Of a stretch of 64,000 nucleotides of DNA, positions 1 to 64,000 are shown in pieces. Location: the NCBI RefSeq assembly GCF_003228315.1, contig NZ_CP029693.1, positions 2,675,501 through 2,739,500 of the forward strand, written 5' to 3'. The position numbers and the translations under genes are program-made. Source of the stretch: Pseudomonas putida (lineage in GTDB: Bacteria; Pseudomonadota; Gammaproteobacteria; Pseudomonadales; Pseudomonadaceae). The notes beneath the pieces were generated by a model. It did no database searches. It saw nothing but the letters and a program-made list of their open reading frames with translations, and had not been told where the DNA came from. Every line of letters begins with the position of its first letter. The first letter of the stretch is position 1.

Positions 1-2
1 TG

Positions 3-317
3 CCGGCCTTCATTCATCCGGCCTACAGCGTCATCGGCCTGGCCGTGACCGGCGTGGTCCTGGATTTCTGCGTGCAGATGAACATGGTCCTGGGCCAGCG
101 CGCGGTCTACGCCCTCGACGCCAAGAGCCGCAGCCGCCTGAATGCGCTGTACATGACCAGTATCTTCATCGGTGGCGCGTTCGGCTCTTCCGTGGCCAGT
201 GCGGTATACGAGCAGGGCGGCTGGTTGTGGATCGTGGTGGTGGGCAGTGCGTTTCCGCTGGTGGCGCTGGTGCGGTTCTTGAGTGTTTCAGAGAAGCGTT
301 CGCTGGCGACCGCGTAG
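3..317 (+). CDS. MFS transporter, C-terminal part only (5' end outside window)
   Basis: The frame is open from the left edge and ends in TAG at 315-317, so 104 codons of the C-terminus are visible. They are strongly hydrophobic, with three likely membrane segments. The stretch around AKSRSRLNALYMTSIFIGGA matches the end of sugar-efflux/DHA-type major facilitator proteins. The same motif (GRINSLYMTATFFGGA) occurs in the complete MFS transporter at 13275-14480, so the two are paralogues. It lies 5' of, and on the same strand as, a LysR regulator at 499. Family is reasonably sure; substrate is unknown. Confidence 0.85.
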   Translation, partial: PAFIHPAYSVIGLAVTGVVLDFCVQMNMVLGQRAVYALDAKSRSRLNALYMTSIFIGGAFGSSVASAVYEQGGWLWIVVVGSAFPLVALVRFLSVSEKRSLATA

Positions 318-329
318 TCCCCAAAAAGC

Positions 330-355
330 ATCGCGGGCAAGCCTTGCTCCCACAG
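330..355. repeat. Single REP element
   Basis: The sequence ATCGCGGGCAAGCCTTGCTC followed by CCACAG is a Pseudomonas REP core of the same class as the pair at 59710-59776. It has no partner in inverse orientation nearby. It sits just after the MFS stop codon. Confidence 0.6.
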
Positions 356-370
356 GTTGTGCGCTAATCC

Positions 371-460
371 TGTAGGAGCGAGCCTGCTCGCGATAGCGGC
401 GTGTCAGGCACCATAGATGCTGGATGTGCCGGCCACATCGCGAGCAGGCTCGCTCCTACA
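371..460. repeat. REP doublet (inverted pair)
   Basis: TGTAGGAGCGAGCCTGCTCG at 371-390 is followed by CGAT. The reverse complement, ATCGCGAGCAGGCTCGCTCC then TACA, ends at 460. The roughly 40-base spacer is unrelated. This is the REPIN-type arrangement typical of fluorescent pseudomonads. It lies in the gap between the MFS gene and the LysR gene. Confidence 0.85.
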
Positions 461-498
461 ATGGTTGGTGAAACTTTCAGACTTTAAAAGGCCCTTCG

Positions 499-1446
499 AT
501 GGATCGTCTCGCAGCAATGGAAACCTTTGTCTACGTGGTGGAAACCGGCTCGTTTTCCGCTGCTGCCAGACGCCTGAATATCGGCCAGCCCGCCGTGTCG
601 AAAACCATTGCTCAATTGGAGGCGCGCCTGGCGGTTCGGCTGCTGTTGCGCTCGACCCGAGGCCTGACACCCACCGAAGCGGGTCTGGCGTTTTTCGAGC
701 GGGCCAAGCGCGCCATCGAAGAGGCCGATGAGGCCGACAGCGCTGCTCGCGGCTCGGCCAGCGGCCTGAGCGGCAACCTGCGTGTCTGCGCCGCCGTGAC
801 ATTTGGCCGGCAGCATATCGTCCCGCGCCTGGGACCGTTTCTGGAGCAGCATCCGCAACTCAACATCGACCTGATGCTCGATGATCGCCACGTCAATCTG
901 GTGGAAGAAGGCATCGACGTTGCACTGCGCATGGGCACCTTGAGCGACTCCAGCCTCACCGCCCGCAAGATTGCCGAATGCCGGCGCGTGGTGCTGGGCA
1001 CACCCACCTATTTCGACAAGCACGGCGAACCCGACTGCCCCAACGATTTGAGTCAACACCAGGCAATCGTTTACGCACTGGGTGGCGGGGCCACCTGGTC
1101 ATTCAAGAAGACCGGCGAAGAACAATCGGTGAACGTCAGCGGCAGGATCCGCGTCAACGCCGCCGAAGGTTTGCGCGCGGCTGTGCTGGCGCATCAGGGG
1201 CTGACCATGGCGTCCGAATGGATGTTTGCGCCGGAACTGGCCAACGGTTCGGTCAGGGAAGTGATGGCCGATTGGACGCTGCCCAATCAAGACCTGTGGG
1301 CGGTGTTTCCCACGGGCCGGATGGTCAGCGCCAAGGCCCGGGCGTTTGTCGAGTATGTGCAGGCTTTGATGGCGGCCAATGCCAGCGAATACGCGATGAC
1401 ACTTCTCGCCGAACAGGCAATGGCGTTGAAGATGGGTTATGAATAA
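499..1446 (+). CDS. LysR-family transcriptional regulator
   Basis: A 315-residue protein of normal LysR length. The N-terminal winged helix-turn-helix covers about residues 1-60, with the recognition region around FSAAARRLNIGQPAVSKTIA. The effector-binding domain starts near residue 90 with the usual GNLRVCAAVTFGR opening of the CrgA/PA0477-like subgroup. The ATG at 499 follows a purine-rich AAAAGG at 486-491. It lies downstream of an MFS transporter and may regulate it, but in this subgroup the target is often divergent or adjacent, so this is a guess. It converges on phnP with only 12 bases between stop codons. Confidence 0.9.
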   Translation: MDRLAAMETFVYVVETGSFSAAARRLNIGQPAVSKTIAQLEARLAVRLLLRSTRGLTPTEAGLAFFERAKRAIEEADEADSAARGSASGLSGNLRVCAAVTFGRQHIVPRLGPFLEQHPQLNIDLMLDDRHVNLVEEGIDVALRMGTLSDSSLTARKIAECRRVVLGTPTYFDKHGEPDCPNDLSQHQAIVYALGGGATWSFKKTGEEQSVNVSGRIRVNAAEGLRAAVLAHQGLTMASEWMFAPELANGSVREVMADWTLPNQDLWAVFPTGRMVSAKARAFVEYVQALMAANASEYAMTLLAEQAMALKMGYE

Positions 1447-1458
1447 AACGCTCTGCGT

Positions 1459-2208
1459 TCAGATCGCCTGTCCATCAAACCCCACGCTGACATTCCCCGG
1501 CAGCTCCCCGCGATGCTCCATCAACCATGCATCCAACGTATGCCCCACATGGGTCAGCACCGCCGACCCGGGCTGCAATTGATCAATACACTGCAACGCC
1601 AGATTCAAATCATTGTGATTACGCGGCGCCTGCGGCTGCGGCGGCATTGAACAGTCGAGCACCAGCACATCCAGCGGCTGTCGTTGCAGAAACGCCGTGG
1701 TGTCCGCAGGCAGGCCGACAGTGTCAGTCAGGTAAGCGATGCGCCGTCCCTCACCCTCCAACAGATAGCCGAGGGTCGGCTTGGAGTGCAGCAGCGGTAA
1801 CGCCGTAACGCTCAAACTGCCGAAAAGACGGGTCTCGAAAGCCTCGAACGGCCGGCTGAAATCCAGAATCCCCGGATGCTTGTAGAGGTCTGCCAAACCT
1901 TCCGGGTCCACCGGCCCGTGCACCGGAATCACCAGACCCTGGCCCCAGCGCAGATGCAGCAAACCCTGAGCATGGTCAGCGTGGTAGTGGGTCTGGAAGA
2001 CGCCGTTGAAGCTGCGCGGCGGGAAACGTTCGGTGAGGTCCGGCAGGCCGCTGTCGATCAGCCAGCGCTGCTCGCCGCATTCGATCAGCGCACAGCAAGG
2101 CCGGCGCCGCCAGCGTTCGTCGATATGGGCGCGAACACAGGCCTGGCATTCGCACCCATAGACGGGAACCTGCCGGGCATCGCCGGTACCCAGCAGCGTC
2201 AGGCGCAT
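1459..2208 (-). CDS. phnP: PhnP, phosphoribosyl 1,2-cyclic phosphate phosphodiesterase
   Basis: PhnP hydrolyses 5-phosphoribosyl 1,2-cyclic phosphate, the product of the C-P lyase reaction, to ribose 1,5-bisphosphate. The 249-residue protein has the metallo-beta-lactamase signature THYHADH (His74, His76, Asp78, His79). It also has the PhnP-specific structural zinc cysteines near the N-terminus (C19, C21 and C24 in YGCECQACVRAH). It is the last gene of the phn operon and overlaps the 3' end of phnN by 10 bases. Together with PhnN it would return the ribose moiety to PRPP. Confidence 0.93.
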   Translation of the reverse strand: MRLTLLGTGDARQVPVYGCECQACVRAHIDERWRRRPCCALIECGEQRWLIDSGLPDLTERFPPRSFNGVFQTHYHADHAQGLLHLRWGQGLVIPVHGPVDPEGLADLYKHPGILDFSRPFEAFETRLFGSLSVTALPLLHSKPTLGYLLEGEGRRIAYLTDTVGLPADTTAFLQRQPLDVLVLDCSMPPQPQAPRNHNDLNLALQCIDQLQPGSAVLTHVGHTLDAWLMEHRGELPGNVSVGFDGQAI

Positions 2209-2765
2209 AGGGGCGGCTCGTCGATGCAGCCCAGCAGGCGTTCTACGGTTCGCTCCAGCGAGCCTGAGTTATCGAGCAAATGCACGTTCGGGTCCTCCGC
2301 CAGCAAACGCTCGCCAAAGCGCTGATTGCGCGCCAGCCGCTGATCGATTTCCGCCACCGACTCACGCCCGCGCGCCAGCAGGCGCTGACGCAACACCGCC
2401 TCGTCCACGGTCAGCAGCACCACCAATACGTTCGGATAGCGCTCGCGGGTCTGCGGCAGATGTCCGCGCGAGCCATTGATCAGCACGTCGTCCCCCGCCG
2501 CCAGCCAATCGTCGATTTCCTTCGGGATGCCATATGCCAGTCCATTGGCCCGCCAGCTCAGGGCAAAGGCGCCCCGGGCCTGCATCTCGTCGAACTCTTG
2601 CATGCTGACACCCAGCGCCGCCTCGCCCACCGCTTCCGCCGAGCGGGTGATGACCCGCCGCACGATGCGGCAGCCACGTTCGGCCAACCGCGCGCGCGCG
2701 GCATCCAGCAGGCTGTCCTTGCCCGAACCTGAAGGCCCGATGAGATAGATCAACCTGCCTGACAT
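2199..2765 (-). CDS. phnN: PhnN, ribose 1,5-bisphosphate phosphokinase
   Basis: A 188-residue guanylate-kinase-like enzyme that phosphorylates ribose 1,5-bisphosphate to PRPP. The P-loop GPSGSGKD is at residues 10-17. I chose the ATG at 2765 because its last base overlaps the TGA of phnM (ATGA) and the protein then starts MSGRLIYLIGPSGSGK, like known PhnN. A start 27 bases upstream exists but would lie inside phnM. The gene is translationally coupled to phnM and followed by phnP. Confidence 0.93.
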   Translation of the reverse strand: MSGRLIYLIGPSGSGKDSLLDAARARLAERGCRIVRRVITRSAEAVGEAALGVSMQEFDEMQARGAFALSWRANGLAYGIPKEIDDWLAAGDDVLINGSRGHLPQTRERYPNVLVVLLTVDEAVLRQRLLARGRESVAEIDQRLARNQRFGERLLAEDPNVHLLDNSGSLERTVERLLGCIDEPPLCA

Positions 2766-3910
2766 CAAAACACCCTCTTCGCTTGTCGCCATACTTGCTG
2801 GACCACCGGCAAACCGTCCTGACTGCGCGCCTGAATCAAGTCGGCGCGCAAACCCCTGGCGATTTCGCCACGATCGGTCAGGCCTGCGGCCCGGGCCGGG
2901 GCCAGGCTGACCATGCGCATCGCTTCGGCCAGATCGATTCGATCACTCTGCGCCGCCAGTGCGAACGCCGCTTGCAGCAGGCTCGCCGGGTAGTAGTCAC
3001 TGGACAGAATATCCAGCAATCCTTCTGCCGCCAGTTCGGCGGCCGCCACGTTACCCGAGTGCGAACCGCCACGCACGATGTTCGGTGCGCCCATCAACAC
3101 TTTCATGTTGTGCTCCTTGCAACCGCGCGCCGCCTCGACGGTGGTCGGGAACTCGGCGATGGTCATGCCGTAGCGCGCCGACTCCTCGACGTGGGCCAGG
3201 GTCGCGTCATCATGGCTGGCCACCGACAGGCCCCGCGCCAGGCAATGCTCGACGATCGCCGCGCGATAGCGGTCGCTGTACTGGCGGGAGTTGGCCATCT
3301 GCAAGGTGATGAATTCATCCATTTGCGTGGTCGTCAGGTGGTACTTGCCCATGTAGTACTCACGGTACTTGGACTCCAGCACGAATTGGCGCTGACCCGG
3401 CGAATGGTCCATCACCGACACCAACTGCACCAGCGGGTTCTCCACCAGATCGCGGAACACACTGAGAGTATCCGGGTGGCACAGCTCGCAGCGCAGGTGC
3501 AGGCGGTGTTCGGCGCGGGTAAGGCCGGCGTCGGAGGCGCTTGAAATCGCTTCGAGCATCGCCGGCAGTTTCTGCATGCGATTGCCCTTGGGGTTCACGT
3601 CGCCGATGGACACCGCGTCGAACACCGTGGTGATGCCCGCCGCGACGATCTGCGCATCGTGGCTGAGCACCGCCGAACGCGACGGCCAGTCCACGCCGGG
3701 GCGCGGGGTCATGTGTTTTTCCAGGTTGTCGGTGTGCAGCTCAACCAGACCCGGCAGCAGGAAATCGCCGTTGAGGTCCTGGGCCTGGGGCAAACGGCTG
3801 TGGCCTTCGGCAATGTCGGCAATCACGCCGTCGCGCAGCAGCACGGTGCCTTGGAACACGCGGTCGGCGGTGACCAGTTGGGCATTGCTGAGGATCTGTT
3901 CAACGGGCAT
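2765..3910 (-). CDS. phnM: PhnM, alpha-D-ribose 1-methylphosphonate 5-triphosphate diphosphatase
   Basis: PhnM removes pyrophosphate from ribose-1-methylphosphonate 5-triphosphate to give the 5-phosphate substrate of the C-P lyase PhnJ. It is an amidohydrolase-fold protein of 381 residues, the usual length. Metal-binding residues are visible in VELHTDNLEKHMTPRPG (His59, His66), with further histidines in the C-terminal half (SVASHDDA). The start overlaps the phnL stop by 11 bases and the stop overlaps phnN, so it sits in a tightly coupled chain. Confidence 0.95.
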   Translation of the reverse strand: MPVEQILSNAQLVTADRVFQGTVLLRDGVIADIAEGHSRLPQAQDLNGDFLLPGLVELHTDNLEKHMTPRPGVDWPSRSAVLSHDAQIVAAGITTVFDAVSIGDVNPKGNRMQKLPAMLEAISSASDAGLTRAEHRLHLRCELCHPDTLSVFRDLVENPLVQLVSVMDHSPGQRQFVLESKYREYYMGKYHLTTTQMDEFITLQMANSRQYSDRYRAAIVEHCLARGLSVASHDDATLAHVEESARYGMTIAEFPTTVEAARGCKEHNMKVLMGAPNIVRGGSHSGNVAAAELAAEGLLDILSSDYYPASLLQAAFALAAQSDRIDLAEAMRMVSLAPARAAGLTDRGEIARGLRADLIQARSQDGLPVVQQVWRQAKRVF

Positions 3911-4622
3911 CGGCGTATTCCTTGTCGTTCACGGCGGAGGGAGTCATGTCGAGATGGCGATCGGCGACCGCCTCGCGGGCAACGCGGTCGTGGAAGATGC
4001 CGATCAGCGCGGCACCGGCTTGCTTGGCTTCGTTCATCAGTTCCAGCACCACCTGACGGTTGCTGTCGTCCAGCGAAGCCGTCGGTTCGTCGAGCAACAT
4101 CACCGGCCAGGCCACCATGAACCCACGGGCGATGTTGACCCGCTGCTGCTCGCCACCGGAGAAGGTGTTGGGCGACAGTTGCCACAGGCGTTGCGGGATG
4201 TTCAGGCGGCTAAGCAGCAGTTCGGCGCGCGATTGCGCCAGTTGCCTGGACCAGCCACGGGCCAGCGCCGGCTCCATCACCACGTCCAGGCAGGCGACTC
4301 GCGGGATCACCCGCAGGAACTGGCTGACATAACCCAGGGTGCGCTGGCGTACTTGCAGAATGTCCCGGGGCTCGGCGCCCACCAGTTCCAGCCACTGGCC
4401 ATCGTGCTGCACGCGGATGCTGCCGCCCGCCGGCAGGTAGTTGCCGTACAGGGTGCGCAGCAAGGTGCTCTTGCCGGCACCGGACTGGCCGTGCAACACC
4501 AGGCATTCGCCGCCCGCCACACTGAAATCCACCCCGCGCAACACATTGAGGACCACGCCGTTCTGCTGGTGCAGGGTGAAGGTTTTCGAGAGGTCACGGA
4601 CCTCGATCAAAGGATTCATCAT
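3900..4622 (-). CDS. phnL: PhnL, ABC-type ATPase subunit of the C-P lyase system
   Basis: A 240-residue ABC ATPase with Walker A GQSGAGKST (about 45-53), signature FSGGEQQRVNIARG and Walker B VMLLDEPTAS. PhnL is required for phosphonate use and associates with the C-P lyase core rather than with a membrane permease. Two consecutive ATG codons (4622 and 4619) are possible starts. The first forms an ATGA overlap with the phnK stop and was used. Confidence 0.94.
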   Translation of the reverse strand: MMNPLIEVRDLSKTFTLHQQNGVVLNVLRGVDFSVAGGECLVLHGQSGAGKSTLLRTLYGNYLPAGGSIRVQHDGQWLELVGAEPRDILQVRQRTLGYVSQFLRVIPRVACLDVVMEPALARGWSRQLAQSRAELLLSRLNIPQRLWQLSPNTFSGGEQQRVNIARGFMVAWPVMLLDEPTASLDDSNRQVVLELMNEAKQAGAALIGIFHDRVAREAVADRHLDMTPSAVNDKEYADAR

Positions 4623-5425
4623 GGCTGCAGCACCGAAGACACCAACAGTTGAGAGTAAGGGTGCTGCGGATCGTCGAGGATCTGATCGGTCAGCCCGGTT
4701 TCCACCACCCGCGAGCGGCGCATCACCATCAGGCGATCCGCCAGCAGCCGCGCCACTGCCAGGTCGTGGGTGACGATCACCACCGCCAGATCCAGCTCCC
4801 GCACCAGCCCACGCAGCAAGTCGAGCAAGCGTGCCTGCACCGACACATCGAGGCCGCCGGTCGGTTCATCCATGAACACCAGGCGCGGACTCGACACCAG
4901 GTTGCGGGCGATTTGCAGGCGTTGCTGCATGCCGCCGGAAAAGGTCCGGGGCAAGTCATCGATGCGTTGCGGGTCGATTTCCACCTGGCTCAGCCAGTCC
5001 AGACCGGCGCCACGCAGCTGCTGGTAATTACGTACACCCTGAGCCATCAAGCGCTCGCCGATGTTGGCGCCAGCCGACACGCCCATGCGCAAACCGTCCC
5101 GGGGGTTCTGCTCGACGAAGCCCCATTCGGTGCGCAGCAAGGTGCGGCGCTCGGCTTCGCTGGCGCTGTACAAGTCCAGCCACTGGCCCTGTTTGTCGCG
5201 GTAGCCGATGGAGCCGCTCTGCGGCGGCAAACGTCCGCTGAGCAGCGACAGCAGGGTCGACTTGCCGGAACCGGACTCGCCGACAATCCCCAGCACTTCG
5301 CCGGGGTACAGGTCGAAGCTGACGTCCTGGCAGCCCTTTTCCGGGCCGTACAACAGCGACAGGCCCTGCACTTGCAGCAACGGCTCGGTGGACACGGACA
5401 GATCGTTTTTCAGCGCCTGATTCAT
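4619..5425 (-). CDS. phnK: PhnK, ABC-type ATPase subunit of the C-P lyase complex
   Basis: A 268-residue ABC ATPase with Walker A GESGSGKST, signature FSGGMQQRLQIARN and Walker B LVFMDEPTGG. In E. coli PhnK binds the PhnGHIJ core. It resembles oligopeptide-transporter ATPases such as DppF, but the neighbours phnJ and phnL settle the name. Start and stop both overlap the neighbours by a few bases. Confidence 0.94.
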   Translation of the reverse strand: MNQALKNDLSVSTEPLLQVQGLSLLYGPEKGCQDVSFDLYPGEVLGIVGESGSGKSTLLSLLSGRLPPQSGSIGYRDKQGQWLDLYSASEAERRTLLRTEWGFVEQNPRDGLRMGVSAGANIGERLMAQGVRNYQQLRGAGLDWLSQVEIDPQRIDDLPRTFSGGMQQRLQIARNLVSSPRLVFMDEPTGGLDVSVQARLLDLLRGLVRELDLAVVIVTHDLAVARLLADRLMVMRRSRVVETGLTDQILDDPQHPYSQLLVSSVLQP

Positions 5426-6294
5426 TGGCCCTGCTCCTGCTGGCTGACGCGCTGGGCGCAGTAATAGGTGTCGGAACAGACGAAGCTCTGCGTACCGGCG
5501 TCGTCGAGAATCAGCTCATCGAGGAACGAATCGTGGCTGCCACAGATGGCGCAGTTCTGTTCCCATTGCTGCACTTCGAACGGGTGATCCTCGAAGTCCA
5601 GGCTGGTGACGCGGGTGTACGGCGGTACCGCGTACAGGCGCTTCTCGCGGCCGGCACCGAACAGCATCAGCGCCGGACTCATGTCGAGTTTCGGGTTATC
5701 GAATTTGGGGATGGGTGACGGGTCCATCACGTAGCGCTCGTCGACCATCACCGGGTAGGCGTAAGCCGTGGCAATGTGGCCGAAGGTGGCGATGTCCTCG
5801 TACAGCTTGACGTGCATCACCCCGTAATCGTTGAGCGCGTGCATGGTCCGGGTCTCGGTTTCCGACGGTTCGATAAAGCGCAGCGGCTCCGGGATCGGCA
5901 CCTGATAGACCATGATCTGATCGGCATGCAGCGGGGTTTCCGGGATGCGGTGACGGGTCTGGATCACCGTCGCTTCCGGCGTTACCTCAGTGGTGGCGAC
6001 GCCTGCGGTGCGGGCGAAGAACCGACGGATCGACACGGCGTTGGTGGTGTCGTCGGCACCCTGATCGATGACCTTGAGCACGTCATCGTCACCGAGAATC
6101 GCGGCGGTCAATTGCATGCCACCGGTGCCCCAGCCATACGGCAACGGCATCTCGCGACCACCGAACGGCACTTGATAGCCGGGGATCGCCACGGCCTTGA
6201 GCAAGGCGCGACGGATCATGCGCTTGGTCTGTTCATCGAGGTAGGCGAAGTTGTACGCCGCGTCGCGTACCGGCGTTTGAGTCTGGTCATTCAT
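5422..6294 (-). CDS. phnJ: PhnJ, C-P lyase (radical SAM)
   Basis: PhnJ is the catalytic subunit that cleaves the carbon-phosphorus bond with a radical-SAM iron-sulfur cluster, releasing an alkane. The 290-residue protein carries four C-terminal cysteines, C248, C251, C273 and C279, with spacing C-x2-C-x21-C-x5-C. That is the spacing I recall for the cluster and catalytic cysteines of E. coli PhnJ. It overlaps phnI by 8 bases at its start and phnK by 4 at its end. The enzyme looks intact. Confidence 0.96.
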   Translation of the reverse strand: MNDQTQTPVRDAAYNFAYLDEQTKRMIRRALLKAVAIPGYQVPFGGREMPLPYGWGTGGMQLTAAILGDDDVLKVIDQGADDTTNAVSIRRFFARTAGVATTEVTPEATVIQTRHRIPETPLHADQIMVYQVPIPEPLRFIEPSETETRTMHALNDYGVMHVKLYEDIATFGHIATAYAYPVMVDERYVMDPSPIPKFDNPKLDMSPALMLFGAGREKRLYAVPPYTRVTSLDFEDHPFEVQQWEQNCAICGSHDSFLDELILDDAGTQSFVCSDTYYCAQRVSQQEQGQ

Positions 6295-7363
6295 GGTTGC
6301 TGCCCTCGGCAGGCTTGCGCAGTTTGCGGATCAGCTCCAGTTCGGCCTGGAAGTCGACGTAGTGAGGCAACTTGAGGTGCGAGACGAAGCCGGACGCCTC
6401 GACGTTGTCGCAGTGCATCAGCACGAACTCTTCCTGCTGCGCCGGGGACTGGATTTCTTCGTTGTATTCCTTGGCGCGCAGCGCGCGGTCGACCAGCGCC
6501 ATACCCATGGCCTTGCGCTCGGCATGCCCGAAGGCCAGGCCGTAACCACGGGTGAACTGCGCCAGCTCCGTGGCCGAACCGACGAACTGGTTGACCATCT
6601 CGCACTCGGTCACTTCGATGCTGCCCAGGCAGATCGGGAAACCCAGTTCTTCAGGGTCGATCCAGACCTCGACGTCGCCGATGCGGATTTCCCCGGCGAA
6701 CGGGTGGTTGCGGCCATAACCGCGTTGGGTCGAATAACCCAGCGCCAGCAGAAAACCTTCATCGCCACGGGCCAGGGCTTGCAGGCGCTCGGCGCGGCTG
6801 GCGGGCAACTCCAGCGGGTCGCGGGTGATGTCGGCGACGCTTTCGTTGTTGTCCGATTCGTTCTTGATCAGGCCTTCCTGAGCCAGCAAGCCGAGTACGC
6901 GCGGGCAGTCTTCAACGGTGGCGTTGTCGGTGGCTTGCGGGCCCGGATACTCGCCCTCGGCCAGCAGCGCAAAGTCCAGCAGGCGATGGGTGTAATCGAA
7001 GGTTGGCCCCAGCAGTTGCCCGCCGGGCAGGTCCTTGAAGGTCGCCGAGATGCGTCGGCTGAGCTGCATTTTCGCGGTGTCGATCGGCAGGCTCGGGCTG
7101 AAACGCGGCAACGTGGTGCGGTAGGCACGCAGCAGGAAAATCGCTTCCACCAGATCCCCCGCCGCTTGCTTGATCGCCAGCGCCGCGAGTTCTTCGTCGA
7201 ACAGCGAGCCTTCGCTCATCACCCGCGCCACCGCCAGCGGCAGCTGCTGACGGATCTGCTCGACGCTCAGTTCAGTGACCGCGGTATCGCCCCGGCGTTT
7301 TTTCGCCAGCAGGCGGTGGGCATTGTCGATGGCCTGTTCGCCACCCTTGACGGCTACGTACAT
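6287..7363 (-). CDS. phnI: PhnI, C-P lyase core subunit (purine nucleosidase activity)
   Basis: A 358-residue PhnI. With PhnG, PhnH and PhnL it installs the ribosyl triphosphate on the phosphonate, and alone it acts as a nucleosidase. The N-terminal MYVAVKGGEQAIDNAHRLL and the C-terminal QEEFVLMHCDNVEASGFVSH are characteristic. The start shares an ATGA-type overlap with the phnH stop. No unusual feature was seen. Confidence 0.95.
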   Translation of the reverse strand: MYVAVKGGEQAIDNAHRLLAKKRRGDTAVTELSVEQIRQQLPLAVARVMSEGSLFDEELAALAIKQAAGDLVEAIFLLRAYRTTLPRFSPSLPIDTAKMQLSRRISATFKDLPGGQLLGPTFDYTHRLLDFALLAEGEYPGPQATDNATVEDCPRVLGLLAQEGLIKNESDNNESVADITRDPLELPASRAERLQALARGDEGFLLALGYSTQRGYGRNHPFAGEIRIGDVEVWIDPEELGFPICLGSIEVTECEMVNQFVGSATELAQFTRGYGLAFGHAERKAMGMALVDRALRAKEYNEEIQSPAQQEEFVLMHCDNVEASGFVSHLKLPHYVDFQAELELIRKLRKPAEGSNHE

Positions 7364-7953
7364 CAGGCACGCTCCTGTGTGATGCGAGTGCTGCGCGGCA
7401 GGCCGATCAGGTCGTGGCCGGCGGTGAAAAACAGGTCCAGTCCACGGGGGAATTCGTTGCGCCGTTCACGTTCGCCCCAGAAGCCATCGGCCACCGGCAA
7501 TGCGACGTCGTGTTGGGTTTCGATTCCCGGCCCGCGCCATGCCAGTCCTGCCCCGCCATCGAGGCTCGGCAGTTGAACCAGCAAGGTGCAGGACTGATCG
7601 GGGTAGCGGTCGTTGCCAAGGTCGAAGCCGCCGAGGTCGAGCAGATCGTCGGCGGCGAGCAAGGCAAAGCGTGCGTCTTCACGCTTGGCGGTCAGCGGGC
7701 AGCCACAGTGGAACGTCAGGTTGGCGCGGATCAGCGGCGTGTCGAACGACGGCGCCAGCCACAGCGGCGTTTCCACATCCAGTAGCGCCAGGCACAGGGC
7801 GTAAGTCGCGGGTGCCAGGCCTTCGAGGCTCGGGGTGGCGTACAAAGTCTGGATCACACCCGGACCGGCCAATGCCTTGAGGGCTGCGCGAAAGCCGCGC
7901 TGGGCATCCAGCACCGGGTCGGCGAACGCCGGTTGCAACAGCTGTGCGCTCAT
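7363..7953 (-). CDS. phnH: PhnH, C-P lyase core subunit
   Basis: A 196-residue PhnH, a subunit of the PhnGHIJ core. The ATG at 7953 is preferred. It forms an ATGA overlap with the phnG stop, and the protein then begins MSAQLLQPAFADPVLDAQRG, like other PhnH proteins. A longer open frame to 8073 runs through phnG and starts with an arginine-rich stretch typical of a shadow frame. The PDQSC and PGIE motifs of the family are present. Confidence 0.94.
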   Translation of the reverse strand: MSAQLLQPAFADPVLDAQRGFRAALKALAGPGVIQTLYATPSLEGLAPATYALCLALLDVETPLWLAPSFDTPLIRANLTFHCGCPLTAKREDARFALLAADDLLDLGGFDLGNDRYPDQSCTLLVQLPSLDGGAGLAWRGPGIETQHDVALPVADGFWGERERRNEFPRGLDLFFTAGHDLIGLPRSTRITQERA

Positions 7954-8402
7954 CAGTTTTCTCCTCGCACGAGGGTGAAGAATTCGACTTTGGTGGCGGC
8001 GGTGTCCGCCTCTTTTTGTGCCCGGCGTTCGGCCTGGGCCTCGGCCAGCGGCGTGATGATTTGCTCGAGCCAATGGCGCTGCTGGGTGCCTTGCAGATGG
8101 GCGTCGGCCAGCGCGGCCAGTTCGGCGTGGACCTTGTCGCGACCGGCCAGGTAGCTGTAGCCGGTGCGGCCATCGGCCAGGCGCACCACGCAGCGGGTCA
8201 CGCTCATTTCGCCGACGTTGAACGGCGCACCGTTGCCACCCATGCGGCCACGGACCAGGGTCATGCCGATTTCCGGGGCGCGGATCAGTTGGTATTCGAC
8301 GTCGCGCAACGCGTCTTCATGGGGCTGCAATTCGCTGCGACGGGCGCGGGCCAGCACGCCGATCCAGTGCTGCCTTTCAGCGTTGGGAACAAGGTTGGAC
8401 AT
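7953..8402 (-). CDS. phnG: PhnG, C-P lyase core subunit
   Basis: PhnG is the smallest core subunit of the C-P lyase complex. The protein has 149 residues, with ERQHWIGVLARA at the N-terminus and GNGAPFNVGEMSVTRC in the middle, both family hallmarks. I chose the ATG at 8402 because GGAG lies 6 bases before it and the length then fits the family. An ATG at 8414 that overlaps the phnF stop (ATGA) is also possible and would add four residues. Confidence 0.93.
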   Translation of the reverse strand: MSNLVPNAERQHWIGVLARARRSELQPHEDALRDVEYQLIRAPEIGMTLVRGRMGGNGAPFNVGEMSVTRCVVRLADGRTGYSYLAGRDKVHAELAALADAHLQGTQQRHWLEQIITPLAEAQAERRAQKEADTAATKVEFFTLVRGEN

Positions 8403-8413
8403 GGAGTTCTCCA

Positions 8414-9118
8414 TCAGGTGACGACCTGGTACTGGAAGCGATCGGAACGGCTGGTGGACTGCGCAAGCTCCACCGCGCGGCCGTCGCGATCACGGGAAAG
8501 GGTGAATACACTCAGCGCCGGCAAATGCCGGGGCATCATCAACAGCGCGGCTTCTTCGCGGTTGGGCAAACGGGCGCCGATCAGGCTTTGAGTGCGGGTC
8601 AGCGGCAGGTCGCGCTCACTCAGGTACTGGCGCAGGGAGCCGCCGGTATAGTCCGCCAGCAACGGCGCATGGCTGGCGCAGTAGCGATGGCGGATCAGGC
8701 TGACCGGCTGCCCGTCGAGCTTGCGCAGGGTCTGCAGTTCGATCATCGGCGCCATTTCGGCAAGGCCCAGGTGCTCGGCCTCTTCACGGCTGGCGAAGCA
8801 GTAGCGACGCTTGAGCAGCACCGCCTCGACGCCCAGGCCCTGGGCCGACAACGACTGGCTGTAGGCGCTATCCGCTGCCATCGGGTAGATCAGCGGGCGT
8901 TCCAGCACTTGCGTGCCTTTGCCCTGACGGCGCAGCAGGCTGCCTTCGAACACCAACTCATCGATGGCGCGGCGCAGGGTGTGGCGGTTGACGCCGAAGC
9001 GTTCGGCCAGTTGCACCTCGGCCGGCAGGAAATCCCCGGCGCTGTAGTCCGAAAGCTCCCGACGCAGGATGTCGGCGAGTTCGCGGTACACCGGCTCATC
9101 TTGTCTAGACAACTGCAT
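8414..9118 (-). CDS. phnF: PhnF, GntR/HutC-family regulator of the phn operon
   Basis: A 234-residue regulator. The N-terminal winged helix covers about residues 5-75 (EVQLAERFGVNRHTLRRAID) and is followed by a UTRA effector domain. In E. coli phnF lies at the same place between phnE and phnG and is thought to control the operon. It follows phnE by 38 bases and overlaps the alternative phnG start. The ligand is not evident from sequence. Confidence 0.92.
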   Translation of the reverse strand: MQLSRQDEPVYRELADILRRELSDYSAGDFLPAEVQLAERFGVNRHTLRRAIDELVFEGSLLRRQGKGTQVLERPLIYPMAADSAYSQSLSAQGLGVEAVLLKRRYCFASREEAEHLGLAEMAPMIELQTLRKLDGQPVSLIRHRYCASHAPLLADYTGGSLRQYLSERDLPLTRTQSLIGARLPNREEAALLMMPRHLPALSVFTLSRDRDGRAVELAQSTSRSDRFQYQVVT

Positions 9119-9156
9119 GCTTTAAAAAAAGCGCCCGCAGGCACCCCTCCGAATAA

Positions 9157-9939
9157 TCAGATGTACTGCTTGCGCAGGCGTTGCGAAAAGATGTCGATCA
9201 GGCTGACGACGACGATGATCACCAGCAGCACGGCGCAGGTCTGGACGAACTGGAAGGCGCGGATGTTTTCCCAGAGGATCACGCCGATACCGCCAGCGCC
9301 GACCATCCCCACCACCGTCGCCGAGCGCACGTTCGCCTCGAAGCGGTACAGCGCGTAGGACACCCACAGCGGCATCACTTGCGGGATGACGCCCCAGATC
9401 ACTTCCTGCAAGGCACTGGCGCCGGTGGCACGAACCCCTTCGACGGGGCCCGGATCAATCGCTTCCACGGCTTCGGCGAACAGCTTGGCCAGCACACCGG
9501 TGGTGCTGATCCATAGCGCCAGCACACCGGCGAATGGCCCCAGGCCGACCGCCACCACGAACAACATGGCGAAGACCATTTCGTTGATCGAACGGAAGGC
9601 ATCCATCACCCGGCGCAGCGGCTGGTGAATCCACCAGGGGGTGATGTTTTCCGAGCAGAGGATGCCCAGCGGCACCGAGCAGACAATCGCCAGCACCGTG
9701 CCCCACAGGGCGATTTGCACGGTGACGATCATTTCCTTGAGGTACATGCGCCATTCATGGAAATCCGGCGGGAAAAAGTCGGCGGCGAAGGTCGCCATGT
9801 TTCCCGAGTCGCGGTACAGCGCCATCGGATTCATTTCGGCGCCGTGCCAGGCCCAGGCCAGCAGGACCAGGAACAGGCCCCAACCGGCGTACTGCGGCCA
9901 GGTGCGCTTGCCGACAGCTTCAGCGTGAAGAGTGGTCAT
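9157..9939 (-). CDS. phnE: PhnE, phosphonate ABC transporter permease
   Basis: A 260-residue inner-membrane permease with about six hydrophobic segments. It has the binding-protein-dependent transport signature [20 protein letters not shown], the loop that contacts the ATPase PhnC. The ATG at 9939 is preferred over an upstream TTG at 9963 because it gives the usual start. It works with PhnC and PhnD. It is separated from phnD by 136 bases that contain a REP doublet. Confidence 0.94.
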
Positions 9940-9971
9940 GAGGTTTTCTCTGAATTGCGTCAATCAGAAAC

Positions 9972-10071
9972 TGTAGGAGCGAGCCTGCTCGCGATGGTCG
10001 TCAACGATGACGCGGGAAACCGGGAGAAACGTGGTGTCCTTGCGTTCATCGCGAGCAGGCTCGCTCCTACA
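9972..10071. repeat. REP doublet inside the phn operon
   Basis: TGTAGGAGCGAGCCTGCTCG begins at 9972 and its inverted copy ends at 10071. The pair fills most of the phnD-phnE gap and begins 4 bases after the phnD stop. Paired REPs can form a long hairpin in the mRNA, so this one may shield the phnCD message or reduce expression of phnE and the genes after it. Confidence 0.88.
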
Positions 10072-10075
10072 GGGG

Positions 10076-11089
10076 TTAGCCGTTGGCTGCGGATTTTTTG
10101 TCGGCGGTCTTCTCAAGCAAGCTGATGCGCTCTTGCAGCTTGGCCAGTTCGGCATCGATGTCAGCCAACTTCTTGGCCTTGTCTGCCGCTTCCAGCTTGG
10201 TGTCGGCATTGATGGTGGTGCGCTGCTTGAACAGCTCGAGCTGGCGGATCGGCAGCAGCTGGTCGTCGCTGGATTTCAGGAACTTGCCCAACTGCATGCC
10301 CGCCAGCACGGCTTTCTCGGAATCGGTGTCGCCGTAGCTGAAGATGAAATCGCGGATCTTCTGCTTCTCGCTGTCGCTCAAGGCCTTGCTCCATACCAGC
10401 GGGTCGGCCGGAATCAGCGGCGATTTCCAGATCACCTTGAGCATGGCGGCCTTGTCCGGCTGGGTGACTTCCAGGCGATCCCAGCTCTCAGTGTTGAAGG
10501 TCGCCACATCCAGTTGGCCCTTGGCCACGCTCAACGCGTTGACTTCATGGCTGGAGTTGAGGGTGCGCTTGAACGCGGTGGCCGGGTCGACGTTGTTCTT
10601 GGCGAACACGTAGTAGCCCGGTACCAGGTAGCCGGAGGTGGAGTTCGGATCACCGTTGCCGAAGGTCAGGGTCTTGGCGTTTTTCAGCATGTCGTCGACG
10701 GAGTTGATCGGGCTGTCCTTGCGCGCGATCAACACGCTCCAGTAGCCGGCAGCGCCACTGGCGGCGGCGGTCTGGGCGAAGATTTCACCGTTGGAGCGGT
10801 CCACCGCCTCGATGGCGGCCTTGTTGCCCAGCCAGGCGACGTCGACCTTGTTGAAGCGCATGCCCTGGATCAGGCCGGCATAGTCGGAGGCGAAGGTGGC
10901 GTTGACCTTCAGCCCGGTTTTCTTCTGCATGTCATCGAGAAACGGCTGCCAGATGCTCTTGAGGTTCTGCGACGACTCGGTGGACATGATGCCGAAGTTG
11001 ATGGCTTTTTCTTCAGCCTGGGCGGTGCCCAGCACACAGCTGGCAGCGAGGGCTGCAACAGCAAAAACACGACCGATACGGTTCAACAT
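10076..11089 (-). CDS. phnD: PhnD, periplasmic phosphonate-binding protein
   Basis: A 337-residue solute-binding protein with a classical Sec signal peptide. The hydrophobic run is at residues 8-20 and cleavage is predicted after GTAQA at residue 25. The mature part starts EEKAINFGIMSTESSQNLK, as in PhnD/SsuA/TauA-like proteins, and ends in a charged coiled-coil-like helix rich in Lys, Leu and Glu. It delivers phosphonates to PhnE. It lies 43 bases downstream of phnC. Confidence 0.94.
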   Translation of the reverse strand: MLNRIGRVFAVAALAASCVLGTAQAEEKAINFGIMSTESSQNLKSIWQPFLDDMQKKTGLKVNATFASDYAGLIQGMRFNKVDVAWLGNKAAIEAVDRSNGEIFAQTAAASGAAGYWSVLIARKDSPINSVDDMLKNAKTLTFGNGDPNSTSGYLVPGYYVFAKNNVDPATAFKRTLNSSHEVNALSVAKGQLDVATFNTESWDRLEVTQPDKAAMLKVIWKSPLIPADPLVWSKALSDSEKQKIRDFIFSYGDTDSEKAVLAGMQLGKFLKSSDDQLLPIRQLELFKQRTTINADTKLEAADKAKKLADIDAELAKLQERISLLEKTADKKSAANG

Positions 11090-11132
11090 GGAAGGGTTTC
11101 CTGAGGGTGAACGGTTGGGAATCGAAGGTTGT

Positions 11133-11966
11133 TCAGGCGCGTGCCATGACCAGCCGGGGTACGGCTTCGACGGGGCGAAGCTGGTCGGCGCACATCAGGC
11201 TGGTGTCGATGTCGGCACCGTACAAATCGTTGAGGAACTGGCTGCTCAGCTCGGCGGCGTGGCCGTCGAAATGAATGCGCCCGCCCTTGAGCGCCACGGC
11301 GCGCGGGCAGTAACGGGTGGCGTAGTCGACTTGATGCAGCGTCACTACGACGGTCTTGCCGTCGCGGCGATTGATGTCGGCAAGGATCTCCATGACCTTG
11401 CGCGCCGATTCCGGGTCGAGGGAGGCAATCGGTTCATCCGCCAGGATCACTTCGGCCCGCTGAGTCAAAGCACGGGCAATCGCCACGCGCTGCTGCTGGC
11501 CGCCGGACAGGGTCGAAGCGCGCTGCGCCGCCAGATCCGCCAGGCCGACGCGGTCAAGCGACTCCAGGGCGAACTGTTTTTCCTCGGCATTGAACAGGCT
11601 CAGGTTGCCGCGCCAGCGCGGCATGCGCCCCAGGCAACCGAGCAGCACGTTGTCGAGCACGCTCAGGCGATTGACCAGGTTGAACTGCTGGAAGATGTAG
11701 CCGATGTCGGCGCGCAGGCGTCGCACCTTGCCATTGAGCCGTCCGCTGGCCTGCACTTCGCGGCCCAGCACCTTGACGCTGCCGCCATTGTTGCGGTCGC
11801 AACAGGCCAGGCCCGCGAGGTGGCGCAACAGGGTGGATTTGCCGGAACCGGACGCGCCGATCAGCGCGACCATCTCACCGGCCGCGATGGTCAGTTCGAG
11901 GTCGACCAGTGCGGTCTTGCGCGCAAAGGTCTTGTTCAGATGATCGACATGGATAGCTGCGTTCAT
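11133..11966 (-). CDS. phnC: PhnC, phosphonate ABC transporter ATPase
   Basis: A 277-residue ABC ATPase with Walker [10 protein letters not shown] near residue 37, signature [15 protein letters not shown] and Walker [13 protein letters not shown]. It energises import through PhnE. It is the first gene of the operon. A candidate Pho box and -10 element lie 70-90 bases upstream. The C-terminal tail is about 15 residues longer than in E. coli PhnC. Confidence 0.94.
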
Positions 11967-12035
11967 GGGCTTCTCTGTCTGGTTGAACGACCGTCCATGG
12001 CCGCATTTGATTTCAACCGACTTTAGGCACGGGCT

Positions 12036-12053
12036 GTGTCAGCCCTATGACTT
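12036..12053 (-). promoter_or_regulatory. Candidate Pho box upstream of phnC
   Basis: Read on the minus strand the site is AAGTCATAGGGCTGACAC. It matches the 18-base PhoB consensus (two CTGTCAT-like half-sites 11 bases apart) at 12 of 18 positions, including GTCATA and CTGACAC. Ten bases downstream is TAAAGT, a possible -10 hexamer. That is the usual spacing, in which the Pho box takes the place of the -35. The site is 70 bases from the phnC start codon. Regulation by phosphate starvation is inferred. Confidence 0.5.
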
Positions 12054-12140
12054 GCACATGTCGCTGGGTGAACCATTTGATGAAGGTTTTGTGAAAGGTT
12101 GAGGCGGTCGCAGCCTACCGACCGGAAAATGCGTTCCCCC

Positions 12141-12240
12141 TGTAGGAGCGAGCATGCTCGCGATGGAGGTCCAGTCAACGTTGGCATTCAGACAGCCCGC
12201 GTTATCGTTAACGACCATCGCGAGCATGCTCGCTCCTACA
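12141..12240. repeat. REP doublet overlapping a LysR stop codon
   Basis: TGTAGGAGCGAGCATGCTCG at 12141 is followed by an inverted copy ending at 12240. The core has CATG instead of CCTG at its centre. The right arm contains the bases read as the TAG stop of the LysR gene at 12236-12238, so the repeat and the coding region overlap. Confidence 0.85.
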
Positions 12241-13132
12241 GGGGAAGGCGGGCCCGTAATCGCGGTGCTACGAAGTCAAGAAAGGCGCGCAGCTTCAGCG
12301 GCAGCGGCGCCTGCCCCTTGTGCACGAGGCTGACCGGCAATGGCGACGACTCGAAAGGTTCAAGCACCACCTTCAGGGCGTTTTGACTCAGGGCGTGAGC
12401 GACCTGATAGGACAGCACCCGGATCACCCCGACCCCAAGTATCGCCGCGTCGATGGCCGCTTCCGCCGTGTTGACGGCAAAGCGTGAGTGAACCGGCACA
12501 GATACCCCGGACTTGCCCGTCTCGAATACCCATGCGCCGGTGGATTCAAGGGCTTCGAAGGTAATGCAGGCATGCCCGCTGAGGTCCTGCGGCGTGGCGG
12601 GTTCACCATGGGTCGCCAGATAATCGGGACTGGCACACACGACCCGGCGCACGGCTCCCACCTGCATGGCCTTGAGCGAGCTGTCGGGCAAATCGCCAAT
12701 GCGCAGAGCGACGTCGATGTGCTCTTCCATCAGGTGCACCACGCGGTCGGTGAGCATCAGGCTGATCTCGATGTCGGGATAGTGCGCGAGAAACTCAGCC
12801 ACCACCGGCACCAGGTGCAGGCGCCCGAACACCACTGGCGCCGTGACCACAAGCTGCCCCTTGGGCGATGCGTATTCGCCGGTCGCCGCACGCTCGGCCT
12901 CGCCAATCTCTTCAAGAATTTTCCTGCACGCCGCCACGTAAGAAGCCCCGGCTTCGGTCAGCGACAGTTGCCGGGTGGTGCGATGCAACAGGCGAGTCTT
13001 GAGGTGCGATTCCAGCTCCGCCACTTTGCGGCTGACGGTGGCCAGCGGCATCCCCAGGTAACGTGCGGCGGCGGACAGACTGCCGGCATCGACCACCGCG
13101 ATCAGCACCGACATGGATTCAAGACGGTTCAT
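12236..13132 (-). CDS. LysR-family transcriptional regulator
   Basis: A 298-residue LysR protein with the helix-turn-helix at about residues 17-36 (GSLSAAARYLGMPLATVSRK) and a CrgA-type effector domain (GQLVVTAPVVFGRLHLVPVV). It is divergent from the MFS transporter at 13275, with 142 bases between them, and probably controls it. The last residues and the stop codon are encoded by a REP element. The C-terminus may therefore have been altered when the REP inserted. Confidence 0.9.
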   Translation of the reverse strand: MNRLESMSVLIAVVDAGSLSAAARYLGMPLATVSRKVAELESHLKTRLLHRTTRQLSLTEAGASYVAACRKILEEIGEAERAATGEYASPKGQLVVTAPVVFGRLHLVPVVAEFLAHYPDIEISLMLTDRVVHLMEEHIDVALRIGDLPDSSLKAMQVGAVRRVVCASPDYLATHGEPATPQDLSGHACITFEALESTGAWVFETGKSGVSVPVHSRFAVNTAEAAIDAAILGVGVIRVLSYQVAHALSQNALKVVLEPFESSPLPVSLVHKGQAPLPLKLRAFLDFVAPRLRARLPL

Positions 13133-13274
13133 GGCGCCCTATCAAATTTTGGAAGGATGATTCCCGATCCTAGGTGATTATCCAGATTCACGCGAGTGCG
13201 TAAGGTTGGACCCTCATCTCCCGCGCGCGATATCCCATCGCAACTGCCGGAAGCCAACCTTCAAGGAGAGTGCC

Positions 13275-14480
13275 GTGAGCGCCCTGCCCCTAACCTCAGA
13301 GACTGCGTCCACGCCAGCGGTAGCGTCACGCGGCAAGATCATCATGATGGCGGTCATTGCCGGCGCGGTGATCACCAACATCTACTGCACCCAGCCGATC
13401 CTGCCGTTGATTGCGACGGACCTGGGTCTCGACCTGACCACCGTGGATCTGGTGGCCGGTGCGGCGCTGCTGGGTTTCGCCACCGGGCTGGCGCTGCTGT
13501 TGCCCATGGGCGACCGTTTCGACCGGCGCAAACTGGTGCTCGGTCAGATCGCCCTGGCCTTCTGCTTCGCCATTGCCGCCGCCGTCTCGCCCAGCGTCGG
13601 TACCTTGATCGCCGCGTCCTTCGGCCTCGGCATCGTCAGTTGCGTGCCGCAGCAACTGGTGCCGTTCGCGGCAGTGATGTCCAGGCCCAGCGAACGGGGG
13701 CGCAATGTCGGCACGGTGGTCAGCGGGATCATGGTCGGCATCCTGCTGGGCCGTACCATCGCCGGGGTGGTAGGTGACACATGGGGCTGGCGTGCGGTGT
13801 ATGGCGTGGAAGCGGCGTTCATGATTCCGGTGTGGATCGCGGCGGCTGCACTGCTGCCGCAAGGCGTGCCGAGCACTCAACTGTCCTACCCGCGCCTGCT
13901 CGCTTCGCTGTGGCCGCTGATGCGCGACAACGCGCCGATTCGCCAGTCAATGATGGTCCAGGCGCTGTTGTGGGCCTGCTTCAATGCCTTCTGGGTGAAC
14001 CTGGCGGCGCTGCTGGCCCAGGGTCCTTTCCAGTTGGGCAGCGCCTGGGCTGGCGGCTTTGGCATCATCGGCGCGGCGGGTGCGCTGGCGGCGTCCCTCG
14101 GTGGTCGGGCCACTGACCGCCTGGGCTCACGCAGTGTGATTGGCGCCAGCATCGGCATCGTTACGCTGGCCTATCTGCTGCTGGCGGGTGCACAAAACTC
14201 ATTGGCGCTGTTGGTGCTAGGGGTGATCGTGCTGGATATCGGCGTGCAATCGGGGTTGGTGTCCAACCAGACACGGGCGTTTGCGGTCGACCCCAAGGCG
14301 CAGGGGCGGATCAACAGCCTTTACATGACGGCGACGTTTTTTGGTGGGGCGGTGGGGGCGGTGGTCAGTGGGTGGTTGATGACGCGTTATGGCTGGTCCG
14401 GGATTGTGGTGTTTGGTGTGGTCCTGGGGCTCATTGCACTGGCCATCCACTGGATCGGCGCGCCACGCAAGACCACCTGA
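13275..14480 (+). CDS. MFS transporter (drug/sugar efflux type)
   Basis: A 401-residue inner-membrane protein with about twelve hydrophobic segments. The motif A-like loop LLPMGDRFDRRKLVLGQ lies between segments 2 and 3. The GTG at 13275 is chosen because AAGGAG ends 6 bases before it; the frame extends 69 bases further upstream without a ribosome site or a conserved start. It is divergent from a LysR gene. Its tail resembles the partial MFS at 3-317. The substrate cannot be told from sequence. Confidence 0.9.
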   Translation: MSALPLTSETASTPAVASRGKIIMMAVIAGAVITNIYCTQPILPLIATDLGLDLTTVDLVAGAALLGFATGLALLLPMGDRFDRRKLVLGQIALAFCFAIAAAVSPSVGTLIAASFGLGIVSCVPQQLVPFAAVMSRPSERGRNVGTVVSGIMVGILLGRTIAGVVGDTWGWRAVYGVEAAFMIPVWIAAAALLPQGVPSTQLSYPRLLASLWPLMRDNAPIRQSMMVQALLWACFNAFWVNLAALLAQGPFQLGSAWAGGFGIIGAAGALAASLGGRATDRLGSRSVIGASIGIVTLAYLLLAGAQNSLALLVLGVIVLDIGVQSGLVSNQTRAFAVDPKAQGRINSLYMTATFFGGAVGAVVSGWLMTRYGWSGIVVFGVVLGLIALAIHWIGAPRKTT

Positions 14481-14490
14481 CCCATACCCC

Positions 14491-14590
14491 TGTAGGAGCG
14501 AGCCTGCTCGCGATGGACGTCAACGATGACGCGCCCAGCCTGAATGACCGCGTTGCCTGAACGTTTTTCGCGAGCAGGCTCGCTCCTACA
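14491..14590. repeat. REP doublet
   Basis: TGTAGGAGCGAGCCTGCTCG starts at 14491 and the inverted copy ends at 14590. It lies between the MFS stop codon and the terminator at 14620. It is the same sequence class as those at 371, 9972 and 55649. Confidence 0.87.
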
Positions 14591-14619
14591 GGGATTCCAT
14601 CGTTTTTACGCGATCACAA

Positions 14620-14646
14620 AAAAGGCGACCTCGATGGTCGCCTTTT
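14620..14646 (-). terminator. Rho-independent terminator after the lipoprotein gene
   Basis: The inverted repeat GGCGACC / GGTCGCC, extended by A and T pairs, has a 5-base loop. On the minus strand it is followed by TTTTTT, which terminates transcripts coming from the lipoprotein gene four bases upstream. On the plus strand the T run is only four bases, so it may also stop the MFS transcript, more weakly. Confidence 0.85.
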
Positions 14647-14649
14647 GCC

Positions 14650-15054
14650 TTACTCCCCGAACTGCCGCCCCAGACCGCCCGGCACGCCGTGGATATCGGT
14701 GTCTTCCCACGGCCCTTTCGGACTGATCGAACGGCTCCAGCCGTTGTTCCAGCGGTAGTAGGTGCGCTGGCGGTAGAAGGTGTTGGGCTGGTCCTCAAGC
14801 ACATAGACACCCAGCTTCGGGTCCCAATGGCTGTTGCCGCCCGGCGGTGGCGCGAAGCTCGCCGAGGTGCGCGGCAGCGGCTTGGCGGGCTTGGCCGGAG
14901 TGCTCGGCTTGCTCGGGCTCGGCGAGGTCGACGGCGTGGGCTTGGGCTGGGTCGGCGGGATCGGCGGCAGGTGCGTCGTTTCCGGTTGCTGGACCGCACA
15001 GGCGCTCAGCCCTAAAACGACACTGAGCAAGGCGATACGAGCGATGGCGGTCAT
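14650..15054 (-). CDS. Small proline-rich lipoprotein, function unknown
   Basis: A 134-residue protein with a lipoprotein signal peptide: a hydrophobic run and lipobox LSAC with Cys at residue 19. A linker rich in Pro, Thr, Ser and Lys follows (about residues 25-65). The C-terminal part is compact and aromatic (FYRQRTYYRWNNGWSRSI). It lies 30 bases downstream of ccmI on the same strand, so it may be read from the ccm operon, and it ends at a strong terminator. I do not recognise a domain. It is probably anchored in the outer membrane. Confidence 0.75.
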   Translation of the reverse strand: MTAIARIALLSVVLGLSACAVQQPETTHLPPIPPTQPKPTPSTSPSPSKPSTPAKPAKPLPRTSASFAPPPGGNSHWDPKLGVYVLEDQPNTFYRQRTYYRWNNGWSRSISPKGPWEDTDIHGVPGGLGRQFGE

Positions 15055-15084
15055 GGTGCTGCTTCCTGTTAATTGTCCGGGCTG

Positions 15085-16311
15085 TCATTTGTCCGGACTG
15101 TCGATGGTGAGTGTCTGCGGCGCGGTGGTGCTGCTGGCCAGGGGCTGGCTGCGTCCGATCCACTCGCCTGCCGTCGGTTGGCCGGCGCGGGAGATGCGCG
15201 CAACCAGTTGGACTTCAGGAAAGTTCGACAGTTTCAACTGCGGCATCATTGCGTCGGCATCGCCCAGCTCGACGGTCGCCGGCAGGTCGGCCACGGTCAG
15301 GCGCTTGGCCGCCAGCGGCGCGGGGGGACCTGAGGTGGCGCGAGCGAAAATGAACACACTGTCACCTGGCTGGACCTTGGCCTTCAGATCCGCCGCCAGA
15401 TTCACCTGAACCTTGAGCAACGCACCGGCCTTGGCCACCGCTGCCGGAGCCGCAGCCGGGGTTGCAGCAGGAACCACCTTGCCGCCACTGGCCTCCAGCT
15501 TCTCGGTGGCGCGGGTAATGCCGCCCTGCAAGGCAATGCGCGACTTGTCTTCCGGCGGCAGTTGCTCCATCAAGCGATTCCAGTAATCGATGGCGTCCTG
15601 ATAACGCTGGGCTTCGAACGCGGCGATGCCCAGCAGGCCCAGGCTGGTCACTTCTTTCGGATCGGCCTTGAGCGCTTCATCGGTCAGCGCCTGGATCTGC
15701 TCCGACCATTTCTTGCCTTCGGCGAAATACAGGGCCTGGGCCCATTGCCCCAGCAACTCAGGCTGACGCCCGGCCAGGTTCACCGTGCGCTCGAAGATTT
15801 TCGCCGCGTCCGCCGGACGTTCCTCGGTCATGTAGGTACGCCCAAGGAAGTACAGCGCTTCGGCGGATTCCGGCTGTGCCGCGACCGCACGCTCGAGGCG
15901 CTGGGTCATTTCTTCCATGGATTTTGGCGCGTGGGAGAATTCCCGGGTCAGCTCGACCCTGTCGCTCGCACCGAAGTGCAAATACAAGCCAAGGCCCAGC
16001 ACCGGCACCAAAATCGCGGCGATCAACGGCGCCGGCTTGCCCAGGCGCGAAACTCGTTGCACGGGAGCGCCTTCGGTGTCGGCGAGCAGTTCACGGGCGG
16101 CTTCGGCGCGACCGGCTTCCATCTGCGCGGCATCGAGCACGCCCTCTTCCTGCTGAGTCTGCAACTCAGCCACGCGCTCCTGATAGAGCGCCACGTTCAG
16201 AGCGGTACGATCCTCTTCGAGCTGGGCGCGACGATGACGCAGGACGGGGATCAACAGAAAACTCAGGGCCACCAGAAGCAGCAGACCTGCAGCGAGCCAG
16301 AAATCAATCAT
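15085..16311 (-). CDS. ccmI: CcmI (CycH), apocytochrome c chaperone
   Basis: A 408-residue protein with two N-terminal membrane segments (about residues 3-22 and 92-112) around a cytoplasmic coiled-coil-like loop. A periplasmic region of TPR repeats follows (for example [29 protein letters not shown]). CcmI presents apocytochrome c to the CcmFH haem ligase. The ATG overlaps the end of ccmH. It closes the ccm operon. Confidence 0.92.
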
Positions 16312-16778
16312 TCTTGGTTTTTATCCAACAGTTGGTCGAGGCGCTGGCGCTCCTCGGCGGAAAGCGAGCCCGGGATTTCGGCGCGTTGAGCGCGACGGCG
16401 GCGGACGATCACGGCGATGACCACCAGGCCACCCAGCAGCAGGCCGGCGGGGCCGAACCAGAGCAAGGCGGTCTTGGCGTTCAGCGCAGGCTTGTAGCGG
16501 ACGAAATCACCGTAGCGATCGACCATGAAGTCGATAATCTGCTGGTTGTCCTTGCCTTCGCCGAGCATGCGGTAGATCTCTTTGCGCAGGTCGGCAGCGA
16601 TCGGTGCGTTGGAGTCGGCGATGTCCTGGTTCTGGCACTTGGGGCAGCGCAGTTCCTTGGTCAGCTCGCGAAAACGTTCGCGATCCCCTTCCTTGGCGAA
16701 CTCGTAGGTGTCGATGGCGGCGTGGGCCACGCCGGTCATGCTCAAGCCCAGGACGACAGCGGCGAGCCAGCGCTTCAT
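16308..16778 (-). CDS. ccmH: CcmH (CycL), apocytochrome c thioreductase subunit
   Basis: A 156-residue protein with signal peptide [20 protein letters not shown]. The CXXC motif ([17 protein letters not shown]) reduces or holds the apocytochrome haem-binding cysteines. A single membrane segment lies near residue 110. It is the short form without a fused TPR domain, that function being in CcmI. It overlaps both neighbours by 4 bases. Confidence 0.94.
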
Positions 16779-17311
16779 GGCTTGGCCTCATCGACCAGCG
16801 CCTGATACTTGGCCGCCAGTTTTTCACGCCAGACTTGCTCGTCGATCACCCCGACGAACTTGTCGCGGATGGTGCCCTTGGCGTCGATGAAGAAGGTCTC
16901 CGGCGCACCGTACACACCGAGGTTCAGGCCCAGGGTGCCGGCGTCGTCGCGGATGTCCAGTTGATAGGGGTTGTGGAACTCGTTCAGCCACTTCAGGGCG
17001 TCGGCGTTGACGTCCTTGTAGTTGATGCCGTAGATCACCACGCCCTTCTCGGCCAGTTTGTTCAGCACCGGATGCTCGACCCGGCAGGAAATGCACCAGG
17101 TACCCCAGACGTTGACCAGTGCCGGTTTGCCGAGGATGTCGGCGCGGGTCAGGGTCTTGTCGCCCTGCACCGCCGGCAGGGAGAACTCGGGGAAAGGCTT
17201 GCCGATCATCGCCGAAGGCAACTCGGCCGGGTCCAGGTACAGACCACGATACAGGAAAACAGCGACCACCAGAAAAATCGCCAGTGGCAACAGCATCAAC
17301 CAACGTTTCAT
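16775..17311 (-). CDS. dsbE: CcmG/DsbE, periplasmic thiol:disulfide oxidoreductase
   Basis: A 178-residue membrane-anchored thioredoxin-fold protein. The N-terminal anchor is at about residues 4-22, followed by the active site WGTWCISCRVEHPVL. It keeps the cytochrome c apo-form and CcmH reduced in the periplasm. It lies between ccmF and ccmH with 4-base overlaps on both sides. Confidence 0.94.
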   Translation of the reverse strand: MKRWLMLLPLAIFLVVAVFLYRGLYLDPAELPSAMIGKPFPEFSLPAVQGDKTLTRADILGKPALVNVWGTWCISCRVEHPVLNKLAEKGVVIYGINYKDVNADALKWLNEFHNPYQLDIRDDAGTLGLNLGVYGAPETFFIDAKGTIRDKFVGVIDEQVWREKLAAKYQALVDEAKP

Positions 17312-19296
17312 GCAGTGGCTCCACTCATGCCCAGTGCTTCACGCACGCGGCTTTTTACCTTGACCCGATAACGTCGATCCAGCGCCGCCAACAGGCCGCC
17401 AAGGCCGGTGAGCAAACCGCCGAACCAGATCCAGCGCACGAACGGCTTGACGTGCACCCGCACCGCCCAGGCACCGTCGCCCAGTGGCTCACCCAGCGCG
17501 ACATAGAGGTCACGGGTGAAACCGGCGTCGATCCCGGCTTCGGTCATCATCGAGTTCTGCACGGTGTAGAGGCGTTTCTCCGGATGCAGCACGGTGACTT
17601 CCTTGCCATCGCGGATCACCCGGATGGTGCCCTTGTCGGAGGTGAAGTTCGGGCCTTCGAAGTGCTTGGCGCCTTCGAACACGAAGTGATAACCGGCCAG
17701 GTCCATGGACTCGCCCGGCGCCAGGCGCAGGTCGCGCTCGGCACTGTTCTGGCTCGACAGCACCACGCCCAGGGCGCAGACCGCGATACCCAGGTGGGCC
17801 AGTTGCATGCCCCAGTAGCTGCGGGTCAGGGTCGGCAGGCCTTTGATCAGGCCTTTGTGGCGGGTCTTGTCGAAGATGTCGCGCACACCGGCCAGCAACA
17901 CCCAGGCCGCGAGCAGGAAGGTGGCGAGCACCGCCCAGTTGAAATCGCCGTAGGCGACGCCGGCCACCACGGCCATGGCGACGCTGCCAAGCAATACCGG
18001 GGTCAGCATGCTCACCAGCCACTTCACCGGGGTGTCTTTCCAGCGCACGATCACGCCGACCGCCATCACCACCATCAACAAGGCCATCAACGGGATGAAC
18101 AGCGCGTTGAAGTAAGGTGGGCCCACCGACAGCTTGGCGCCGGTCATCGCATCGAGAATCAGCGGATACAGGGTGCCCAGCAGAATCATCGAAGCCGCCA
18201 CCACCAGCACCAGGTTGTTGCCCAGCAACAGGGTTTCCCGGGACCAGAGGTTGAAGCCGACCTGGCTCTTGACCACCGGCGCGCGCAGGGCGAAAAGGGT
18301 CAGCGAACCACCGACCACGAACAGCAGGAAAATCAGGATGAACACGCCGCGCTCAGGGTCGGAGGCGAAGGCGTGAACCGAGGTCAGCACGCCGGAACGC
18401 ACAAGGAAGGTGCCCAGCAGGCTCAGCGAGAACGCGGCGATGGCCAGCAACACGGTCCAGCTCTTGAACACCCCGCGTTTTTCCGTGACCGCCAGCGAGT
18501 GGATCAGCGCGGTGCCCACCAGCCATGGCATGAAGGAGGCGTTTTCCACCGGGTCCCAGAACCACCAGCCGCCCCAGCCGAGTTCGTAGTAGGCCCACCA
18601 GGAGCCGAGGGTGATACCGATACCGAGGAAGGCCCAAGCGACGATGGTCCACGGACGCGACCAGCGCGCCCACGCCGCGTCCAGGCGACCACCCATCAAG
18701 GCGGCGATGGCAAAGGCGAAGGCCACGGAGAAACCGACATAGCCCATGTACAGCATCGGCGGATGGACGATCAGGCCGATGTCTTGCAGCAGCGGATTGA
18801 GGTCGGCGCCATCACTGGGCGATTGCGGCAGGATGCGCTTGAACGGGTTGGAGGTGAGGATCAGGAACAGCAGGAAGCCGGTGCTGATCATGCCCATGAC
18901 CGCCAGCACCCGCGCCAGCATGACCTGTGGCAACTGCCGGGAGAACACCGACACGGCGAAGGTCCAGCCACCGAGGATCAACGCCCACAGCAGCAAGGAA
19001 CCTTCGTGGGCGCCCCACACGGCGCTGAACTTGTAGTACCACGGCAAGGCGCTGTTGGAGTTGCTGGCCACATACGCGACTGAGAAATCGTCGGTCATGA
19101 ACGCATACGTCAGCACACCGAACGCGAACAGCAGAAAGGCGAACTGGCCCCACGCCGCAGGCTGGGCCAGGCTCATCCACAAGCGGTCACCACGCCAGGC
19201 ACCGAGCAGCGGCACCACGGCCTGAACCAGGGCGAAACACAGCGCCAGAATCATGGCCAGGTGGCCAAGCTCCGGAATGAAAATGCCGGAAGTCAT
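17308..19296 (-). CDS. ccmF: CcmF, cytochrome c haem lyase subunit
   Basis: A 662-residue multi-spanning protein of the usual length. The haem-handling tryptophan-rich motif is GWGGWWFWDPVENASFMPWL, flanked by conserved histidines in the adjacent periplasmic loops. It receives haem from holo-CcmE and ligates it to apocytochrome c together with CcmH and CcmI. The start lies 3 bases after the ccmE stop. Confidence 0.96.
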   Translation of the reverse strand: MTSGIFIPELGHLAMILALCFALVQAVVPLLGAWRGDRLWMSLAQPAAWGQFAFLLFAFGVLTYAFMTDDFSVAYVASNSNSALPWYYKFSAVWGAHEGSLLLWALILGGWTFAVSVFSRQLPQVMLARVLAVMGMISTGFLLFLILTSNPFKRILPQSPSDGADLNPLLQDIGLIVHPPMLYMGYVGFSVAFAFAIAALMGGRLDAAWARWSRPWTIVAWAFLGIGITLGSWWAYYELGWGGWWFWDPVENASFMPWLVGTALIHSLAVTEKRGVFKSWTVLLAIAAFSLSLLGTFLVRSGVLTSVHAFASDPERGVFILIFLLFVVGGSLTLFALRAPVVKSQVGFNLWSRETLLLGNNLVLVVAASMILLGTLYPLILDAMTGAKLSVGPPYFNALFIPLMALLMVVMAVGVIVRWKDTPVKWLVSMLTPVLLGSVAMAVVAGVAYGDFNWAVLATFLLAAWVLLAGVRDIFDKTRHKGLIKGLPTLTRSYWGMQLAHLGIAVCALGVVLSSQNSAERDLRLAPGESMDLAGYHFVFEGAKHFEGPNFTSDKGTIRVIRDGKEVTVLHPEKRLYTVQNSMMTEAGIDAGFTRDLYVALGEPLGDGAWAVRVHVKPFVRWIWFGGLLTGLGGLLAALDRRYRVKVKSRVREALGMSGATA

Positions 19297-19299
19297 GGA

Positions 19300-19755
19300 T
19301 CAACCCTCCTTAGCGGGTGTTGGGGCGGATTGACCACTGTCTTTCAACGCCTTGGTCACTTCCGGGGGCATGTACTTCTCGTCGTGCTTGGCCAGCACTT
19401 CGTCGGCCACCACCACGCCATCGGCATTGAGCTTGCCCAGGGCGACGATGCCCTGCCCTTCGCGGAACAGGTCCGGGAGGATGCCGCGATAGGTGATGGT
19501 CACGGATTTGTTAAAGTCGGTGACGACGAATTTCACGTCCAGCGAATCGCTGGAGCGTTGCAGCGAACCCTTCTCGACCATGCCACCGGCGCGAATGCGC
19601 GTGTCATGGGGCGCTTCGCCGTTGGCGATCTGGGTCGGTGTGTAAAACAGGTTGATGTTTTGCTGCAGGGCGCTCAGGGCCAGGCCGACGGCAGCGCCGA
19701 CCCCGACCAGGATCGCCAGAATGATGGTAAGACGCTTTTTACGCAGCGGATTCAC
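19300..19755 (-). CDS. ccmE: CcmE, periplasmic haem chaperone
   Basis: A 151-residue protein with one N-terminal membrane anchor (about residues 9-29). The conserved [13 protein letters not shown] segment carries the histidine that binds haem covalently (His124 here), and the tyrosine four residues on is also conserved. A GTG at 19755 is used as start. It overlaps the ccmD stop (GTGA) and gives the usual [10 protein letters not shown]-terminus. The open frame runs further upstream only through ccmD and ccmC. Confidence 0.95.
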
Positions 19756-19928
19756 TTGCCGTTCTCCCGGCGCAGACGACGCGCCTCTTGTTGCAGATAC
19801 CGCTTGCGGGCCAGGATCGGCGCCGCCACGTTGAGGGCCAGTACCACCAGGCAAATGCCATAGGCCGACCAGACATACAGGCCATGATGGCCCATGGCGA
19901 GGAAGTCGCCGAATGACGCAAAACTCAT
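19752..19928 (-). CDS. ccmD: CcmD, haem exporter accessory protein
   Basis: A 58-residue small membrane protein with one hydrophobic segment ([20 protein letters not shown]) and a basic C-terminal tail, typical of CcmD. It helps release holo-CcmE from the CcmABC complex. The ATG at 19928 makes an ATGA overlap with ccmC and the stop overlaps the GTG of ccmE. Confidence 0.92.
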
Positions 19929-20680
19929 CGAACGGCCTCCAGGCTGTTTTCCACTTCGGCCTTGACCCAACTGGCCCGCGCCTCGCGCTTGAGCACTTCA
20001 AGGCGCATGCGCAGCAACAGCACTGCGCCGAAGAAACAATAGAACCCCAGCGCCGTCAGCAGCAGTGGCAGCCACATCTCGGCGGGCATCGCCGGTTTTT
20101 CGGTGAGGGTGAAGGTCGCGCCCTGGTGCAGGGTGTTCCACCACTCCACCGAGTATTTGATGATCGGGATGTTGATCACCCCGACAATGGCCAGCACCGA
20201 GCAAGCCTTGGCCGCGCTGTCACGATTGCTGATGGCGTTGCCCAGCGCAATGACACCGAAGTACAGAAACAGCAGGATCAGCATGGACGTTAGTCGTGCA
20301 TCCCAGACCCACCACGAGCCCCAGGTCGGCTTGCCCCAGATCGCGCCGGTGACCAGCGCCACGGCGGTCATCCAGGCACCGATGGGCGCCGCACATTGCA
20401 GGGCGACGTCGGCCAGTTTCATTTTCCACACCAGCCCGACGACGCCGCACACGGCCAGCATCACGTAGATGGACTGCGCCAGCATGGCGGCCGGAACGTG
20501 GATATAGATGATGCGAAAGCTGTTGCCCTGCTGATAGTCGGGCGGCGCAAAGGCCAGGCCCCAAACCACGCCAACGCCGATCAGCAGCAACGCTGCAATG
20601 CTCAGCCAAGGCAGCAGTTTGCCGCTGATGCCGTAGAACCACTTGGGAGAGCCGAGCTTGTGAAACCACGTCCAGTTCAT
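19925..20680 (-). CDS. ccmC: CcmC, haem handling protein of the CcmABCD complex
   Basis: A 251-residue protein with six membrane segments and the tryptophan-rich motif [20 protein letters not shown]. CcmC presents haem to CcmE. It is separated from ccmB by 73 bases that hold no recognisable element. The C-terminal tail ([18 protein letters not shown]) is cytoplasmic and basic. Confidence 0.95.
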
Positions 20681-20753
20681 ACTGTTTCCATCACGGTTGC
20701 TCTTTACTGTGAAGAGCCAGGGTCTTTACTGATTAAAAATTAACCAGACCTCA

Positions 20754-21422
20754 TTATTCGCCGACGCTGATCTTCAGGCCAGCGGCTATTGCAAAGGGTG
20801 TCAGGGTTATCGCCAGGGCCGTCAGGCTGCCAAGCCACAACAGATAACCGGTCGCCGGCATGCCCTGCAACGCCGCCTGCAAGGCGCCACTGCCAAGGAT
20901 CAACACCGGGATGTACAACGGCAGAATCAGCAACGCCAGCAACAGGCCACCGCGCTTCAAACCGACGGTCAACGCCGCGCCCACCGCACCGAGCAGGCTC
21001 AGCACCGGTGTACCCAGCAATAGAGAAAGCAGCAACACCGGCAGACAGGCGGCAGGCAAACCGAGCATCAACGCCAGCAAGGGAGCGAGCAAAACCAGTG
21101 CCAGGCCGGAAAAAGCCCAGTGTGCCAGCACCTTGGCCAGTACCAACAGAGGCAGGGGGTGCGGCGAAAGGACCCACTGTTCCAGCGATCCGTCCTCGAA
21201 ATCACTGCGGAAAAGCCCGTCCAGCGAGAGCAGGACCGATAAAAGCGCCGCTACCCAGACCAGCCCCGGGGACAAGGTTTGCAACAATTGAGACTCTGGA
21301 CCTACCGCCAACGGGAACAGCGAAACGACGATGGCAAAGAACACCAGCGGATTGGCCAGCTCCGCCGGACGACGGAACAGCAAACGGGCCTCACGGGCGA
21401 CCAACAGGCCGAACACACTCAT
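20754..21422 (-). CDS. ccmB: CcmB, haem exporter permease subunit
   Basis: A 222-residue inner-membrane protein with six hydrophobic segments and the conserved [20 protein letters not shown] loop. The ATG at 21422 is used because it forms an ATGA overlap with the ccmA stop. It forms the ABC transporter with CcmA, which drives haem release from CcmE. Confidence 0.94.
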
Positions 21423-22054
21423 ACGGCCCATTTCCCCAAATCAATGTCGCGATAACCGGCCGGCATCCGGCTCAACGTGTGGTGAGTGGTCAAGACCACC
21501 ATGCCGCCGCGCTCGCAATGGACGGCCAGGTGGTCTTCGAGCTGCGCCACGCCCTGCTTGTCGAGGGCCGTGAACGGCTCGTCGAGAATCCACAGCGGCG
21601 GGTTGTCCAGATACAGGCGCGCCAGCGCGACGCGACGCTGCTGACCCGCGGACAGGGTATGGCAGGGAACATCTTCGAAACCGCGCAATCCGACTGCCGC
21701 CAGGGCTTGCCAGATCGCCTCATGGGAGGCCGGTTGATGCAAGGCGCACAGCCAGCTGAGGTTCTCTTCCGGGGTCAGCAAATCCTTGATCCCGGCGGCG
21801 TGGCCGATCCACAACAGGTTGCGTGCCAGCTCCGTGCGTTGCTCGTGGAGTGGCTGGCCATTGAGCAGCACTTCACCGGCGGTCGGCTGCATCAGCCCCG
21901 ACAGCAGGCGCAGCAGACTGGTCTTGCCACTGCCATTGGGGCCGCTGATTTGAATCATTTCGCCACTGGCCAGTCTCAAATCGAGATTTTCAAAAAGCAG
22001 CCGAAGGTCTCGCTCACAGGCAAGGGCAACGGTTTGCAGGACAGGACTGGTCAA
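21419..22054 (-). CDS. ccmA: CcmA, haem exporter ATP-binding subunit
   Basis: A 211-residue ABC ATPase with Walker [16 protein letters not shown], a degenerate signature ([14 protein letters not shown]) and Walker [13 protein letters not shown]. It is the first gene of the ccm operon. A divergent gene for a FliK-like protein begins 198 bases away. Confidence 0.94.
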
Positions 22055-22157
22055 GGGTTCACGGGCCTTATACGGTTCAAGTCGGCTCTGGCGCGGCCGT
22101 TAAAGAGATGCAGAATAGATGTATTGGCCACCCGAGCGAGAGACTTGCGTCAAATAA

Positions 22158-22185
22158 TTGCAATGTATCGGGCAGCCTGTATACA
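22158..22185 (+). promoter_or_regulatory. Possible sigma-70 promoter for the FliK-like gene
   Basis: TTGCAA at 22158-22163 and TATACA at 22180-22185 are 16 bases apart, ahead of the coding region at 22253. The rest of the 198-base divergent gap between ccmA and this gene shows no GG-N10-GC sigma-54 element that I can find. Match by eye only. Confidence 0.3.
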
Positions 22186-22252
22186 ACCGCGCGGCATTAT
22201 ACATGCCATTTCCTACTCCAAAGAGCGCATTTTCCCAAGGTTGTGACCGCGT

Positions 22253-23827
22253 ATGACAGGCGAAATGAACATCCTCCCGCTGCCGCAAACGCCCACAGCG
22301 ACCACCCGTCCGCTGGCAGTCAGTGGTGAGCTGCTCAAGCTGCTGACGCCGATCGAGGGCCTGATCAGCGCCGGTCAAACCGCGAAAGCCGAAGTGCTGT
22401 CACTCAAGCAGGCGGACCAGACTTTTCAGTTGCTGCTCAAGGTCACCCTGGACAGCGGACGCCAGACCACCGTGCAAGCCACCAGCATTCAGCCACTGGC
22501 CCAGGGCACCAGCGTCGCGGTCACCCAGCCTTCGGCGGGCAACCTGGCCATCACCGTGCAACAGGCCATCGCGTCCAGCGTCGCCACCCTCACCCGCCTC
22601 GACACCGCGCAACTGCCGGTCGGCACCCTGTTGCAGGGCAAAGTGCTGACTTCCCAGGTGCTGCCGCAAGTGCCGGGGCAACCGACGGTGTTTCGTTCGA
22701 TGGTCAGCCTGCTCAATACCGCCTTGAGCGGCAGCACCTTGAGCATCGACAGCCCGCAGCCATTGCGCATTGGCACTTTGCTCAGCGCCCAGGTGCAGGA
22801 CACCCAGACCCTGAAATTCGTGCCCTTGAGCAGCCGTCAGGAGCAACTGGCGGTGACCCAGCAACTGGTCAGCCAGACCAGCCGCCAGGGCTCGCTGGAC
22901 GGTTTGCTCAAGCTCTTGCAAGACCTGCCGCCGTTGAACCAGACTTCCAGCGACCTGCGCGCCGCCGTGGATAAATTGCTGGCCGGCTTGCCGGACGTTC
23001 AGCAATTGAGCACCCCCAAGGGCCTGCTTCAGGCCCTGGCCGGCAGTGGCGCGTTCCTCGAAACCAAGCTGCTGGCCGGGCAGAACCCGACACTCGCCCC
23101 GGACATGAAGGCCGATCTGCTCAAGCTGATTGCGCAACTGACGCCGAACCTGCCAGCCAGCACCAATCTCAGCGCGATCATCGCCGCCAACACCCTGGCC
23201 CAGGCCATGCCGAGCTTCGTGCGTAATGCCTTGGGCATGCTCGGCCAAGTCAGCGCCAAACCCTCGCCCACCAGCTTCCCGCTGCCGGAGCGTCTGTTGC
23301 AGAGCGCCGAAGGCGAAGACGACCTCGAACACCTGCTGCGCCTGGCCGCCGCCGCCGTGTCGCGCCTGCAAAGCCATCAGTTGTCGAGCCTGGAGCAGAC
23401 CGGCGTGACCAGCGACGGCCGCCTGGTGAGCACCTGGCAACTGGAGATCCCGATGCGCAACCTGCAGGACATCGTGCCCTTGCAGATCAAGTTCCAGCGC
23501 GAAGAAGTCCCCGACAGGGAACAACCCCAGGAACGGCGCGAAGAGCGCGAGCCCAAGCAGCAACTGTGGCGGGTTGACCTGGCCTTCGACATCGAGCCCT
23601 TGGGCCCGCTGCAGGTTCAGGCGCAATTGATCCGCGGCACGCTGTCCAGCCAGCTGTGGGCGGAACGGCCGTACACCGCCAGCCTGATCGAAAACAACCT
23701 GGCCGCCCTGCGCCAGCGCCTGCTGGCCTCGGGCCTGAACGTCAGCGACCTCGACTGCCATCAGGGCAAACCGCCCCAGGGCCCGCAAACCCGTCTCGAA
23801 CAACGCTGGGTCGACGAAACCGCATGA
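22253..23827 (+). CDS. FliK-like flagellar hook-length control protein (second copy)
   Basis: A 524-residue protein that is mostly low-complexity, rich in Gln, Leu, Ser and Thr. Its C-terminal region (about residues 440-515; EPLGPLQVQAQLIRGTLSSQLWAE) matches the FliK C-terminal hook-length domain. A separate, more typical fliK lies at 55761-57116 in the flagellar operon. The stop overlaps the following FlhB-like gene (ATGA), so the two are coupled. A start at 22265 is also possible. Whether it measures hook length or has another role is not known from sequence. Confidence 0.75.
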   Translation: MTGEMNILPLPQTPTATTRPLAVSGELLKLLTPIEGLISAGQTAKAEVLSLKQADQTFQLLLKVTLDSGRQTTVQATSIQPLAQGTSVAVTQPSAGNLAITVQQAIASSVATLTRLDTAQLPVGTLLQGKVLTSQVLPQVPGQPTVFRSMVSLLNTALSGSTLSIDSPQPLRIGTLLSAQVQDTQTLKFVPLSSRQEQLAVTQQLVSQTSRQGSLDGLLKLLQDLPPLNQTSSDLRAAVDKLLAGLPDVQQLSTPKGLLQALAGSGAFLETKLLAGQNPTLAPDMKADLLKLIAQLTPNLPASTNLSAIIAANTLAQAMPSFVRNALGMLGQVSAKPSPTSFPLPERLLQSAEGEDDLEHLLRLAAAAVSRLQSHQLSSLEQTGVTSDGRLVSTWQLEIPMRNLQDIVPLQIKFQREEVPDREQPQERREEREPKQQLWRVDLAFDIEPLGPLQVQAQLIRGTLSSQLWAERPYTASLIENNLAALRQRLLASGLNVSDLDCHQGKPPQGPQTRLEQRWVDETA

Positions 23828-24153
23828 ACAACTCCAACGCCCCACGCCAGGCCATCGCCCTTAAATACGACGGCACCCACGCCCCGACCCTCACCGCCAA
23901 GGGCGACGAGGAATTGGCGGAAGAAATCCTGCGCATCGCACGCGACTACGAAGTGCCGATCTACGAAAACCCCGAGCTGGTGAGGCTGCTGGCGCGCATG
24001 GAGCTGGGGGACAGTATTCCGGAGGAGCTGTACCGCACGATCGCGGAGATCATTGCGTTTGCGTGGAATTTGAAGGGCAAGTACCCGGCGGGGCAGGATC
24101 CGGATGCGCCGGTGCTTGAGAAGGATGTGACGGATCGGGGGGATGATTACTGA
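23824..24153 (+). CDS. FlhB C-terminal-domain homologue (FhlB-like)
   Basis: A 109-residue protein matching only the cytoplasmic C-terminal part of FlhB after its autocleavage site. AIALKYDGTHAPTLTAKG aligns with AVALKYDPDKGGAPMLIAKG of the FlhB encoded at 50127-51263. It lacks the membrane domain and the NPTH motif. Such stand-alone FlhB tails can partly replace the cleaved FlhB fragment in other bacteria. It overlaps the FliK-like gene, which makes a substrate-switch pair. Its function here is inferred. Confidence 0.8.
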   Translation: MNNSNAPRQAIALKYDGTHAPTLTAKGDEELAEEILRIARDYEVPIYENPELVRLLARMELGDSIPEELYRTIAEIIAFAWNLKGKYPAGQDPDAPVLEKDVTDRGDDY

Positions 24154-24168
24154 GGTTTCAAGGACGCC

Positions 24169-24257
24169 ATCGCGAGCAAGCTTTGCTCCTACGGGAAAGA
24201 GGTGTTCACGGATTGGGTGAACGCCGTCAATCCGTAGGAGCAAAGCTTGCTCGCGAT
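24169..24257. repeat. REP doublet, variant core
   Basis: ATCGCGAGCAAGCTTTGCTC then CTACGG is followed by the inverted copy ending at 24257. The centre is AAGCTTTG rather than AGGCTCG. It lies in the convergent gap after the FlhB-like gene. Confidence 0.82.
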
Positions 24258-24300
24258 GAAGCCAGTACATTCAACATCAACGGCGCCTGAAATACCGCTT

Positions 24301-24390
24301 TCGCGAGCAGGCTCGCTCCTACAGGGGATTGGTGGTGATCACAGAATTTGTGTCCACCTCGATCCTTTGTGGGAGCGAGCCTGCTCGCGA
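24301..24390. repeat. REP doublet
   Basis: TCGCGAGCAGGCTCGCTCCT starts at 24301. The inverted arm is TGTGGGAGCGAGCCTGCTCG, extending to 24390. This is the second doublet within 260 bases. Together they fill the intergenic space between the convergent genes ending at 24153 and 24414. Confidence 0.82.
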
Positions 24391-24413
24391 AGGCGATTGC
24401 AGCCAAACAACAA

Positions 24414-24806
24414 TCAGTTCTTGTGCAACTTGCTCATCAACTCCGCCTCAGCCTGGGTCAAGCCGCAGGACTGGGTGAGTTCGTCGACGCTGGCGCCCAT
24501 TCCGACCAGTCGTGCCGCCTGGGCGAACGACAGGCTGGTGGGGTCGCGTTGTTCCAGTTGGGCGAGTTTGTCCGGCAGGGGCGCGACGATGGCACGCAGT
24601 TCGTGCAGGTCTTCGCCCATGCGGACATTGCCGTTCTGGTAATCATCAACGCGCTTGCCCAGGTCCTTGATGCGCTGGTCACGCAGCGCATCGCCCTGGG
24701 CCTGTTGCGCGGCGATCTGCTTCTGGCTGCGGATATACGCCAGAAACATCGCCAGTGTGCCTGCCCAGAAAAGGAACAGGACAATGACCGCGACCTCAAG
24801 GATCAA
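24414..24806 (-). CDS. DUF2802 family membrane-anchored protein
   Basis: A 130-residue protein with one N-terminal membrane segment (VAVIVLFLFWAGTLAMFLAYI), a charged coiled-coil-like middle (about residues 25-80) and a C-terminal helical part, SLSFAQAARLVGMGASVDEL. The family occurs next to cheW at the end of Pseudomonas chemotaxis clusters; its function is unknown. The only plausible start is a TTG at 24806, directly after the cheW stop, so it is probably translated by coupling. Confidence 0.8.
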   Translation of the reverse strand: MILEVAVIVLFLFWAGTLAMFLAYIRSQKQIAAQQAQGDALRDQRIKDLGKRVDDYQNGNVRMGEDLHELRAIVAPLPDKLAQLEQRDPTSLSFAQAARLVGMGASVDELTQSCGLTQAEAELMSKLHKN

Positions 24807-25292
24807 TCAGATACTCTCCAGTTCCGACCATTCTTCTTCGCTCATCATCTTGTCCAGTTCGACAAGGATCAGCAGTTCGTTGTTCTTGTTGCACACGCCC
24901 TGGATGAACTTGGCGGATTCTTCGTTACCGACGTTCGGCGCGGTCTCGATTTCCGACTGACGCAGGTAAACCACTTCGGCCACGCTGTCGACCATGATCC
25001 CGACGACCTGTTTGTCGGCTTCGATGATGACGATACGGGTGTTGTCGCTGATTTCGGCATTCATCAGGCCGAAGCGCTGGCGGGTGTCGATCACGGTGAC
25101 CACGTTGCCACGCAGGTTGATGATGCCCAGCACGTAGCTTGGCGCACCCGGAACCGGAGCGATTTCGGTGTAGCGCAGGACTTCCTGAACGCGCATCACG
25201 TTGATGCCGTAGGTTTCATTGTCCAGCTTGAAGGTCACCCATTGCAGGATCGGATCTTCGGAACCCTTTGCCGCCGTCGCCTTGTCATTCAT
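24807..25292 (-). CDS. cheW: CheW, chemotaxis coupling protein
   Basis: A 161-residue CheW that links chemoreceptors to CheA. The core motifs are VTFKLDNETYGINVMRVQEVLRY near the N-terminus and VLGIINLRGNVVTVIDTRQRFGL. There is a single CheW domain and no extra region. It lies 85 bases downstream of parP in the polar chemotaxis cluster. Confidence 0.95.
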   Translation of the reverse strand: MNDKATAAKGSEDPILQWVTFKLDNETYGINVMRVQEVLRYTEIAPVPGAPSYVLGIINLRGNVVTVIDTRQRFGLMNAEISDNTRIVIIEADKQVVGIMVDSVAEVVYLRQSEIETAPNVGNEESAKFIQGVCNKNNELLILVELDKMMSEEEWSELESI

Positions 25293-25377
25293 AGCCTGTC
25301 CCCTCGAAAAACCGCCCTGGCGGTGTGTGTTCGGTGCTGCGGCATTTGGATGCCGTCGCTTGTTTGTCGTGCAGATT

Positions 25378-26319
25378 TCACTTCAGTTTGTGGACCGGCT
25401 TGCCGCCGCCCATGTGCTTGGCTCCCCCGCTGGCGATCAACTCGGCCAACGCGGAGACATCCAGCAGCGCACACATGTGTTCGATCACTGTGCCCGCCAG
25501 CCACGGTCGTTGACCGCGGTGGCTGCGCCATTTGATTTCGTTCGGGTCCAGGCGCAAGGAGCGGCTGACCTGATGCACCGCCAGCCCCCATTCGTAACCC
25601 TGGACCGAAATGACGTATTGCAGGCCCTGCTTGAAGTCGTCGCGATATCGATCGGGCATGACCCAGCGCGCGGTGTCGAGGACCTTCAGGTTGCCGGCCT
25701 GGCTCGGCAGGATGCCCAGGAACCATTCCGGCTGGCCGAACAAAGGCGTCAACTCGTGACCGGCCAGCGGGTAAATCGAGCCCAGGCACACCAGCGGGAC
25801 CGCCAGGGTCAGCCCGGCGACATCGAACAGCAGGCATTCAAACGGTTCGGCGGCCCAGCTCGGGCGCCCGTCGGATTCCACCGGCGGTGGTGTGTTGCTG
25901 GGCGGCAGGTGGACTTCGACCACCGGCGGCACTAGGGTTTGTTCCACTTCGACGACCGCAGGTTGCACCGGAGCGGCGGGTTCCTGCGGTGTCGGGACCT
26001 CGACGGGAGGTGGCACCAAGGCCTTGAGCAACGGGGCGATCGTGGACACAGGAGCCATGACGGGCGGTGCCGCTTCAATGACAGCGACGGGGCTCGTCTT
26101 CACCGGGGGTGTGAGTGCTGGCGCGGCTGTAACAGCCGCCGTGCGGGCATCGCGGGCCTGCTCTTCGAGCACCGCTGCCTGGAATTCATCCAGCACCGCT
26201 TCCTCGGCCACGGCCTCCAAGGGCAGCGTCAATTCCTCGGTCACTTCCTGCAGCAAGCTGTCCAGATAGGACTGCAGCGCCAGTTGCGGGCGGGATGTGG
26301 TCTTCAGCGTTCTGCTCAT
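25378..26319 (-). CDS. parP: ParP-like CheW-domain protein (polar array tether)
   Basis: A 313-residue protein with three parts. There is a short N-terminal acidic helical region (about 10-60; LDSLLQEVTEELTLPLEAV), a long linker rich in Pro, Val and Ala (about 60-160), and a C-terminal CheW-like domain (about 165-313; PFECLLFDVAGLTLAVPLVCLGSIYPL). In Vibrio, ParP joins CheA/receptor arrays to the pole with ParC. The neighbouring ParA-like gene supports the same role here. It is separated from parC by a REP doublet. Confidence 0.82.
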   Translation of the reverse strand: MSRTLKTTSRPQLALQSYLDSLLQEVTEELTLPLEAVAEEAVLDEFQAAVLEEQARDARTAAVTAAPALTPPVKTSPVAVIEAAPPVMAPVSTIAPLLKALVPPPVEVPTPQEPAAPVQPAVVEVEQTLVPPVVEVHLPPSNTPPPVESDGRPSWAAEPFECLLFDVAGLTLAVPLVCLGSIYPLAGHELTPLFGQPEWFLGILPSQAGNLKVLDTARWVMPDRYRDDFKQGLQYVISVQGYEWGLAVHQVSRSLRLDPNEIKWRSHRGQRPWLAGTVIEHMCALLDVSALAELIASGGAKHMGGGKPVHKLK

Positions 26320-26336
26320 GAACGCGCCCCCGCTTC

Positions 26337-26436
26337 TGTAGGAGCGAGCATGCTCGCGATGAACCCGAGAGCGCCAAGGGGTGTCAGGTTTCCCGCGTCA
26401 TCGCTGACGACCATCGCGAGCAGGCTCGCTCCTACA
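26337..26436. repeat. REP doublet between parC and parP
   Basis: TGTAGGAGCGAGCATGCTCG begins at 26337 and the inverted arm (AGCAGGCTCGCTCCTACA) ends at 26436. The arms differ at one central position (CATG against CAGG). The element lies within an otherwise compact operon and may lower parP or cheW expression relative to the upstream genes. Confidence 0.85.
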
Positions 26437-26451
26437 GGGATCGGGGTCATG

Positions 26452-27240
26452 TCAGGCCACCTGCGGAACGAGTTGTGCCGCCAGCAGGTGCTTGAGCAGC
26501 GCACGGTAGGCCAGCACCCCACGGCTCTTGCCGTCGAATTGCGAAGGCGTCACCCCGGCGCGGCTGGCATCGCGCAAGCGCGTGTCCACCGGGATGTAGC
26601 CTTGCCAGATTTCCTCGGGGAACTTGTCGCGCAGCACTCGCAACGTGCCCAGGGACGCTTGCGTGCGACGGTCGAACAGGGTCGGCACGATGGTGAACGG
26701 CAAGGACTGTTTGCGCGAACGATTGATCATCGTCAGCGTATTGACCATGCGTTCCAGGCCTTTGACGGCCAGGTGTTCGGTCTGCACCGGAATCACCAGT
26801 TGCTGGCTTGCCGCCAGGGCATTGACCATCAGCACGCCGAGCAACGGCGGGCTGTCGATGATCGCGTAATCGAAGTCCTGCCACAGCTGCGCTAGGCTCT
26901 TGGCGATCACCAGGCCCAGGCCGCTCTGGCCCGGTGACTGGCGCTCGAGGGTCGCCAACGCTGTACTCGATGGCAGCAGGGAAATGCGCTCGTCGCTGGT
27001 GGACAGCAGCAATTGCCCGGGCAAGCCCTGGGGCACACTGCCCTTGTGCAGGAACAGGTCGTAGTTGCTGTGTTCCAGGCTGTCGGGATCGTAACCGAAG
27101 TAACTGGTCATGGAGCCGTGGGGATCGAGGTCGACCACGACCACGCGCTTGCCCGCCTCGGCCAGCAAACCGGCTAAAGCGATGGAGGAAGTGGTTTTAC
27201 CGACACCACCCTTTTGATTGGCAACTGCCCAGACTCTCAT
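26452..27240 (-). CDS. parC: ParC-like ParA ATPase (polar chemotaxis localisation)
   Basis: A 262-residue ParA/Soj-family ATPase with deviant Walker A QKGGVGKTTSSIA (residues 9-21), Walker A' VVVVDLDPHGSMTSYFG and a Walker B-like DYAIIDSPPLLG. It is not beside a parB and instead lies between motD and the parP-like gene. This is the ParC arrangement that directs chemotaxis arrays to the flagellated pole. Older annotations call it Soj or a chromosome-partitioning protein. Confidence 0.85.
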   Translation of the reverse strand: MRVWAVANQKGGVGKTTSSIALAGLLAEAGKRVVVVDLDPHGSMTSYFGYDPDSLEHSNYDLFLHKGSVPQGLPGQLLLSTSDERISLLPSSTALATLERQSPGQSGLGLVIAKSLAQLWQDFDYAIIDSPPLLGVLMVNALAASQQLVIPVQTEHLAVKGLERMVNTLTMINRSRKQSLPFTIVPTLFDRRTQASLGTLRVLRDKFPEEIWQGYIPVDTRLRDASRAGVTPSQFDGKSRGVLAYRALLKHLLAAQLVPQVA

Positions 27241-27279
27241 TCGGATTGTTCCTCCCGGCCTGATCGACCGGGAAATAGC

Positions 27280-28170
27280 TCAACGTGTTAATGCGGGTGA
27301 CGGAGAATTGACGGAGCTCTCGCGTACCGGCGACTTGACCGGAGTCGGTGCAGTTTGTGTGCCAGCCCGCTTCAACGCCGCGTCCGGTGTGGCATGAGCG
27401 GTACCGGTGCCGGTCAGACTGCGTCGCACATCAAGATTGCGCGACACCACCAGCACCACGCGCCGGTTGCGCGCCCGTCCCTCGGCCGTGGCGTTATTGG
27501 CCACCGGCTGGAATTCGCCGTAACCCACCGACGCCAGGCGACCGGGGTTCACGCCCTGCATCGCCAACATGCGCACAATGCTTGCCGAACGGGCCGACGA
27601 CAGCTCCCAGTTCGTCGGGTACTGCGAGGTGCGAATCGGCTGGTCGTCGGTAAAACCTTCGACGTGAATCGGGTTGTCGAACGGCTTCAGGATCGCCGCG
27701 ACCTTGTCGATGATGTTGAAGGCGATGTCGCTGGGCATGGCATCGCCACTGCCGAACAACAGGCTGGAATTGAGTTCGATCTCGACCCACAACTCGTTGC
27801 CGCGCACGGTCATCTGGTTGGAGCTGATCAAATCGCCGAACGCCGCGCTGATGTCATCGGCGATGCTTTTCAGCGGATCGCTGGCACCGGCCACCCCGGC
27901 ATCGACCTGATCGCTGTCCTTGACCAGCGGCTTGGCCGGGGTCACGGTCTTGGGCCGTTCATCGCCGATGGGGATGGGTTTGAGGGCGCGATCGGTATCG
28001 GTGAAGACGCCGATGAGCGCCTCGGAAATGATCTTGTACTTGCCTTCGTTGACCGAAGAAATCGAGTACATCACCACGAAAAACGCGAACAGCAAGGTGA
28101 TGAAGTCCGCGTAGGACACCAGCCAGCGTTCGTGATTGACGTGTTCTTCATGCTGGCGACGGCGAGCCAT
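27280..28170 (-). CDS. motD: MotD, flagellar stator protein (MotB type)
   Basis: A 296-residue MotB-family stator subunit. A single membrane segment is preceded by WLVSYADFITLLFAFFVVMY, containing the essential proton-binding Asp. The OmpA-like peptidoglycan-binding domain covers about residues 150-260 (NWELSSARSASIVRMLAMQG). MotCD is the second stator pair of pseudomonads, used mainly in swarming. The C-terminal 40 residues are low-complexity, rich in Thr, Pro and Ser. Confidence 0.93.
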   Translation of the reverse strand: MARRRQHEEHVNHERWLVSYADFITLLFAFFVVMYSISSVNEGKYKIISEALIGVFTDTDRALKPIPIGDERPKTVTPAKPLVKDSDQVDAGVAGASDPLKSIADDISAAFGDLISSNQMTVRGNELWVEIELNSSLLFGSGDAMPSDIAFNIIDKVAAILKPFDNPIHVEGFTDDQPIRTSQYPTNWELSSARSASIVRMLAMQGVNPGRLASVGYGEFQPVANNATAEGRARNRRVVLVVSRNLDVRRSLTGTGTAHATPDAALKRAGTQTAPTPVKSPVRESSVNSPSPALTR

Positions 28171-28182
28171 GAGGTTATTCCC

Positions 28183-28923
28183 TTAATCCATGAAGCCCTG
28201 AAGCTTCAACTCAATGGAGCGAGGGTTTTCACCTTCGGCGATCGACAGAATGCCTTCCAGCAACATTTCGCGATAACGCGACTGACGCAATGCGATGGAC
28301 TTGAGCTTGGCGGCAATCGGCAGCAGCACCAGGTTGGCGCTGGCCACACCGTAGATGGTGGCCACGAAGGCCACGGCAATGCCGTTACCCAGTTGCGATG
28401 GATCGCCGAGGTTGCCCATCACGTGAATCAGGCCCATCACCGCACCGATGATGCCGATGGTCGGCGCGTAGCCACCCATGCTTTCAAAGACTTTGGCCGC
28501 CTCGATATCCCGGCTTTCCTGGGTGTAGAAATCCACTTCCAGGATGCTGCGGATCGCTTCGGGTTCGGCGCCGTCCACCAGCAGTTGCAGGCCTTTGCGC
28601 GAGTAGCTGTCCGGTTCGGTGTCGGCGACGCCTTCCAGGCCGAGCAAGCCTTCCTTGCGCGCGGTCAGGCTCCAGTTGACGACACGGTCGATACCGCCGG
28701 CCAGGTCGACGCGTGGCGGAAACAGAATCCACGCCAGGATCTGCATGGCGCGCTTGAAGGCGCTCATCGGCGATTGCAGCAACGCCGCGCCAATGGTCCC
28801 GCCCAGTACGATCAGGGCTGCCGGGCCGTTGGCCAGGGCACCGAGGTGGCCGCCTTCGAGGTAGTTGCCGCCGATAATGGCGACAAAGGCCATGATGATG
28901 CCAATCAGGCTGAGAACGTCCAT
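28183..28923 (-). CDS. motC: MotC, flagellar stator protein (MotA type)
   Basis: A 246-residue MotA/ExbB-family protein with four membrane segments. The cytoplasmic loop carries charged residues that contact FliG (YSRKGLQLLVDGAEPEAIRS). It pairs with MotD 12 bases downstream. The start overlaps the cheB stop (ATGA-type). Confidence 0.94.
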   Translation of the reverse strand: MDVLSLIGIIMAFVAIIGGNYLEGGHLGALANGPAALIVLGGTIGAALLQSPMSAFKRAMQILAWILFPPRVDLAGGIDRVVNWSLTARKEGLLGLEGVADTEPDSYSRKGLQLLVDGAEPEAIRSILEVDFYTQESRDIEAAKVFESMGGYAPTIGIIGAVMGLIHVMGNLGDPSQLGNGIAVAFVATIYGVASANLVLLPIAAKLKSIALRQSRYREMLLEGILSIAEGENPRSIELKLQGFMD

Positions 28924-30059
28924 CAGATACAGGCCTCGACCAGGTGCTTGCCAATGTCGTCCAGGCTGTACACCGCGTCCGCGAGTTCGGCTTTGACGAT
29001 GGCCATCGGCATGCCGTAGATCACGCAGCTGGCCTCATCCTGGGCCCAGATCGAACTGCCGCCCTGCTTGAGCAGGCGCGCGCCTTCGCGACCGTCGGCG
29101 CCCATGCCGGTCAACACGACAGCCAGAACTTTGTCGCCGTAGGATTTGGCCGCCGAACCGAAGGTGATGTCCACGCACGGCTTGTAGTTCAGACGCTCGT
29201 CGCCCGGCAGGATTTTCACCGCGCCACGGCCGTCGATCATCATTTGCTTGCCACCGGGTGCCAGCAACGCCAGGCCCGGACGCAGGATGTCGCCATCCTC
29301 GGCTTCCTTGACCGAAATGCGGCACAGCTTGTCCAGGCGTTCGGCGAAGGCCTTGGTGAAGGCTGCCGGCATGTGCTGGATCAGTACGATCGGTGCCGGG
29401 AAATTGGCCGGCAGCTGGGTCAGCACCCGTTGCAGGGCCACCGGACCGCCGGTGGAAGTACCGATGGCGACCAGTTTGTAGGCTTTGCGTTTCGGTGCGG
29501 GCGATGCGGCCGCGTGGGAATGTGCCGCTACAGGTGCCCGCGTCGGGACAGGCGACGGTCGCGCGGGTGCACTGCCACCGTAGCTGCCGATGCTCGAAGG
29601 CGCGGGCGACGGTGCCGGAGCAGCCACGGGTGCCGGTGCGCTGTAGGCACCGAGACGACGATTACTGCGCGAGATGCTGTGAATCTTCTCGCACAGCAGT
29701 TGCTTGACCTTCTCGGGGTTGCGCGAGATGTCTTCGAAATTCTTCGGCAGGAAGTCCACCGCGCCGGCGTCCAGCGCATCGAGGGTCACCCGGGCGCCTT
29801 CATGGGTCAGCGAGGAAAACATCAGGACCGGGGTCGGGCAGCGCTGCATGATGTGCCGCACGGCCGTGATGCCGTCCATCATCGGCATCTCGTAGTCCAT
29901 GGTGATCACGTCGGGCTTGAGGGCCAGCGCCTGATCGATCGCCTCCTTTCCGTTGGTCGCCGTGCCGACGACCTGGATATTGGAATCCGCTGAAAGAATT
30001 TCCGAGACGCGGCGGCGGAAAAACCCCGAATCATCCACCACCAGGACTTTAACTGCCAT
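28923..30059 (-). CDS. cheB: CheB, chemotaxis protein-glutamate methylesterase
   Basis: A 378-residue protein with an N-terminal receiver domain (phosphorylation site Asp55 in VITMDYEMP) and a long linker rich in Ala, Pro and Ser (about residues 135-190). The C-terminal methylesterase domain has the Ser (AIGTSTGGP), His (LIQHMPAAF) and Asp (LTGMGADGR) catalytic residues. It demethylates or deamidates receptors after phosphorylation by CheA. The ATG at 30059 has GGAG 5 bases upstream. The frame continues upstream without a conserved start. Confidence 0.95.
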
Positions 30060-30109
30060 AAACACTCCGTTAGACGCAGCGGGGCCAGAGGCGCCCCGCC
30101 GCGCCAGAA

Positions 30110-32404
30110 TCAAATACGCCGCGTGGCGTAACGCTTGAGCATGCTCGGTACATCGAGAATCAGCGCAATGCGACCGTCACCGGTGATGGTGGCGCCCGAC
30201 ATGCCCGGGGTTCCCTGGAGCATTTTGCCCAATGGCTTGATGACCACTTCTTCCTGGCCCACCAGTTGATCGACGACGAAGCCGATCCGCTGGGTACCCA
30301 CCGAAAGGATCACCACATGGCCTTCGCGCTGCTCTTCGTGAGCGGCGGAGCTGACCAGCCAGCGCTTGAGGTAGAACAATGGCAGTGCCTTGTCCCGCAC
30401 GATCACCACTTCCTGGCCATCCACCACGTTGGTGGTCGACAGGTCGAGGTGGAAGATTTCGTTGACGTTCACCAGCGGGAACGCGAACGCCTGGTTGCCG
30501 AGCATGACCATCAGGGTCGGCATGATTGCCAGGGTCAACGGCACCTTGATGACGATCTTCGAGCCCTGGCCCTTGGCCGAGTAGATGTTGATCGAGCCGT
30601 TGAGCTGGGAAATCTTGGTTTTCACCACGTCCATGCCCACGCCACGGCCGGACACGTCGGAGATCTCGGTCTTGGTCGAGAAGCCCGGGGCGAAGATCAG
30701 GTTGTAGCACTCGGTATCGCTCAGGCGATCGGCCGCATCCTTGTCCATCACACCGCGTTTCACCGCGATGGAACGCAGGACGTTCGGGTCCATGCCCTTG
30801 CCGTCATCGGAGATCGACAACAGGATGTGGTCGCCTTCCTGTTCGGCCGCCAGGATTACCTTGCCGCCACGGGCTTTGCCCGAGGCTTCGCGCTCTTCCG
30901 GCGATTCGATGCCGTGGTCGACCGCGTTGCGCACCAAGTGCACCAGCGGGTCGGCCAGGGCCTCGACGAGGTTCTTATCGAGGTCGGTTTCTTCGCCGAC
31001 CAGCTCCAGGTTGATCTCTTTCTTGAGCTGGCGGGCCAGGTCGCGAACCAGACGCGGGAAGCGCCCGAAGACCTTCTTGATCGGTTGCATCCGGGTCTTC
31101 ATGACCGCGGTCTGCAGGTCGGCGGTGACCACGTCGAGGTTCGACACGGCCTTGGACATGGCTTCGTCGCCGCTGTTGAGGCCCAGGCGGACCAGGCGGT
31201 TACGCACCAGTACCAGTTCGCCGACCATGTTCATGATCTCGTCCAGACGCGCGGTATCGACCCGCACGGTGGTCTCGGCTTCGCTGGCCGGTTTTTCCGC
31301 CGGTGGCGCGGCCGGGGCACGGGCTGGAGCCGGTGCAGCAGCGGCGGCTGGTGCTGGCGCTGGCGTTTCGGTCTTTGGCTCGGATGCCTTGGCCGCCGGT
31401 GCAGGAGCAGGAGCAGCGGCTTTGGCTACCGGTGTTGCTGCAGGAGCACTGGTACCCGTAGCGGTACCGGCTTTCGCGGCGACGTCGGTGAACTTGCCCT
31501 TGCCGTGCAATTCGTCGAGCAGCGATTCGAATTCGTGGTCGGTGATCAGGTCGCTACCAGCCGCCGCGGCAGTTGGCGCAGCAGGTACCGGCACCGAAGC
31601 AATGGCCGACTCCAGCGCTTCGACGGCGAAGTTGCCCTTGCCGTGCAACTGGTCGAGCAGTGCTTCGAATTCGTCGTCGGTAATGTCGGAGCTATCAGCC
31701 TCAGGCTTGGTCTCCTGCGGTGCGGTCGGTGCCGGGGACAAAGAGTCGACAGCGAACTGGCCCTTGCCGTGCAGTTGATCGAGCAGGGACTCGAACTCGG
31801 CATCGGTGATTTCGTCGCTGGCCGCAGCATCACTGCCAGACTCAGCGCTATCAGCAACAGGAGCAGCAGCCGGCGCCTCGGCCTGAGCCTTGACGGCGTT
31901 GAGCGAGTCCAGCAGTTGTTCGAATTCACTGTCGGTGATGTCAGCCGATTCGCTTTCGGCGACAGGCTCCGGGGCCGCTTCGACCACGGGCGCCGCAGCA
32001 ACCTCGTCAGCCGATTGCGGTTCAGCCAGGCGCGACAGGGCGGCGAGCAGTTCGGGCGTGGCAGCCGTGATCGGGCTGCGGTCACGGACTTCGCCGAACA
32101 TGCTGTTCACCGCGTCCAGTGCTTCGAGAACCACGTCCATCAGTTCCGAGTCAACGCGACGCTCACCCTTGCGCAGAATGTCGAACACGTTCTCGGCGAT
32201 GTGACAGCACTCCACCAGCTCGTTGAGCTGAAGGAAGCCGGCGCCCCCTTTTACAGTGTGAAAACCGCGAAAAATTGCATTGAGCAAGTCCGCATCGTCC
32301 GGACGGCTTTCCAGCTCGACCAGTTGCTCGGACAGTTGCTCTAGAATCTCGCCGGCCTCAACCAGGAAATCCTGAAGGATCTCTTCATCGGCGCCGAAGC
32401 TCAT
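30110..32404 (-). CDS. cheA: CheA, chemotaxis histidine kinase
   Basis: A 764-residue kinase with domains in order. P1 Hpt has phospho-acceptor His49 ([12 protein letters not shown]). A very long linker covers about residues 130-380. Then come dimerisation P3 ([19 protein letters not shown]), ATPase P4 ([28 protein letters not shown]) and P5 CheW-like (about 625-764). It is more than 100 residues longer than E. coli CheA. The linker holds four copies of an ITD-x-EF-x-x-LLD-x-L repeat and a run rich in Ala and Pro. No P2 CheY-binding domain is evident by eye. Confidence 0.95.
31490..31942 (-). repeat. Four tandem peptide repeats in the CheA linker
   Basis: Within cheA, residues 155-169, 198-217, 240-259 and 286-305 repeat the pattern ITD(S/A/D/H)EFE(Q/S/A)LLD(S/Q/E)L. 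The last three continue with HGKG(Q/N/K)F. They are spaced by 40-47 residues of Ala/Pro-rich sequence. The arrangement suggests short linear binding motifs. Confidence 0.85.
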
Positions 32405-32470
32405 TAATGGTGTGCTCCTAAGAACAGGTCTAAAAACCTAAAAAGCCCAAAACTCTAAAATGCTGAAATT

Positions 32471-33259
32471 TTAGAAACCCAGGCTGGATAACAAGTCGTC
32501 CACATCATCCTGACCGGATACAACGTCTTCTCTTTTATCGGCATGAATCTGCGGACCTTCACCCTGAGAGAGATGTTTTTGTGGATCTTTTTCGGCAAGC
32601 ATCGCCGCACGGTCATGCTCGATACCCGCAAAGCGGTCTACCTGGCTGGCCATGAGCACGAGCTTGAGCAGGTTGCTTTCAACTTCGGTGACCAGTTGGG
32701 TCACACGCTTGATTACCTGGCCGGTGAGGTCCTGGTAATCCTGGGCCAGCAGGATGTCGTTGAGGTTGCTCGACACCGCTCGACCGTCCTCGCTGCTGCG
32801 CGTCAGGAAAGCGTCGACGCGCCGGGCCAGCTCGCGGAACTCTTCAGCGCCGACTTCGCGACGCATGAACCGTCCCCAATCCGTGCTCAGCGCCTGGGCG
32901 TCTTCGCTCAGGCGGTTGACCACGGGCGTGGCGCTTTCCACCAGGTCCATGGTGCGGTTCGCCGCGGCCTCGGTCAGCTTGACAACATACCCCAGACGCT
33001 CGGTGGCATCGGTGATCTGTGACACTTCCTCGGCTTGCGGCATGTTCGGGTCAATCTGGAAATTGACGATCGCGCTATGCAGCTCGCGGGTGAGCTTGCC
33101 CACTTCCTGATACAGGCCGCGGTCACGGGTCTGATTGAGCTCATGGATCAATTGCACAGCATCGCCGAACTTGCCCTTTTCAAGGCTCGCGACCAGTTCG
33201 ACGGCGTGTTTTTTCAGGGTCGATTCAAAATCGCCCTGCGAAGATTCGTTAAGTCCCAT
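32471..33259 (-). CDS. cheZ: CheZ, CheY-phosphate phosphatase
   Basis: A 262-residue helical protein. The catalytic region is around LNDILLAQDYQDLTGQVIKRV (Asp and Gln of the D-x-x-x-Q active site) and the C-terminus ends DDVDDLLSSLGF, the CheY-binding tail. The ATG at 33259 follows GGGGA and gives MGLNESSQGD. A start 27 bases upstream is less likely. It lies between cheY and cheA as in other pseudomonads. Confidence 0.94.
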   Translation of the reverse strand: MGLNESSQGDFESTLKKHAVELVASLEKGKFGDAVQLIHELNQTRDRGLYQEVGKLTRELHSAIVNFQIDPNMPQAEEVSQITDATERLGYVVKLTEAAANRTMDLVESATPVVNRLSEDAQALSTDWGRFMRREVGAEEFRELARRVDAFLTRSSEDGRAVSSNLNDILLAQDYQDLTGQVIKRVTQLVTEVESNLLKLVLMASQVDRFAGIEHDRAAMLAEKDPQKHLSQGEGPQIHADKREDVVSGQDDVDDLLSSLGF

Positions 33260-33278
33260 AGCTTCCCCGTGGCGCAGA

Positions 33279-33650
33279 TCAACCAATGCGTTCGAAAATC
33301 TTCTCGATTTTTTCTTTCAACGCCTGGGCCGTGAAGGGTTTGACGACATAGCCGTTAACACCGGCCTGAGCCGCTTCGATGATCTGCTCGCGCTTGGCTT
33401 CGGCAGTCACCATCAGCACCGGCAGGTGCTTGAGTTTTTCATCGGCGCGCACGTGGCGCAGCAGATCGATACCGGTCATGCCAGGCATGTTCCAGTCCGT
33501 TACCAGAAAGTCGATACTCCCGCTGTTGAGGACCGGAATGGCGGTAGTGCCATCGTCGGCCTCGACCGTGTTGGTGAACCCAAGGTCACGCAACAGGTTT
33601 TTTATGATCCGCCGCATCGTTGAGAAGTCATCAACGATGAGGATTTTCAT
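33279..33650 (-). CDS. cheY: CheY, chemotaxis response regulator
   Basis: A 123-residue single receiver domain. The acid pocket is in [12 protein letters not shown], the phosphorylation site is Asp52 ([10 protein letters not shown]), and the switch Thr (MVTAEA) and Lys (VVKPFT) are conserved. Phosphorylated CheY binds FliM/FliN at the motor. The ATG at 33650 gives the standard start MKILIVDD; the longer open frame lacks one. It follows fliA after 165 bases, in which I see no clear promoter. Confidence 0.96.
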
Positions 33651-33815
33651 GTTCTTGTCCAATTCGACCTCCAAGCAGACTAAAACGCGCCCAGCACCTG
33701 GACGCGCCATTTCAATCAATCTGGCAAACACTCGATGACTGTCCGGGATACAACGGATCGAGACCGGCGCGGTTCATCACCCCGCCAGCCACGTCGCAGT
33801 GCCCCCACACTGCCT

Positions 33816-34556
33816 TCAGCGCGCTCGCCACTCTCCCAAACGCCCCCGCAAACGGGCCGCGCACTGGCTGTGTAACTGGCTGACCCGAGATTCGCTGACC
33901 CCCAGGACCTCACCGATTTCCTTGAGATTCAACTCTTCGTCGTAGTACAGCGCCAACACCAGTCGCTCACGCTCCGGCAAATTGGCAATCGCATCCGCCA
34001 GCGCCGCCTGGAAGCGTTCATCTTCCAGATCGCGTGACGGCTCGAGATGAGCACTGGCGCCATCCTCGTGCAGCCCTTCGTGTTCGCCGTCCTGCAACAG
34101 GTCGTCGAAACTGAATAAACGGCTACCCAGGGTGTCGTTCAAAATTGCGTAGTAATCGTCGAGGCTCAATTGGAGTTCGGCCGCAACCTCGTGATCTTTA
34201 GCGTCACGGCCGGTTTTAGCTTCAATCGCCCGAATCGCGTCACTGACCATGCGGGTATTGCGGTGGACCGAACGTGGCGCCCAGTCTCCCTTGCGCACCT
34301 CATCGAGCATGGCGCCGCGGATGCGGATGCCCGCGTAGGTCTCGAAACTCGCGCCCTTGCTGGCATCGTATTTGGTCGAGACTTCCAGCAGGCCGATCAT
34401 CCCGGCCTGGATCAGGTCTTCGACCTGGACACTGGCCGGCAGACGCGCCAGCAAGTGATAGGCAATGCGTTTGACCAGCGGCGCGTAACGCTCGATCAGC
34501 TCGTACTGCGCGTCACGCGCCGACTTCTTGTAGAGGTTGTAACCGCTGGCTGTCAT
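33816..34556 (-). CDS. fliA: FliA, flagellar sigma factor (sigma-28)
   Basis: A 246-residue sigma-70-family factor. Region 2 is at about residues 15-90 (EDLIQAGMIGLLEVSTKYD, FETYAGIRIRGAMLDEVRK), region 3 follows, and region 4 has the helix-turn-helix NLKEIGEVLGVSESRVSQLH. It transcribes late flagellar and chemotaxis genes and is held by FlgM until the hook is complete. The ATG at 34556 overlaps the fleN stop by 4 bases. Confidence 0.96.
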   Translation of the reverse strand: MTASGYNLYKKSARDAQYELIERYAPLVKRIAYHLLARLPASVQVEDLIQAGMIGLLEVSTKYDASKGASFETYAGIRIRGAMLDEVRKGDWAPRSVHRNTRMVSDAIRAIEAKTGRDAKDHEVAAELQLSLDDYYAILNDTLGSRLFSFDDLLQDGEHEGLHEDGASAHLEPSRDLEDERFQAALADAIANLPERERLVLALYYDEELNLKEIGEVLGVSESRVSQLHSQCAARLRGRLGEWRAR

Positions 34557-35383
34557 AGCACGGGTCCTGCCGTTTGTTGCACAAGGCGCTCGACGAAAAA
34601 CTCCAGGTGCCCGCGCGGGTTGGCAGGCAACGGCCAGGTATCGACCTTCTGTGCGATGGCCTTGAACGCCAGCGAGCACTTGGAACGCGGGAAGGCTTCG
34701 TAAACGGCACGCTGCTTCTGCACGGCCTTGCGCACGCTTTCGTCATACGGCACGGCGCCGACGTATTGCAGGGCGACGTCGAGGACACGGTCGGTGACCT
34801 TGGTCAGCTTGGCGAACAGGTTGCGACCTTCCTGCGGGCTCTGGGCCATGTTGGCCAGGACGCGGAAGCGGTTCATGCCGTAATCGCGGTTCAGCAGCTT
34901 GATCAAGGCGTAGGCGTCGGTGATCGAGGTCGGCTCGTCGCAGACCACCAGCAACACTTCCTGCGCGGCGCGTACGAAACTGACTACCGAGTCACCAATA
35001 CCCGCAGCGGTGTCGATCACCAGCACATCGAGGTTGTCGCCGATGTCGCTGAACGCCTGGATCAGGCCGGCGTGCTGCGCCGGGCTCAAATGAACCATGC
35101 TTTGGGTGCCGGACGCGGCCGGAACGATGCGGATGCCGCCCGGGCCCTGCAACAGCACGTCGCGCAGCTCGCAGCGGCCTTCGATCACGTCGGCCAGGGT
35201 CCGTTTGGGGGTCAGGCCCAGCAGAACGTCGACGTTCGCCAGTCCCAGGTCGGCGTCCAGCAGCATGACGCGACGGCCAAGCTCGGCTAAAGCCAGGGAC
35301 AAGTTCACTGACACGTTAGTTTTCCCGACGCCACCTTTGCCGCCGGTCACCGCGATCACCTGTACGGGATGCATGCTGCCCAT
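34553..35383 (-). CDS. fleN: FleN (FlhG), flagellar number regulator
   Basis: A 276-residue MinD/ParA-type ATPase with deviant Walker A GGKGGVGKTN (residues 14-23) and Walker B-like VLVIDTAAGIGDSVVSF. FleN restrains the master regulator FleQ and keeps flagellar number at one or a few per pole, in concert with FlhF. It is 116 bases downstream of flhF and coupled to fliA. A start at an internal Met four codons in is also possible. Confidence 0.95.
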   Translation of the reverse strand: MGSMHPVQVIAVTGGKGGVGKTNVSVNLSLALAELGRRVMLLDADLGLANVDVLLGLTPKRTLADVIEGRCELRDVLLQGPGGIRIVPAASGTQSMVHLSPAQHAGLIQAFSDIGDNLDVLVIDTAAGIGDSVVSFVRAAQEVLLVVCDEPTSITDAYALIKLLNRDYGMNRFRVLANMAQSPQEGRNLFAKLTKVTDRVLDVALQYVGAVPYDESVRKAVQKQRAVYEAFPRSKCSLAFKAIAQKVDTWPLPANPRGHLEFFVERLVQQTAGPVL

Positions 35384-35499
35384 GTTATTTCTTTACCTTG
35401 TCTTGCATAGACGGAGGCCACATTACTGGCTGCGCGTTCACAACCGGAACAATGCGTGGCAGACCATCGATGTAGGTACAAAAACTATTCATTTTTACC

Positions 35500-36825
35500 T
35501 CAGCCTACCTGCTTGGTGGGGCTGTGGTAGATATCAGCGAACATGTCGGCCATGGCTTCTTCGCTGGGCTCTTCCTGCATTTGCACGCTGACGGCGCGAC
35601 TGACCAGTTGATGACGGCGCGGCAGATGCAAATCATCCGGAATCCGCGGGCCATCGGTCAGGTAGGCCACCGGTAACTCATGACTGATGGCCAGGCTCAA
35701 TACCTCGCCCAGGCTGGCAGTTTCATCCAGTTTAGTCAGGATGCAGCCCGCGAGCCCGCAGCGCTTGTAGCTATGGTAGGCAGCCGTTAGAACCTGCTTC
35801 TGGCTGGTGGTTGCCAGGACCAGATAATTTTTCGACCGAATGCCTCGTCCGGCCAGGCTTTCGAGCTGCATGCGCAGCGCTGGATCGCTGGCCTGAAGGC
35901 CTGCGGTGTCGATCAGCACCACGCGTTTGCGCAGCAGTGGATCCAGTGCCTGGACTAGCGATTGCCCCGGATCGACGTGCGTGACCGACACGTTGAGAAT
36001 CCGACCGAGGGTCTTGAGTTGTTCCTGGGCACCGATGCGATAGCTGTCCATGCTCACCAGCGCGATGTTCTGCGCGCCGTACTTGAGCACGTAGCGGGCA
36101 GCCAGCTTGGCCAGGGTGGTGGTCTTGCCCATGCCGGCAGGACCGACCATGGCAATCACCCCGCCCTCTTCCAGCGGTTCGATCTCAGGCGTAACAATCA
36201 TGCGTGCCAGGTGCGCCAGCAGCATGCGCCAGGCCTGACGAGGCTCTTCGATATCGGTAATCATCGCCAGCAGGTCCCGCGACAGCGGACCGGACAGGCC
36301 GATGCGTTGCAGGCGACGCCACAGGTTGGCCTGATCGGGACGACGGCCTTGCAATTGATTCCACGCCAAAGAACCCAGCTGAACTTCGAGCAATTCGCGC
36401 AGGCCGTTGAGTTCGGAGCGCATCGAGTCGAATACGCGCTGGTCGATCGCCGGTGCAGCGGCGGGCGCGGGCACAGGGCGACGCGGCTCGGCGTAGGTCG
36501 GCTCGATCAGTGGCTCGGCAGCGGTCAGCGGCAGGCCGGCAAACAATTGGCGATTGACCGCGTTGTCGCTCTCACCTTCGCTGCGCAGGCTCAATTCGGC
36601 CTGGGCGGTGACGATCCGCGACTGGGTCTTGCGCAGCTCGTCTTCGAGTTCCATGTTCGGAACCCGCGGCGCCAGCGCCGACAGCTTGTAATCCAGGGCA
36701 GCCGTCAGCTCGACACCACCGGCGATCCGGCGGTTGCCAATGATGGCGGCCTCAGCGCCCAGCTCATCACGAACCAGCTTCATGGCCTGACGCATATCGG
36801 CGGCGAAAAAACGCTTAACTTGCAT
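35500..36825 (-). CDS. flhF: FlhF, SRP-type GTPase for flagellar placement
   Basis: A 441-residue protein. The N-terminal basic B domain (MQVKRFFAADMRQAMKLVRDE) and a variable middle are followed by an NG GTPase domain with P-loop GPAGMGKTTTLAKL and DTAGL. It marks the pole where the flagellum is built. It lies 11 bases downstream of flhA and is followed by fleN. Confidence 0.95.
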   Translation of the reverse strand: MQVKRFFAADMRQAMKLVRDELGAEAAIIGNRRIAGGVELTAALDYKLSALAPRVPNMELEDELRKTQSRIVTAQAELSLRSEGESDNAVNRQLFAGLPLTAAEPLIEPTYAEPRRPVPAPAAAPAIDQRVFDSMRSELNGLRELLEVQLGSLAWNQLQGRRPDQANLWRRLQRIGLSGPLSRDLLAMITDIEEPRQAWRMLLAHLARMIVTPEIEPLEEGGVIAMVGPAGMGKTTTLAKLAARYVLKYGAQNIALVSMDSYRIGAQEQLKTLGRILNVSVTHVDPGQSLVQALDPLLRKRVVLIDTAGLQASDPALRMQLESLAGRGIRSKNYLVLATTSQKQVLTAAYHSYKRCGLAGCILTKLDETASLGEVLSLAISHELPVAYLTDGPRIPDDLHLPRRHQLVSRAVSVQMQEEPSEEAMADMFADIYHSPTKQVG

Positions 36826-36836
36826 AAACCACTACC

Positions 36837-38966
36837 TCAGCCGTTGGGCCCTACTGTCGCAACGATGGTCACTTGCTTGTTGTCCGGAATTTCCTGGTAA
36901 GCCAACACATGGATTCCGGGAACCGCCAGTCGGCCAAAACGCGAAAGCATCGCGCGAACCGGACCGGCCACCAGCAGAATCACCGGTTGACCTTGCATCT
37001 CCTGACGCTGCGCCGCTTCGATCAACGAGCGTTGCAGCTTCTCGGCCATGCTTGGCTCCAGCAGAACGCCCTCTTCCGAGCCTTGTCCTGCCTTCTGCAG
37101 ACTATTGAGCAATATTTGTTCCAACCTTGGCTCCAGCGTGATCACTGGCAGCTCGGAGTCAGTCCCTACAATGCTTTGCACGATGGCGCGGGATACGCCG
37201 ACGCGCACCGCGGCCACCAAGGCGGCGGTATCTTGACTCTTGGAAGCGTTGTTCGCGATGGCCTCGGCAATGCTACGAATGTCCCGCACCGGCACCTGTT
37301 CGGCCAGCAGCGCCTGCAGCACCTTGAGCAGTTGCGACAGCGACAGCACGCCCGGCACCAGCTCTTCGGCCAGCTTCGGCGAGTTCTTCGCCAGCAATTG
37401 CATCAACTGCTGGACTTCTTCGTGGCCGATCAGCTCGCTGGAGTGCTTGTACAGAATCTGGTTCAAGTGGGTCGCAACCACGGTGCTGGCATCGACCACG
37501 GTGTAGCCGAGCGATTGCGCCTGGGCACGCTGGCTGATTTCGATCCACACCGCTTCCAGCCCGAAAGCCGGATCTTTGGCGGTAATGCCATTGAGCGTGC
37601 CGTAGACCTGGCCCGGGTTGATCGCCAGCTCACGGTCCGGATAAATCTCCGCCTCGGCCAGGATCACCCCCATCAGGGTCAGGCGATAGGCACTCGGCGC
37701 CAGATCGAGGTTGTCGCGGATGTGCACGGTCGGCATCAGAAAGCCCAGGTCCTGAGACAGCTTCTTGCGCACGCCCTTGATCCGCGCCAGCAGCTGACCA
37801 CCCTGATTGCGGTCCACCAGCGGAATCAGGCGATAGCCCACTTCCAGGCCGATCATGTCGATCGGCGTCACGTCATCCCAGCCCAGCTCCTTGGTTTCCT
37901 GGGCGCGGGCCGGCGATGGCAGCAGTTCCTGCTGGCGCTTGACCTCTTCCAGCGCCTGCACCTTGACCATGTTCTGCTTGCGCCAGAACAGATAGGCGCC
38001 ACCAGCCGCCAGGGCCGCCATGCTCAGGAAGGAAATGTGCGGCATGCCCGGCACCAGCCCCATCACCGCCATCAGGCCAGCGGAGACGGCCAAAGCCTTG
38101 GGCGAGGCGAACATCTGGCGATTGATCTGCTTGCCCATGTCTTCCGAACCGGAAGCACGGGTCACCATGATCGCTGCAGCTGTCGATAACAACAGTGATG
38201 GCAATTGCGCCACCAAACCGTCACCGATGGTCAACAGCGCGTACACCTTGCCGGCGTCGGCGAAGGTCATGTTGTGTTGGAAGATACCGACCGCCATGCC
38301 GCCGATCAGGTTGATGAACAGAATCAGCAGGCCGGCGATGGCGTCACCACGGACGAACTTGCTGGCACCGTCCATGGAACCGTAGAACTCGGCTTCCTGG
38401 GCCACTTCCGAACGACGGGCCTTGGCCTGGTTCTGATCGATCAGGCCGGCATTGAGGTCGGCGTCGATCGCCATCTGCTTGCCGGGCATCGCATCGAGGG
38501 TGAAACGCGCGCTCACCTCGGAAATACGCCCGGCGCCCTTGGTCACCACGACGAAGTTGATGATCATCAGGATCGCGAACACCACGATACCGACCACGTA
38601 GTTACCGCCGATCACCACCTCACCGAAAGCCTGGATCACCTTGCCGGCGGCGGCGTGACCGTCCTGGCCGTGGAGCATCACCACCCGCGTGGAGGCCACG
38701 TTCAGCGCCAGTCGCAACAGGGTCGCCACCAGCAGGATGGTCGGGAACACTGCGAAGTCCAGCGGCCGCAAGGCGTACACGCAGACCAGCAGCACCACGA
38801 TCGACAGTGCGATGTTGAAGGTGAAGAACACGTCCAGCAGGAACGGCGGGACCGGCAACATCATCATCGCCAGCATGACCAGCAGCAACAGCGGCACGCC
38901 CAGATTGCCTCGGCTGAGGTCCGCCATGTGCGTGCGTGTCGTGTTGAGTAACTGAGAGCGATCCAC
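36837..38966 (-). CDS. flhA: FlhA, flagellar export gate protein
   Basis: A 709-residue protein of the type III export gate. The N-terminal half has eight membrane segments with the conserved FHIPEP-family loop (ARFTLDAMPGKQMAIDADL). The C-terminal half is the cytoplasmic substrate-docking domain. A sigma-54 element lies about 60 bases upstream. In most pseudomonads flhA follows flhB closely; here 11 kb intervene. Confidence 0.96.
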   Translation of the reverse strand: MDRSQLLNTTRTHMADLSRGNLGVPLLLLVMLAMMMLPVPPFLLDVFFTFNIALSIVVLLVCVYALRPLDFAVFPTILLVATLLRLALNVASTRVVMLHGQDGHAAAGKVIQAFGEVVIGGNYVVGIVVFAILMIINFVVVTKGAGRISEVSARFTLDAMPGKQMAIDADLNAGLIDQNQAKARRSEVAQEAEFYGSMDGASKFVRGDAIAGLLILFINLIGGMAVGIFQHNMTFADAGKVYALLTIGDGLVAQLPSLLLSTAAAIMVTRASGSEDMGKQINRQMFASPKALAVSAGLMAVMGLVPGMPHISFLSMAALAAGGAYLFWRKQNMVKVQALEEVKRQQELLPSPARAQETKELGWDDVTPIDMIGLEVGYRLIPLVDRNQGGQLLARIKGVRKKLSQDLGFLMPTVHIRDNLDLAPSAYRLTLMGVILAEAEIYPDRELAINPGQVYGTLNGITAKDPAFGLEAVWIEISQRAQAQSLGYTVVDASTVVATHLNQILYKHSSELIGHEEVQQLMQLLAKNSPKLAEELVPGVLSLSQLLKVLQALLAEQVPVRDIRSIAEAIANNASKSQDTAALVAAVRVGVSRAIVQSIVGTDSELPVITLEPRLEQILLNSLQKAGQGSEEGVLLEPSMAEKLQRSLIEAAQRQEMQGQPVILLVAGPVRAMLSRFGRLAVPGIHVLAYQEIPDNKQVTIVATVGPNG

Positions 38967-39027
38967 CGGTAATCCCCGTGCCTTTAAAGCAAACTTTTGA
39001 CGCCAGAAGCGGGCGCACGGGGGCTAC

Positions 39028-39043
39028 TGCAAAAAGCTTTCCA
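39028..39043 (-). promoter_or_regulatory. Candidate sigma-54 promoter of the flhA operon
   Basis: On the minus strand it reads TGGAAAGCTTTTTGCA. GG and GC are separated by exactly 10 bases, as in -24/-12 promoters, and the TTGCA half is perfect. The start codon of flhA is about 60 bases downstream. RpoN with FleQ control of flhA is known in P. aeruginosa; the assignment here rests on the pattern and position. Confidence 0.6.
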
Positions 39044-39100
39044 ACTTTTGTGGAAGATTGAAATAGAGGGGGTTGCAGATGGATCTGTACTGTCCGGGCC

Positions 39101-39204
39101 GGCCTCATCGCGGGCAAGCCCGGCTCCCACAATGATCGGGGCTGCCCGCTGAAATTGTGATCGACACAAAACCTGTGGGAGCCGGGCTTGCCCGCGATGA
39201 GGCC
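39101..39204. repeat. REP doublet of a second class, perfect 31-base arms
   Basis: Positions 39101-39131 (GGCCTCATCGCGGGCAAGCC, then CGGCTCCCACA) are the exact reverse complement of 39174-39204. The core GGGCAAGCCCGGCTCCCAC differs from the GAGCAGGCTCGCTCCTAC class elsewhere in the window. It lies in the 347-base gap between flhA and the glycan island. Nothing else in this gap apart from the sigma-54 element was recognised. Confidence 0.88.
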
Positions 39205-39313
39205 GGATCTGCCAACCCAAAAATCAGGAGCATCGGCACATGGAAGGCACGGTGTTATCGCTCCGCGCGCGGCAGTAAAACCCAGCGGCGCGCGTGATCC
39301 CTCCTCTGCTTCC

Positions 39314-42300
39314 TCAGTCGGGCAGCCAGACCTTACGCCACGACAATACCGCGTCGTCGTCCAGCATCCAGTCGCGACGCACCGCCTCACGCAAGGCATC
39401 ACCCGCACGGGCCGTTGCATCCAGGTCAGCAAGATGCATACGAATGGCCTTGACCCAGTCCTTGAAGCGGTTTCTCACTCGAGTGACCGGCAGGTCGCCC
39501 TGGTAGCAAACCAGATCACTGCACACCACCGGATAACCACACGCCCCGTACTCCAACAAGCGCAGATTGCTTTTGCATTCGTTGAACAGATTCTGCTCCA
39601 CCGGTGCCACCGCCAAATCCAGATTCAGGCTGGCCAGTGCGGCCGGGTAGAGGCTGATCTCGACTCCGCTATGGAACTCCTTCACATAGGGCCGCAGATT
39701 GTCCGGGCACATGCCAAAGAAGACCCAGTCCACTTCATTCGCCAAAGCCTTGACCACATCGCCAATCAGTTCCAGATCGCCTGTGTGGCTATTTCCTCCC
39801 GCCCAGCCCACTCGCGGTTTGGCACTGACTCGACGCTGACTGACCGGCAACGCCCCCCACCAGCGTGGATCGAGCCGGTTTTCCATCACCCTGATATCCG
39901 GATGGAAATCGCCTAATGCCTCGGCCAGTGTCCCGGTCGATACGACAAAGCGATCCACATACGACAAGGCGCGACGCAAGGTGCGCACGATGTCCTTGGG
40001 CATTTGCCCTTGATGAATGCTTTTTAGCGGCAGGTTGGGCAGATAATCATCCAGTTCAAGAACCTTGAAGGCTTTGGAGAAGGTCTGCACGCGGCGCATG
40101 TTGTTGAGCTGCGCTTCGCTGATTTGCCGTTGAAAGATGATTGCATCAGTCGCAAGTCGCTCCAGCTCAGTCAGCGGCAAAAACACATCCGACTGAACGC
40201 CGTCGATCAAACCGGCGTTCTTCTGCGCATTGAACGGTTGGATCACCCGATATTGACCACAGCCACCCCGATCGGCCGGGTGTACCAACACTGTCGGCAC
40301 GGGCCGCCAGACCAGCGGACGCCAGCACAGCTGAGGGTCGGCCAACTGGAAGCCATCACTGCCCTGCATCAATGAAAAATTGAGATTGTAAGCCGGGTCG
40401 CGGGCCAACACGGGGATCCAACGCTCATACAAGGCCTCTTCAACCGCTTCTCCTCTCGGCTCGGCCGGCACGCTGTGCATGACTAGCGCGCGAGGCGTCC
40501 AGACGGTCAGATAGCCTTGCTCAGCGACTCGAAGACACAAATCGATGTCCGCTCCCGACTCTGGGAAATGCTCCGCATCCAGGCCGCCGACACCTTCGAA
40601 CAGCGCCTTGCGCACCATCAGGCAGGCATCGGAAACCGCACTGCACCCTTGATCGACCAGCAAACGGTTCATGTATCCGGCTGCATCGATGTGCTCACCC
40701 GCAAACGCCGAAGCGGCTGCGCCCTGCAGGCCAAGGATCAACCCGGCATGGGTAATCCGGCTGTCGCTGGAGAGGGTTTTCGCCCCGACAATCCCTACTT
40801 CCGGACGCTGCGAATGGTTGAGCAACTCACCCAGCCACTGCCCCTGGAGAATGGCGGCATAGGAACGCAAGAACAGCAGGTACTCGCCTTCGGCATGTTG
40901 CGCACCGATGTTGTTCGCCGTTGATCGATCCACGGCGTGCGTCAGACCCAGTACACGGATGCGATTGCCGGAGATCTCTTCGATCGCTTGCAGCCACTGC
41001 CGAGCCTCGTCTGACTGGCTGGCATTGTCGACGATCAGTACTTCGTAATAGGGGTGAAGCGTATGTTCCAGAATGCTGAAAATACAGCGCTGCACCGCTG
41101 CCAATTCATCGTTCATCACCAGGACAATCGAGACCAACGGCTGCAACTCATGACCGTAATCAATCTGGTATTGGCCTGGCCGGGAGCTATTGATCCGTGA
41201 CCGCTCGTAGCCTCGCAACTTGAGATGCTCGGCAATCGCACGCCGCTCATCCTCGTTTTCGCGAAACACTTGAGGCTGACTGATCAACAGCGGTTCGGAC
41301 ACATGCCCAAAACCCGCGATCCCACCCTGATTGATCAAGCGTAAAATCAGCTCGAACTCCAGCGCCTGCGGGAAAGTCGCGTCGAAACCACCGGCCTCCA
41401 GAACCACCCCACGCCTGAATATCCAGTTGTGAGCCATGGCCGCCGGGAAACTGAGCAAATAATCCAGATTGAAATCAGGTCGCAAAGTGACGCCAAAGTC
41501 GCCATCGTTGTGACGCAGGACGCCATCACAAAACACCGCGCGGCAATCGGAATCGGGTAACAGTTCCAACCCGGCAATCAGCAAACCGCTGCGAGTGAAT
41601 TCATCTCCCGCCTTGGCCAACAGGCACCACTCGAACGCCTCTTGCCGCAACAATTGATTGATTTGTGCGACGTAGTCCGACTGCAAGGGGATGAAATGCA
41701 GTTTCTCGTCCGTGGACGCCTGCGCAGACGCATCAGGCGTCAACACCAGCACCTTCAGCGCGCCGTAAAAATTGTGCTCCGCTGTCAGGCTCTGCAAGGT
41801 GCGCATCAACGCCTGAGTTTCACCCAGCAGATCCAGGACGATGACTCCAATCAACGGGCCGCCACCGCTCGCTTGCAGGTAGCGTTCGATCATCTGGTGT
41901 TGAACTGGGCTTGGCACCCGTGCAGCAATCCAGTGCCGCTGCTGTTGTGCCGAAAGCTCCCGGGCATAGCTGACCTGCAGCTGCTGCAGGATGTCGACTT
42001 GTTCGATGACCCCTTCGCCATTCAACAGAGAAACCGATACCAGGCGATTGTCCGGACCTGCCCGGCTCCAGCCGAGCTCTCGAAGCGTGCGCTTGAAGTC
42101 GGCATGCCCCTGATTACCAATACCGGGCTGGTCGCGACCCAGTTGACTACCTTGCTCGGGAGAGACGCGAAAATCCGTCAAAGGCTGCTTGAGCAAGGCC
42201 AGGTTGCCCTTTTGCAAGAGCTTCACATACATCGCCAAATCGCCGACCCAGTAGATCAAACAACCATTGAGCGACATCAAGTCGTCACCTAAGGCCAATA

Positions 42301-42835
42301 GATCTTCGCGTCGACAAAGTACGCAACTCGGTTCACCGATGAAGTTGAGTGTATGTTCACCAAGGAAAGAGGTCAGCTGCGGGCCATTGATCACGACGTC
42401 GGTCGTAAAGGGGAACGCCGTAGCAATGTTATCCGGCAGCTGTGCCCCATCAGGGCCCACTATCCGGCGGCGCGACGAAGCGAGAGAAATAGAGGGATCG
42501 CCATCCATGGCAGCTGCAAGCTCAGCCACGCAGTCTGGATGCAGAACATCATCGTCATGGAGAAATTTTACGTACTTGCCGCTGGCAACTTTTATGCACT
42601 CAATCGCATTGAAAAGCTCGCCACGCTGGTGTTCGTTAAACACATAACGAATAGAAACATCCGTAGTCTCTTGGTAATGGCGCACCAATGCACCGATTAC
42701 ATCGGTGCGTGAGTCATCACAGACGACAATTTCCAAAGGCCTATAGGTCTGCCGACAAGCACTGGCCAGCGCCGCGTCGAAATACTGCGTTTTGTAGGCA
42801 GGAATAACCACACTAACCAGTGGCTTGTCGTTCAT
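39314..42835 (-). CDS. Large multi-module glycosyltransferase, probable flagellin glycosyltransferase
   Basis: A 1173-residue protein. Module 1 (about 1-240) is a GT-A family 2 domain with LVSVVIPAYKT and a DDD motif at 94-96 (FLHDDDVLHP). Module 2 (about 326-550) is a degenerate GT-A-like region. Module 3 (about 565-800) is a second recognisable family 2 domain (LVSIVLVMNDE, IVDNAS), but the usual NDD is replaced by RSY in YLLFLRSYAAI. Module 4 (about 845-1173) resembles a GT-B type transferase (VGWAGGNSHTGDL, LLEYGACGYPVVCSD). The ATG at 42835 has AGAAGG 5 bases upstream. Last gene of the island. Flagellin as acceptor is inferred from position. Confidence 0.82.
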   Translation of the reverse strand: MNDKPLVSVVIPAYKTQYFDAALASACRQTYRPLEIVVCDDSRTDVIGALVRHYQETTDVSIRYVFNEHQRGELFNAIECIKVASGKYVKFLHDDDVLHPDCVAELAAAMDGDPSISLASSRRRIVGPDGAQLPDNIATAFPFTTDVVINGPQLTSFLGEHTLNFIGEPSCVLCRREDLLALGDDLMSLNGCLIYWVGDLAMYVKLLQKGNLALLKQPLTDFRVSPEQGSQLGRDQPGIGNQGHADFKRTLRELGWSRAGPDNRLVSVSLLNGEGVIEQVDILQQLQVSYARELSAQQQRHWIAARVPSPVQHQMIERYLQASGGGPLIGVIVLDLLGETQALMRTLQSLTAEHNFYGALKVLVLTPDASAQASTDEKLHFIPLQSDYVAQINQLLRQEAFEWCLLAKAGDEFTRSGLLIAGLELLPDSDCRAVFCDGVLRHNDGDFGVTLRPDFNLDYLLSFPAAMAHNWIFRRGVVLEAGGFDATFPQALEFELILRLINQGGIAGFGHVSEPLLISQPQVFRENEDERRAIAEHLKLRGYERSRINSSRPGQYQIDYGHELQPLVSIVLVMNDELAAVQRCIFSILEHTLHPYYEVLIVDNASQSDEARQWLQAIEEISGNRIRVLGLTHAVDRSTANNIGAQHAEGEYLLFLRSYAAILQGQWLGELLNHSQRPEVGIVGAKTLSSDSRITHAGLILGLQGAAASAFAGEHIDAAGYMNRLLVDQGCSAVSDACLMVRKALFEGVGGLDAEHFPESGADIDLCLRVAEQGYLTVWTPRALVMHSVPAEPRGEAVEEALYERWIPVLARDPAYNLNFSLMQGSDGFQLADPQLCWRPLVWRPVPTVLVHPADRGGCGQYRVIQPFNAQKNAGLIDGVQSDVFLPLTELERLATDAIIFQRQISEAQLNNMRRVQTFSKAFKVLELDDYLPNLPLKSIHQGQMPKDIVRTLRRALSYVDRFVVSTGTLAEALGDFHPDIRVMENRLDPRWWGALPVSQRRVSAKPRVGWAGGNSHTGDLELIGDVVKALANEVDWVFFGMCPDNLRPYVKEFHSGVEISLYPAALASLNLDLAVAPVEQNLFNECKSNLRLLEYGACGYPVVCSDLVCYQGDLPVTRVRNRFKDWVKAIRMHLADLDATARAGDALREAVRRDWMLDDDAVLSWRKVWLPD

Positions 42836-42900
42836 AAAACCCTTCTTGTTTGCTAACGCTAACGCGCACTCAATAACAGCCGCCGACCTACCCAAGTAGC

Positions 42901-44136
42901 TCAATAAAAATAGAGGCAGGTATCCCAGCGTTCTTCCGTATGGTGACGAATGCCTATTTTGTAATCGCCGCGCAGACCTTCGATGAATTTGGAAATATCC
43001 AACAAGTCAGAAGCCCTGTGATAGGCCGAGATCGCCATTTTTGGGCGTCCATGAAGAATATGTCCCTGCGCGCCTTTCAAGGTATCGAGCTCTGCGCCCT
43101 CAATATCCATCTTGATCAGCGTCGGGGAATCATCAAGCAGACTGTCCAGGCGTCGAACCGCAACATTCCTGCAAATGGCCTGATCCGTAGGGGCTGTCAA
43201 AAGATGACCACCATGCCCCCCCTCATGCAGGAATGGCATTTCTCCATCCAGACTGCCCAACGCGCAGCCCAACAACTCAATCACACCCTTTTCGCCCCTG
43301 TCAGAGCGGCCTGGATAATCCTTGATAAAAGAGGCGATTGTCTCCCGATTGACCTCATCGGGTTCGATCATCCATATCTTCTTGAAGACACCATCCGTCG
43401 CATCGATAAAGGCTTTGGTGGATTCTGCAATCGAGGCACCGCAATCAGCAAAGCGCTCACTTTGATTGGGCAGCCACAGGCCCGATCGGAAATAGAGTGT
43501 CAGATACGGTTTGGCCGCATTCAGAATCCACTCGGGATTACAGGTCAGGTGGCTGAGCAAAACGCTAAACAACGTAAAACGAGAGTAGTCGTCACCCAAA
43601 CGATGGCTGAGCGCGATAAATTCGGCCGCATGCGAGGCGATATAACCGCCCCAGTCATCAATGCGATGATCGGTACAAGGGCTTATTGAAAGCAGACGCA
43701 GAGCCTGCTCGAAGTTCAACATCGGAATGACGTGCTGCAACGTCAGATTCTTGAAATAACGGCGTGCGTAGTCATAGCGGCAGCCATTGACAGTAATGAC
43801 TCGCTGGCCGCTCGACAACTTCAATAAAGCTTGCGAAGTGATAATGGGAACGCCATGAAAAGCAGCGCCGTCTTTTGCCTTGAAATCGTCGACCACCCCA
43901 ACGATCTTTACTCGCCCAGCGGCCTCATTAATAAAGAGCTGGGAGAATTGGGTTGTACCGAGCAACACAACTTGCGTCGATGCCCCTTCGGACTCGTAAA
44001 CATGGCAGGCCTCAGCTGGTAGGCAGAACCAGGGGCTCACTTGATATGAAGACACCGCTTGCAGGAAGGTGGCCATGAGATTTTCATAACTACCAGACAC
44101 TTCCAGACTCACCGATCCGTTAGAACCGCTCTGCAT
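42901..44136 (-). CDS. FkbM-family methyltransferase with N-terminal nucleotide-binding-like domain
   Basis: A 411-residue protein. Residues about 50-115 look like a Rossmann-type unit (VVLLGTTQFSQLFIN, VKIVGVVDDF, HGVPIITSQALL). The C-terminal half (about 225-411) is an FkbM methyltransferase, with motif I FADCGASIAESTKAF and the family hallmark LIKMDIEGAELDTLKGA. It probably O-methylates a sugar hydroxyl, as a methyltransferase does in P. syringae flagellin viosamine. GGGAGG lies 4 bases before the ATG. The sequence is visibly richer in A+T than the flagellar genes around the island. Confidence 0.8.
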   Translation of the reverse strand: MQSGSNGSVSLEVSGSYENLMATFLQAVSSYQVSPWFCLPAEACHVYESEGASTQVVLLGTTQFSQLFINEAAGRVKIVGVVDDFKAKDGAAFHGVPIITSQALLKLSSGQRVITVNGCRYDYARRYFKNLTLQHVIPMLNFEQALRLLSISPCTDHRIDDWGGYIASHAAEFIALSHRLGDDYSRFTLFSVLLSHLTCNPEWILNAAKPYLTLYFRSGLWLPNQSERFADCGASIAESTKAFIDATDGVFKKIWMIEPDEVNRETIASFIKDYPGRSDRGEKGVIELLGCALGSLDGEMPFLHEGGHGGHLLTAPTDQAICRNVAVRRLDSLLDDSPTLIKMDIEGAELDTLKGAQGHILHGRPKMAISAYHRASDLLDISKFIEGLRGDYKIGIRHHTEERWDTCLYFY

Positions 44137-44190
44137 GTTGCCTCCCGAAAAATAGAATGTGACGCCGATGCACCAGAGTTAAAAAGAAAA

Positions 44191-44811
44191 TTATATTTTT
44201 AAGATCCTGGCGCCATCGGGCATTAAGCGATCATAAAAAGATTGATCCGGAATTAACGCTGGCAGTTGCCCGCCCAACAACCATTCGCAATGGTGGCCGA
44301 CTTTTGTTCCCTCAAGCGCCAAACTTCCGGTGGAAAGCGTAGAGCCTTTGCCAATTACCACTTCCCGCCCCAAAGTCACCCCGGGAAACAGCGTCACGCA
44401 TGAACCCAAACGCACCGAGCGGTCCATTGTGACCTGGCGATCCAACCAGCAACCCAGCCCCACGACGCTTTTATCGGCAAGGTTGCATCCTGCTCCAATG
44501 AAGACATTCCCCATGAGCTGGACACCCTCATCGACAATCGCCTTGGGTGAGACCAGATTGAATAGTCGATAGCCTGCCAAACGAACTTGCGCAATCAACT
44601 TGTGCCTTGAGTAATTGACTGCACGTTCATCCAGCGCTACAAAAACCTCGGTATCGCTCGACACGTAACTTGCAAAAAAATCATCGAGCTTAAAGCTATA
44701 ACGATCTGCCGAAGACAGCGCCCACCCTACAAAGGTCATTCCCAGATCGTTCGCTACACGGCAGGCGGACTCAAGTGCATCGCCCTCGCCCAAAACAACG
44801 TAGTTCGTCAT
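44191..44811 (-). CDS. Left-handed beta-helix acyltransferase-like protein (NeuD/PglD fold)
   Basis: A 206-residue protein with an N-terminal Rossmann-like part (MTNYVVLGEGDALESACRV) and a C-terminal hexapeptide-repeat region (about 85-180; VQLMGNVFIGAGCNLADKSVVGLG). At the place where PglD-type enzymes carry the catalytic His in a His-x-x-x-IG pattern, this protein has TMDRSVRLGSCVTLFPG without a histidine. It may therefore be an altered or non-catalytic partner of the acyltransferase at 45994. It overlaps the Rieske gene by 4 bases. Confidence 0.75.
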   Translation of the reverse strand: MTNYVVLGEGDALESACRVANDLGMTFVGWALSSADRYSFKLDDFFASYVSSDTEVFVALDERAVNYSRHKLIAQVRLAGYRLFNLVSPKAIVDEGVQLMGNVFIGAGCNLADKSVVGLGCWLDRQVTMDRSVRLGSCVTLFPGVTLGREVVIGKGSTLSTGSLALEGTKVGHHCEWLLGGQLPALIPDQSFYDRLMPDGARILKI

Positions 44812-45941
44812 ACGGTTTCCCCCAGTACATGGTTTTTATACCAGAGGTGCTGCTGAACGATATGGGCCTCGTATTCTCCGTGCATAAACCGACGCGAATG
44901 AGCTCCCAGGCCATCCTGCAAGCGCTCAAGGACAACAGTATCCTCCGCGATAACCGTCCGTTCCCCACGAATGAGCGTCGATAGCAACGCTGTGAAGTCT
45001 GTACGTTCATCCTTTCGCGTTGCCGTCATCATCCACAGGTGGTAATCGGTGACGCCTGGCGATACCGGGTCGTATTGCTGCAGTAGAAAGTGCTCACCCT
45101 TCACACTACAAAAGTTCACATTAGGGTATATAAACCAGTTGTAGTAGGCATGGTCATTACCGTACTTATCACACAACGAGGCAAACCAGTTCTCATAAGG
45201 CTTGATCGAAGCTTTCGTATTATAACTTAGAGACTCGAGCCCAGGAGCCACGCCTGCGTCTATTAGCTGTAGCACCTTGGAAGGTTCTAGAGACTCCACA
45301 ACAGGAAGCTCTTTCACCATCTGGCTCATTGCAGGCATAAAAGTTTTAGAGTGAACGAAAGGCACATGGTTATAGTCTTTGACGTTCTCCATATTCAACT
45401 TCCAGTTATATCTGACTCGATGACAACTGTAAATTATCTGGGAGTCCAAAAAAGACGACACTTCTTGCAATTGCTCGAGAAAATTCTCGGAAAACTGTTC
45501 CGTCAACGCGATCGGATTTTCCGAAAAATTAATAAAAAGCAACTGCCCTACTTCTTCCACTTGCAGCTTCTTCAGGCAAATTTTCTCTCGCTCTGCCGCA
45601 CTGAACTGATAAAGCCCATCATTTGGCATACCACGAAGCTCGCCCTCAGCCCCGAAAGACCACGCGTGATAAGGGCAGACCAATGGGCGCTTGCCAGCGT
45701 TGCTGGTCTGAATGGGCGATAGCCGATGCGGGCATTCATTGACGAAGGCACGAATACCGGCCTCGGTCCGCTGAACAAGAATCGGTGTACCTGCAACCTT
45801 TCGAGTAAAGAACTGGTTACGCTCGCGCACCATCGAGCTGAAACCGACAAAGCTCCACAACTTGCCAAAAAGCTTCGCGCGTTCCAGCGTGAGCGTTTCT
45901 TCACTGATGTAGTGCTTTCCATCCAAAGCATGACGCGGCAT
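44808..45941 (-). CDS. Rieske non-haem iron oxygenase, alpha-subunit type
   Basis: A 377-residue protein. The N-terminal Rieske domain has C70-P-H72 and C89-P-Y-H92 for the 2Fe-2S cluster. The C-terminal catalytic domain has the mononuclear iron motif ENVKDYNHVPFVH (Asp-x2-His-x4-His). Such enzymes hydroxylate, demethylate or desaturate. No reductase or ferredoxin is nearby, so it must borrow one. The ATG at 45941 is preferred, with GGGTAAG 5 bases upstream; a GTG at 45974 is possible. Its substrate is presumably the sugar or its acyl chain. Confidence 0.85.
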   Translation of the reverse strand: MPRHALDGKHYISEETLTLERAKLFGKLWSFVGFSSMVRERNQFFTRKVAGTPILVQRTEAGIRAFVNECPHRLSPIQTSNAGKRPLVCPYHAWSFGAEGELRGMPNDGLYQFSAAEREKICLKKLQVEEVGQLLFINFSENPIALTEQFSENFLEQLQEVSSFLDSQIIYSCHRVRYNWKLNMENVKDYNHVPFVHSKTFMPAMSQMVKELPVVESLEPSKVLQLIDAGVAPGLESLSYNTKASIKPYENWFASLCDKYGNDHAYYNWFIYPNVNFCSVKGEHFLLQQYDPVSPGVTDYHLWMMTATRKDERTDFTALLSTLIRGERTVIAEDTVVLERLQDGLGAHSRRFMHGEYEAHIVQQHLWYKNHVLGETV

Positions 45942-45993
45942 AAAACTTACCCGTAAAGATTCTTGACCAGCCACCGCGGACCCGAGGCTTTTA

Positions 45994-46629
45994 TCACTTC
46001 TTGTTGAATATCACTCGTGCCGGGTTACCGACCACCGTCGCTCCCGCCGGGACATCATTGAAAACCACTGCCCCCATACCAATCACGGCGTCTTCACCTA
46101 CGCTGACGCCACGGGCGATCATGGCCCCGGAGTTGATGACTACCCTGTTTCCGACCTTTACATAGCCTGCCAACAGACACCTGGGCGCGATATGAACGTA
46201 ATCGCCAATAACGACGTCATGACCGATCATGGTTTCCTGATCGATAAACCCGTAATCGCCCATCTTGCTGTCAACGCCGCAAGTAACGTCATAACCAAAA
46301 AAAGTCGGCCCCCAACTGCTACGGGCACCTAATTGGCAGCGCGTTCGGATATCAACAAACTTTGCACCTTTGTCGAGCAGGAGCTTCACCTGCTTTTGAC
46401 GGCTCGATGGATCGCCAATGGCGACAACGAACAAGTGAGCTGGCTCGGGCTCAAAGTGCTCGGGATAGCCTAACCAGGGGTAATACAGAGACTCAGAAAC
46501 TACTTCGGGGCCTCTTTCGTCAACAAAACCGCCAATCACCCAATCGATACCGTGGGAGTAGTCAACCTGTAGTTGGGCCAATACCTGACGCCCAAGCCCG
46601 CCGGCGCCCAAAATAATTAACTTCTTCAT
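45994..46629 (-). CDS. NeuD/PglD-family sugar O- or N-acyltransferase
   Basis: A 211-residue protein with an N-terminal nucleotide-sugar-binding Rossmann unit (KKLIILGAGGLGRQVLAQL) and a C-terminal left-handed beta-helix. It keeps the catalytic histidine in ETMIGHDVVIGDYVHIAPR and ends with the usual GMGAVVFNDVPAGATVVGNPARV. By analogy with PglD and VioB it would acylate the 4-amino group of a dideoxy sugar. AAGGAG lies 7 bases before the ATG at 46629. It is probably the working acyltransferase of the island. Confidence 0.85.
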   Translation of the reverse strand: MKKLIILGAGGLGRQVLAQLQVDYSHGIDWVIGGFVDERGPEVVSESLYYPWLGYPEHFEPEPAHLFVVAIGDPSSRQKQVKLLLDKGAKFVDIRTRCQLGARSSWGPTFFGYDVTCGVDSKMGDYGFIDQETMIGHDVVIGDYVHIAPRCLLAGYVKVGNRVVINSGAMIARGVSVGEDAVIGMGAVVFNDVPAGATVVGNPARVIFNKK

Positions 46630-46648
46630 GCCCAAGCTCCTTCGGCCC

Positions 46649-47416
46649 CTAACTGATCGTTAGTCCACCGTCCATCACCAGTGTTGTACCTGTTACCCAA
46701 CGGCTGGCACTTGAGAGCATGAAGATCGCGGCGTTGGCGATATCCTCAGGTTTGCCAAAGCCCAAAGGATGATCTTCAAGTTTCTGCTCCATGGAGACCA
46801 TTTTGGCTGCAGCGTCAAATAGCGGTGTTTCGACCAATGAAGGCGACAAGCAGTTGACGCGAATGCGCCGCTTGACGACCTCCATTGCCAGACACCGTGA
46901 CATGGCAATCAAGGCCGCTTTTGTTCCGGAGTAAGCGCCGACTCCGGGCACGCCGATGTGGGCAGCGATAGAGGCAATAAACAAAATTGATCCATCAACA
47001 GCCATCAGGTTGCGCTTCAATATGCCCTGACTAAGCAACATGGGAGCCTCGACGTTGATAGCTTGAACCTCTCTTAAATGGGTCTCGCTCATCATACGGG
47101 TCGGACAAAGCCGGGAAATGCCTGCGCTATGGACCAGACCATGGATCTCTGAATCAAGTGCCTTCACTACCGCTTCGCGCTCGGCAGCAACAACCAAGTC
47201 AGCCTCAATCATTCGATGAGGCAAATCCGAAATGCTCAGCAGCCCTTCAAACGTTTTTGCCAAACGATCCTGGTCACGGCCCGTGATGATTAGTTCTGCG
47301 CCCATGCGGGCGCAACTCAACGCAATGGCTTGCCCCAAACCGGAACTTGCGCCGGTTACCAACACGCGCTTGCCCGCCAAGCTAAACGGATTAAAACCGG
47401 TATCGGCACTCACCAC
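46649..47416 (-). CDS. Short-chain dehydrogenase/reductase (3-oxoacyl-ACP reductase-like)
   Basis: A 255-residue SDR with cofactor motif VLVTGASSGLGQAIA, active-site YSGTK and catalytic Ser in LFIASIAAH. The C-terminus GTTLVMDGGLTIS is standard for FabG-like proteins. No ATG fits; GTG codons at 47416 and 47413 follow GGAG at 6 and 9 bases, and an in-frame TTG is at 47428. Next to a KAS III and an ACP it could reduce a 3-oxoacyl-ACP to the 3-hydroxy form, like VioR in P. syringae. A role on the sugar is the alternative. Confidence 0.82.
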   Translation of the reverse strand: MVSADTGFNPFSLAGKRVLVTGASSGLGQAIALSCARMGAELIITGRDQDRLAKTFEGLLSISDLPHRMIEADLVVAAEREAVVKALDSEIHGLVHSAGISRLCPTRMMSETHLREVQAINVEAPMLLSQGILKRNLMAVDGSILFIASIAAHIGVPGVGAYSGTKAALIAMSRCLAMEVVKRRIRVNCLSPSLVETPLFDAAAKMVSMEQKLEDHPLGFGKPEDIANAAIFMLSSASRWVTGTTLVMDGGLTIS

Positions 47417-47458
47417 CGCATTCTCCAACTAGTGTTAACAGGTACTTTTAAGGAAACT

Positions 47459-48499
47459 TCAGGATTCGATCAGATCAGGAAACTTCGCCCCGTCGATATC
47501 GATCAAGCAGGTGCCCCATGACAAGCCGATACCGAACCCCGACATCAAGACGCGCTTGGGCCCATCTTCAAGCTGCTTGTTGATTCGAGCGGTCATGGTT
47601 ACGGGCAAAGAAGCGCCACTTGTATTACCGAAATCACGCAAGGTGGAGGGAACTTTTTCTGCCGGAAGTGCCAGTTTCTTGCGGATGGTTTCATTAATCA
47701 TCCGATTGGCCTGGTGGAAAATGAAATAGTCCACTTCTTCTTTCGAAGCATTTGCGTATTCGAGCAGTTTCTCTACCGCAGGAGGAACTCGCTGAGTCGA
47801 GAAACTCAAGACGGCTGTGCCATCGAGCTGAAGATCGACACTGCGCCGCCAGTGATCGTTTTCGTTCTCGCGGTATGGCATCAGGTGTTGAATACCAACG
47901 GGTTCGCGATGGCCGCCTACGGGCAATATGATTGCCTTGTGGCCGCTGCCGTCGCTGTTCAAATCAAAGTACATCGGCGGCGCGTCAGCACAGAACTCCA
48001 TAGCCGTCGCGGTGCCTGCATCGGAGAAAATCGGGTCGTTCATACTGGCACCGCGATCTCCGACCAGAACGAGCCCTTTCTTCACCCCGCCAGCCGCAAT
48101 CATTGACCCGAGCAGATGCAAGGCGAATGGGTAACCCGAGCACCCCAGGTTGACATCAAAGGCCAGGGTCGTATGCGCCAGGCCCAAACGATCCTGAAGA
48201 ATGATTGCAGTGGCAGGCGCGAGGTAGTCCGGCGACTGGGTCACAACAATCAGCGCATCAACTTCCTCGCGCTTCCATTCCAGACTTTCCAACAATTTTT
48301 CCGCGGCATCAAAAGCCAAATCGGAAAAACACTGCCACTCCTGTGCTAGCCGCCGAAATTCGATACCGATATTACGGACCAGCCTCTCGCGCTCTGGGCG
48401 AAGTTGTGGTTTGCAATCAGTCAGGTTGGAAATAACGCGTGTGGGGACGCAGGTTGCCATTCCAGCGAAACGCACGGATTTCAACGTAGCAAGTGGCAT
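47459..48499 (-). CDS. 3-oxoacyl-ACP synthase III (FabH-like)
   Basis: A 346-residue KAS III-type condensing enzyme with an intact Cys-His-Asn triad: Cys120 (DVNLGCSGYPFAL), His262 (YFIFHQANRM) and Asn292 (DFGNTSGASLP). It would condense a short acyl-CoA with malonyl-ACP. It lies 5 bases after the ACP gene, so the two probably form an acyl-building unit. Its context is sugar biosynthesis, not the fab cluster, so housekeeping FabH is unlikely. Confidence 0.87.
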   Translation of the reverse strand: MPLATLKSVRFAGMATCVPTRVISNLTDCKPQLRPERERLVRNIGIEFRRLAQEWQCFSDLAFDAAEKLLESLEWKREEVDALIVVTQSPDYLAPATAIILQDRLGLAHTTLAFDVNLGCSGYPFALHLLGSMIAAGGVKKGLVLVGDRGASMNDPIFSDAGTATAMEFCADAPPMYFDLNSDGSGHKAIILPVGGHREPVGIQHLMPYRENENDHWRRSVDLQLDGTAVLSFSTQRVPPAVEKLLEYANASKEEVDYFIFHQANRMINETIRKKLALPAEKVPSTLRDFGNTSGASLPVTMTARINKQLEDGPKRVLMSGFGIGLSWGTCLIDIDGAKFPDLIES

Positions 48500-48504
48500 A
48501 TCGA

Positions 48505-48726
48505 CTAACCTAGCAAGTTATAAAGATCACCGACAGTGACAGCCTTTTCCAGGTCATCCCCAGTGATTACTTTCTGGTATTCCATGTCAAACATGACGAT
48601 AACACCCAATGCCGCCAGAGAGTCCCACTCAGGCAGATTGCGCAGTTCGGATTCCATCGTCACTTCAACCGGTGTTTGAAAATCGGTGGCAGACAGGAAG
48701 TTTTCAATAAATTGTTCTTGGCTCAT
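48505..48726 (-). CDS. Acyl carrier protein
   Basis: A 73-residue acidic protein with the phosphopantetheine attachment site at Ser36 (LPEWDSLAALGVIV). It is a specialised ACP, not the primary AcpP, whose motif is DSLD. It has GGAG 7 bases before the ATG. It is followed directly by the KAS III gene, which supports the idea of a dedicated acyl donor for the sugar acyltransferase. Confidence 0.88.
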   Translation of the reverse strand: MSQEQFIENFLSATDFQTPVEVTMESELRNLPEWDSLAALGVIVMFDMEYQKVITGDDLEKAVTVGDLYNLLG

Positions 48727-48825
48727 CTTACAGCTCCATCAAATAATAAACTGCAGCAAAACATTCTTTTATCTCCCAGGAAACAGCACGTTCAAATGCC
48801 TAACCCACTCGAACAAAATGAACAA

Positions 48826-49938
48826 TCAGCCACCACCCGTGCGAATGATTGACACGATCTTCTTGACATCCGCCAACTCAAGACCAGGATAAATCGGCAG
48901 ACAAATAATTTTCCCTGCCACTTCCTCAGCATTGCTTAACGGATGTCGACGCAACTCCGCCATTTCTTTATACACTGACAACTCGGTAATCAGCGGATAG
49001 AAATAGCGACGCGCAAATATATTGTGTTTTTGTAGCAAGTGATAAAGCTGATCACGTGTAAGCCCGTACTCTTCCCCTACCAAAATGGGGAAATAGGCGT
49101 AGTTCGAAACTTGCGATGGCACAGGCGATTTCAATTCGATCCCGGGTATTGACCCCAGTTGCTCGCGATAGGAGTGATCGATTTCCTTGCGCTGCTGCAG
49201 GGCGTGATCAATATGCTGTAACTGCAAGAGCCCAAACGCGGAGTTAAGCTCACTCATTTTCCCGTTGATACCGCAGGTCACTACCGTGACCTCATCAACG
49301 AAACCGAAATTTCTCAACTGATCCACGTACAACTTGGTTTCTGCATCAGGACTGATAATGGCCCCGCCCTCAAACGTATTAAATACCTTGGTGGCATGCA
49401 GGCTTAAAACACTGAGGTCGCCATGGCGCAGAATACTGCCGCCCTTATCCTGCACGCCAAAGGCATGCGCTGCATCGTAAATAACCCGCAAGCCATGCTT
49501 ATCGGCAATACGCTGGATCGCCTCGACATCACAGGCGTTACCATAACAATGCACCGGCATAATGGCGGTCGTGTGCTCAGTGATGGCGCGTTCTATTTGA
49601 TCTGGATCAATATTAAAGGTTTGCGGATTGATATCGACAAACACTGGAGTCAGTCGATTCCAGACTAATGCATGGGCCGTGGCGGCAAAGGAATAAGGGG
49701 TGGTGATAACCTCCCCGGTCACCTGCAAGGCTTGCAGCGCCGTAATCAACGCCAGCGTACCGTTGGTGAATAACGACAGATGCCCTACACCCAAGTAACG
49801 AGCCAATGCCTGCTCTAATTCCTGGTGAAAGGGGCCGTTATTGGTCAGCCGCTTGCTATGCCATATCTGCTCGAGATAGGGAATAAACTCTTCCAATGGC
49901 GGCAAGAGCGGACTGGTAACCGAGATTATTTTTTCCAT
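48826..49938 (-). CDS. DegT/DnrJ/EryC1-family sugar aminotransferase (VioA-like)
   Basis: A 370-residue PLP enzyme with the PLP lysine Lys184 (SLHATKVFNTFEGGAI), Asp155 (YDAAHAFG) and the N-terminal HSKRLTNNGPFHQELE segment. It fits enzymes that aminate the 4-keto group of dTDP-4-keto-6-deoxyglucose, such as VioA. It is the first gene of the island, preceded by a sigma-54 element. No rmlA or rmlB is in the window, so the nucleotide sugar must come from elsewhere. VioA is the best guess; close relatives aminate other positions. Confidence 0.85.
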   Translation of the reverse strand: MEKIISVTSPLLPPLEEFIPYLEQIWHSKRLTNNGPFHQELEQALARYLGVGHLSLFTNGTLALITALQALQVTGEVITTPYSFAATAHALVWNRLTPVFVDINPQTFNIDPDQIERAITEHTTAIMPVHCYGNACDVEAIQRIADKHGLRVIYDAAHAFGVQDKGGSILRHGDLSVLSLHATKVFNTFEGGAIISPDAETKLYVDQLRNFGFVDEVTVVTCGINGKMSELNSAFGLLQLQHIDHALQQRKEIDHSYREQLGSIPGIELKSPVPSQVSNYAYFPILVGEEYGLTRDQLYHLLQKHNIFARRYFYPLITELSVYKEMAELRRHPLSNAEEVAGKIICLPIYPGLELADVKKIVSIIRTGGG

Positions 49939-50068
49939 GCAGTATTATTTCTTGTCGGACCACGCATCCCACAGAGGAATTGAATTCCCCACCGCAACTC
50001 CAGGCCATATCTGGCAGAGGCTGCGAAGTCAAAAAAATAGCTATTTCCCGGACCCCACTCACTAGCAA

Positions 50069-50084
50069 AGCAATAATCCGGCCA
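50069..50084 (-). promoter_or_regulatory. Candidate sigma-54 promoter of the glycan island
   Basis: On the minus strand it reads TGGCCGGATTATTGCT. TGGC and TTGC are 7 bases apart, so GG and GC are exactly 10 apart, the canonical -24/-12 geometry. It lies 131 bases upstream of the aminotransferase ATG and 43 bases downstream of the flhB stop. It would make the island an RpoN-dependent flagellar unit. The rest of the 188-base gap between flhB and the island has no gene. Confidence 0.6.
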
Positions 50085-50126
50085 AAATCTGAAGATATTG
50101 GGTAGCCACCCCAAAAGGTTTCCACC

Positions 50127-51263
50127 TCAAGCATCACGCCTAAGGTCTGGCGGAATCGGCAGATCATCCTTGAGCGGCTCCGGCCGCTTGCCCTTGCCCG
50201 CCTTGTACTGACGAATCTGATAGACATACGCCAGCACCTGAGCAACGGCGAGGTACAGGCCGCCCGGAATTTCCTGCTCCAGCTCGGTGGAGTAATAAAT
50301 CGACCGCGCCAGCGCCGGGGACTCCAGCAGCAGGATCTCGTTGGCTGCCGCAATCTCACGAATCTTCAACGCCAAAAAGTCGCTGCCCTTGGCGATCAGC
50401 ATCGGCGCGCCGCCCTTGTCCGGGTCGTACTTGAGCGCCACGGCATAGTGGGTCGGGTTGGTGATGACCACGTCGGCCTCGGGTACCGCCGCCATCATCC
50501 GGCGCTGGGAGATCTCGCGCTGTACCTGACGAATCCGTTGCTTGACCTCAGGCCGACCTTCCTGGTCCTTGTGCTCGTCTTTGATTTCCTGCTTGGTCAT
50601 CTTCAGCTTCTTGATGCTTTCCCACAGCTGGATCGGTACGTCCACGGCGGCGATGATGATCAGACCGCAGGCCATCCACAGCGTGCTCCAGCCAACCACC
50701 TGCAGACTGTGAGTGATCGCCCGGTCCAGCGGCTCGTGGGCGATGCGCAGCAGGTCGTCAATGTCCGACGACAGCACCACAAGAGCCACGAACAGGACGA
50801 TGAAAAATTTCGCCAGGGCCTTCAACAACTCAGCCACGGACTTGGTCGAGAACATGCGCTTGAGACCGGCGCCGGGGTTCATCCGGCTGAACTTGGGCGC
50901 CATGGTGCCGGCGGAGAACAGCCAGCCACCCAGGGAAATCGGGCCGATCAGCGCGGCCAGCAGCAAGGTGATCATCACCGGCTGAATCGCCAGCAAGGCG
51001 ATTTTCCCGGAATGCAGCAGGAAGATGCCCATCGAGCGCTGGTCCAGCACCACGTCCCGGGACAGGGAGAAGTTCAGGCGCATCAGGTCCATCATTTCCT
51101 GCGCAAGGGCACCGCCGAAAATCAGCAGCGCACTGGCACCGGCGAGCATGATCGCCAGGGTATTGAGTTCCTTGGAACGGGCGATCTCACCCTTCTCACG
51201 GGCGTCCTTTTTCTTTTTCTCCGTGGGGTCTTCTGTTTTGTCTTCGCTATCACTCTCAGACAT
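50127..51263 (-). CDS. flhB: FlhB, flagellar export switch protein
   Basis: A 378-residue protein with four membrane segments in the N-terminal part and a cytoplasmic C-terminal domain. The autocleavage motif NPTH is present (VVITNPTHYAVALKYDP). Cleavage switches export from hook to filament substrates, with FliK. It is 3 bases downstream of fliR. The N-terminus is highly charged (SESDSEDKTEDPTEKKKKD), as usual. Confidence 0.96.
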   Translation of the reverse strand: MSESDSEDKTEDPTEKKKKDAREKGEIARSKELNTLAIMLAGASALLIFGGALAQEMMDLMRLNFSLSRDVVLDQRSMGIFLLHSGKIALLAIQPVMITLLLAALIGPISLGGWLFSAGTMAPKFSRMNPGAGLKRMFSTKSVAELLKALAKFFIVLFVALVVLSSDIDDLLRIAHEPLDRAITHSLQVVGWSTLWMACGLIIIAAVDVPIQLWESIKKLKMTKQEIKDEHKDQEGRPEVKQRIRQVQREISQRRMMAAVPEADVVITNPTHYAVALKYDPDKGGAPMLIAKGSDFLALKIREIAAANEILLLESPALARSIYYSTELEQEIPGGLYLAVAQVLAYVYQIRQYKAGKGKRPEPLKDDLPIPPDLRRDA

Positions 51264-51266
51264 GGC

Positions 51267-52052
51267 TCAGCTCGCCCTCGCCAGTTCGCGTAAAAACTGC
51301 AGGGCCTCGGTGGCCAGCGGTTGATACTGATTGAGAATGTCCGCCAGACCGACCCACATGATGAACATGCCGAGCACCAGGGTCAGCGGGAAGCCGATGG
51401 AGAAAATGTTCAATTGCGGCGCCGCCCGGGTCATCACGCCAAACGCGATGTTGACCACCAGCAGCGCGGTGATCGCCGGCAGCACCAGTACCAGCGCCGC
51501 ACCCAGCACCCAACCCAGCTTGCCGGCCAGCTCCCAGTAGTGGTTGGTCATCAGCCCACTGCCCACCGGCAGCGTGGTGAAGCTCTCGGTGAGCACCTCG
51601 AACACCACCAGATGGCCATTCATCGCCAGGAACATCAGGGTCACCAGCATGGTGAAGAACTGCCCGATCACCGCCACCGACACCCCGTTGGTCGGGTCGA
51701 CCATCGAGGCGAAACCCATGCCCATCTGGATCGCGAGGATCTGCCCCGCCACCACGAAGGCCTGGAAGAACAGTTGCAGGGAGAAACCGAGGATCGCGCC
51801 AATCAGAATCTGCTCGCCAATCAGCATCCACCCGCTCAGCGCCAGGGCATTGACCGGCGGCATGGGCGGCAGGCTGGGAGCGAGCACCACGGTGATGGCC
51901 AGGGCGAAGTAAAGACGAATGCGCTTGGGCACCAGCGAGGTGCCGAACACCGGCATGACCATCAACAAGGCGCCGATGCGAAACAGCGGCAACATGAAGG
52001 CCGCGACCCAGGTACTGATCTGGGTATCTGTCAGTTGCAGCAGCGACGGCAT
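51267..52052 (-). CDS. fliR: FliR, flagellar export gate protein
   Basis: A 261-residue membrane protein with about six hydrophobic segments and the conserved GFSLQLFFQAFVVAGQILAIQMG region. It forms the FliPQR core channel of the export apparatus. It lies between fliQ (3-base gap) and flhB. Confidence 0.95.
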   Translation of the reverse strand: MPSLLQLTDTQISTWVAAFMLPLFRIGALLMVMPVFGTSLVPKRIRLYFALAITVVLAPSLPPMPPVNALALSGWMLIGEQILIGAILGFSLQLFFQAFVVAGQILAIQMGMGFASMVDPTNGVSVAVIGQFFTMLVTLMFLAMNGHLVVFEVLTESFTTLPVGSGLMTNHYWELAGKLGWVLGAALVLVLPAITALLVVNIAFGVMTRAAPQLNIFSIGFPLTLVLGMFIMWVGLADILNQYQPLATEALQFLRELARAS

Positions 52053-52055
52053 GGT

Positions 52056-52325
52056 TTAGCCGATGACCTGCGGAATGCTGTGATACAGCTGCAGGATGTA
52101 CTCCATGAAAGTCTGTACCAGCCACGGGCCGGCCACGATCAGGGTCACCAGCATCACCAAAAGACGCGGCAGGAAGCTCAGGGTCTGTTCGTTGATCTGC
52201 GTGGCGGCCTGGAACATCGCCACGATCAGGCCCACCAGCAGGCTCGGGATCACCAGTACCGCGACCATCAGGGTGGTCAGCCACAAGGCTTCGCGGAAGA
52301 TGTCGACGGCGACTTCCGGCGTCAT
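52056..52325 (-). CDS. fliQ: FliQ, flagellar export gate protein
   Basis: An 89-residue protein with two membrane segments, starting [20 protein letters not shown] and containing [13 protein letters not shown] between them, both hallmarks of FliQ. The start overlaps the fliP stop by 4 bases. Confidence 0.95.
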
Positions 52326-53080
52326 GGCGAGACACCTCCGAAACTGCTGGCCAGGGTGCCGATGATCAGCGCCCAGCCGTCCACCAGCACGAACAGCATG
52401 ATTTTGAATGGCAGGGAAATGATCAACGGTGACAACATCATCATACCCATCGCCATGAGGATACTGGCCACCACCAGGTCGATGATCAGGAACGGAATGA
52501 AGATCATGAAACCGATCTGGAACGCGGTTTTAAGCTCCGAGGTCACGAACGCCGGTACCAGAATGGTCAGCGGCGCCTGATCGGGGGTCGCGATGTCGGT
52601 GCGCTTGGACAGGCGCATGAACAGCTCCAGATCGCTGGTGCGGGTCTGGGCGAGCATGAAGTCCTTGATCGGCACCTGGGCCTTGGCCACCGCATCCTGG
52701 GCGCTCATCTTTTCCGCCAGGTACGGCTGCAAGGCATCCTGGTTCACCCGGTCGAACACCGGAGCCATGATGAACAGGGTCAGGAACAGCGCCATGCCCG
52801 TGAGGATCTGGTTCGACGGTGTCTGCTGCAGGCCCAGGGCCTGACGCAGGATCGAGAAGACGATGATGATCCGGGTAAAGCTGGTCATCAGCATGACGAA
52901 CGCCGGGATGAAACTCAGCGCGGTCATGATCAGCAGGATTTGCAGGCTGACCGAATATTCCTGCGCGCCCTGAGCGTTGGTGCCCAGGGTGATGGCCGGA
53001 ATCGACAACGGATCGGCGGCGAACGCCAGCGGCGCAGCCAGCATCAGGGCCAGCGTCAAGACGATGCGTAACGCACCCAT
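52322..53080 (-). CDS. fliP: FliP, flagellar export gate protein
   Basis: A 252-residue protein with a cleavable N-terminal signal ([21 protein letters not shown]) and four further hydrophobic segments. The conserved [19 protein letters not shown] and [15 protein letters not shown] are present. The ATG at 53080 forms a TGATG junction with the fliO stop; a GTG one codon earlier is also possible. Confidence 0.95.
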
Positions 53081-53547
53081 CACTTCTTATCCTTCTGATC
53101 CTTGCCCAACAGCTCCATCAGGCGCTGGGCAAACTCGGGGGTGGCTTTCTCGGTGTTGCCCGGCACCTGCACCGGCTCCTTGAGCACATGCAGCGCGGTG
53201 ATGGTACCAGGGCTCAGGCCGAGCAGAATCTGCTCATTGCCCACTTGCACCAGCACCAGACGGTCGCGCGGGCCGAGCGCACGGGAGCCGACCAGTTCGA
53301 TCACCTGCCCTTTGCCCGCAGGTCCCGCCTGCTGGACCCGACGCAACAGCCAGGCGAGGAAGAAGATCAGCCCCACCACCAGCAACAAACCCAGCACCAG
53401 CTGGGTCAATTGCCCGGCCACGCCACTGCTGGCCATAGGCGCGGCAGCGGTCACGGCTGTCGTTGCGGCCGTCGTTGCAGCAGGTTCGGCAGCCAGCACG
53501 CTGAGCGGCAATACCAGCGCCGACAGAACACCCAGGAGCTTTTTCAC
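53080..53547 (-). CDS. fliO: FliO, flagellar export assembly protein
   Basis: A 155-residue protein with an N-terminal signal-like segment, a region rich in Ala and Thr, one membrane segment ([19 protein letters not shown]) and a cytoplasmic domain with [22 protein letters not shown]. It assists FliPQR assembly. It is directly adjacent to fliN. Confidence 0.94.
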
Positions 53548-54000
53548 TCAGCGCAGCTTCTTGATGCGTTCGCTTGGGCTGATCACGTCCGTCAGGCGGA
53601 TACCAAACTTCTCGTTGACCACCACCACTTCGCCGTGGGCGATGAGGGTGCCGTTGACCAGCACGTCCAGCGGCTCGCCGGCCAGGCGATCAAGCTCGAT
53701 CACCGAACCCTGGTTGAGTTGCAGCAGGTTGCGGATGTTGATGTCGGTGCTGCCCACTTCCATGGAGATCGACACCGGAATGTCGAGGATCACGTCCAGG
53801 TTCGGACCGTCCATGCTCACCGGTTCGTTGCTTTTCGGCGCGCTGCCGAACTCTTCCATGGGCACGCGGTTACCGCTGGAAATGCCTGCATCGGCCGCCA
53901 GCAGTGCGTCGATGTCGGCCTGGCCGCCATCACCGGATTCTTCCAGGGCCGCAGCCCACTCGTCAGCCAGCGCCTGGTCGTTGTTCATATCGTCAGTCAT
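53548..54000 (-). CDS. fliN: FliN, flagellar motor switch protein
   Basis: A 150-residue protein with a variable acidic N-terminus (about 1-60) and a C-terminal SpoA domain (VILDIPVSISMEVGSTDINIRN). It forms the C-ring with FliM and FliG. The ATG at 54000 has GAGG 8 bases upstream; a TTG just before it is a less likely start. Confidence 0.95.
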   Translation of the reverse strand: MTDDMNNDQALADEWAAALEESGDGGQADIDALLAADAGISSGNRVPMEEFGSAPKSNEPVSMDGPNLDVILDIPVSISMEVGSTDINIRNLLQLNQGSVIELDRLAGEPLDVLVNGTLIAHGEVVVVNEKFGIRLTDVISPSERIKKLR

Positions 54001-54069
54001 CAATGGGTCCTCGGCAGGCCACCTTTGGAGGGGAAGCCGTCAGTTAAATACGAATGTGTGAGGCGCCGT

Positions 54070-55038
54070 TCAACGGCGCTCGATCGGCTCGATCACTTGC
54101 AACGCGAGGTTGCCCTTGTGCGAGCCCATCTTGACCTTGAAGGCCGGCACGCCGTTGGCGCGCATGATCATGTCTTCGGGCATTTCCACCGGGATGATGT
54201 CGCCGGGCTGCATATGCAGGATGTCGCGCAGTTTCAACTGGCGACGTGCGACGGTGGCGCCAATCGGCACGTCGACATCCATGACGTCCTGGCGCAGGGC
54301 GTTGACCCAGCGCTCGTCCTGGTCGTCGAGGTCGGACTGGAAACCGGCGTCGAGCATTTCGCGCACCGGCTCGATCATCGAATACGGCATGGTCACGTGC
54401 AGGTCGCCGCCACCGCCATCGAGTTCGATGTGGAAGGTCGACACCACGATGGCTTCGCTCGGGCCGACGATGTTGGCCATGGCCGGGTTCACTTCCGAGT
54501 TGATGTACTCGAAGTTCACTTCCATGATCGCTTGCCAGGCTTCCTTCAAGTCGATGAAGGCCTGCTCCAGCACCATGCGCACCACGCGCAACTCGGTCGG
54601 GGTGAATTCACGACCTTCGATCTTCGCGTGACGGCCGTCACCGCCGAAGAAGTTGTCCACCAGCTTGAACACCAGCTTGGCGTCGAGGATGAACAGCGCG
54701 GTGCCGCGCAGCGGTTTGATCTTGACCAGGTTGAGGCTGGTTGGCACGTACAGCGAGTGCACGTATTCGCCGAACTTCATCACCTGCACGCCGCCGACCG
54801 CCACGTCCGCCGAGCGCCGCAGCATGTTGAACATGCTGATACGCGTGTAGCGGGCGAAACGTTCGTTGATCATCTCCAGGGTCGGCATGCGTCCGCGGAC
54901 GATGCGGTCCTGGCTGGTCAGGTCGTAGCTTTTGACGCTGCCGGGCTCGGCAACGGTATCGGTCTGGACCAGGCCATCGTCCACGCCATGCAACAGCGCG
55001 TCGATCTCGTCCTGGGACAGGAGGTCCTGCACGGCCAT
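54070..55038 (-). CDS. fliM: FliM, flagellar motor switch protein
   Basis: A 322-residue protein. The N-terminal CheY-binding segment is DLLSQDEIDALLHGV; the middle domain has RMPTLEMINERFARYTRISMF, and the C-terminal SpoA domain contacts FliN. It lies between fliL (9 bases) and fliN (69 bases). No deviations seen. Confidence 0.96.
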   Translation of the reverse strand: MAVQDLLSQDEIDALLHGVDDGLVQTDTVAEPGSVKSYDLTSQDRIVRGRMPTLEMINERFARYTRISMFNMLRRSADVAVGGVQVMKFGEYVHSLYVPTSLNLVKIKPLRGTALFILDAKLVFKLVDNFFGGDGRHAKIEGREFTPTELRVVRMVLEQAFIDLKEAWQAIMEVNFEYINSEVNPAMANIVGPSEAIVVSTFHIELDGGGGDLHVTMPYSMIEPVREMLDAGFQSDLDDQDERWVNALRQDVMDVDVPIGATVARRQLKLRDILHMQPGDIIPVEMPEDMIMRANGVPAFKVKMGSHKGNLALQVIEPIERR

Positions 55039-55047
55039 GTCGTGTAC

Positions 55048-55548
55048 CTACTGCAATACGAAATTAGTGAAGAGCAACTGTTCGACAACCACTTTGCCGA
55101 GTTCTTTCTGCGCCACTTCCTGGACGCTGGCCGTGGCTTTCTGGCGCAGCATTTCCTGACCTACCGGGGATGCGAGCGTGGCGAAATCCTGACCGGAGAA
55201 CAGCATCACCAGGTTATTGCGAATCACCGGCATATGAACCTTGAGCGCATCCAGATCGGCCTGGTTGCGACCAAGCATGGTGATGCTCACCTGCATGTAG
55301 CGCTGGCGGCCGTTCTGGTTGTAGTTGGCGACAAACGCCGGTGCCATCGACTCGAAAATCGCCGGCTGCTTGCCCACCGGCGCCACGTCGGCGGCCGGGG
55401 CCGGCTTGCTCTGAGCGCCGTGCATGAAGTACCAGGTCGCCCCCACGGACAAACCGATCGCCAGCAGCAGGGCCACTACGATCAGGATAATCAGCTTGAG
55501 TTTGCCTTTGGTTGCGGGGTCTTTAACTGCTGCGTCGCTCTTCGCCAT
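55048..55548 (-). CDS. fliL: FliL, flagellar basal body-associated protein
   Basis: A 166-residue protein with one N-terminal membrane segment (LIILIVVALLLAIGLSVGATW) and a periplasmic stomatin-like domain. It supports stator function and torque. A sigma-54 element lies about 50 bases upstream. Confidence 0.94.
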   Translation of the reverse strand: MAKSDAAVKDPATKGKLKLIILIVVALLLAIGLSVGATWYFMHGAQSKPAPAADVAPVGKQPAIFESMAPAFVANYNQNGRQRYMQVSITMLGRNQADLDALKVHMPVIRNNLVMLFSGQDFATLASPVGQEMLRQKATASVQEVAQKELGKVVVEQLLFTNFVLQ

Positions 55549-55598
55549 GCCAATAATCCGTCACTATTCGGGGTTTCACAGTCGCACGGATAGGGAAG

Positions 55599-55614
55599 AG
55601 CAAGTGTTATGCCA
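55599..55614 (-). promoter_or_regulatory. Candidate sigma-54 promoter of the fliL operon
   Basis: On the minus strand it reads TGGCATAACACTTGCT, with GG and GC 10 bases apart and a perfect TGGCA and TTGC. It lies 51 bases from the fliL ATG and would drive fliLMNOPQR-flhB. Confidence 0.65.
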
Positions 55615-55648
55615 GAACGATCGGGAGGAGAGAACGCCACAAAACCAC

Positions 55649-55736
55649 TGTAGGAGCGAGCCTGCTCGCGATGCGATCCGTCAGGCACTGATGAGGTGTC
55701 TGATATACCGCTATCGCGAGCAGGCTCGCTCCTACA
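55649..55736. repeat. REP doublet between fliK and fliL
   Basis: TGTAGGAGCGAGCCTGCTCG begins at 55649 and the inverted arm ends at 55736. It lies upstream of the fliL promoter and downstream of fliK, so it may end or protect the fliK transcript. Confidence 0.87.
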
Positions 55737-55760
55737 GAGTGGCTGAGTGTTTGAGTTGGA

Positions 55761-57116
55761 TCAGGCGTAGTAGTCGACGGCGCTGGTGCCGATCACGCTG
55801 GTCACCGGGGCGGCGACTTCGGCAATGGCCGGGGTGAGTTCGTCGTCCATGGCGTCGAGGCGACCACCACTGGCATTGGTTCGGCCGCTCTGGCTCTGTT
55901 GCGCCTGTTCTTGCCCTTGCTGCGAACCCCGGGACTGGTCGGACACGTTGACATCCACCTGCCCCATGCCCTGCTGCGCGAACATGTCACGCAGGCGATG
56001 CATCTGCCCGTCGAGGGCTTCGCGAACGCCGGGATGAGCGCTCATGAAGGTCACCTGAGTCTGCTGGTCCGGCACCATGTTCACCCGGATATCCAGGCGC
56101 CCCAGCTCAGCCGGTTGCAGCTGGATGTCCGCCGCCTTGAGATTGGCGCTGGACAGGTACATGACCCGGTTCACCACTTCTTCGGTCCAGCCGCTCTGAT
56201 GCATGGCGATGGGCTGGTTGACCGGTATGGCGTTGGCGGTTTTCGGCGTGGCCGCTTGCGTGAGCGCCGCCAGACGGTTGGCGAAGTCATCGACACGGGT
56301 ATCGCTGCTGGCAGACTTCAAATCCTTGAGACCGTCGTCGATCAGGCCGCTGAAGGCCTTGTCACCGCCTTGGCTGGTGCTGTCCTTGCTGGTCTGCACA
56401 TCGAGCATGCTGGCCATGCCGGCGGCAAAGTTCTGCGCCGAGGTCTGCTCGCCGTCGGCCTGTGCCTGGGCGGGTGTCGGTGCGGCCTTGGGCTGCGCCT
56501 GACTGGACGCCGATACATGGCCGCTCTGCTCCATCGCCATACGGACGGCGGGCAGTGCGTCGAGTGGATCGGCTTCGGGATCGAAATCGGTGTCGGCGGC
56601 GGCAACCGCCTGCGCTGGTACCGCGGTGGCAGCGGCGACCTGAATCGGTGGCTGTTGCGGTTCGACTACCGGCTGTACAACCGGCGCGGGCACAGTGACC
56701 GTCGGCTGCACGGCCTGCAGCAGCGCAGGGTCGAGCGTCGGGTCAACCGGCGTGGTATCGGCTACGGGTGGCTGTGCTGCGTCGGCCGTCTCATCGCTGG
56801 CGGTCTGGTCATCAGACTGCGCCGGCTTTTCGGCGGGCAAGGATTTGCCGCTATCGGCAACCACCGGCTCGTCGGCGGCAGGCTTGTCATTGACAGCATC
56901 CTTCTTGCCGGCGCTGTCCGCCACCTTGTCACGCGCTGGTTTGGCCGAACCGTCTGCCGCAGGAGCAGGCTTGTTCGACGCCTGTTTGGCGTACACCTGA
57001 GCGAAGCTGGAACCCTTGTCCCCGGGCTCGGCGGCCTGTGCCACAGAATTGGCACTTGCGGCTTGAGTCTTGGCCTGCGCGGCGGCCTGAAGAAGAATAT
57101 TGGGGGTAACGGGCAT
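55761..57116 (-). CDS. fliK: FliK, flagellar hook-length control protein
   Basis: A 451-residue protein. The N-terminal two-thirds is low-complexity and rich in Ala, Pro, Gln and Asp (molecular ruler part). The C-terminal domain (about 330-420) has IQLQPAELGRLDIRVNM and HPGVREALDGQMHRLRDM, as in FliK. It is secreted and triggers the FlhB switch. It has its own sigma-54 element. A FliK-like paralogue is at 22253. Confidence 0.92.
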   Translation of the reverse strand: MPVTPNILLQAAAQAKTQAASANSVAQAAEPGDKGSSFAQVYAKQASNKPAPAADGSAKPARDKVADSAGKKDAVNDKPAADEPVVADSGKSLPAEKPAQSDDQTASDETADAAQPPVADTTPVDPTLDPALLQAVQPTVTVPAPVVQPVVEPQQPPIQVAAATAVPAQAVAAADTDFDPEADPLDALPAVRMAMEQSGHVSASSQAQPKAAPTPAQAQADGEQTSAQNFAAGMASMLDVQTSKDSTSQGGDKAFSGLIDDGLKDLKSASSDTRVDDFANRLAALTQAATPKTANAIPVNQPIAMHQSGWTEEVVNRVMYLSSANLKAADIQLQPAELGRLDIRVNMVPDQQTQVTFMSAHPGVREALDGQMHRLRDMFAQQGMGQVDVNVSDQSRGSQQGQEQAQQSQSGRTNASGGRLDAMDDELTPAIAEVAAPVTSVIGTSAVDYYA

Positions 57117-57166
57117 TTAACGGTCTCCGCTGCACTGGGATCGTAGGTACAGTTGGGAGACTTGAC

Positions 57167-57182
57167 TGCAAAGGTCGCGCCA
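57167..57182 (-). promoter_or_regulatory. Candidate sigma-54 promoter of fliK
   Basis: On the minus strand it reads TGGCGCGACCTTTGCA. TGGC and TTGCA are both perfect and GG and GC are 10 bases apart. The fliK ATG is about 50 bases downstream. It lies in the 83-base gap after the Hpt gene. Confidence 0.68.
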
Positions 57183-57199
57183 GTTTTGCCTTATCGCAT

Positions 57200-57568
57200 T
57201 CAATAAGGCCGAACGGTCGCAATGGCAGAGGGCGAACGCTGTTGCTCCTGCTCATACAGAGGACGGATAAACGCGAACTCCCGGGCGATTTCGGCAACCA
57301 GCGACTCCACGCCTGACAGGTTGCGTTCTTTTGCCCTGTGCTCAAGGTCATGGCACAGCCCGGCGAGGCGAATCGCCCCCATGTTGCTGCTGCTGCCCTT
57401 GAAGCTGTGGGCGGCTTCAAACAATTGCGTGGCGTCGACAGCCACAGTCAATTGCCGCAACCGTTGTTCGGAGTCCGCGAGGAAGGTATCGATCAATGTC
57501 GAGAACTCATCCTCCATGACGTCACGCAACGCGCTTAGCACGTCCGGATCTAAATGTATGTCAGCCAC
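57200..57568 (-). CDS. hptB: HptB-like histidine phosphotransfer protein
   Basis: A 122-residue four-helix Hpt domain with phospho-acceptor His54 (AAHSFKGSSSNMGA). In P. aeruginosa HptB passes phosphate from hybrid sensors to HsbR and controls swarming and biofilm choice. Here hsbR lies 30 bases upstream and hsbA beyond it, the same trio, embedded between fliJ and fliK. Confidence 0.87.
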   Translation of the reverse strand: MADIHLDPDVLSALRDVMEDEFSTLIDTFLADSEQRLRQLTVAVDATQLFEAAHSFKGSSSNMGAIRLAGLCHDLEHRAKERNLSGVESLVAEIAREFAFIRPLYEQEQQRSPSAIATVRPY

Positions 57569-57598
57569 TTGCTCACTCCTTGATCAAGAATGCGCGGA

Positions 57599-59314
57599 TT
57601 ATGCCAGAGCCTCCCAGAAAAACTCCACGCGGGCACTGCGACCATCGTCGGACCAACCGGCATTACGCCCCAACTGACGGATCAGACTGACGCCACGTCC
57701 CGACAAACGGACAGGGTCCACCGGACGTTGCATCACTCGTTCGACATCAAAACCCTTGCCGCTGTCCTCGACGCGAATCACCAGGCAACCACCCTCGCCC
57801 CGGGGCGAGACCTGCAGATGGACCCGCACGTAACCATCTTCAAGTGCTTCCAGGCGCGCATTGCGCTCCTGGTAATAACGGGCAAACCCGCTGACATCGC
57901 GCTTGAGGCTTGAGTCCAGCCCCAACACGCCGTGCTCCAGGGCGTTGGAATACAACTCGGCAAGCACGCTGTACAGCGCCCCGCTCTGCGCCCGCAGGCC
58001 GTGCACCTCAAGCAACAGTTGCAACAGGTACGGCAGTGGATTGAAGCGTTTGAGCGTCGCGGCGCGAAATTCGAAACTCACCGACCAGTCCAGCGGACAG
58101 GACTGGCCGCTGTCGGAATAGATCGGGGCCGGCGGGCTGAGCAGGGCCGGATCCAGCAGGCTGATTTCAACCATGCTGACATCGTCCCGGGTTTCGCCGC
58201 GAAAATCCCGCAGCGCCTGCTCGATCTCCTCGAACAGTGCATCGGGTTGGCGATTGGCCGCAAACACCTGCTGCAAGCGCTCCACGCCAAACAACTGATC
58301 GTTGGCGTCGCAGGTATCGATCACCCCGTCGGACAACAGGAATACCCGGTCATCGAGCGCCATCGGGAAGACTTCGGTGCGGTCATCGAAGGTTTGCGGG
58401 CTCAACACACCCAGCGGCAAATGCCGGGCTTTCAACGGCGTGCGCTCACCCGTGGCAATGCTGTGCAGGTAACCATCGGGCATGCCGCCATTCCAGACCT
58501 CCACCGAACGTCGTTGAAAACTCAGGTTCAACAGCGTGGCACAACAGAACATGTCCACCGGCAGGATGCGTTTGAGCTTGGCATTCATCTCGCGCAGGGT
58601 TTCCGGCAAGCCGTAGCCCTTGGCGGTCATGCCATAAAACACTTCGGCCAGCGGCATCGCGCCGACCGCCGCCGGCAAGCCGTGGCCGGTGAAATCGCCC
58701 AGCAGCACATGCATGTCGCCAGAGGGAGTGAACGCCGCCAGCAACAAATCACCGTTGAACAGCGCGTAAGGGGATTGCAGATAGCGGATGTTGGGAGCAT
58801 TCAGGCAGCCGGAATGGGCCACCTTGTCGAACACCGCCTTGGCCACCCGCTGCTCGTTGAGCAGATAGTCGTGATGCCGGGCAATCTGGTCGCGCTGCTG
58901 CAATACCGTCGCCTGCAGCCGTCGCAGGCGATCCATCGCCTTGATCTTGGCGGCGAGGATCACCTGGTTGTAGGGTTTCGCCAGAAAATCGTCACCCCCG
59001 ACCTCCAGGCAGCGGGCCAGGGCTTCGCTTTCGGACAACGAGGTGAGGAAGATGATTGGCACCAGGGTTTCACCGGCCAGTTCCTTGATCTGCCGGGCCG
59101 CTTCGAAGCCATCCATCACTGGCATCATCGCGTCCATCAGCACCAGCTGCGGACGCTGCTGGCGAAAGGCTTCGACCGCTTCGGCACCGTTGGCCGCCGT
59201 CAGCACTTGATGGCCCTGACGCCGGACGATGCTCGACAGCAGCATGCGATCGGCCGCGCTGTCTTCGGCGATCAGTATCGTCAGCGATTCGTGTGCAGGC
59301 TGCACGGCGTTCAA
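57599..59314 (-). CDS. hsbR: HsbR-like response regulator with PP2C phosphatase and kinase domains
   Basis: A 571-residue protein. The N-terminal receiver domain has Asp61 (LVLMDAMMPVMDG). A helical linker and a SpoIIE/PP2C-type phosphatase follow (about 190-390; LLGDFTGHGLPAAVG, LLSDGVIDTCD). The C-terminal HATPase/anti-sigma kinase has LAELYSNALEHGVLG and IRVEDSGKGFD. In P. aeruginosa HsbR switches between phosphatase and kinase toward HsbA. It overlaps hsbA by 4 bases. Confidence 0.9.
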   Translation of the reverse strand: MNAVQPAHESLTILIAEDSAADRMLLSSIVRRQGHQVLTAANGAEAVEAFRQQRPQLVLMDAMMPVMDGFEAARQIKELAGETLVPIIFLTSLSESEALARCLEVGGDDFLAKPYNQVILAAKIKAMDRLRRLQATVLQQRDQIARHHDYLLNEQRVAKAVFDKVAHSGCLNAPNIRYLQSPYALFNGDLLLAAFTPSGDMHVLLGDFTGHGLPAAVGAMPLAEVFYGMTAKGYGLPETLREMNAKLKRILPVDMFCCATLLNLSFQRRSVEVWNGGMPDGYLHSIATGERTPLKARHLPLGVLSPQTFDDRTEVFPMALDDRVFLLSDGVIDTCDANDQLFGVERLQQVFAANRQPDALFEEIEQALRDFRGETRDDVSMVEISLLDPALLSPPAPIYSDSGQSCPLDWSVSFEFRAATLKRFNPLPYLLQLLLEVHGLRAQSGALYSVLAELYSNALEHGVLGLDSSLKRDVSGFARYYQERNARLEALEDGYVRVHLQVSPRGEGGCLVIRVEDSGKGFDVERVMQRPVDPVRLSGRGVSLIRQLGRNAGWSDDGRSARVEFFWEALA

Positions 59315-59610
59315 CTGATGTCGAACAGTTTGTCGAAATTGGAGATCGCGAGAATTTTTCGCACGTCTGAGCTGCTGTTGACCACGCGAATATTGGAATC
59401 GTCGCCACCGGCATGGTCACGCAACAGCAGCAACATGCCCAGCGCGGAGCTGTCCAGGTAGGTCGCCTCTTTCAAGTCGATCACGACGGCGGCCAGATCC
59501 CGGCTCTCGTAGGATTCGCGAAATTCCTGATGTTTGGCGAAATCGAATCGTCCCTTGACCGAGATCGTCAGTTTTTGGCCATCGGGGGAAACTTCGGTAA
59601 TGACTGACAT
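59311..59610 (-). CDS. hsbA: HsbA-like anti-sigma factor antagonist (STAS)
   Basis: A 99-residue single STAS domain with the phosphorylatable serine in YLDSSALGML (Ser54 or Ser55). In P. aeruginosa HsbA binds either the anti-sigma factor FlgM or the diguanylate cyclase HsbD, linking FliA activity to c-di-GMP. Its stop overlaps the hsbR start. It lies 182 bases downstream of fliJ, with a REP doublet between. Confidence 0.88.
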   Translation of the reverse strand: MSVITEVSPDGQKLTISVKGRFDFAKHQEFRESYESRDLAAVVIDLKEATYLDSSALGMLLLLRDHAGGDDSNIRVVNSSSDVRKILAISNFDKLFDIS

Positions 59611-59709
59611 TTCATGGCTTCCTTGTCATTGGTGAACCTTCTTGTACAAGGTGTAGCATTTGGTAAAGGTTGCGGCAAGGCTGGACATTGCGGCGTCTGG
59701 CGAATCGCT

Positions 59710-59776
59710 ATCGCGGGCAAGCCTTGCTCCTACAGAGGCTCGACGCGAACCTGTAGGAGCAAGGCTTGCCCGCGAT
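59710..59776. repeat. REP doublet between fliJ and hsbA
   Basis: ATCGCGGGCAAGCCTTGCTC then CTACA ends at 59734, and its inverted copy (TGTAGGAGCAAGGCTTGCCC) ends at 59776. The spacer is only 17 bases, the shortest doublet in the window. Its class differs from most others (GGGCAAGCCTTGC). Confidence 0.85.
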
Positions 59777-59792
59777 GAACGATTACGCGGAT

Positions 59793-60242
59793 TCAATATT
59801 GTTCCTGCCGAGGCAACCGCTGGGACAACTCATCCAGCAACTTCTGCTCCCGCTTGTCCTCAATCGCCCGCGCCTCATCCGCGTAACGCTGCACCAGCTT
59901 GCGCAAACCCTCGACCCGGGCGAACGCCTGTTGCCAGGTTTCCCGCGCCTTGTTCAGGTTGTTCTGGTGCCAGGCCAGGCTCTGACGCTGTTGATCGATG
60001 GCGGTGCCCAGTTGCGCCAGAAAGCCTTGATAACCCAGCAGCCACTGCCCCGACACACCACCGCTGCCGCGCACGATCCACTGTTCCTGATAATCGAGGC
60101 GAAAGGCTTCAAGGTCAGCCAGCTTGCTCTCGGCCAGCCGCACCTGCCCCTGAAAATGCCCCAGGCGCTGGACCGCGGTTTTCTCGGCCTTTTCGGCCAT
60201 TTCCACCACGGGAGCCAGGCGCCCTGCGCGAGTCTGGGCCAT
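59793..60242 (-). CDS. fliJ: FliJ, flagellar export chaperone/stalk protein
   Basis: A 149-residue, mostly coiled-coil protein rich in Gln, Arg, Leu and Ala. It is the stalk in the FliHIJ ATPase complex that links FliI to FlhA. It lies 6 bases after fliI. Length and position fit FliJ; sequence motifs alone are weak. Confidence 0.92.
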   Translation of the reverse strand: MAQTRAGRLAPVVEMAEKAEKTAVQRLGHFQGQVRLAESKLADLEAFRLDYQEQWIVRGSGGVSGQWLLGYQGFLAQLGTAIDQQRQSLAWHQNNLNKARETWQQAFARVEGLRKLVQRYADEARAIEDKREQKLLDELSQRLPRQEQY

Positions 60243-60248
60243 GAGCGG

Positions 60249-61607
60249 TTAACCGCCCGCCGCCGGCGCGAAGATCGACGCCAGATAGGCTTCGCTTTCG
60301 CCCAGGCTGATGCTGTCATTGAGCCCCTGGCGCAGGTATTTGACCAGTTGCGGTTGCAGGGAAATCGCCAGGTCGGTTTCGCGATCGCCGCCGGCCACGT
60401 AGGCACCGACGCTGATCAGGTCCCGGCTCTGTTGATAGCGCGACCACAGTTGCTTGAAGTACTGCGCCCGGGTCATGTGCTCCGGCGACACCACCGCCGG
60501 CATGACCCGGCTGATGGACGCCTCGATATCGATGGCCGGGTAGTGGCCTTCCTCGGCCAGCCGCCGCGACAGCACGATGTGCCCGTCGAGCACGCCTCGC
60601 GCGGAGTCGGCAATCGGGTCCTGTTGGTCATCGCCTTCAGACAGCACCGTATAGAACGCGGTGATCGAACCGCCGCCCTTCTCGGCGTTACCGGCCCGCT
60701 CCACCAGTTTCGGCAATTTGGCGAACACCGACGGCGGATAACCCTTGGTCGCTGGCGGTTCGCCGATGGCCAGGGCGATTTCCCGCTGGGCCTGGGCGAA
60801 ACGGGTCAGGGAATCCATCAGCAACAGGACATTCTTGCCCTTGTCGCGGAAATATTCGGCGATGCGCGTGCAATACATGGCCGCACGCAGGCGCATCAGC
60901 GGCGCATCGTCCGCTGGCGACGCCACCACCACCGAACGCTTGAGCCCTTCTTCACCGAGGATGTGCTCGATGAATTCTTTAACCTCACGACCCCGCTCGC
61001 CGATCAGCCCGACGACGATGATGTCGGCCTCGGTGAAGCGGGTCATCATGCCCAGCAACACGGATTTACCCACACCGGTACCGGCGAACAGGCCGAGTCG
61101 CTGGCCGCGACCGACCGTCAACATGCCGTTGATACTGCGGATCCCCACGTCCAGCGGCTCGCTGATCGGCTCGCGCTTGAGCGGGTTGATGGTCGGGCCG
61201 TCCATCGGCACCCAGTCCTCGGCCTTCATCCCGCCCTTGCCATCGAGCGCGCGACCGGCGCCATCGAGCACCCGCCCGAGCATGCTCATGCCCATCGGCA
61301 GGCGCCCGCTTTCCATCAGCGGCACCACGCGAGCGCCGGGGGCGATACCGGCCACGCTGCCGACCGGCATCAGGAACACTTTGCTGCCGGAGAAGCCCAT
61401 GACTTCGGCTTCGACCTGCACCGGGTGATAACTGTCGTCGTTGATGACCATGCAGCGGCTGCCCATGGCGGCGCGCAAGCCTTCGGCTTCGAGGGTCAGG
61501 CCGACCATGCGCAGCAGGCGGCCTTCGAGGATCGGCGCGCCTGCCAGTTGCGTGGCCTCGGCATAGCTGCCCAGGCGCTTGGCGAAACTGGTGCGTTCAA
61601 GGCGCAT
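60249..61607 (-). CDS. fliI: FliI, flagellar export ATPase
   Basis: A 452-residue F1-beta-like ATPase with Walker [16 protein letters not shown], Walker [14 protein letters not shown] and the export-ATPase signature [16 protein letters not shown]. It overlaps the fliH end by 11 bases. Confidence 0.96.
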
Positions 61608-62379
61608 CGGGAATGTCCGCCGCCGCAGGCTTGCTGTCGATCGGCAGGTCCAGGGTCACGTCGGCCTCGGCAGGGTGCAGGGCCTGTTCGTGGAGTTGGT
61701 CGAACAACTTGTCCATCACCCGCACGACCCGGGTTTCCACGGTGGCATCGATCCGGCTGTGCTCGGTCTCGACCCGGCAACCGCCGGGCAATAGCGACTC
61801 GTCCTCGACGATGCGCCAGGTTTCTTCATGGCGCTCGCGCAGGGCTTTGACCTGGGCGAAATCCTGCGGATTGATGTACAGCCGCACGTTGTCCACGCCC
61901 AGCGGCAGGAGCTTGAGGGCTTCGCGCATGACGTGCTCGATCTGGCTCGAATCGATGGCCAGTTCGCGCTGGATCACCTGGCGGGTGATGTGCTGCACCA
62001 GGTCGACCAGGGATTTTTCAATCAGGGTGTCCTGTTCGGCGATGGGCTCGAACAGGTGCGCCATCAGTTGCTCCAGCCCGGCGAGCTTGGGTGCCAGCGC
62101 GGCTTCCGCTTCCTGACGGACCTTGAGCGTGGTGCTGTGGAAACCTTCACGCTCGCCGACCGCGAAGCCTTCGTTGTAGGCCTCCTGACGAATGCTTTCG
62201 AGTTCTTCGAGGGTCAGCGGCTGGACTTCTTCCAGCGGCACTTCCTCGATTTCCGGCGGTTCGGGCTCAGGTTCCGGCTCGGGTTCCGGCGGGTCGAAGC
62301 TGGGCAGCGCCCAGGTATCGAAACCACTGACATCCCTGGCCCGGATCAGGTCAGTGGGTGAATCGTCATGCTTGGCCAT
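61597..62379 (-). CDS. fliH: FliH, negative regulator of FliI
   Basis: A 260-residue protein. A short N-terminal motif with Trp ([12 protein letters not shown]) is followed by a Glu/Pro-rich stretch, a GxxxG-like helix region and a C-terminal FliI-binding domain. It is the peripheral stalk of the export ATPase. It is 4 bases downstream of fliG. Confidence 0.94.
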
Positions 62380-62383
62380 GGTG

Positions 62384-63403
62384 TTAGATCATTTCCTCGC
62401 CGCCTTTGCCACCGAGCACGATTTCTCCGGCTTCGGCCATACGACGGGCGATGGTGAGGATTTCCTTCTGCGCGGTCTCCACGTCGCTGACGCGCACCGG
62501 GCCCTTGGCTTCGAGGTCGTCGCGCAGCAGTTCGGCGGCACGCTTGGACATGTTCTTGAAGATCTTCTCCTTGACGTTCTCGTCCGACCCCTTGAGGGCC
62601 AGCACCAGCACGTCGGAGGACACTTCGCGCAGCAACGCCTGGATCCCGCGGTCGTCGACATCGGCCAGGTTGTTGAACACGAACATGAGGTCTTCGATCT
62701 GACCGGACAGGTCTTCGTCGACTTCGCGGATCGAGTCCATGAGCTGGCCTTCGATCGAGCTGTCGAGGAAGTTCATGATGTCGGCCGCACGCTTGATGCC
62801 ACCCAGGGTGGTGCGCGAGGCATTCGAGTTGCCGGAGAACTGCTTCTCGAGAATCTGGTTGAGTTCCTTCAGGGCCGCCGGCTGCACGGTGTTGAGCGAG
62901 GACACCCGCAGGATGATGTCCAGGCGCACCTTATGGTCAAAGTTGCCGAGCACTTCACCGGCCTGATCCGGATCGAGATACGCCACCACGATCGCCTGGA
63001 TCTGCGGGTGCTCGTAACGGATCACGTCGGCGACGGCGCGCGGTTCCATCCATTTCAGGCTGTCCAGGCCGCTGGTGTTGCCACCGAGCAGGATGCGATC
63101 GATCAGGCCGTTGGCCTTGTCCTCGCCCAGGGCCTGGGTGAGCATCTTGCGCACGTAGTCGTCGGAGCCGACGCCCAGGCTGGTCTGATCGCCGACGATG
63201 TCGACGAACTCGCTCATGACCTGCTCGACCTGCTCGCGGTGTACGTTGCCCATCTGGGCCATGGCCACACCCACACGCTGGACCTCTTTGGGCCCCATGT
63301 GGCGCAGCACCTGGGCGGCGTCGGTAGAACCCAGGGACAGCAGCAGGATCGCGGCTTTGTCGACCTTGGTCAGTTTGGCGGCAACGGCTCGGTTATCACT
63401 CAT
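62384..63403 (-). CDS. fliG: FliG, flagellar motor switch protein
   Basis: A 339-residue protein with the N-terminal FliF-binding domain (KVDKAAILLLSLG), the EHPQ motif in the middle domain (VIRYEHPQIQAIV) and the C-terminal stator-facing helix (LVLALKGSDENVKEKIFKNM) with charged residues. It overlaps fliF by 8 bases. Confidence 0.96.
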   Translation of the reverse strand: MSDNRAVAAKLTKVDKAAILLLSLGSTDAAQVLRHMGPKEVQRVGVAMAQMGNVHREQVEQVMSEFVDIVGDQTSLGVGSDDYVRKMLTQALGEDKANGLIDRILLGGNTSGLDSLKWMEPRAVADVIRYEHPQIQAIVVAYLDPDQAGEVLGNFDHKVRLDIILRVSSLNTVQPAALKELNQILEKQFSGNSNASRTTLGGIKRAADIMNFLDSSIEGQLMDSIREVDEDLSGQIEDLMFVFNNLADVDDRGIQALLREVSSDVLVLALKGSDENVKEKIFKNMSKRAAELLRDDLEAKGPVRVSDVETAQKEILTIARRMAEAGEIVLGGKGGEEMI

Positions 63404-64000
63404 CTGCGTTAATCCACTCTTTCACGACCTGAGCCACACGACCCGGGTCTTCTGCCACCAGACTCTTGATTGCGTTCAGTTGGGCATCATAGCCCTCACT
63501 CGGGCTCGGCAGCAGGATGCTGGTCGGACCGCCGAGGCTGACACGATCGTTGGCCAGTTCGCCATCCAGACCGCCCATGCCACCCAGCTCGACGTCGCTG
63601 CCGATGCCGGCCAGTTGCTTGCCTTTGCCGCCGCCGGTGATGTTGTTGAGCACCGGACGCAGCACACCGAACACCAGTACCAGAATGAACAGGACACCCA
63701 GCACTTGCTTGACGATGTCCCAGAACCACGGCTGGGAATAGAACGGAATGTCGGCAATCACTTCGCCGCGATCGGCCGAGAACGGCATGTTGATCACGCT
63801 CACGCTGTCGCCACGGCTGGCGTCGAAACCGACCGCGTCCTGCACCAGACGGGTAAAGCGTGCCAATTCATCGGCGCTCCATGGCGCACGAGTGGTCTCG
63901 CCGTTGGCCGGGTTGACCTTGACCTGATCGTCCACCACTACCGACACCGACAGGCGATTCAGGCGACCCTGCTGCTGCTTGGTGTGGCTGATGGAACGGT
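63396..64000 (-). CDS. fliF: FliF, flagellar MS-ring protein, C-terminal part (5' end outside window)
   Basis: The frame is open to the right edge, so about 201 C-terminal codons are visible. They include part of the periplasmic ring-building domain (RLSVSVVVDDQVKVNPANGE), the second membrane segment (IVKQVLGVLFILVLVFGVLRPV) and the C-terminal FliG-binding tail. Full FliF is about 590 residues. It heads the fliFGHIJ run. Confidence 0.94.
   Translation of the reverse strand, partial: RSISHTKQQQGRLNRLSVSVVVDDQVKVNPANGETTRAPWSADELARFTRLVQDAVGFDASRGDSVSVINMPFSADRGEVIADIPFYSQPWFWDIVKQVLGVLFILVLVFGVLRPVLNNITGGGKGKQLAGIGSDVELGGMGGLDGELANDRVSLGGPTSILLPSPSEGYDAQLNAIKSLVAEDPGRVAQVVKEWINADE

Follow-up and report, generated by a model that had tools for sequence, protein, structure and literature searches.

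Why do nine genes stand between flhB and flhA in Pseudomonas putida, and on what do their products act? We examined a 64,000-nt window, the whole stretch of DNA analysed (NZ_CP029693.1, positions 2,675,501–2,739,500 of the forward strand), in which flhB (50127–51263) and flhA (36837–38966) are separated by nine ORFs, all on the minus strand. The original prediction took these for an accessory island that could make a modified sugar for flagellin. The interval indeed holds a 10,904-bp insert (39229–50132, minus strand), defined by comparing its junctions with G002, the nearest relative found (FlhB 96%, FlhA 98%), in which the flhB–flhA gap is 228 bp. The insert breaks into the last codon of flhB, separating the ancestral codon GAT from TCC TGA, and a short GATGCT match is present at both of its edges. 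Its low GC content (0.531 versus 0.623 in the rest of the window) and the short 228-bp gap of the sibling locus agree with an accessory island, and support what appears from the sequence to be a horizontal acquisition by clean insertion into the end of flhB.

To place this interval within the genus, we searched 99 genomes (including this one), of which 92 carried flhB and flhA on one contig. The two genes are normally close neighbours, as predicted, with a median gap of 465 bp; 22 of the 92 gaps reached at least 1.5 kb, and the one described here, 11,163 bp between match ends, was the largest. We rejected the idea that flhB–flhA serves the genus as a hotspot for glycosylation genes: we read 15 of the 21 other long intervals, and none of these 15 gave a match to any of the nine island proteins by blastp or tblastn (E 1e-5). 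Among other ORFs they contain small DUF6124 proteins and large proteins, one of which was scanned, that Pfam does not match. Two routes of arrival were likewise rejected: the window has no tRNA and the nine genes include no recombinase, which argues against tRNA-associated integration, and 72,556 plasmid records contained no match to the insert DNA (megablast) or to its Rieske protein (tblastn, 1e-40). The insertion site at flhB–flhA is new here.

Family searches with Pfam and NCBIfam confirmed most of the predicted gene set, all nine genes lying on the minus strand with open reading frames, several of them with uncertain start codons (TTG/GTG). The first gene (48826–49938) encodes a DegT/VioA-DesI-type sugar aminotransferase (PF01041, 1.8e-100; best NCBIfam model DesI, below its cut-off; best PDB match 2po3). 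It is followed in one run by a 73-residue acyl carrier protein (ACP; 48505–48726), a VioS/OrfC-type KAS III (47459–48499; PF08541), a short-chain reductase (SDR) of the 3-oxoacyl-ACP reductase type with the role of VioR/OrfD (46649–47428), and a PglD/VioB-type N-acyltransferase (45994–46635). The ACP assignment combines a weak family match (NCBIfam 2.3e-4, below cut-off; no Pfam match) with orthologues that are 64–79% identical in the nine cassettes having a whole ACP gene in one locus. KAS III is 77–88% identical to eight of the ten other cassette copies and 65 and 68% identical to the remaining two. The acyltransferase matches the NeuD/PglB/VioB family just below its cut-off (2.4e-44), has VioB as its best PDB match (7txp, 2.2e-21) and, by alignment, keeps a histidine at the catalytic position. 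Next come a Rieske non-haem iron oxygenase (44808–45974; Pfam Rieske and Ring_hydroxyl_A, iron ligands conserved), a PglD-like left-handed beta-helix hexapeptide protein that we call Hex2 (44191–44811), a 411-residue FkbM-family methyltransferase (42901–44136; NCBIfam and PF05050, the Pfam domain covering residues 231–385 only) and a giant soluble OrfN/VioT-like glycosyltransferase (GT; 39314–42904) whose start, judged by eye, is more likely an ATG located 69 bp into the listed ORF. This GT begins with a GT2 domain; residues 591–816 give another GT2 match, in which the acidic motif is lost, and the C terminus matches group 1 GTs only weakly and below cut-off. The prediction of two acyltransferases fared less well, because Hex2 has no histidine at the catalytic position and its membership of that class is therefore doubtful.

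These families suggest how the operon may work. The aminotransferase would aminate dTDP-4-keto-6-deoxyglucose, predicted to occur at C-4 rather than C-3, with substrate supplied by the cell's RmlB, for which the genome holds an above-cut-off match. KAS III, ACP and the reductase would build a short 3-hydroxyacyl chain, by analogy 3-hydroxybutyryl, which the PglD/VioB-type enzyme would transfer onto the amino group. The Rieske oxygenase, with a reductase encoded elsewhere in the cell, could then hydroxylate or oxidise the acyl chain or the ring, its hexapeptide partner could bind or act on that product, and FkbM would O-methylate the sugar. Finally, the giant GT would add the sugar, probably via a deoxyhexose, to serine or threonine residues of cytoplasmic FliC, prior to its export. 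We consider it probable that the insert is a flagellin-glycosylation operon of the PAK-type/viosamine kind placed at a new site, providing an acylated amino-dideoxy sugar, oxidised and methylated, for attachment to flagellin; the acylated, methylated and oxidised chemistry is our inference from the enzyme families.

Comparison with known systems places this set among islands already described. The Pseudomonas syringae viosamine island (vioA, vioM, vioT, vioS, vioB, vioR and acp), compared here by its description in PMC3927599, shares six roles with ours, whose core families correspond to vioA/acp/vioS/vioR/vioB/vioT, and VioT, at 1,173 residues in that account, is similar in size to our GT. 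The genomic setting of the viosamine island is different, however, with a glutamine synthetase gene on one side and a histidine kinase gene on the other, and neither a Rieske oxygenase nor an FkbM or second hexapeptide gene appears in its published gene list. VioM is a 241-residue methyltransferase, whereas the island described here has the 411-residue FkbM-family enzyme, a contrast drawn from lengths and descriptions only. The a-type (PAK) island of P. aeruginosa has the same core families but 14 genes, orfA–orfN (PMC3958885), rather than nine, and it lies between flgL and fliC rather than between flhB and flhA. The viosamine genes have already been related to PAK island genes in PMC3927599, and the PAK-type island is a better yardstick than the viosamine island, which the original prediction had named as the closest design.

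Nor is the gene combination undescribed in kind, as had been supposed: all nine families also occur between flgL and fliC in two other genomes of the genus, G511 and G284. In G511 they form one run in the order DegT–ACP–KAS3–SDR–PglD–FkbM–Rieske–Hex2–GT, and identity to the island described here ranges from 88% for KAS III and 52% for the GT to 35% for the Rieske protein, 28% for Hex2 and 26% for FkbM. A Xanthomonas hortorum locus (L040), inside a flagellar cluster, also has homologues of all nine families (KAS III 81%, Rieske 66%, FkbM 58%, Hex2 57%, GT 50%), besides which it carries an extra SDR, an extra FkbM-like match, another methyltransferase-like ORF and one small ORF outside the scan. 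The kit is a relocated and reshuffled version of one known from other bacteria, and most likely a mobile relative of the PAK-type and viosamine islands.

The positions of these cassettes bear on their target. Ten of the 11 copies examined, including this one, sit in flagellar loci: between flgL and fliC in G511, G284, G356 and G509 (in the last of which the FkbM match is partial); beside fliC in G292, G116 and a second copy in G023; after flgE, at a flgE|flgF-type site (L030/L031), for the first G023 copy; and, in X. hortorum, between a fleQ-like gene and fliE with a sigma-54 gene nearby. A Pfam check of flanking ORFs matched 9 of 10. Genes of the FkbM, DegT and hexapeptide kinds are common in polysaccharide loci, and flagellar genes were absent from the 21 kb examined of a Zoogloeaceae cassette that itself lacks the GT, as would be expected if the operon decorated some other polymer of the cell surface (O-antigen, capsule or exopolysaccharide) and stood among flagellar genes by chance. 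We regard this as improbable given the flagellar setting of the other ten copies, the link of the GT family to fliC and the sigma-54-type site described below; moreover, hydropathy revealed no transmembrane segment in any of the nine proteins, so that the insert encodes no flippase, polymerase or membrane-bound initiating transferase.

The GT family was present (1e-50) in 70 of 99 genus genomes, and in 61 of the 63 with both genes on one contig its best match lay within 40 kb of the best fliC match. Our GT is 50–56% identical over nearly its full length to cassette GTs of G023 (two copies), G116, G356, G509, G511 and X. hortorum, and 52% identical to that of G284. Two GTs away from fliC (G036 and G055) were rejected as viosamine islands, the GT being the sole match in 17 kb of each. 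With the flgE-linked cassette in one genome and about 30 kb separating our island from fliC, the substrate might be not FliC but a different protein of the flagellum or export pathway, such as a hook, hook-associated or cap protein. This seems very unlikely, however, since 9 of the 10 genomes with a best GT match of at least 52% (this genome and G023 excluded) have it within 617 bp of fliC, and in P. syringae flagellin is the target of the viosamine genes, with vioA, vioB, vioT and vioR mutants tested by mass spectrometry (PMC3927599). In the flgL–fliC interval of this genome the sole ORF matching the query proteins was a KAS III-like gene.

Within the insert, a sigma-54-type promoter sequence, TTGGCCGGATTATTGCT (50069–50085, minus strand), ends 131 bp before the DegT start. 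It has the GG-N10-GC core, agrees with the sigma-54 consensus at 15 of 17 positions, a level that 7 of 1,000 sequences reached when the 300 bp upstream were shuffled by a simple scheme. By sequence match, such cores lie upstream of nine out of ten cassettes, those of G509 and the first G023 copy being weak; none was seen upstream of DegT in the G284 cassette, which is closest by several genes. A second sigma-54-type site, before flhA (39028–39044, minus strand), is outside the insert, with the same 17 bases in the G002 locus. RpoN, probably with FleQ, would transcribe the operon together with the flagellar genes. In X. oryzae the gigX1-10 flagellin glycosylation genes are controlled by RpoN2/FleQ (PMC8657755), and the position of L040 suggests that it is the counterpart of that island. 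The several flagellar sites, the fliC-tied GT family and this promoter sequence make flagellin the likely target on grounds beyond position.

Low GC content and absence of the cassette and GT family from close sampled relatives (at most the five best candidates per genome scored in one search) would also fit an operon that has fallen silent or begun to decay since its transfer, so that this strain forms no glycan. We think this unlikely: all nine frames are open, the Rieske protein, the PglD-like protein and the GT2 domain at the N terminus of the GT retain their motifs, and the promoter-like site is present. A point against our main reading is that G002, G046 and G088, the sampled relatives closest to this strain in flagellin, have no GT family member at 1e-50, so this flagellin lineage is seemingly no regular carrier.

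The second new element is a co-inherited pair of Rieske oxygenase and hexapeptide protein, in the genus sample confined to such cassettes. The Hex2 and Rieske ORFs share 4 nt and the two genes co-vary, and Rieske matches (1e-30, up to the four best candidates in each of 398 genus genomes) were found in cassettes alone. A histidine at the catalytic position of PglD was absent from all eight Hex2 homologues aligned. For the identity comparisons given above, homologue start codons were chosen by rule, which cut the N termini of some Hex2 proteins. The Hex2 structure model was fair (82.7); the PDB structures that Foldseek matched to it were weak hits (best E 0.07), headed by two PglD-type acetyltransferases, and the Rieske model was poor (mean pLDDT 40) and was set aside. 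Tentatively, and with somewhat less than even confidence, we propose that the two form a dedicated oxidative module for flagellin sugars, in which the Rieske enzyme acts on the activated amino-deoxysugar or its ACP-derived acyl chain and passes the product to Hex2, which would be no ordinary acetyltransferase; exchange of the pair between islands could give each flagellum a differing sugar end group. Open-access papers combining Rieske, flagellin, glycosylation and flagellar included none about such a locus, judged by title and opening of the abstract; the primary PAK and X. oryzae island papers lie outside that coverage, so absence from print is not established.

Flagellin glycosylation is reported to be important for Pseudomonas virulence (PMC3927599 and PMC8036289). 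Our findings suggest that an operon for flagellin decoration, complete in itself and bringing its own promoter sequence, moves among sites of the flagellar cluster in Xanthomonas as well as Pseudomonas, and that its tailoring genes can be exchanged. Two questions thereby become testable: if the operon's own sigma-54 site times sugar synthesis to flagellar assembly, and how a Rieske oxygenase modifies a bacterial glycan.

Gene calls bore out the original prediction that nine genes, all on one strand (minus), occupy the interval between flhB (50127-51263) and flhA (36837-38966). Family searches assigned them to a DegT aminotransferase (48826-49938), an ACP, KAS III (47459-48499), an SDR, a PglD/VioB-like acyltransferase (PglD; 45994-46635), a Rieske oxygenase (44808-45974), a hexapeptide protein (Hex2; 44191-44811), an FkbM methyltransferase (42901-44136) and a glycosyltransferase (GT) of 1,196 residues (39314-42904). 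Because neighbouring genes are separated by 5-99 bp or share 4 nt, the island resembles one operon; a search of its leader for a sigma-70-type sequence gave no match. Hydropathy prediction found no transmembrane segment in any of the nine proteins, which suits a cytoplasmic GT that would act before export.

The island is real, well bounded and acquired. Only 228 bp separate flhB and flhA in the sibling genome G002 (FlhB 96% and FlhA 98% to ours), and comparison with it bounds the insert at 39229-50132 (10,904 bp), with a GC content of 0.531 versus 0.623 in the remaining window. The point of entry is the flhB end. In 18 of 19 relatives with a readable end (of 30 loci printed, nine, ours included, showed the opposite end of the gene and two showed neither end), flhB finishes GAT TCC/TCT TGA; ours finishes GAT GCT TGA, the displaced TCCTGATTTTT stands at the insert's opposite edge, and both edges carry GATGCT. 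A long REP-like palindrome, noted by eye, lies outside the insert, between island and flhA (39100-39225).

As had been anticipated, flhB and flhA are usually near neighbours, with a median gap of 465 bp in the 92 of 99 genus genomes (own included) that have both on one contig. The gap reaches at least 1.5 kb in 22 of the 92, ours being the largest, and none of the 15 intervals read among the other 21 contained a match to the island proteins. Those 15 (L182-L196) reveal a site variable in the genus, often with very large proteins; a protein of about 222 residues recurs (no Pfam match in the one copy scanned), as do DUF6124 proteins (one copy scanned), in some intervals as several near-identical copies.

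As a marker of the cassette, a KAS III match at 1e-80 turned up in 6 of 398 genus genomes (up to five candidates scored per genome) and, within a family-wide sample of 198 genomes with our own counted again, in 3. Neighbouring genes gave the order flgL-cassette-fliC in G511, G284, G356 and G509. fliC adjoins the cassette in G292 (interrupted by a contig end), G116 and the second G023 copy, the last two near genes for the flagellar rod and near motA or motB; the first G023 copy lies between flgE and a flgF-type gene. In Xanthomonas hortorum the cassette has a fleQ-like gene on one side and fliE on the other, a sigma-54 gene coming next. Flanking ORFs were named by eye, nine of ten being confirmed by Pfam families. 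Flagellar loci house 10 of the 11 copies examined, ours included. A Zoogloeaceae contig (L041, 4434-13090) carries the genes from ACP to FkbM, with no DegT or GT match and no recognisable flagellar genes in the stretch examined; downstream lie an ORF without a Pfam match and an APS kinase.

Since Rieske, Hex2 and FkbM have no match in the G116 and second G023 cassettes, the remaining six genes seem, from gene content, to suffice without them. This six-gene version adjoins a flagellin gene in both genomes (L129, L131), in G023 within a second flagellar cluster. Upstream of flgE, G023 also has an extra, Pfam-confirmed Rieske oxygenase beside an FkbM-like match (L030:5500-7995), distinct from its two cassette Rieske genes.

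At 1e-50 the GT family is present in 70 of 99 genus genomes. Where the best GT and fliC matches share a contig (63 genomes), they lie within 30 kb in 58 and within 40 kb in 61 (own, 30,014 bp). The two beyond are G064 (GT identity 32%) and G029. In G029 the best GT comes after a copy of flgJ-flgK-flgL, and this block (L207:4434-13094) is about 1 Mb from the best fliC match, which suggests a split or duplicated flagellar cluster. Among ten genomes with a GT of at least 52% (own and G023 excluded), it is no more than 617 bp from fliC in nine and about 23 kb away, by match coordinates, in the tenth, G025. Against an easy reading, those sampled relatives whose flagellin is closest to ours (G002, G046, G088) have no family member at 1e-50. 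Our genome has no second family member, its four other matches being weak (1.6e-10 or worse). All nine aligned cassette GTs retain the DDD motif of the N-terminal GT2 domain; a second GT2 match in ours (591-816) has lost the acidic motif, the C-terminal part has weak, below-cut-off matches to group 1 families, and the family search matched nothing convincing at residues 330-590. By eye, the C-terminal part looks GT-B-like and residues 330-590 GT-A-like. Between fliC and flgL our genome also has a divergent KAS III-like gene (L028:12114-13043; 29% to the island enzyme), 87-90% matches to which adjoin fliC in several relatives.

A sigma-54-type promoter sequence, TTGGCCGGATTATTGCT (50085-50069, minus strand), lies inside the insert and ends 131 bp before the DegT start. 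YTGG-N8-TTGCW occurs 10 times in the window versus 2.66 expected, a count reached by 1 of 100 shuffles; three further matches stand 50-62 bp before flhA, fliL (55048-55548) and fliK (55761-57116, Pfam), and the remaining six lie elsewhere, without explanation. Upstream of DegT, 9 of 10 cassettes have a GG-N10-GC core that agrees with the sigma-54 consensus at 13 or more of 17 positions, G116 and G292 being close relatives and not independent; none was found there in G284. Fewer than 5% of simple shuffles reach seven of the nine cores; the fraction is larger for G509 (0.158) and for the first copy in G023 (0.121). Flagellin glycosylation genes of X. oryzae are reported to be under RpoN2/FleQ control (PMC8657755).

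The nearest NCBIfam family to the aminotransferase is DesI (below cut-off) and the nearest PDB entry to the acyltransferase is VioB, together favouring a 4-amino sugar as the predicted product; RmlB is present in the genome. A P. syringae study (PMC3927599) describes matching genes that yield N-(3-hydroxy-1-oxobutyl)-2-O-methylviosamine on rhamnose, a sugar lost in vioA, vioB, vioT and vioR mutants, the vioM mutant losing the methyl group alone.

Across eight cassettes, Rieske and Hex2 split into the same three clades: own, G284 and X. hortorum; G356 and G509; and G511, G023 and Zoogloeaceae. Their exact Mantel correlation (r = 0.86, p = 0.0022 uncorrected, 0.033 after Bonferroni) is the strongest of 15 pairs. 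FkbM correlates with no other gene (p 0.21 or more), although it adjoins Hex2 in our island. Because PglD correlates too, with Hex2 (0.67), Rieske (0.56) and SDR (0.56), shared descent by linkage may explain part of the Rieske-Hex2 signal. At 1e-30, only 4 of 398 genus genomes have a Rieske match (up to four candidates scored per genome), five genes in total and every one inside these cassettes. The iron-sulphur ligands C81, H83, C100 and H103 and the putative iron ligands H203, H208 and D345 are invariant in a three-sequence alignment and kept in eight; the closest solved relatives are carnitine monooxygenases. The predicted Hex2 fold is PglD-like, with weak structural matches throughout, and all eight aligned sequences lack His at the position that is catalytic in PglD.

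The island thus stands at a new site and is otherwise a variant of known flagellin glycosylation cassettes; its function is most likely flagellin glycosylation, and the putative oxidative pair, Rieske and Hex2, is its most interesting part.
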